A stretch of DNA of 22,709 nt, from the IMG/VR virus record IMGVR_UViG_3300031600_000035, positions 1 through 22,709 of that record. One strand, written 5' to 3'. Made by a program: the position numbers and the translations under genes. This document shows positions 1 to 22,709 of the stretch, piece by piece. The notes beneath the pieces were generated by a model. It saw only the letters and a program-made list of their open reading frames with translations, was not told where the DNA came from and ran no database searches. Source of the DNA: a virus. The first letter of the stretch is position 1, and the number at the start of each line of letters is the position of its first letter.

Positions 1-2007
1 AACGCAATCATCGTTTCCATTATCTGCCGCATATTTTATATTACCAGAACTAGTTGTATGTTTTACAAATGTGGTTATTTCCCTTATGGTGTCTTCATTA
101 TTTATTGAGAAAGATTTACTAAGCATTAGAGATTGGTAGTCTTTTATAAGTAAATTTTTTAAACTTGTTACTTTAAGTCCTACCTTTTCTTCTGGTGAAT
201 CTATTCTGTGCTTATATCTAACAAATACAGAAGAACCATAATCATTAATACCATCAAAAACATGAGGTAGTTCTGCTAGTAATGTATTTCCATAGTTGTT
301 AAGTTCTAAAACTATTTTAAGGTTATCTGGATTAAAATATTCAAAAGCTAATATATAAAGCAATTCTGACATTTGTTTAATAGATATTATATTACTTCGA
401 TATATCCCAATTTGTTCTAGTTTGAAAAAATCCTTTATTGATGAATACTTTTCTTTTTGTATATCTATGACCTCTCTACTTTTATTACTTATTCTGAATA
501 TGTTTATAACAGAAAAATCTTGACCTAATCCCTCTGCAAGGTCAATTGATAAGACTATTTTATATTCTTTTCTTTTTATAGGGTTGTATATATCATAATC
601 ATCAACCCATTTTAAATTTTCATAGGAAAAATTTAGCTTATCTTCAAATTCATATATCTCCTCCCACTCATAAAGAATTTTATTATTCAATAAATGGTCT
701 ATAATATTTTCACTTAGTAAAGATTTACTAGCATTTACAAATCTAAGACCGTATTCTTGGTTAAAAGCATCTTCTCCACCAATATCTTTTATTGCCTCAT
801 CCTTCCATGTAGTAAGTTCTGCTAACTCTAGTATAGATATCTCTTTACCATCGGGTGTTTTTATATTAAATCCAACAACATCCTCATCATGACAATAATC
901 ATTATTATAAACCTCGATTACATATTTTTGTAAATCAACACTCCAACTCATTTCGACCTTAGTATCAGCACCCCATTTATTATGTACTTGATTAAGAATA
1001 TCATCCTTTTCTATTTTGTTTTCGTATAATTTATGATCATTAAGCCTTATATATGTAACAAACCTACCAGGGACTTGATACCAGTAAACCCTCATAGGGG
1101 TGTAGTTGTTTCTTTGTGGGTCACCAGCTGGTCGTTCTGCATTAGTAAGTAATTTATGAAATAAATTCATACCATTTGGTGTAGATGTGATTATTATTTT
1201 AGAGTTTTTTATTGCAGATACTGTTGGAAAAACCGCAGTATAATATGGTTCTATTATGTTTGAAGGAATATGTGCAAATTCATCTAAATAAAGAACATCA
1301 ATAGTAAAACCAATAGCTGGAGTCTTTGTCCTAGCAGAGGTCTTAATACGACAACCATTGTCAAATGTTAGTGATTTTTGATTCCATGTTTTTATACCAG
1401 GTTTTAAAAAAAATGGTAGTAATGAATAAATGGATTTTATCTTGTCAACAATCTCAACTGATGTATCTCCCTTGTTAGCTACAATCATAATGTTTTTATC
1501 ATTATTGAATAGTATTGTATGGAGCATAAATATAGAAGCAGATATAGTATTATGTGAAAGTATCCCATTCGTGTAGAACCTATGATTCTGATGGTCTACC
1601 GATAAATCAAACATAGAGACTTTTGAATTTCTACTCCCAATATATTTTACACTTTGTAAGCCATCATCTGTATGTATATAATCACCTATATTTATGTCTT
1701 TTACAAAGACTTCATCTAATTTATCATTGAATAAAATATGCCTGTCTGCACATTCTATATAATAACCATTTGATAACTCAACTCTCCATATCTTATATGG
1801 TTGTGTTATGTGTAATTCTGGTACATCTACAAAGCCAGTATCTGACATAACTTTTAATCCACTCACATTAATTGAGTTTATTATTTTTTTAGAAATATCA
1901 TTCTCATCTAGTATTAGTTTATTATATTCAATATTTTCTATTAATTCTATTAATTTATATAAAATATCTATTGTCTTTATCTTTATGTGCTTAAAAATTT
2001 GATACAT
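1..2007 (-). CDS. C-terminal split-intein fragment fused to large terminase C-terminal part (partial)
   Basis: The open frame runs from ATG at 2007 off the left edge (669 codons, no stop). Residues 1-153 are a C-terminal intein fragment ending NGILSHN; residue 154 (Thr) onward is the rest of a T4 gp17-like packaging ATPase and nuclease. Thr154 completes the Walker A motif begun by the other gene (SRQVGK + T). Walker B is LYLDEF with Asp242-Glu243, the coupling motif is ITSTPNG (273-279), and RNase H-like nuclease acids are Asp489 (LSIDLAEG), Glu568 (VLELN) and Asp666/667 (GNDDCV). The last matches the third catalytic Asp of T4 gp17, so perhaps 40-50 residues are missing. The start overlaps the endonuclease gene by 25 nt; two in-frame stops lie just before it, so ATG 2007 is the first possible start. 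After trans-splicing the product should be the motor that packages DNA into proheads. Confidence 0.93.
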   Translation of the reverse strand, partial: MYQIFKHIKIKTIDILYKLIELIENIEYNKLILDENDISKKIINSINVSGLKVMSDTGFVDVPELHITQPYKIWRVELSNGYYIECADRHILFNDKLDEVFVKDINIGDYIHTDDGLQSVKYIGSRNSKVSMFDLSVDHQNHRFYTNGILSHNTISASIFMLHTILFNNDKNIMIVANKGDTSVEIVDKIKSIYSLLPFFLKPGIKTWNQKSLTFDNGCRIKTSARTKTPAIGFTIDVLYLDEFAHIPSNIIEPYYTAVFPTVSAIKNSKIIITSTPNGMNLFHKLLTNAERPAGDPQRNNYTPMRVYWYQVPGRFVTYIRLNDHKLYENKIEKDDILNQVHNKWGADTKVEMSWSVDLQKYVIEVYNNDYCHDEDVVGFNIKTPDGKEISILELAELTTWKDEAIKDIGGEDAFNQEYGLRFVNASKSLLSENIIDHLLNNKILYEWEEIYEFEDKLNFSYENLKWVDDYDIYNPIKRKEYKIVLSIDLAEGLGQDFSVINIFRISNKSREVIDIQKEKYSSIKDFFKLEQIGIYRSNIISIKQMSELLYILAFEYFNPDNLKIVLELNNYGNTLLAELPHVFDGINDYGSSVFVRYKHRIDSPEEKVGLKVTSLKNLLIKDYQSLMLSKSFSINNEDTIREITTFVKHTTSSGNIKYAADNGNDDCV
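1549..2007 (-). other. C-terminal half of an atypically split intein (IntC coding region)
   Basis: This encodes 153 residues. The end MFDLSVDHQNHRFYTNGI-LSHN is a clear intein block F plus block G, with penultimate His152 and terminal Asn153, and the +1 extein residue is Thr154. A block B-like stretch (YYIECADRHIL, His90) lies inside this piece. In ordinary split inteins block B is in the N-terminal piece. The first ~50 residues form an acidic, probably helical extension (ELIENIEYN and so on) not needed in the minimal intein fold. The position normally held by Thr in block B (T-x-x-H) is Ala87, preceded by Cys86; gp41-1 has Ser there. Confidence 0.9.
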
Positions 2008-2969
2008 TTATCAATTATTATTTTTTTCTTATCAATACCAACTGCTCTAAATTCAGAATCCCATATATATAATACTTCATAACCAGATTCTGTTGCAATT
2101 CGTAATTTTTCTTTATCCTTAATCCATATATCATCTGCTGTCATGTCTTTTCTAAATGGGTGTGGTCTGTCATGTTCTTTGAAAGTTTTAGGATTCGCAT
2201 GGTATTGATCTCCTTGGTATTCAATTATTTTCATTCTATCAGTATGTGTAAAATCATATAACCATACACCACCACTTTTCTTTCTAAGAGGCATCTCTCC
2301 ACCATTTAATGCAAATCTGAAATTCCCTTCCATCCCATATGATATTGATTTAAACAATACTTGACTTATGTTAGAGTATCCTAATTTTAAATTACCATTT
2401 TCATTGAGAGATTTTTGCCATTTCTCTTGTCTTTTATTGTATATGTCTGTGCCTTTATCTTTTCCGTGTTTTTCAATACATTTTTCAAGTGTGAATGTAG
2501 TTTGTCTTTCACTAAGCATCTCTTGTGATGTTTCCTCATCATAACCCCTTAGTAAATAATATTCCAAACTAGTATCTGATATTCTATCCTTAATAGCTTC
2601 CTTTGCAAAAATACTTATATGCTCCTCTATATTCTCTACACCCTCATATTTTGAAAAATTCTTTGAAAATGGACTTCTTGATTTTCTTTCTAATTCAGTT
2701 GTATTTTTTTTGTGATTAGGATTTTTTGTGCCTCTTATTTTTTCAGCAAACATTTTTTTATACTTTTCTTTCTTCATATGCTTACCACCATTAATTGTTG
2801 TCTTAGCCTTATCTGATAATGCCATTATAGGAGCACCTTCGTACAATTCTTTATATTCTTTAGTAGTCATGTTATTATGTGCAAATTTTAAATGCTTTCC
2901 ATATATTCTTTTGCATTGCTCACCACATATTCTACATGTTACCGTTTCTTTATTGTCATTTATTATCAT
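1983..2969 (-). CDS. Free-standing homing endonuclease between the split-intein halves
   Basis: The protein has 328 residues from the ATG at 2969; a TTG at 3032 would add 21 residues but looks less likely. Residues 12-31 form a MucR/Ros-like zinc finger (C12-x2-C15, H26-x4-H31, then MTTKEY). Around 79-90 there is a NUMOD3-like DNA-binding motif (RGTKNPNHKKN). At 163-187 there is a KHGKDKG...RQEKWQ segment of a type common in phage homing enzymes. The C-terminal domain (238-306) has YDF, IIEYQGDQYHANP (E250, D254, H257) and IWDSEF, which resemble the Vsr-like EDxHD nuclease fold found beside split inteins. It should cut an intein-less terminase gene and so spread the intein cassette. It lies between the two terminase pieces, 68 nt after the upstream stop, and overlaps the start of the downstream piece. 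The family assignment is from motifs only. Confidence 0.82.
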   Translation of the reverse strand: MIINDNKETVTCRICGEQCKRIYGKHLKFAHNNMTTKEYKELYEGAPIMALSDKAKTTINGGKHMKKEKYKKMFAEKIRGTKNPNHKKNTTELERKSRSPFSKNFSKYEGVENIEEHISIFAKEAIKDRISDTSLEYYLLRGYDEETSQEMLSERQTTFTLEKCIEKHGKDKGTDIYNKRQEKWQKSLNENGNLKLGYSNISQVLFKSISYGMEGNFRFALNGGEMPLRKKSGGVWLYDFTHTDRMKIIEYQGDQYHANPKTFKEHDRPHPFRKDMTADDIWIKDKEKLRIATESGYEVLYIWDSEFRAVGIDKKKIIIDKCIKFLST

Positions 2970-3037
2970 AATTTTATTTTGTTTTCTTTTTATATGCACA
3001 AATATACAAAAAAGTTGTTGGCTTGTTATCAAATAGG

Positions 3038-3553
3038 CTAGGTTAGTAAGCTAATAATTGAGTAAATGCTATATTTTATATAATCACTAATTGTTTTATT
3101 TTTTTTATAAATAAATAGTAATTTATACATAGGTATTTCTACTTCCTTTGTCTTATTATTCTCTGTTATTTTACACAACACCTTGATAATCAGAGAGTTA
3201 CACTTTCCGACCTGTCTACTAGCCATTAATATATTGAATCGATTATCAACAAAATTATCTAATATGTCAGCTTGATAGTCTCTAAGTGTTATTGACCCAA
3301 TAGAACCATCTTCTCTTTTCACCTTACAGTATTTTTCGGTAAAATGGTGTATATCTAGTGCACATTTAACGTATTCTCCTTGTTCGGCACTTGTCATCTT
3401 AAATGTAAGACCTGATCTTCTTAACCCTATTTCATTTTTAAGCCATGGGTTTTGAAACCTTTTTAGTACTATACCATCATTTATCTTATCAGTAGCCTCG
3501 GTAACGTTCTCACTACTAAATACCATTTGTCTTTCTTTCTTAATCTTTGCCAT
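3038..3553 (-). CDS. Large terminase N-terminal part fused to N-terminal split-intein fragment
   Basis: This gene encodes 171 residues. Residues 1-117 are the start of a T4 gp17-like terminase: FQNPWLKNE, an adenine-binding-like region LRDYQADIL (90-98), and the Walker A start ASRQVGK (111-117). The fit to terminase stops abruptly at Cys118, the presumed intein nucleophile. Residues 118-171 are intein-like, with a β-rich block A region (CNSLIIKVLCKITENN...) and then a Lys-rich tail that ends at a stop. No Walker B or nuclease motif is present, so the piece cannot package DNA by itself. The other half is encoded by the gene starting at 2007 on the same strand. The start ATG 3553 is divergent from the small-terminase gene across a 42-nt AT-rich gap that carries promoter-like motifs in both directions. 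Confidence 0.92.
   Translation of the reverse strand: MAKIKKERQMVFSSENVTEATDKINDGIVLKRFQNPWLKNEIGLRRSGLTFKMTSAEQGEYVKCALDIHHFTEKYCKVKREDGSIGSITLRDYQADILDNFVDNRFNILMASRQVGKCNSLIIKVLCKITENNKTKEVEIPMYKLLFIYKKNKTISDYIKYSIYSIISLLT
3041..3202 (-). other. N-terminal half of an atypically split intein (IntN coding region)
   Basis: This codes for 54 residues starting with Cys118 directly after the Walker A Lys117 and ending at the gene's stop codon. The first ~30 residues fit intein block A. The rest (YKKNKTISDYIKY...) is a basic, hydrophobic tail. The AceL-TerL intein, as I recall it, has an N-piece of only about 25 residues, so this tail would be an extension. No block B is present here; it is found in the other half. 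Confidence 0.87.
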
Positions 3554-3567
3554 AAGCGACTTATTTT

Positions 3568-3581
3568 TTTATATATATTAT
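3568..3581. promoter_or_regulatory. Divergent candidate promoter between terminase genes
   Basis: The 42-nt gap holds overlapping AT motifs reading TTTATATATA on the plus strand (3568-3577) and ATAATATATA on the minus strand (3572-3581). Each ends 18 nt before its own ATG (3596 and 3553). The same motif class is found before 5351, 6271, 6904, 9765, 15108 and 19992. AT-rich DNA makes chance matches common, so this rests on the repeated position. Confidence 0.4.
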
Positions 3582-3595
3582 AAAAAAACAGCTCT

Positions 3596-4246
3596 ATGTC
3601 TAAAACAGATAAAGAAAAAAGTAGGATACAAGACGAATTTGATCAAATACAAGGGGAGAATAATGATTTTGATATATCAAAACATTTGGCAGAAGCAGAA
3701 GATTTACCAGACCTTGGTGAGATAAGCTTGTATGATTATGATGCAGATTTAAGCACATCATCACAGCAATCAGTGGAGGTTTTAAGTTCACTTATAGACT
3801 TATACCTAAGTGATGTTCCAAAACTAAAACAACATCCTTATATAAAAAATAAGATGAAGGAAGATGCTATGGTATATTCAGAGGCTATATTCTTGGCTAA
3901 AATGACTAGAAAAAACTTCCTTAACCAACTACGCCAAATTGATAATGGGGAAAGCTCAGCTAGAATGCACGAAGTTGTTAACCAGACTATTGTACAAGTT
4001 AGAGAAAACTCTAAATTTCTATCCACTCAAAGAACTGACTTAGAAAAGTTCTATAAAAATCTAAGAACAGATATGGGATTAGACGATATTGAAAATTCAG
4101 AGGTTTTAGAGTCACAATCTGATAAAGCGAAAGATTCACAAGATGATGGTGATATTGTTGATAATAGAAAACTAAATGACCTTATAAAAGGAGCAATGAT
4201 GAAAGAGAGTGATAATAAAAAAGAAAGTAAGGGTAAAAAGAAGTAA
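3596..4246 (+). CDS. Probable small terminase subunit (T4 gp16-like)
   Basis: This gene encodes 216 residues. The pattern resembles T4 gp16: an N-terminal acidic part with LPDLGEISLYDYD (about 37-49), then a predicted helical central region (55-160) containing ARMHEVVNQTIVQVRENSKFL, which matches the gp16 pattern of a 'x-x-EVV-x-Q...N-K' helix, and a charged Lys/Asp-rich tail. Small terminases of this kind form rings that recognise viral DNA and stimulate the large terminase ATPase. At 216 residues it is longer than T4 gp16 (about 164), mostly through its charged ends. The gene is divergent from, and adjacent to, the terminase N-terminal piece, which supports the call. Its stop abuts the stop of the convergent gene at 4247 with no terminator between. 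The family call is by pattern and context, not by alignment. Confidence 0.62.
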   Translation: MSKTDKEKSRIQDEFDQIQGENNDFDISKHLAEAEDLPDLGEISLYDYDADLSTSSQQSVEVLSSLIDLYLSDVPKLKQHPYIKNKMKEDAMVYSEAIFLAKMTRKNFLNQLRQIDNGESSARMHEVVNQTIVQVRENSKFLSTQRTDLEKFYKNLRTDMGLDDIENSEVLESQSDKAKDSQDDGDIVDNRKLNDLIKGAMMKESDNKKESKGKKK

Positions 4247-5098
4247 TTATATTTTTAAGTACTTAAATGTTTCAAAAGTTTTCACTAAATTATTAGCATG
4301 TATTAGAATATCTTTTTGTTTAAAGATGTTTCTTTGGTTATATGTTACCTCCCTAACCATAACGTATTTATCTACTCTATTCGTAATGTCATGGATATTA
4401 TTTTTTATATCATCGCTAGTATTACTCATTATTGTGGTAAACACATCGTTTATATTAATAGCCAAATCAATAGATTTTTTATTTTCATCATAAAAGTGGA
4501 CTGTGTTATAATTCTCAACAACTGTATCTGTAAATTTGTCACCATCAGTTTTATAACCGAACAAATGTTGTAGTAAGAGTCTTGTTTTTAGATATGAGAT
4601 ATAATCTTTATCTCTATTATAAAATGTTTCTGATAGAAAGTAATAATCTTTTACTACTAGATTCATATCACACAATTCCTTCTCTAAGCTATCTATAATC
4701 GTTTTGTAGCTACTTTTACTTTTTTTAGAACATATTATGTATATATCATCGTTTTTGTTTCTAAGGTGCTGAAAATGCTTCTTATAGATAGTGTAGTCTA
4801 AATTTTCTATAATACTTGTATTCATAAATTCTTGTAAGGAGAATGATAGGTCAGTTATGTTGAACTTCATACTTTTACTCTTAATCTTTAGTGTGTTGTA
4901 AAGGTTTTCTGGTAGCCAATATCCAACATCATCAATATTAAGCATAGAATTATATTTCTTATAGATACCTTTTTTTATTAAATTGAATTCTGATTCAGTT
5001 AATTTAATGATGGGTATCGAAGGTTTATTCTTAGAGACTAACCATACTGAATTATCTATCTTAATAAGTGTATCAATGTCAAAAAAATGTGCCTTCAT
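4247..5098 (-). CDS. HAD-like protein, possible phosphatase (function unknown)
   Basis: This gene encodes 283 residues. The order of short motifs suggests a haloacid-dehalogenase fold: Asp7-x-Asp9 in HFFDIDTL at the N-terminus (motif I), Ser124 in IYIICSKKS after a β-strand (motif II), Lys171 in YLKTRLLLQHLFG (motif III), and Asp204-Glu205 in VHFYDENKKSID (motif IV). The segment between motifs I and II (about 20-115) would be a cap. The C-terminal ~70 residues are helical. The substrate cannot be read from the sequence. It starts one nucleotide after the stop of the zinc-ribbon gene, so the two are probably translated from one message. No signal peptide or membrane segment is seen, so it is probably cytoplasmic in the infected cell. 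Confidence 0.55.
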   Translation of the reverse strand: MKAHFFDIDTLIKIDNSVWLVSKNKPSIPIIKLTESEFNLIKKGIYKKYNSMLNIDDVGYWLPENLYNTLKIKSKSMKFNITDLSFSLQEFMNTSIIENLDYTIYKKHFQHLRNKNDDIYIICSKKSKSSYKTIIDSLEKELCDMNLVVKDYYFLSETFYNRDKDYISYLKTRLLLQHLFGYKTDGDKFTDTVVENYNTVHFYDENKKSIDLAININDVFTTIMSNTSDDIKNNIHDITNRVDKYVMVREVTYNQRNIFKQKDILIHANNLVKTFETFKYLKI

Positions 5099-5099
5099 A

Positions 5100-5351
5100 T
5101 TATTTGCTATATTTATTAGTTTCAGTATACCTTATTTCCTCTTGTCCACCACCCTTTGGTTCATCTTCATATTCTCTATCTTCCCATGTTACTCCACCAC
5201 TTGTTTGTGAGTTAAAGCTTTTGCATTTACTACATTCCTTTGGAAATACACTTTTTCCATCTTTTTCTATTGCTTTATCAATATCATAGTAAAAGGGAGC
5301 TTTGCACCAAGGATTATTACACACTAATCTTTTTTTATTTTCTCTATCCAT
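5100..5351 (-). CDS. Small zinc-ribbon protein
   Basis: This gene encodes 83 residues. Two cysteine pairs, C11-x4-C16 (CNNPWC) and C40-x2-C43 (CSKC), are spaced as in a zinc ribbon; the rest is hydrophilic, with an acidic and Gly-rich C-terminal tail. It could bind nucleic acid or a protein partner; nothing points to a specific role. The start is ATG 5351, preceded 4 nt away by TTAATATATA on the same strand. The HAD-like gene follows one nucleotide after the stop, so both probably form one unit. Confidence 0.7.
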   Translation of the reverse strand: MDRENKKRLVCNNPWCKAPFYYDIDKAIEKDGKSVFPKECSKCKSFNSQTSGGVTWEDREYEDEPKGGGQEEIRYTETNKYSK

Positions 5352-5355
5352 AATC

Positions 5356-5365
5356 TATATATTAA
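5356..5365 (-). promoter_or_regulatory. Candidate promoter TTAATATATA, 4 nt before ATG 5351
   Basis: On the minus strand it reads TTAATATATAGATTATG. The same ten bases with the same 4-nt spacing to the ATG occur at 15094-15103 and 19978-19987, which argues for function. If it is a −10 type element, the message would start at or next to the ATG. Confidence 0.45.
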
Positions 5366-5369
5366 TTAA

Positions 5370-5507
5370 AAAACATGCAAGATCATGACTATATAGATAT
5401 TATAATATAAATTTTGTACTTGTATAGAATTTTAGTTAAAATAAATCCTTTTTACTTACAAAAACATGCAACATCATGATATATAAATATATTTAATATA
5501 AAATTTT
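5370..5507. repeat. Two imperfect direct repeats of about 47 nt
   Basis: Copy 1 (5370-5415) and copy 2 (5461-5507) both begin AAAACATGCAA, continue CATCATGA or GATCATGA, and end in TATA-rich sequence plus AAATTTT, with a few substitutions and small gaps. Their starts are 91 nt apart. They fill the gap between the zinc-ribbon gene and the 151-residue gene, and copy 1 lies directly upstream of the former. They may be regulatory, or the trace of a duplication. Nothing else is seen in 5352-5506. Confidence 0.6.
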
Positions 5508-5962
5508 CATTTTATTAGACTTTCGCTTAGTGCAAATTCATATATGTTAAGTAAATTTAGCTCATATTCAAATATAGATTTTACATCTGCTAATGTCTTT
5601 GAATTCTCTACTGCTTCAACTATCATAGTTCCAAACTTTTCTTGAAAATGTATATATGATTCACACCACGGCTTATTGTAGTTTACAAGTGTATCCCATT
5701 CTTTTTGACCACCTGATAGCCAGTACAAACTTTTTTCTGGGATTACTGAATATTTCTTAAAATCGTCCAATCTAGTTTTCCATATACTATCTGTTGAATC
5801 GACCCTTTTCATTAATATCGATACTGCTTCTGCTACATCATCTGTTATTTGTTCACCAATTTCAAAGAAATAACCACATTCTGTTTTATAAATAGATACT
5901 ATATTATCATTAAAAACTATATCTGATAAATTCATCTTAACCAAAGTTTTTCTTTTTTTCAT
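5507..5962 (-). CDS. Hypothetical protein, 151 aa
   Basis: I do not recognise this family. The protein has 151 residues with a basic start (MKKRKTLVKMNLSDIVF), a mixed middle part, a tryptophan-containing stretch (SLYWLSGGQKEWDTL, about 78-92) and a helical C-terminus. There is no signal peptide, membrane segment or metal motif. The start ATG 5962 is 24 nt after the stop of the upstream 94-residue gene, so the two may share a message. Its codon and base use are like the neighbours. Confidence 0.6.
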   Translation of the reverse strand: MKKRKTLVKMNLSDIVFNDNIVSIYKTECGYFFEIGEQITDDVAEAVSILMKRVDSTDSIWKTRLDDFKKYSVIPEKSLYWLSGGQKEWDTLVNYNKPWCESYIHFQEKFGTMIVEAVENSKTLADVKSIFEYELNLLNIYEFALSESLIK

Positions 5963-5986
5963 AGCTATCTATTATTTTTTATACTC

Positions 5987-6271
5987 TTATATTCTTAATC
6001 CACTGTTCCACTTACCACTAAAAAGCCCATCTTCAAAAATTCCATTTAACCAATTACCATAAAATTCACCCCCTTTAAATACACCATAATGCCAATTACC
6101 ACTTAGGTAAACACCATCATGCCATATTAGAGTATTCTTTCTTATTTCTATAACTGCGTTGGAAATTTCGGAGTCTATTAACCAATAGAATTCCTCTTCT
6201 TTAAGTATCTCTACTATCGTATCAATATTTTTATAGGCTTTATCTTTGTAAGTAATCTGTTTAAATTTCAT
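5987..6271 (-). CDS. Small MORN-like/Gly-Trp repeat protein
   Basis: This gene encodes 94 residues. The N-terminal half is a helical region (KNIDTIVEILKEEEFYWLID). Residues 48-94 form short repeats of Trp/Phe and Gly at about 9-10 residue spacing (IWHDGVYLSG, NWHYGVFKGG, EFYGNWLNGI, FEDGLFSGKW), like MORN-type β-hairpin repeats. Such repeats usually form protein-binding surfaces. The protein ends abruptly inside the repeat pattern, so it may be a short or reduced member of a longer family. It is first of a probable minus-strand pair with the 151-residue gene. ATG 6271 is preceded by an ATAATATATA motif at 6293-6302. Confidence 0.62.
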   Translation of the reverse strand: MKFKQITYKDKAYKNIDTIVEILKEEEFYWLIDSEISNAVIEIRKNTLIWHDGVYLSGNWHYGVFKGGEFYGNWLNGIFEDGLFSGKWNSGLRI

Positions 6272-6292
6272 CTTGTTATTAATTTACACTTT

Positions 6293-6302
6293 TATATATT
6301 AT
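6293..6302 (-). promoter_or_regulatory. Candidate promoter ATAATATATA before ATG 6271
   Basis: On the minus strand the motif ends 21 nt before the start of the 94-residue gene. It fits the W-T-W-ATATATA class seen before several first genes. The rest of the 6272-6439 gap holds only the palindromic terminator and AT-rich sequence. Confidence 0.3.
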
Positions 6303-6372
6303 CATTTTAATATTGCTTTTTATCTAAAATCTATTTTATGGATAAAAATTAACATATTAAAAAAAATATAAT

Positions 6373-6408
6373 AAAAAAAGCCAAAATAATATTATTTTGG
6401 CTTTTTTT
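6373..6408 (-). terminator. Perfect 36-bp palindromic terminator
   Basis: The left arm 6373-6390 (seven A, GCCAAAATAAT) is the exact reverse complement of the right arm 6391-6408, giving a GCC/GGC-based stem flanked by A and T runs on both sides. It lies 32 nt past the stop of the minus-strand gene that ends at 6440 and would end its message. By symmetry it could act on both strands, but no plus-strand gene reads into it. Confidence 0.8.
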
Positions 6409-6439
6409 TATCACTTTATGTACTAAATAACATCAGTAC

Positions 6440-6805
6440 TTATAGGCTTTTGTCTAGAAATTCTTTTTCAATTAATGATATCTTATCTATACCTAATCTT
6501 GATATTTTATCAAGAATTTCGTCAGTGTCAAGACTATCTATTATACCTTCTTCAATATCTTGGAAATTTTCTGGTTGTATAGTTTCCAAAAACATTTCAA
6601 TATCAATTACTGAAACTTCCTTAGAAGATTTTGGATGTGTAAAGGCAACTATTCTGTACTCTTCATCCTTCGTAGTTATCCATACTTTACTAAACCCAGC
6701 TTTCTGAGCATTTTTTATACCATCTGGTGATAAAGCAGGATACTTATCTTGAAGTATTCTGTATTCTTTATCTCTCATCTCTGTTAAATCTATACAAATA
6801 ATCAT
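6440..6805 (-). CDS. Hypothetical protein, 121 aa (possible early gene)
   Basis: I do not recognise the family. The open frame can be extended to 7006, but that would overlap the 754-residue gene on the other strand and add a low-complexity hydrophobic stretch without normal coding character. The ATG at 6805 gives 121 residues beginning MIICIDLTEMRDKEY. It has a mixed α/β pattern (KVWITTKDEEYRIVAFTHP, about 42-60) and an acidic helical C-terminus (SLDTDEILDKISRLGIDKIS). It stands alone between a host-type promoter candidate and a strong terminator, unlike the neighbouring operons, which suggests separate, perhaps early, expression. Confidence 0.62.
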   Translation of the reverse strand: MIICIDLTEMRDKEYRILQDKYPALSPDGIKNAQKAGFSKVWITTKDEEYRIVAFTHPKSSKEVSVIDIEMFLETIQPENFQDIEEGIIDSLDTDEILDKISRLGIDKISLIEKEFLDKSL

Positions 6806-6837
6806 AATAATAGTTTTAAGGTTTGATACAAATATAA

Positions 6838-6868
6838 CAAATATATTGACATCAAGAAATAAAACAAG
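6838..6868 (-). promoter_or_regulatory. Candidate Bacteroidota-type promoter
   Basis: On the minus strand CTTG (6868-6865) lies exactly 19 nt before TATATTTG (6845-6838), close to the Bacteroidota consensus TTTG-N19-TAnnTTTG. A second TATATTTG follows at once (6836-6829). The gene starting at 6805 lies just downstream. This is the one place in the window where a host-sigma promoter is easy to see. Confidence 0.55.
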
Positions 6869-6878
6869 TCTTTTATTT

Positions 6879-6888
6879 TTAATATATA
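6879..6888 (+). promoter_or_regulatory. Candidate phage promoter TTAATATATA before ATG 6904
   Basis: The motif lies 15 nt before the start of the 754-residue gene and matches the elements found before 5351, 15108 and 19992 exactly. Confidence 0.4.
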
Positions 6889-6903
6889 TAAAAAAATTCA
6901 TAT

Positions 6904-9168
6904 ATGAAATACCTAAAAAGAAAAAATACATACTTAAGTGAAGCATTTGACATGTCAGGTGGATCATCAGGACCATTGGGCAATGACATAAATTGGGGAG
7001 ATTCATTAGTGGGTAGAATGTTCAATTCTATAGCTAGGAGATTTACAGTTAATTATAATGTTAATAGGATTGAGGCAATAGCTAAAGGCATAGATAGTGA
7101 ATTTGAAATATTGTTAGCATCTGGTGTTATAGAGGGAAGTAAGCAAGAAGATGAATTTAACTTTTTTAAAATATCATTTTTATTGGGTAAGCTAAAAGAA
7201 ATAATTGACAATGAAGAGTCTATAAGTAAAATAAAAGAAAATGTAGAGAACCTTTTAGATTATATATCTGAAATGGATGAATTTAAGAACGATAGAGCTA
7301 GTATTAAAAAAGAATTAGAAGAAAGTCTTCTTAATTTTGAAGAATATTTAAAAGATATTAAAAGTGATTCTACTAATGATGATGGGGATAAAGATGAAAC
7401 TGAAACTGAAACTGAAAGCGATGATTCAGAGGAAGAAACAGATTTAGATCATCAAGAGGTGGTTAAATTAATAGACATAATAACCGATATACTAGAGAGG
7501 GCAGAAGAACTTGAAGAAGAATATAAAAATGTTCCTAGAGTACCTAGCGTATCTAATAAAGTTAGTGATGAAGATGCAGCTATAGAAGGTATGTCAAGAG
7601 AACACAAACAGTACATTAAGCTAAGTAAGCAGATACAAGAACTAGTATCAGAAGAAAATGGCATTAAGCTAGATAAAAATTTTCTAACAAATCTAAAAAA
7701 ACTATATAGTGATGGCAAATCTAAAAAATACTGGATTGACTTAGGAAGAAAGCTTCAATTAGCATACAAAAAATTTAGCAATAAATTTAATGAAAGTGCT
7801 GATATAGATTCTAGTGAAAGTGAAAGGGTGTCTATAGCTAGTAAGATATCAAATTTTGCTAAAAAATTAATGGGCATACCAGAAACAGAACTAGATGGCG
7901 ACTTTGGTAGTTCTATTAAGAAGTTTAATAAGTTATTTAAGAGAATAGTTGATACAGGCATAGATTCTAAAAACGAGAGCAAAATAATTAAATATAATGC
8001 CTTTATGAAGGTATATGAAAAATCTACGAATGGGAAAGAAATTCAAAAATTCTTTTATAAAAACGTAGTATTAGATAATTGGATTGTTGACAAGAGTAAG
8101 GCTGATGATATTAAAGATATTGTTGAGAATTCTACAAAAGATATTAAAAAAATTGAAATAGATCCAATATTAAGCATAGTAAAGCTGTTTAACAAGGCTT
8201 TTAAGGTTTATACAACACAAACTATACCTTCTGGTAGAAGTGGTGGTAAAGTCTCTAATAATGTGTTTAGAAGGTATACTAATTTAGGATCTAATGCAGG
8301 AACTCCAGATAATCCTGGTGGTGGACCATTTATAATAAACAAAGTATTCAATAAATTTGAGGATAAGATACAGAATATTATTAGGGATAATAAATATAAA
8401 GCTTTATTTGATAAAGATACTGAAATAGAATTGGGTGATGGTAGAAGGGTTAAAGGTGGTGGTAAAATACTTCTTAGTTTTATACAGAAACTTCTAGATG
8501 GGGAGAAGCTTTATAAAGGAAATGCTCAAAGTGAATTTTTTAAAGAATACTTTGGAATAGATGTAATACCTAAGAAAATAGGATCTGACAACATAACAGT
8601 TGGTAAAGATAATGAAGACTCACAAGACAGTGATAAAACTACTGTTAAAGATAATACACAAGTTGATAAAGAAGTAATAGACACTTATTTTGAAGAGGTT
8701 AGTAAAATAACTGATACAGAAGGAACAATATATGGTATGTTGTTAGGAAAGCAATTAATGTTTTACCTTATTGTTATTAAAGTGGTGGATGAAGATGTGT
8801 ATGTTAAGTATTCAGAAACATTTTTAAACTTTTCTAAATACTTAGACCAAGACTATAATATTAAAGCTGGTAAGATAAAAAATGTTGAATTAAGACCTAA
8901 ACCAATGTTTTTTGGTAAGATGGATAGAGATTTATTTGATATAACTCCTGGTTCTGATATTAAAGTAGCAGCAGTTAATATTGATATGTTTAACACAAAT
9001 AATGAAAGAACTATAGCTAAAAACTTTAAAGACTTGAAAGATGTTAGGAATATATTTCAATTAGTTGATAATAATAAAGAACCCATCAAGTTCACTGACT
9101 TAGAGAAAACAGCATTTGGACCAATGGATTCTAAAAACTATAAAGATTTAAAAGAAAAATTTAAATGA
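6904..9168 (+). CDS. Large acidic virion-associated candidate with head-targeting-like leader, 754 aa
   Basis: The function is not known to me. The protein has 754 residues. It begins MKYLKRKNTYLSE-A, a short basic leader ending in Leu-Ser-Glu, which fits the T4 prohead protease rule (I/L-x-E). A Gly/Ser-rich turn follows (FDMSGGSSGPLGND, 15-28). Residues about 60-300 are charged and helical, with a very acidic run of Asp/Glu/Thr/Ser at about 153-184. Residues 300-450 are Lys-rich helices, a Gly-rich basic loop (about 440-475) comes next, and the last ~140 residues are more globular with β-strands (ELRPKPMFFG). The position between the terminase genes and the sheath, together with the leader shared with three other families, suggests a structural, core or internal head protein. 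The stop overlaps the start of the next gene by 4 nt (ATGA), so the two are translationally coupled. Confidence 0.75.
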   Translation: MKYLKRKNTYLSEAFDMSGGSSGPLGNDINWGDSLVGRMFNSIARRFTVNYNVNRIEAIAKGIDSEFEILLASGVIEGSKQEDEFNFFKISFLLGKLKEIIDNEESISKIKENVENLLDYISEMDEFKNDRASIKKELEESLLNFEEYLKDIKSDSTNDDGDKDETETETESDDSEEETDLDHQEVVKLIDIITDILERAEELEEEYKNVPRVPSVSNKVSDEDAAIEGMSREHKQYIKLSKQIQELVSEENGIKLDKNFLTNLKKLYSDGKSKKYWIDLGRKLQLAYKKFSNKFNESADIDSSESERVSIASKISNFAKKLMGIPETELDGDFGSSIKKFNKLFKRIVDTGIDSKNESKIIKYNAFMKVYEKSTNGKEIQKFFYKNVVLDNWIVDKSKADDIKDIVENSTKDIKKIEIDPILSIVKLFNKAFKVYTTQTIPSGRSGGKVSNNVFRRYTNLGSNAGTPDNPGGGPFIINKVFNKFEDKIQNIIRDNKYKALFDKDTEIELGDGRRVKGGGKILLSFIQKLLDGEKLYKGNAQSEFFKEYFGIDVIPKKIGSDNITVGKDNEDSQDSDKTTVKDNTQVDKEVIDTYFEEVSKITDTEGTIYGMLLGKQLMFYLIVIKVVDEDVYVKYSETFLNFSKYLDQDYNIKAGKIKNVELRPKPMFFGKMDRDLFDITPGSDIKVAAVNIDMFNTNNERTIAKNFKDLKDVRNIFQLVDNNKEPIKFTDLEKTAFGPMDSKNYKDLKEKFK

Positions 9169-9689
9169 AACATTTAAAAAAGTATAAACTATTCTTAGAA
9201 GATTTTGAAGTTGAGGATAGTGATAGTGAAGATGTTAAACTATCTAAAGAAAAATTAGACAGAGTAAAGACACAAATATCATATTATAACTCTAATAAAT
9301 CAAAAATAGATAAAATTTATCAAGATTTAGAAAATGGTAGTATTAAAGATGATTTAGATAAGGTAATTGGGACTGATAAAGATACAAATCCATTTCTAGT
9401 TAGCTACTCTAGTATAGCTAGTATAACTAGAAGTATTGAGAAGTTAAAAAAGAGAGAAACTGATAAATCGATAGAAAAAAATGAGCTAAAGGATAGACTA
9501 TCAGATGCTAGTGATGATATCTCAAAAGATATAAGTGATAGAATAAGCAAAGTCAATGATCAAATAATTAAAATTAAAAAAGATATTAATGATGCTAGTA
9601 AAAAATTACCTGTATTAGAGAAAAGTCACAAAGAGAAAATGGATAATATAGAACAAGATATTAAAGATTGGATATCTAAAATTAAATAG
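9165..9689 (+). CDS. Coiled-coil protein with head-targeting-like leader, 174 aa
   Basis: The family is unknown. The protein has 174 residues. The leader MKHLKKYKLFLE-D is close to that of the paralog array (MKHIKPYKIFE-S). The cleavage fit is weaker here, because the residue three before the cut would be Phe (F-L-E). An acidic patch follows (FEVEDSDSEDV), then almost continuous charged heptad-like helix from about 25 to 174, with one break near 70-85 (GTDKDTNPFLVSYSS). The high Lys/Asp/Glu content and lack of hydrophobic core fit a scaffold, core or DNA-associated protein. Its ATG overlaps the previous stop by 4 nt. The next gene, the sheath, has its own promoter-like motif. Confidence 0.7.
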   Translation: MKHLKKYKLFLEDFEVEDSDSEDVKLSKEKLDRVKTQISYYNSNKSKIDKIYQDLENGSIKDDLDKVIGTDKDTNPFLVSYSSIASITRSIEKLKKRETDKSIEKNELKDRLSDASDDISKDISDRISKVNDQIIKIKKDINDASKKLPVLEKSHKEKMDNIEQDIKDWISKIK

Positions 9690-9726
9690 CTATTATCCAA
9701 AATAGAAAAAATGTCATTTTTTAGTT

Positions 9727-9736
9727 TTTATATATA
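9727..9736 (+). promoter_or_regulatory. Candidate phage promoter TTTATATATA before the sheath gene
   Basis: This lies in the 75-nt gap before ATG 9765, 28 nt upstream of it, and belongs to the same motif class as the elements at 3568 and 6879. The gap also has a short A-run/T-run inverted repeat (AAAAAATG-T-CATTTTTT) that may be a weak hairpin. Confidence 0.35.
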
Positions 9737-9764
9737 TACTAAATAAAAAAATTAAATAGAAAAT

Positions 9765-12700
9765 ATGGCAAATATTCAAATTGGCAAGTACAAAAGACCA
9801 GGTATATTCATAGAAGAATTTGATCAGTCAGTAAATTCATCACCAACAGTAGATGGGATAACTAACCTCGTTATAGGTACTTCTAAAAAAGGACCAGTTA
9901 ACACACCAGTAAGATTGACAAATATAAATGATTTAGAATCAGTTTTTGGACAAATAGACAGAGGTATGGAAAGAAAAGGATCATTCTTTCATAGAACGAT
10001 TTCTAAGATGTTAGAAACTTCACCAGTTTTTGCATTGAATTTACTCTCAACTAATGACGAATTAGACACAATTAAATTTAAAACATTGTCAGCTTCTGCT
10101 GGTACAAATAATGATGTTTTGAAAGAAGGACCTTATAGAAGAGTTTTCGACACAACAGGCTTTTGGAGAAGGGATACTGAATCTTTCTTAAACTTAACAG
10201 ATGATAATCAAAGAGCATTTAGCTTAACAAACCTATCTGATAAGACAGTAACTGCATTCGTTTTTAAATCAAGACTAAGTGGATTTGATAGAACTTTGTT
10301 AGAATGGTACGGGTCAGAAGATAGAATACCACCATATGTATCTAGTAAAGACTACGCAGCAGACTACCTAGTAGATGTTGTTTTAGTAAGTGGGGATTGG
10401 TCAGATTATCAATCACTAGCGGTTGATAACAGATGGAGTAGCTACTTCAATAATAATGGTCTTATAAAAGAAAGAGTAAGAGATTTTGCTAATGATAGAA
10501 ATATAAATCTTCTAGAATACTATGAAGGTCTTTCACTTATTCCTTTTTTCAGAGATACAAATGGAAATAACATATTTATAGAAACTATTATAAACAGAGA
10601 TACTGATAGAACTGGCTTATTCTGTGCATTTAATAATGATGCAGTAGAGGTTGATTCTTATAATGGTTTAATTGACTTGTTAGGAAATACTACAACTGAT
10701 GAAGATGTAGAATCAATTGACTTTTTGTCTTATAATGAAACTTTAAAAGAGGAAATTGAATTTATTCAAACTCCTTTAGACTTGCCTGGTAATGTAACTG
10801 CTATAATGGGTGGTGTAACAAATTACACAGGTCAAGCATCACATGCGTTTACAGATACTGATGTTTCACCTGCTCCATTAGTAGAGGGCAATATTGAAAA
10901 CGGTAATAATAGAACAGCATATTTTGCAGAGGGATCAACTTTTGGATTAACAAGAACTGATTTCGCTATAACTGCTAGCAATATAGAATTAACATATGAA
11001 GCTATTGAAGGTGCATTTGTAGTTATTGGGGATAGAAAAATAGATATCACTGATGGTTCTTATACATTAATCTTAGATGCTTCACAATACCCAGAGGCTA
11101 CTAGTGGTCCAGTATCATATAGTTCGGTAGCAACTGTTAATACAAAGGGTGAAATAGCATTAAAGAATAGTGATGATGAAAATAATATGCCTGTAACAAT
11201 TACTGAATTAGCATTAGGTAAAATTGAAATAGTTATAGATAGTACAGAATTTACGGAGTCATCAAATATACAAGACATAACAGTCGATGTAGCTGGCTTT
11301 GTAGACTTGGTGATTGGTGTTGATTATAGCGTAAGTTATACAGAGAATGGTAAATTTGAAATTGAATTTTTAGATACTGCAACAACTGTATCTCTTTCTA
11401 ATTACCAACAATCTAGAAGATTTAAGATGTTTAACAGATTGGTTAGTGTAATTGATAATGTTAACAAAGATAAAGTCCTTATGAGCTTAGGCTCTACTGG
11501 TTTTAATGTTAGCTTAGGAAATGTAACAATAGAAGATATAATTACTGCTACTAGCCAGAATAAGAAATTTACATTGAAGACACCATTAACAGAAGTTGAA
11601 TTAGTGGATGTTCTTGCTGGATACTTAGTATTCTATACAGTAGATAATGAATTTATATTAGGATCAGAAGGTGCTAAAACTAAAGGAGAGGTAGCATCAA
11701 ACGAAGAAGGTGTAATTGGTAAATATTCTGATTTCTACGATGCATTTAATGACGGAGTTATAAACACAAGAGATTCATTTGACCAAGTTGGTGTTGAGAA
11801 TGGTGTATTTATGAAAATGTACTTAGAGGCTAATGGCGATATGATTTTCGAATCAACTGGTAAAGATATGTTAGCGACTGGGGCAATTGACGGTGATAAC
11901 TTAACTAAATCTATTACAGTTAAATCAAAACTTGGTAATTTAAAACAAACTCTAGAATTAGAGGATGATGTTAATTACATTGAGACACCTAATAAGGTAT
12001 TAATAGATGGGTCTAGATATACTGAGGTTAGAATAGGCGATTTCTTGAAATCTACAAAAACTCCTAGAGAATTAACTAGGATTATTTCTAAAAGAAGATA
12101 TAATACTACTACTAATTTAGTTGAACTTACTTGTGATTCTGAAATATTAAAAGAAGATTTTAATGGTGATAGACAAACAACAAGATTTGTATCAGTAGAT
12201 AATTATGCTAATACATATAAAGGTTTAGTTTTTGAAGGATTTAAAGTAAAGGAGTCTTCATTACCAGATGGTACAGAAGAAACTCAAAATAGAATACTAA
12301 ACTTAGTAGCTAAAGGAACTCCCTTATTTAAAGCAGTAACTAATAAAGAAGCTATTGACTTTAGATATTTAATTGACTCTTTTGGACTTGGATTAGTAGA
12401 AAATTCTAAATCTCAATTGGTAGATATTTGTGGAGATAGATTAGATGCATTTGGATTTATAAACATGCCTTCTTTAAGACAGTTTAAAAAATCGCCAAAC
12501 TTTACAGATTTGGAAGGTGTATTAAGTGTTGAGTTCTTAGCAGATGGTGGTAATAAAGAAAGTCTAAATCCAGTTGGATATTCATTCCCACAAGGATTAG
12601 GTGATACATCGGTTGGGTATTTCACACCTTATGTTACTGTAAATGATAATGGTCGTCCATTAGAGATGCCACCAGCATCTTATGTGGCTACAACTTATAT

Positions 12701-13256
12701 GAGAAAGCATATTTCTAATATAACATCTATTACACCTTGGACAATAGCGGCTGGTGTTACAAATGGTAGAATAACAAATATCACAGGTCTAGAAATGGAC
12801 TTTACTAAAGAAGATATTGAGTTCTTAAATCAAGCACAAATTAACCCTATTGTTTTCAAAAGAAATAGAGGATATATAATTGAGACAGAGAACACTGCAC
12901 AAACATTGTTTAATTCTGCACTATCTTTTATACATGTTAGAGAGGTTCTTATAGAACTTGAAAGAGAATTATCTAATATGTTATTGGATTACCAATGGAA
13001 GTATAATACTCCTGATGTTAGAGCAGAAATTAAACTAAGAGCAGATGTTATATGTGAGACTTATGTGAGTAAGAATGGTTTATTTAACTTCTTTAATAAG
13101 ATGGATGATGAAAATAACACACCAGAGATAATAGATAACCAAATTGGGGTACTTGACACGTTTGTTGAACCGATACGCGGTATGGGAATCATTGTTAATA
13201 ACATCACTATCCTTAGAACTGGTGCTATATCAGCAGGTGGATTTATAAATAGATAG
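9765..13256 (+). CDS. Contractile tail sheath protein (T4 gp18-like), oversized
   Basis: This gene encodes 1163 residues. The N-terminus (KYKRPGIFIEEFDQS... LVIGTSKKGPVNTPVRLTN...FG) is the typical start of phage sheath proteins. The C-terminal domain from about 860 is also typical: YMRKHI, ITPWTIAAG (about 975-995), then the QAQINPIVFKRNRGYIIET region and a final helix-strand segment ending SAGGFINR. Sheath subunits stack around the tail tube and contract to drive it into the host. T4 gp18 has about 659 residues; the extra length here lies mainly in a β-rich, Thr/Ser/Asp-rich insertion of roughly residues 340-860, perhaps several immunoglobulin-like domains displayed on the tail surface. The gene has its own upstream promoter motif and a strong terminator. 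No tail-tube gene follows; a homing endonuclease gene is found instead. Confidence 0.93.
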   Translation: MANIQIGKYKRPGIFIEEFDQSVNSSPTVDGITNLVIGTSKKGPVNTPVRLTNINDLESVFGQIDRGMERKGSFFHRTISKMLETSPVFALNLLSTNDELDTIKFKTLSASAGTNNDVLKEGPYRRVFDTTGFWRRDTESFLNLTDDNQRAFSLTNLSDKTVTAFVFKSRLSGFDRTLLEWYGSEDRIPPYVSSKDYAADYLVDVVLVSGDWSDYQSLAVDNRWSSYFNNNGLIKERVRDFANDRNINLLEYYEGLSLIPFFRDTNGNNIFIETIINRDTDRTGLFCAFNNDAVEVDSYNGLIDLLGNTTTDEDVESIDFLSYNETLKEEIEFIQTPLDLPGNVTAIMGGVTNYTGQASHAFTDTDVSPAPLVEGNIENGNNRTAYFAEGSTFGLTRTDFAITASNIELTYEAIEGAFVVIGDRKIDITDGSYTLILDASQYPEATSGPVSYSSVATVNTKGEIALKNSDDENNMPVTITELALGKIEIVIDSTEFTESSNIQDITVDVAGFVDLVIGVDYSVSYTENGKFEIEFLDTATTVSLSNYQQSRRFKMFNRLVSVIDNVNKDKVLMSLGSTGFNVSLGNVTIEDIITATSQNKKFTLKTPLTEVELVDVLAGYLVFYTVDNEFILGSEGAKTKGEVASNEEGVIGKYSDFYDAFNDGVINTRDSFDQVGVENGVFMKMYLEANGDMIFESTGKDMLATGAIDGDNLTKSITVKSKLGNLKQTLELEDDVNYIETPNKVLIDGSRYTEVRIGDFLKSTKTPRELTRIISKRRYNTTTNLVELTCDSEILKEDFNGDRQTTRFVSVDNYANTYKGLVFEGFKVKESSLPDGTEETQNRILNLVAKGTPLFKAVTNKEAIDFRYLIDSFGLGLVENSKSQLVDICGDRLDAFGFINMPSLRQFKKSPNFTDLEGVLSVEFLADGGNKESLNPVGYSFPQGLGDTSVGYFTPYVTVNDNGRPLEMPPASYVATTYMRKHISNITSITPWTIAAGVTNGRITNITGLEMDFTKEDIEFLNQAQINPIVFKRNRGYIIETENTAQTLFNSALSFIHVREVLIELERELSNMLLDYQWKYNTPDVRAEIKLRADVICETYVSKNGLFNFFNKMDDENNTPEIIDNQIGVLDTFVEPIRGMGIIVNNITILRTGAISAGGFINR

Positions 13257-13278
13257 TAAATATATAATAAATAATTAC

Positions 13279-13310
13279 AAACCTCCATTTTAATTTAATG
13301 GGGGTTTTTT
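13279..13310 (+). terminator. Rho-independent terminator after the sheath gene
   Basis: The stem AAACCTCCATT (13279-13289) pairs with AATGGGGGTTT (13297-13307), with one G-T pair, around a 7-nt loop and followed by further T residues. It is 23 nt past the sheath stop. Confidence 0.85.
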
Positions 13311-13342
13311 AATTAAACAAACTATTTAAAAAGCATATAACA

Positions 13343-13349
13343 TATAAAT
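13343..13349 (+). promoter_or_regulatory. Candidate late-type promoter TATAAAT before endonuclease
   Basis: The sequence CATATAAATC lies 12 nt before ATG 13362 and resembles the T4 late −10 box TATAAATA. It follows directly after the sheath terminator, so the endonuclease would need its own start of transcription. Confidence 0.3.
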
Positions 13350-13361
13350 CAAAACCATCTT

Positions 13362-15062
13362 ATGATAAGCAAAGATTTCTTATATAATTATAAATTTGAT
13401 AATAAGTCTGGTAAAATGTCTATGGAAAAGTATGTTTCAAAGAACTTTTTTGATGATTATACATACATAGTCAAATATTGTGAAGATAATAATATAAATC
13501 ATCTATGTTTTAAAGAAAAGGTATATCATGTTATAAATGATATAAAGACAGATGTCATTTGTGTCAATGAGTTGTGTGATAATCTAGTAAAATTTAAAAA
13601 CTCATCTATGGGGTACTATGATTACTGTTCTAACAAATGTATAGGTAGTGATGATAAAATAAAAAAGAAAAAAGAAAACACCAATTTAAAAAAATTTGGA
13701 CATAAACACGCAGCACATAGTGAGCATGCTAAGGCAATAACTTCAAAAAAATATGAAAACCGAACAAATTCTTATAAAAAAAGTATCTTAAATAAGAGGA
13801 TAAAAACACTAAATGATAGGTATGGTGTTAATAATGTAGCAAGTATAGATGGTCTTTTAGAAAGAAGAGTCGAGTCTTTTAAGAAAAATATAGATGCATA
13901 CAAAGCATCATATAAAAAAACATCCCTTGATAGATATGGTGTAGACCATCCTTGGAAAAATGAAAAAATACACAAAAAAAGCATTCTCAATTCAAAAATC
14001 ACTAAAAATGAAAACTTGTATAAAAAAGTACTAGATAAAATACACACATATGATAACATACACTTTATTAGTATAGATTATCACACTAGAGTAATAAGCC
14101 TACATTGCGATGTGTGTAATGAAGAGTTTAATATACATAGAGAATATTTGCATAACAGACAAAGTGTGGATAATGTAATATGTACAAAATGCAATCCAGT
14201 CAGTAGTAATATATCTGGTCTAGAGAAGGATTTAAAAATATATATAGAGAGCATATATGACGATTTAATAATTGAAAATGATAGAAAAGTTTTAGGTGGC
14301 AAGGAACTAGATATATATTTACCAAATTCTAACATAGCATTTGAGTTTAATGGACTATATTGGCACAGTGAGATTAATAAAGCTAAGAAATACCATTATG
14401 ATAAGACAAATATGTGCTTGAGTAAAGGTGTGTACCTTATGCATATATGGGAAGATGACTGGATATTGAGGAAAGATATAATAAAATCTATCATATCATA
14501 TAAGCTCAAGAAAACAATAGGTTCTATATATGCTAGGAAGTGTCTAATTAAAACAGTCAACATAGAAGATAGTAGAATATTTATGGATAATAATCATATA
14601 CAGGGATATTCTAATTCTAATATAAAATTAGGTCTATATCACAAAGATACCTTAGTATCACTTATGTGTTTCTCTAGACCAAGGGGTGGATCTGATAATG
14701 AATATGAATTAATTAGGTTTTGTAATCTATTAAAAACAAATGTTGTTGGTGGTGCTAGTAAACTATTCAATTATTTATTAAAACAGTATAGTGTTAGCAG
14801 TGTTATCTCATTTTCAGACACCTCTATGTTCGATGGCTCATTATATGAAAAATTGGGATTTGAACATACTAAAAATGTACCAATCGATTACAAATGGATT
14901 ATTGGAAATAGAAGGTGTCATAAATCTAAGTATAGAAAATCACAGCTTATAAAAATGGGTTATGATATAGATAAATCTGAAAAGGAAATAATGTATGAAG
15001 ATGTTATAAGTTATAGAATATGGGACTGTGGGAAGGTCAAGTGGATTTATAAAACGCTATAG
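13362..15062 (+). CDS. Hef-like free-standing homing endonuclease
   Basis: This gene encodes 566 residues. Cysteine pairs at 67/72 and 89/93 form an N-terminal zinc site. Three related DNA-binding repeats of the form 'L-x-x-(K/R)-(F/Y)-G-x-x-(H/N)' lie at about 109-130, 150-172 and 189-206. A second zinc site has C249-x2-C252 and C274-x2-C277. A Vsr/PD-(D/E)XK-like nuclease domain follows: SGLEKDL (285-291), GGKELDIYL with E315 and D317, FEFNGLYWHSE with E328, H335 and E337, then HIWEDDW (361-367). The C-terminal part (about 395-515) looks like a GNAT-type fold (LGLYHKDTLVSLMCFSR, VVGGASKLFNYLL, YEKLGFEHTKN). Hef-like enzymes of this type sit between phage structural genes and spread by cutting genomes that lack them. 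It separates the sheath gene from the paralog array. Confidence 0.85.
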   Translation: MISKDFLYNYKFDNKSGKMSMEKYVSKNFFDDYTYIVKYCEDNNINHLCFKEKVYHVINDIKTDVICVNELCDNLVKFKNSSMGYYDYCSNKCIGSDDKIKKKKENTNLKKFGHKHAAHSEHAKAITSKKYENRTNSYKKSILNKRIKTLNDRYGVNNVASIDGLLERRVESFKKNIDAYKASYKKTSLDRYGVDHPWKNEKIHKKSILNSKITKNENLYKKVLDKIHTYDNIHFISIDYHTRVISLHCDVCNEEFNIHREYLHNRQSVDNVICTKCNPVSSNISGLEKDLKIYIESIYDDLIIENDRKVLGGKELDIYLPNSNIAFEFNGLYWHSEINKAKKYHYDKTNMCLSKGVYLMHIWEDDWILRKDIIKSIISYKLKKTIGSIYARKCLIKTVNIEDSRIFMDNNHIQGYSNSNIKLGLYHKDTLVSLMCFSRPRGGSDNEYELIRFCNLLKTNVVGGASKLFNYLLKQYSVSSVISFSDTSMFDGSLYEKLGFEHTKNVPIDYKWIIGNRRCHKSKYRKSQLIKMGYDIDKSEKEIMYEDVISYRIWDCGKVKWIYKTL

Positions 15063-15087
15063 ATATATTCCTAACCAAACTCAACTT

Positions 15088-15106
15088 ACCTATTTAATAT
15101 ATAGGT
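15088..15106 (+). promoter_or_regulatory. Promoter motif within a small hairpin at the head of the array
   Basis: TTAATATATA (15094-15103) lies 4 nt before ATG 15108. ACCTAT (15088-15093) and ATAGGT (15101-15106) are perfect inverted repeats around it. It is the only promoter-like motif found between the endonuclease and the first six array genes, so it probably drives all of them. Confidence 0.45.
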
Positions 15107-15107
15107 T

Positions 15108-15713
15108 ATGAAACATATAAAACCTTATAAAATATTTGAAAGCAACAGCCCTAACTTCCCAACTACAAGAGAGGAAGTTATAGAAGTGTGTGAAAATTAT
15201 AAAATAATAGATTACACTATTAATGATGATTTAAGTATTGATGTTGATGGTGGTGTTTATTTAGGGGAGAAAGACTTAAAACACTTACCACTTAAATTTA
15301 ATTATGTGAGTGGGATTTTCGTTTGCCGTATTAATAAACTAAAATCCTTGGAAGGTTGTCCTAAAACAGTAAATGGTAGTTTTTTTTGTAGTGATAATAA
15401 ACTAAAATCCTTGGAAGGTTGTCCTAAAACAGTAGGTGATGGCTTTTATTGTTCTAACAATGAATTAAGAGATTTAGAATACTTCCCAGAAGTAGATGGT
15501 ATTATATCTATGAGAGAAAATCCAGTATATCTCTTAGTATACACCTTTATTCAGAATGCTGATAGTTTCCTAATAGAAGATTTTAACGACTATGAAATAG
15601 TTAGAAACAGAGATACTGTTATGTTAGATAGGCTTCAAACCTTTATTAGAGATAACGATTTAAAAATGCCTAATTTGGATAATATTAAAGAATACTATAA
15701 AATAATAGAATAA
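15108..15713 (+). CDS. Array paralog 1: leader plus 2 leucine-rich-like repeats
   Basis: This gene encodes 201 residues and is the shortest complete member. The plan shared by all members is: leader MKHIKPYKIFE-S (1-12), then NFPTTREEVIEVC and YTINDDLSIDV (17-47), an entry repeat (HLPLKFNYVSG), core 21-residue repeats of the form N-x-L-x-(S/T)-L-E-G-(C/S)-P-x-T-V-x-G-x-F-x-C, an exit repeat (LEYFPEV), and a C-terminal helical region (DYEIVRNRDTVMLDRLQ ... YKIIE). Here there are two core repeats. The solenoid is likely to form a small β-rich binding surface. The leader ends in Ile-Phe-Glu, which fits a T4-type prohead cleavage site. The start follows a promoter-like motif, and paralog 2 begins 2 nt after the stop. 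The biochemical role is unknown. Confidence 0.85.
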   Translation: MKHIKPYKIFESNSPNFPTTREEVIEVCENYKIIDYTINDDLSIDVDGGVYLGEKDLKHLPLKFNYVSGIFVCRINKLKSLEGCPKTVNGSFFCSDNKLKSLEGCPKTVGDGFYCSNNELRDLEYFPEVDGIISMRENPVYLLVYTFIQNADSFLIEDFNDYEIVRNRDTVMLDRLQTFIRDNDLKMPNLDNIKEYYKIIE

Positions 15714-15715
15714 AT

Positions 15716-16453
15716 ATGAAACATATAAAACCTTATAAAATATTCGAGAGTACAAGTCTTAACTTCCCAACTACAAGAGAGGAAGTTATAGAAGTGTGTA
15801 AAAAATATGATATAGAAAACTACACTATTAATGATGATTTAAGCATTGATGTTGCTGGTGGTGTTAATTTAGCTTATAAAAATTTAGAACACCTACCACT
15901 AAAATTTAATTATGTGAGTGGGAATTTCCTTTGCCGTATTAATAAACTAAAATCCTTGGAAGGTTGTCCTAGAACAGTAAATGGTAGTTTCTTTTGTAAT
16001 GATAATGAATTAAAGACATTAGAAGGTAGCCCACAAACAATAGATGGTGATTTTCATTGCTTTAATAATGAATTAAAGACATTAGAAGGTAGCCCACAAA
16101 CAATAGGTGGTAATTTTCTTTGTTTTGTAAATAAATTAAAATCTTTTGAAGGTTCTCCACAAACAGTAGGTGGTAGTTTTTATTGTGCTGATAATGAATT
16201 AAGAGATTTAGAATACTTCCCAGAAGTAGATGGTAGTACAAATATGAGAGAAAATCCAGTAAATCTATTATTATATACCTTTATCTATTTACCAGAAGCT
16301 AATAATTTCCTCATAGAATATTTCAATGACTATGAGATAATTAGGAACAGAGATACTGTTATGTTAGATAGATTACAAACATTCATAAGGGATAATAATT
16401 TAAAGATGCCTGACTTAGATGAAATAAAAAAACACTATAAAATAATAGAATAA
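15716..16453 (+). CDS. Array paralog 2: leader plus 4 repeats
   Basis: This gene encodes 245 residues with four core repeats. The two middle ones (LKTLEGSPQT, IDGDFHCFNN / IGGNFLCFVN) are almost the same at DNA level, a sign of recent copying. Near the C-terminus it has a 2-residue insertion (IYLPEANNF) and LIEYF where the other members have (L/M)IEDF. The leader is identical to paralog 1. ATG 15716 lies 2 nt after the previous stop. There is no ribosome-binding sequence beyond the AT-rich end of the previous gene, so translation is probably coupled. Confidence 0.85.
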   Translation: MKHIKPYKIFESTSLNFPTTREEVIEVCKKYDIENYTINDDLSIDVAGGVNLAYKNLEHLPLKFNYVSGNFLCRINKLKSLEGCPRTVNGSFFCNDNELKTLEGSPQTIDGDFHCFNNELKTLEGSPQTIGGNFLCFVNKLKSFEGSPQTVGGSFYCADNELRDLEYFPEVDGSTNMRENPVNLLLYTFIYLPEANNFLIEYFNDYEIIRNRDTVMLDRLQTFIRDNNLKMPDLDEIKKHYKIIE

Positions 16454-16455
16454 AT

Positions 16456-17193
16456 ATGAAACATATAAAACCTTATAAAATATTCGAGAGTACAAGTCTT
16501 AACTTCCCAACTACAAGAGAGGAAGTTATAGAAGTGTGTAATAGGTATAGAATAAATAACTACACTATTAATGATGATTTAAGTATTGATGTTGAAGGAC
16601 ATGTTAATCTAGCTTATAAAAATTTAGAATACTTACCACTTAGATTTAATTATGTGAGTGGTGATTTTAGTTGTTATGATAATAAATTAAAAACATTAGA
16701 AGGGTGTCCACAAACAGTAAGTGGATCTTTTGATTGTAATCGTAATAAATTAAAAACATTAGAAGGGTGTCCACAAACAGTAAGTGGATCTTTTGATTGT
16801 TATAGAAATAAATTAATAACATTAGAAGGTAGTCCATCAGTAGTGAATGGCAATCTTATATGTTATGATAATAAATTAGAGACATTAGAAGGTAGTCCTA
16901 AAACAATAAATGGGAATTTTCTTTGTTTTGTAAATAAATTAAAAGACTTAGAATACTTCCCAGAAGTAAGTGATTATATAAATATAAGAGATAATCCAGT
17001 AAATTTATTAGTATATACTTTTATTGAAAATGAAGAAACTGATAGTTTTATGATAGAAGACTTCATAGATTATGAAATAGTTAGAAACAGAGATACTGTT
17101 ATGTTAGACAGGCTTCAAACATTCATTAGAGATAATGACTTAGAAATGCCAGACTTGAAAATAATAAAAAAACACTATAAAATAATAGAATAA
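16456..17193 (+). CDS. Array paralog 3: leader plus 4 repeats with an exact internal duplication
   Basis: This gene encodes 245 residues with four core repeats. The first two (LKTLEGCPQTVSGSFDC) are identical over 57 nt with a 63-nt period. The third carries the variant SLOT 'SPSVVNGNLIC', also found in paralog 7. The C-terminal region has a 2-residue insertion (ENEETDSFMIEDF). Its first ~90 nt match paralog 2 almost without change, so the 5' part is being kept alike by recombination. Confidence 0.85.
   Translation: MKHIKPYKIFESTSLNFPTTREEVIEVCNRYRINNYTINDDLSIDVEGHVNLAYKNLEYLPLRFNYVSGDFSCYDNKLKTLEGCPQTVSGSFDCNRNKLKTLEGCPQTVSGSFDCYRNKLITLEGSPSVVNGNLICYDNKLETLEGSPKTINGNFLCFVNKLKDLEYFPEVSDYINIRDNPVNLLVYTFIENEETDSFMIEDFIDYEIVRNRDTVMLDRLQTFIRDNDLEMPDLKIIKKHYKIIE
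16681..16800 (+). repeat. Perfect tandem duplication, 57 of 57 nt, period 63
   Basis: Copy 1 is 16681-16737 and copy 2 is 16744-16800, separated by six bases coding for Asn-Arg. Identity at every base, including silent sites, indicates a very recent unit duplication that keeps the reading frame. Confidence 0.95.
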
Positions 17194-17195
17194 AT

Positions 17196-17927
17196 ATGAA
17201 ACATATAAAACCTTATAAAATATTCGAGAGTACAAGTCTTAACTTCCCAACTACAAGAGAGGGAGTTATACAAGTTTGTGAAAAGTATAGAATAGAGAAC
17301 TATACTATTAACAATGACTTAACAATTGATGTTGATGGTGGTGTTTATTTAGGGGAGAAAGACTTAAAACACTTACCACTTAGATTTAATTATGTGAGCG
17401 GTTATTTTGGTTGTTCTTATAATGATTTAGTATCATTAAAAGGTAGTCCACAAACAGTAGATGGTAGTTTTTACTGTTATAATAATGAATTAAAGACATT
17501 AGAAGGTTGTCCACAAACAGTAGGTGGTGATTTTGATTGTTTTGAAAATGAACTAAAGACATTAGAAGGTAGTCCACAAACAGTAGGTGGTACTTTTAAT
17601 TGTTCTTACAATGAATTAATAACATTAGAAGGTAGCCCACAAACAGTAAATGGGAATTTTCTTTGTTTTGGAAATGAATTAAAAGACTTAGAATACTTCC
17701 CAGAAGTAAGTGGTAGTATAAATATAGAGGGAAACACAGTAAATTTATTAGTGTATACCTTTATTAAAAAAGCCGATAGCTTTATGATAGAAGATTTTAT
17801 AGACTATGAAATAGTTAGAAATGGTAATACTGTTATGCTAGATAGATTACAAACATTCATAAGGGATAATGATTTAAAGATGCCTAATTTAAAAGAAATT
17901 AAAAAACACTATAAAATAATAGAATAG
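17196..17927 (+). CDS. Array paralog 4: leader plus 4 repeats
   Basis: This gene encodes 243 residues with four core repeats (LKGSPQT, LEGCPQT, LEGSPQT, LEGSPQT). It has a variant N-terminal region (REGVIQVCEKYRIENYTINNDLTIDV) shared with paralog 5 only: 17240-17398 is identical to 17974-18132 over 159 nt. The C-terminal region has NGNTVMLDRLQ in place of NRDTVMLDRLQ. Both neighbours are 2 nt away. Confidence 0.85.
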   Translation: MKHIKPYKIFESTSLNFPTTREGVIQVCEKYRIENYTINNDLTIDVDGGVYLGEKDLKHLPLRFNYVSGYFGCSYNDLVSLKGSPQTVDGSFYCYNNELKTLEGCPQTVGGDFDCFENELKTLEGSPQTVGGTFNCSYNELITLEGSPQTVNGNFLCFGNELKDLEYFPEVSGSINIEGNTVNLLVYTFIKKADSFMIEDFIDYEIVRNGNTVMLDRLQTFIRDNDLKMPNLKEIKKHYKIIE

Positions 17928-17929
17928 AA

Positions 17930-18598
17930 ATGAAACATATAAAACATTACAAGATATTTGAGAGTACAAGTCCTAACTTCCCAACTACAAGAGAGGGAGT
18001 TATACAAGTTTGTGAAAAGTATAGAATAGAGAACTATACTATTAACAATGACTTAACAATTGATGTTGATGGTGGTGTTTATTTAGGGGAGAAAGACTTA
18101 AAACACTTACCACTTAGATTTAATTATGTGAGTGGTGATTTTAGTTGTTATGATAATAAATTAAAGACATTAGAAGGTAGTCCACAAACAGTAGGTGGTT
18201 ATTTTTTTTGTTTTGAAAATGAACTAAAATCCTTGGAAGGTTGTCCTAAAACAGTAGGTGATGGCTTTTATTGTTCTAACAATGAATTAAAAACATTAAA
18301 GGGTAGTCCACAAACAGTAGGTGGTAGTTTTTATTGTTTTGATAATGATTTAACTGATTTAGAATATTTCCCAGAAGTAAATGGGGAAATATTTTTAGGG
18401 ATTAATAAAATAAGTCATTTAGTACATAGCTTTATCAAAAATGCTGATAGCTTTATGATAGAAGATTTTAATGATTATGAGATAGTTAGAAACAGAGACA
18501 CTGTTATGTTAGATAGATTACAAACATTCATAAGGGATAACGATTTAGAGATGCCTGACTTAGAACCCATTAAAAACCACTATAAAATAATAGAATAG
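17930..18598 (+). CDS. Array paralog 5: mosaic member with 3 repeats
   Basis: This gene encodes 222 residues with three core repeats. It looks like a chimera: 17974-18132 is identical to paralog 4, while 18222-18290 (69 nt, the CPKTVGDGFYCSNN cassette) is identical to 15400-15468 in paralog 1. The leader has one change (His for Pro at position 6, MKHIKHYKIFE). The exit repeat is unusual (VNGEIFLGINKISHLVHSF). It is separated from both neighbours by 2 nt. Confidence 0.85.
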   Translation: MKHIKHYKIFESTSPNFPTTREGVIQVCEKYRIENYTINNDLTIDVDGGVYLGEKDLKHLPLRFNYVSGDFSCYDNKLKTLEGSPQTVGGYFFCFENELKSLEGCPKTVGDGFYCSNNELKTLKGSPQTVGGSFYCFDNDLTDLEYFPEVNGEIFLGINKISHLVHSFIKNADSFMIEDFNDYEIVRNRDTVMLDRLQTFIRDNDLEMPDLEPIKNHYKIIE

Positions 18599-18600
18599 AA

Positions 18601-19230
18601 ATGAAACATATAAAACCTTACAAAATATTTGAAAGCAACAGTCCTAACTTCCCAACTACAAGGGATGAAGTTATAGAAGTGTGTAAAAAATATGATATAG
18701 AAAACTACACTATTAATGATGATTTGAGTATTGATGTTGATAGTGATATTAGTATTACTTTCCAAAGTTTAGAATATCTGCCTATTAAATTTAATTATGT
18801 AAGTGGTAGTTTTGATTGTGATCATAATAAATTAAAATCGTTAGAAGGTAGTCCACAAACAGTAGATGGTAATTTTTTTTGTCAACACAATGAATTAAAG
18901 ACATTAAAAGGTAGCCCACAAACAGTAGTAAGGCTTTTTGATTGTTCTTTTAATAAATTAACCGATTTAGAATATTTTCCAGAAGTAAATGGTTCGGTAA
19001 TTATATATGGAAATATAGTAAATTTATTAGTATATACATTTGTGGAAAATGCTAATACTTTCCTCATAGAAAATGCTAATGCTTTCCTCATAGAAGATTT
19101 TGTAGACTACGAGATAGTTAGAAACGGTGATACTGTTATGTTAGATAGATTACAAACTTTTATAAGAGATAATAATCTAAGGATGCCTGAGTTAGAACCC
19201 ATTAAAAACCACTATAAAATAATAGAATAG
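18601..19230 (+). CDS. Array paralog 6: 2 repeats and a C-terminal 8-residue duplication
   Basis: This gene encodes 209 residues with two core repeats, the second with an odd end (TVVRLFDCSFN instead of G-x-F-x-C). The C-terminal region has ENANTFLI-ENANAFLI-ED, an 8-residue (24-nt) tandem duplication of a segment present once in the other members; this explains the length over paralog 1 exactly. The entry repeat is also divergent (DISITFQSLEYLPIKF). The next gene, an unrelated acidic protein, starts one nucleotide after the stop. Confidence 0.85.
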   Translation: MKHIKPYKIFESNSPNFPTTRDEVIEVCKKYDIENYTINDDLSIDVDSDISITFQSLEYLPIKFNYVSGSFDCDHNKLKSLEGSPQTVDGNFFCQHNELKTLKGSPQTVVRLFDCSFNKLTDLEYFPEVNGSVIIYGNIVNLLVYTFVENANTFLIENANAFLIEDFVDYEIVRNGDTVMLDRLQTFIRDNNLRMPELEPIKNHYKIIE

Positions 19231-19231
19231 T

Positions 19232-19954
19232 ATGAAACATATAAAATTATACGAAGAATATAACAGTACTAAGGAAGTAGTAGAAGAAGTAATTAAATAT
19301 GAGGTAATATTTGATGTAGTTGATGTATCAAGCGACCCAGTTGCTAAGGAAGAATTTGATAATTATGAAGATGCCTTAGCATATTATGAGAAAACATATG
19401 AATATGATGATGGTGTATATAGGACAAGAACTCATTCAAAAATGCTAGATGAAATAACATATTCTGTATCCTATGAATATGACAGTGATAATGAGGATAA
19501 AGACGATGTTGATGATGATGATAAAAATTGGGATATAATCGATACTGATAATATGGAGTCAGAAGAATATCGAATTAATGATGATTCTGAAAATGTTTTG
19601 GAACAGATTGAGGATTGGTTCAAAGAAAAATATGATTCAAATAGGACAAAATACCATGAGATAGATGTTTATTACAATGATGATGACTATAAGACTATAC
19701 AAATTAGGTTTTCTGATCACACAGAAAACATTATGAACAATGATAGATTCAGAAGTAAGGATTATTACATATCAGTTGTTGTTTCTGATTATGATGTTAC
19801 TGATAGCAGATTTGGTATGTCAAATAGTTTTGAGAGAAGGAATAACGAACATGAACTAAAATATGGTAGTAGTGATGATACTATACAAATGGAAATAGAT
19901 ATTGATTTTTTAATTAAAGAGTTAAAAGAGGAAATATTAGAAGACTTTGGATAG
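19232..19954 (+). CDS. Unrelated acidic protein in the array, with the same leader
   Basis: I recognise no family. The protein has 240 residues. Only the start, MKHIKLYEE-YN, matches the neighbours; Leu-Tyr-Glu (6-8) fits a prohead cleavage site. The rest is strongly acidic, with Asp/Glu/Tyr-rich stretches (about 80-105 has a long run of Asp and Glu), β-strand-like parts with alternating hydrophobic residues (IDVYYNDDDYKTIQIRF, YYISVVVSDYDV) and an acidic C-terminal helix. No leucine-rich-like repeat is present. The acidity could mean DNA mimicry, but it may only reflect a core or internal-protein composition. It is inserted 1 nt after paralog 6 and is followed by a promoter-like motif and a deleted paralog remnant. 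Confidence 0.78.
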   Translation: MKHIKLYEEYNSTKEVVEEVIKYEVIFDVVDVSSDPVAKEEFDNYEDALAYYEKTYEYDDGVYRTRTHSKMLDEITYSVSYEYDSDNEDKDDVDDDDKNWDIIDTDNMESEEYRINDDSENVLEQIEDWFKEKYDSNRTKYHEIDVYYNDDDYKTIQIRFSDHTENIMNNDRFRSKDYYISVVVSDYDVTDSRFGMSNSFERRNNEHELKYGSSDDTIQMEIDIDFLIKELKEEILEDFG

Positions 19955-19977
19955 TAAATACATTACAAAATAAGTAA

Positions 19978-19987
19978 TTAATATATA
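19978..19987 (+). promoter_or_regulatory. Candidate promoter TTAATATATA, second start within the array
   Basis: It lies 4 nt before ATG 19992, the same motif and spacing as before 15108 and 5351. It probably supplies transcription to paralogs 7 to 10. Confidence 0.45.
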
Positions 19988-19991
19988 CTTT

Positions 19992-20101
19992 ATGAAGCAT
20001 ATAAAACCTTATAAAAATATTAGACAGGTTACAAACATTTATAAGTGATAATGGTTTAGATATGCTGGATTTGAAAGAAATTAAAAAAAATAATAGAATA
20101 A
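19992..20101 (+). pseudogene. Internally deleted remnant of an array paralog
   Basis: The DNA starts like an intact member (ATG AAG CAT ATA AAA CCT TAT AAA, giving MKHIKPYK). It then jumps into the paralog C-terminal region: from about 20022 one frame encodes LDRLQTFISDNGLDM-LDLKEIKK, but the other frame from the ATG stops after 18 codons. Near the end another 8 nt (CACTATAA) are missing relative to intact members. All repeats and most conserved parts are therefore lost. The 18-residue peptide may still be made. Paralog 7 follows 2 nt after the old stop position. Confidence 0.85.
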
Positions 20102-20103
20102 AC

Positions 20104-20772
20104 ATGAAACATATAAAACCTTATAAGATATTCGAGAGCAATAGTCCTAACTTCCCAACCACAAGAGAGGAAGTTATACAAGTGTGTGAAAAGTATGAAA
20201 TAGAAAACTACACTATTAATGATGATTTAAGCATTGATGTTGATGATAACGTTCATTTAGGTTTTAAAATGTTAGAATATTTACCTCTTAAATTTAATTA
20301 TGTAAGTGGTGGTTTTGGTTGTTATGAAAATAAATTAATATCATTAGAAGGTAGTCCACAAATATTAGATGGTTCTTTTCTTTGTTTTGAAAATGAATTA
20401 AAATCGTTAGAAGGTAGTCCATCAGTAGTGAATGGTAATTTTATATGTTATGAAAATGAATTAGAATCATTAGAAGGTTGTCCACAAATATTAGATGGTG
20501 ATTTTTCTTGTTCTGATAATAAATTAAAAGATTTAGAACACTTCCCAGAAGTAAATGGTATCATATCTATGAGGGGAAATCCAGTAGATTTATTAGTACA
20601 TACCTTTATCAAAAATGCTGATATCTTTATGATAGAAGACTTTACAGACTATGAAATAGTTAGAAACAGAGATACTGTTATGTTAGATAGATTAGAAACT
20701 TTCATTAGAGATAATGATTTAAAAATGCCTGACTTAGAAGGTATTAAAAAACACTATAAAATAATAGAATAA
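20104..20772 (+). CDS. Array paralog 7: leader plus 3 repeats
   Basis: This gene encodes 222 residues from ATG 20104. An in-frame ATG at 20062 lies in the remnant and would put 14 residues before the conserved leader, so it was not chosen. The three core repeats are LEGSPQI, LEGSPSV, LEGCPQI; Ile replaces Val at the end of the first and third, a variant seen only here. The C-terminal region has RLETFIRDN rather than RLQTFIRDN. It probably depends on the promoter-like motif before the remnant. Confidence 0.86.
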   Translation: MKHIKPYKIFESNSPNFPTTREEVIQVCEKYEIENYTINDDLSIDVDDNVHLGFKMLEYLPLKFNYVSGGFGCYENKLISLEGSPQILDGSFLCFENELKSLEGSPSVVNGNFICYENELESLEGCPQILDGDFSCSDNKLKDLEHFPEVNGIISMRGNPVDLLVHTFIKNADIFMIEDFTDYEIVRNRDTVMLDRLETFIRDNDLKMPDLEGIKKHYKIIE

Positions 20773-20783
20773 AATAGAATAAA

Positions 20784-21644
20784 ATGAAACATATAAAACC
20801 CTATAAAATATTCGAGAGTGTCGGTCTTAACTTCCCAACTACAAGAGAGGAAGTCATAGAAGTGTGTGAAAAACATAAAATAATAAACTACACTATTAAT
20901 GATGATTTAAGTATTGATGTTGATGGTGGTGTTGGTTTGTCGGATAAAGGCTTGAAATATTTACCACTTAGATTTAATTATGTGAGTGGGCTTTTCCAAT
21001 GTTCTTTTAATGGTTTATTATCATTAGAAGGTAGTCCACAAACAGTAGGTAAGCATTTTGATTGCTCTGATAATAAAAAATTAAAATCATTGAAAGGTGG
21101 TCCACAAACAGTAGGTGGTTATTTTAATTGTGGTGGAAATAACTTAAAAACATTAGAAGGTTGTCCACAAACAGTAAGTGATAGTTTCTATTGTCATTAT
21201 AATAAATTAACATCATTGGAAAGTTGTCCACAAAAAGTAGGTGGTAGCTTTGGTTGTTTTTATAATAATTTAGAATCATTAGAAGGCTGTCCACATACAG
21301 TAGATGGTTCTTTTCTTTGTTCTAATAATGAATTAAAAACATTAAAGGGTAGTCCACAAACAGTAGGTGGTAGTTTTTATTGTGCTGATAATGAATTAAG
21401 AGATTTAGAACACTTCCCAGAAGTAAGTGGTAGTATAAATATAGAGGGAAACACAGTATATCTATTAGTACATACTTTCATTGAAAATGCTAATAGTTTC
21501 CTCATAGAAGATTTTATAGACTATGAAATAGTTAGAAACGGAGACACTGTTATGTTAGATAGATTACAAACATTCATTAGAGATAATGATTTAGAGATGC
21601 CTGACTTAGAAGAAATTAAAGAACACTATAAAATAATAGAATAA
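20784..21644 (+). CDS. Array paralog 8: leader plus 6 repeats
   Basis: This gene encodes 286 residues with six core repeats (LEGSPQT, LKGGPQT, LEGCPQT, LESCPQK, LEGCPHT, LKGSPQT), more divergent from each other than in paralogs 2 and 3. One repeat has an added Lys (DNKKLKSL). The leader is MKHIKPYKIFE-SVGLNFP. The gap before the ATG is 11 nt instead of 2, made by a short duplication of AATAGAATAA. The last core repeat (TVGGSFYCADNELRDL) is shared with paralog 2 in DNA. Confidence 0.86.
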   Translation: MKHIKPYKIFESVGLNFPTTREEVIEVCEKHKIINYTINDDLSIDVDGGVGLSDKGLKYLPLRFNYVSGLFQCSFNGLLSLEGSPQTVGKHFDCSDNKKLKSLKGGPQTVGGYFNCGGNNLKTLEGCPQTVSDSFYCHYNKLTSLESCPQKVGGSFGCFYNNLESLEGCPHTVDGSFLCSNNELKTLKGSPQTVGGSFYCADNELRDLEHFPEVSGSINIEGNTVYLLVHTFIENANSFLIEDFIDYEIVRNGDTVMLDRLQTFIRDNDLEMPDLEEIKEHYKIIE

Positions 21645-21646
21645 AC

Positions 21647-22567
21647 ATGAAATATATAAAACCTTATAAGATATTTGAGAGTGTAAGTCCTAACTTCCCA
21701 ACTACAAGAGAGGAAGTTATAGAAGTGTGTGAAAGGCATAGAATAAAAAACTATACTATTAATGATGATTTGAGTATTGATGTTGATGGGGATGTTGGTT
21801 TAAATTTTAAAAGGTTAGAATATTTACCACTTAAATTTAATTATGTGAGTGGTGGTTTTAGTTGTCACCGCAGTAATCTAAAAACATTAGAAGGTTGTCC
21901 ACAAACAGTAGGTGGTTATTTTGAATGCTCTAATAATAATTTAGTATCATTAAAAGGTTGTCCACAGACAGTAGGTGGTTATTTTAATTGTTCTTATAAT
22001 GAATTAAAATCATTAAAAGGTTGCCCACAAACAGTAAGTGGTGATTTTAGTTGTGGTAATAATGAATTAAAAACATTAGAAGGTTGTCCACAAACAGTAG
22101 ATGGTTTTTTTGAATGCTCTAATAATAATTTAGTATCATTAAAAGGTTGTCCACAAACAGTAAGTGATAGTTTCTATTGTCATGATAACGAATTAAAAAC
22201 ACTAGAAGGTTGTCCACAGTCAGTAGATGGTGATTTTAATTGTTCTTATAATGAATTAAAATCATTAGAAGGTTGTCCACAAACAGTAGATGGTGATTTT
22301 TATTGTGCCAATAATGAATTAAAAGACTTAGAAAACTTCCCAGAAGTAAGTGGTAATGTATATATAACTGAAAACCCAGTAGATTTATTAGTATACACCT
22401 TTATCAAAAATGCCAATAGCTTTATGATAGAAGATTTTATAGACTATGAGATAGTTAGAAACGGAGACACTGTTATGTTAGATAGATTACAAACATTCAT
22501 TAGAGATAATGATTTAAAGATGCCTGACTTAGAAGAAATTAAAGAACACTATAAAATAATAGAATAA
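21647..22567 (+). CDS. Array paralog 9: leader plus 7 repeats (largest member)
   Basis: This gene encodes 306 residues, the paralog 1 length plus five 21-residue units. Seven core repeats are all of the LEGCP/LKGCP kind. A higher-order copy is visible: FECSNNNLVSLKGCPQTV occurs twice, three units apart (about 21922 and 22112), so blocks of several repeats have been duplicated. The leader is MKYIKPYKIFE-S (Tyr for His at 3). It has 2-nt gaps on both sides. Confidence 0.86.
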   Translation: MKYIKPYKIFESVSPNFPTTREEVIEVCERHRIKNYTINDDLSIDVDGDVGLNFKRLEYLPLKFNYVSGGFSCHRSNLKTLEGCPQTVGGYFECSNNNLVSLKGCPQTVGGYFNCSYNELKSLKGCPQTVSGDFSCGNNELKTLEGCPQTVDGFFECSNNNLVSLKGCPQTVSDSFYCHDNELKTLEGCPQSVDGDFNCSYNELKSLEGCPQTVDGDFYCANNELKDLENFPEVSGNVYITENPVDLLVYTFIKNANSFMIEDFIDYEIVRNGDTVMLDRLQTFIRDNDLKMPDLEEIKEHYKIIE

Positions 22568-22569
22568 AC

Positions 22570-22709
22570 ATGAAATATATAAAACCTTATAAGATATTTG
22601 AGAATATATCTAACTATTTCCCAACTACAAGAGAAGAAGTTGTGGAAGTATGTATAAAATTTGAAATTATAAATTATACTATCAATGATGATTTAAGTAT
22701 AGATGTTGA
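22570..22709 (+). CDS. Array paralog 10 (partial, cut by window edge)
   Basis: The first 46 codons are visible: leader MKYIKPYKIFE-N, then ISNYFPTTREEVVEVC and YTINDDLSIDV. The leader is conserved while the following residues differ (NISNYFP for the usual SxNFP). The array therefore continues beyond the window; its number of repeats cannot be seen. Confidence 0.85.
   Translation, partial: MKYIKPYKIFENISNYFPTTREEVVEVCIKFEIINYTINDDLSIDV

What the first reader, a model, noticed from the sequence alone, without database searches (positions are those of the whole stretch)
1..3553. Large terminase gene fractured by a naturally split intein with a free-standing endonuclease between the halves
Seen: gene 3553-3038 stops after a 54-residue segment starting with Cys directly after ASRQVGK. 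Gene 2007-1 begins with 153 residues ending NGILSHN, then Thr, then Walker B, the coupling motif and three nuclease acids of a T4-type terminase. The three genes are in three different frames, so this is not one interrupted frame. Known: split inteins with EDxHD endonucleases occur in 'fractured genes' of viruses. Inference: the packaging motor of this virus works only after protein trans-splicing within the ATP-binding site.
Basis: partly seen in the sequence, partly recalled or inferred. Interest (0 to 1): 0.88.

Follow-up and report, generated by a model that had tools for sequence, protein, structure and literature searches.

The report
Huge-phage packaging motor split by intein
The DNA-packaging motor gene of this large bacterial virus is encoded in two separate pieces that carry matching halves of a self-splicing protein element, with a DNA-cutting gene between them, so a working motor most likely forms only after the two proteins are spliced together.

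Summary
On the minus strand, a T4-type large terminase (TerL) is cut exactly between the Lys and Thr of its Walker A P-loop into two genes. The first carries a 54-aa N-intein, the second a 153-aa C-intein. A free-standing Vsr/EDxHD-fold homing endonuclease gene lies between them. The three genes are in three frames. The C-intein models as a HINT fold (pLDDT 90; nearest VidaL, Cat and gp41-1), and splice-junction residues are conserved in nearly all relatives examined. Relatives show the same site empty, filled by an unsplit intein (L268), split with or without a nuclease, and dispersed: halves lie ~12 kb apart in the 735-kb phage LR756501, ~67 kb apart in a 271-kb contig, and 172 kb apart in Salicola phage SCTP-2. 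Filled and empty alleles and scattered presence on the TerL tree indicate homing. Known relatives exist: fractured genes, the AceL/GOS-TerL split inteins (at another TerL site), and contiguous inteins at this P-loop site. This is therefore a new variant of a known kind. Its value is the full contiguous-to-dispersed series at one site in an essential motor. Splicing itself is not shown.

The parts
3203..3553 (-). TerL N-extein (117 aa, ends ...ASRQVGK)
   Evidence: phrog_5989 4e-17, T4 gp17 1e-8
3038..3202 (-). N-intein (54 aa from Cys1, then stop)
   Evidence: 49-69 aa in relatives; five of six N-halves tested align to a contiguous homolog, the window's own does not convincingly; its type matches the other N-inteins as a profile, 0 of 100 column shuffles reach the score
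1983..2969 (-). Free-standing homing endonuclease gene (328 aa; zinc-finger-like N-terminal half, Vsr/EDxHD-fold nuclease end)
   Evidence: phrog_22677 1e-21; model Z 11.1 to Vsr, 9.9 to I-Bth0305I catalytic domain
1549..2007 (-). C-intein (153 aa, ends SHN) with a long N-terminal helix
   Evidence: PF14890, TIGR01443; HINT model pLDDT 90, best hit VidaL
1..1548 (-). TerL C-extein starting with +1 Thr (516 codons, truncated by the window end)
   Evidence: PF03237 2e-14
3218..3220 (-). Ser codon of SRQVGK (AGY in 16 of 22 intein alleles, 7 of 62 intein-free alleles)

Best explanation
A mobile split intein sits between the Lys and Thr of the Walker A loop of a T4-type large terminase. The N-half protein (N-extein plus N-intein) and the C-half protein (C-intein plus C-extein) are made from separate genes. 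Inferred: the halves associate, probably helped by the helices on either side of the break; Cys1, block B His, block F, the terminal Asn and +1 Thr then join ...SRQVGK to TISAS..., giving an intact P-loop; unspliced halves cannot form the covalent ATP-binding loop. The nuclease gene between the halves most likely cuts intein-free terL alleles during co-infection, so that repair copies in the cassette. Shown here: anatomy, predicted HINT fold, conservation, filled and empty alleles, horizontal spread, persistence without the nuclease, dispersal of the halves. Inferred: splicing and DNA cutting.
For: Intein-free relatives have Thr directly after GK with the two exteins fused: 64 of the 80 loci returned for an extein-only query (best 80 of 149); the other 16 carry the split N-intein, none an unsplit one. 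In 26 aligned C-inteins H90, D134, H152 and N153 are invariant. HINT model, nearest VidaL, Cat and gp41-1. Natural unsplit homolog L268 (797-aa ORF, 194-aa intein): five of six N-halves tested align within its residues 1-62 (E 2e-4 to 2e-21) and six of six C-halves from residue 43-61 to 194. dN/dS of N-intein (0.02-0.47), C-intein (0-0.39) and endonuclease (0.05-0.18) is below 1 wherever it could be computed in 14 pairs. Mobility: intein presence needs 13 changes on an 80-row TerL tree, at least 12 forced; filled/empty pairs 87-95% identical; phages with 98-100% identical exteins carry C-inteins only 53% identical (DNA profile); intein dS is far below extein dS in L024/L025 and L005/L015. Trans: halves dispersed in LR756501, in a 270,756-b contig, on opposite strands in L035, and in SCTP-2.
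Against: No splicing product or cleavage activity was seen. The window's own N-intein is divergent: an HMM of the other N-inteins scores it only 8.9 bits (E 0.11; 0 of 200 shuffles reach it), and for its relative L004, 42 of 200 shuffles score as high; it does not align convincingly to unsplit L268 (E 0.12). L086 ends SSQ instead of SHN. The halves are not strictly co-inherited: L017 and L024 share a 98% identical N-intein but their C-inteins are only 62% identical, and C-intein distances follow the exteins about as well as they follow the N-intein (r 0.60-0.65). The junction-proximal dips in filled/empty pairs are not unique in the profiles. The huge-phage relatives are metagenomic assemblies.
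Confidence: 0.9

Rival explanations
1. RNA-level splicing: a group I or II intron with its endonuclease gene interrupts terL and is removed from the mRNA, as reported for terL of gut Jug phages.
For: terL genes split by group I introns are described in other huge phages (PMC12363816, passages).
Against: No Rfam match at E<=1 in the whole window; the interrupting sequence encodes conserved intein residues and a HINT fold right up to the junction; in several genomes the two pieces lie on opposite strands or tens of kb apart.
Confidence: 0.03
2. Two-piece terminase without splicing: the halves assemble non-covalently and the intein pieces serve only as an assembly clamp.
For: A ribonucleotide reductase split by a homing endonuclease is reported to keep its function as two peptides (PMC10448857, passage). 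The intein halves are probably associating modules (inferred).
Against: The break is between the P-loop Lys and Thr, and Cys1, penultimate His, Asn and +1 Thr (Ser in 2 of 80 loci) are kept, which a clamp would not need.
Confidence: 0.04
3. Decaying remnant: the gene is broken and another terminase does the packaging.
For: The 735-kb and 462-kb phages also carry truncated TerL-like paralogs.
Against: Purifying selection on all parts; no second above-cutoff TerL ATPase in the 201, 271, 276 and 462 kb records, and the paralog in the 735-kb phage lacks the Walker A Lys and ends before the nuclease domain; both halves are open in dozens of loci.
Confidence: 0.03

Closest known systems
Fractured genes with split inteins and a free-standing Vsr-like/EDxHD endonuclease (Dassa et al. 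2009; recalled, paper not held)
   Same: Essential phage gene cut in two by split-intein halves with a nuclease gene between
   Different: Here the break is between intein blocks A and B (short N-piece), the host gene is TerL at its P-loop, and some members have lost or exchanged the nuclease or dispersed the halves
AceL-TerL and GOS-TerL atypical split inteins (and consensus Cat)
   Same: TerL, short N-intein (25 and 37 aa), long C-intein (104 and 115 aa) (PMC11766414, passages); similar C-intein fold
   Different: Cat-like loci sit at another TerL site...SHN|CEFLGSV with +1 Cys (10 of 80 fetched loci inspected). Ours is GK|T with +1 Thr and has extra helices on both halves (54 + 153 aa)
Contiguous P-loop TerL inteins: mycobacteriophage TerL1-a; Ackermannviridae such as Klebsiella phage Magnus and Vibrio phage VAP7
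   Same: [quoted passage not shown])
   Different: One uninterrupted ORF
VidaL split intein (PDB 6vgv)
   Same: Best structural match to the C-intein model (E 5e-8, rmsd 1.1)
   Different: Host gene and site not compared here
Cyanobacterial DnaE split intein (recalled)
   Same: Halves encoded far apart and joined in trans, no nuclease left
   Different: Here intermediate stages survive side by side in one family at one site

Membership tests
Class 1 intein | Nucleophile at position 1 | tested here: met
   Cys1 in all 27 distinct N-inteins of the set; a distant MAG contig (L338) reads Thr
Class 1 intein | Block B TxxH | tested here: inconclusive
   His invariant but the motif reads CADxH, with Ala at H-3; CatC reads CSDNH
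Class 1 intein | Penultimate His, terminal Asn, +1 Cys/Ser/Thr | tested here: met
   HN invariant in 26 of 26 of A3; SSQ in L086; +1 Thr in 78 and Ser in 2 of the 80 loci listed
Class 1 intein | HINT fold | tested here: met
   C-intein model pLDDT 90; VidaL, Cat and gp41-1 are the top PDB hits
Split intein | Two separately encoded complementary halves | tested here: met
   Separate ORFs and frames; halves of relatives tile contiguous L268; halves far apart in some genomes
Split intein | Trans-splicing activity | not testable with these tools
   Needs bench work
AceL/GOS-TerL group | Insertion before the CEFLGS segment with +1 Cys | tested here: not met
   Ours is at GK|T with +1 Thr; the Cat-type site was read from 10 Cat-like loci, not from the AceL or GOS records themselves
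Fractured gene with free-standing endonuclease | Nuclease gene between intein halves | tested here: met
EDxHD homing endonuclease | Vsr-like nuclease fold as in I-Bth0305I | tested here: met
   Z 9.9 to 3r3p, rmsd 2.5, 94 aligned; Z 11.1 to Vsr 1cw0; Foldseek alone E 0.087 and 0.010-0.038
EDxHD homing endonuclease | The named catalytic residues | tested here: inconclusive
   D239, E250, H257 invariant in 21 sequences; not superposed residue by residue
EDxHD homing endonuclease | Cuts the intein-free allele | not testable with these tools
   Indirect only: filled/empty alleles and changed flank codons
T4-type large terminase | ATPase domain with Walker A/B | tested here: met
   PF03237, phrog_5989, T4 gp17
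T4-type large terminase | C-terminal RNase H-like nuclease (PF17289) | tested here: inconclusive
   No PF17289 match on the truncated window ORF at E<=1; TerL profile phrog_2 extends to residue 557

The most novel reading that the evidence does not exclude
At one codon junction of one essential gene, phages preserve the whole route from a mobile intein to a permanently two-gene protein: empty site, contiguous intein, split intein with nuclease, split intein with an exchanged or lost nuclease, and halves dispersed by up to 172 kb, one of them in three pieces. In these huge phages, including the 735-kb LR756501, the packaging motor depends on trans-splicing of proteins made from distant genes.
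Probability: 0.7. Interest if true: 0.75.

Novelty: new variant of a known kind. Interest (0 to 1): 0.62.

Why it matters
Why some split inteins, such as DnaE's (recalled), lost their endonuclease and became dispersed is usually told from the endpoint. Here the stages exist side by side at one site, which makes the order of events testable on a tree. It also means that a terminase gene in huge phages can lie in two or three fragments that annotation may miss, and that the motor's ATP-binding loop is assembled after translation, a possible control point for packaging. The P-loop-site split inteins (N-pieces near 50 aa, +1 Thr) are also a large set to explore for protein ligation. Salicola phage SCTP-2, a sequenced phage with a named host, gives a way to direct proof.

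Tried and rejected
Rfam scan of the window for an intron: nothing at E<=1. Pfam, NCBIfam and PDB sequence searches on the endonuclease gave only weak hits; fold comparison was needed. Foldseek alone gave no endonuclease hit at E<=0.001. General exon co-conversion was not supported: similarity among intein+ alleles is not raised over the 300 nt on either side. A short co-conversion or site-change footprint is only suggested: in six filled/empty pairs the 30 nt before the junction fall to 70-87%, but other bins fall as low (L004 at -240: 0.73; L023 at +540: 0.63), and the free partner of L004 (L059) also has an AGY Ser codon. Strict pairing of N and C halves was considered (partial Mantel r 0.61 given C-extein distance, no p value computed for the partial) but L017 versus L024 breaks it. 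Bacterial genomes: only 2 distant relatives. Class correction: L286 (same contig as L017) was put with the EDxHD type, but its intervening gene is phrog_3339 type; the phrog_3339 label of the other class was checked afterwards on four loci (L316, L290, L288, L331). Papers sought and not held: Dassa 2009, Bachmann 2015. Literature searches listed no title or abstract start describing this P-loop split TerL intein; one search listed 20 of 28 papers, and subscription papers are missing from the library. Paper texts were seen only as passages.
Full report
OBSERVATION. On the minus strand the window holds three open frames in three frames: 3553-3038 (171 aa), 2969-1983 (328 aa) and 2007-1 (runs off the window). 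The first is the start of a T4-type large terminase up to the P-loop Lys (SRQVGK), then Cys and 53 more residues. The third has 153 residues ending SHN, then Thr and the rest of TerL. The window is an IMG/VR fragment of 22,709 b.

SITE. In a search with the N-extein alone, 64 of 80 loci (best 80 of 149) have Thr directly after GK and run on into the C-extein. The other 16 have Cys and stop 54-62 aa later. The insertion is therefore exactly between the P-loop Lys and Thr. Cat-type (AceL/GOS-like) TerL inteins sit elsewhere: 10 of the 80 loci fetched with the CatC query were inspected, and all 10 read H|NCEFLGSV or, split at the Asn, HN|CEFLGSV. Contiguous inteins at the same Lys-Thr junction are known in mycobacteriophages (PMC5050341, passages) and occur in Klebsiella phage Magnus, annotated as an intein, and in Vibrio phage VAP7.

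INTEIN. 26 aligned C-inteins keep H90, D134, H142, H152 and N153. The model (26-row alignment) has pLDDT 90: one helix (residues 2-27), then an all-beta HINT domain; the best PDB hits are VidaL, Cat and gp41-1. N-inteins are 49-69 aa. L268 is a natural unsplit form, a 797-aa ORF with a 194-aa intein. Of six N-halves tested, five align within its residues 1-62; six of six C-halves align from residue 43-61 to 194, so the split falls inside its helical segment. The window's own N-intein is the sixth and does not align convincingly (E 0.12). Its type matches the other N-inteins as a profile (hhalign score 27.9, probability 48%; 0 of 100 column shuffles reach it, best 13.8), but single-sequence HMM scores are weak.

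NUCLEASE. Of 22 aligned members, 12 match DUF559, 10 match MTES_1575 and 19 match ROS_MUCR (zinc-finger-like, N-terminal half). The model's C-terminal domain matches Vsr (Z 11.1) and the I-Bth0305I catalytic domain (Z 9.9, rmsd 2.5).

MOBILITY. On a tree of 80 TerL proteins (22 intein, 58 free) intein presence needs 13 changes, at least 12 forced by well-supported branches; the tree used the quick method and has long branches. Six filled/empty pairs (87-95% identical over 1.2 kb) fall to 70-87% identity in the last 30 nt before the junction and 87-90% in the first 30 nt after it, although a few other bins fall as low. The Ser codon 6 residues before the junction is AGY in 16 of 22 intein alleles and 7 of 62 free alleles (Fisher p 1.5e-7, not corrected for relatedness). 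Same-species phages L008 and L009 have 95-100% identical flanks in 60-nt bins (alignment ends aside) but N-inteins at 54% DNA identity and divergent C-intein and nuclease end, while the nuclease's N-terminal part stays 93-100% identical. Over 28 loci, N-intein and C-intein distances correlate (r 0.65; 0.61 given C-extein distance), while N-intein and C-extein do not given the C-intein (-0.12); C-intein distances also follow the exteins (r 0.60-0.65). Over the 23 loci with the nuclease, its N-terminal half tracks the exteins (r 0.91-0.95) and its nuclease half less (0.36). L017 and L024 are a counterexample to strict pairing.

ARRANGEMENTS. A profile query gave 365 confirmed loci, of which the best 80 were examined. 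48 were classed split with an EDxHD-type gene (47 after correcting L286). 6 (7 after the correction) have a phrog_3339-type homing endonuclease, on either strand; the label was checked by hmmscan on L017, L316, L290, L288 and L331. 8 are split with a gap under 500 b and no nuclease found, 2 have a nuclease remnant, 1 has a longer gap with no nuclease found, and 1 is contiguous. In 14 the N-half was not in the locus; 12 of those have under 2.5 kb of DNA to the left, so the contig end may explain them. Dispersed cases: L037 (2.85 kb with minus-strand ORFs between), L035 (N-half on the opposite strand); LR756501 (735 kb): 12.4 kb apart; a 270,756-b contig: C-half at 115,281, N-half near 184,880, about 67 kb between them; Salicola phage SCTP-2: genes 534, 267 and 224, all annotated terminase large subunit, 172 kb and 38 kb apart. 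In SCTP-2 a second split intein (genes 267 and 224) is read by eye; a further contiguous intein in gene 224 matches PF14890 at 4e-17.

SELECTION AND OTHER COPIES. dN/dS is below 1 for every part wherever it could be computed in 14 pairs; three N-intein values are undefined. PF03237 searches found no further above-cutoff TerL in the 201, 271, 276 and 462 kb records; the 276-kb record has one extra sub-threshold hit; none of the IMG/VR records is classed complete. LR756501 has one extra truncated paralog reading SRQMGI instead of SRQxGK.

SECOND INTEIN. In L009, whose C-extein is 99.8% identical to that of L003 over 517 residues, a contiguous intein of about 365 aa (PF14890 1.5e-15, over its cutoff) is inserted at ...NGNDDC|V in the nuclease part; L003 lacks it, L037 and L033 have one at the same motif. 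The window ends exactly at NDDCV, so whether its phage carries this second intein is unknown.

CONCLUSION. The system is a new variant of a known kind. What adds interest is the complete series from empty site to dispersed genes in the packaging motor of huge phages. Splicing and DNA cutting remain inferred.

Noticed in passing
window 1-10; L009 C-half 5974-9318: A second, contiguous intein sits at the nuclease motif ...GNDDC in the same-species phage L009 (and in L037, L033) but not in L003; the window's contig ends exactly at this site, perhaps an assembly break caused by mixed alleles.
   Followed up: partly
window 15108-22567: Tandem array of nine paralogous ORFs, most beginning MKHIKPYKIFE, with LEGCPQTVGG-like repeats, and one unrelated gene (19232-19954) among them.
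   Followed up: no
window 13362-15062: A second homing endonuclease gene (phrog_3339, E 3e-105) shortly after the tail sheath gene; the same family sits between the terminase halves in L017, L316, L290, L288 and L331.
   Followed up: partly
window 3596-4246: Acidic 216-aa gene divergent from the terminase N-half, with similar-looking genes next to it in L316 and L273; possibly the small terminase, but no Pfam or PHROGs match.
   Followed up: no
L096 2855-4027; L086 7937-8749: Truncated TerL-like paralogs with Walker A Lys replaced (SRQMGI) in the 735-kb and 462-kb phages.
   Followed up: no
L338 3204-5890: In an Erysipelotrichales MAG contig, split TerL with apparent Thr at intein position 1 and Ser at +1, halves about 150 b apart, no nuclease.
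   Followed up: no
L341, L348, L349 (Salicola phage SCTP-2): Terminase encoded by three dispersed genes with apparently two split inteins and one contiguous intein.
   Followed up: partly
window 5987-6271; L095 8129-10198: Short W-x-G-G-x-F-type repeat proteins (GNWHYGVFKGGEFYGNW; WNGGTFSGG) near the terminase genes.
   Followed up: no
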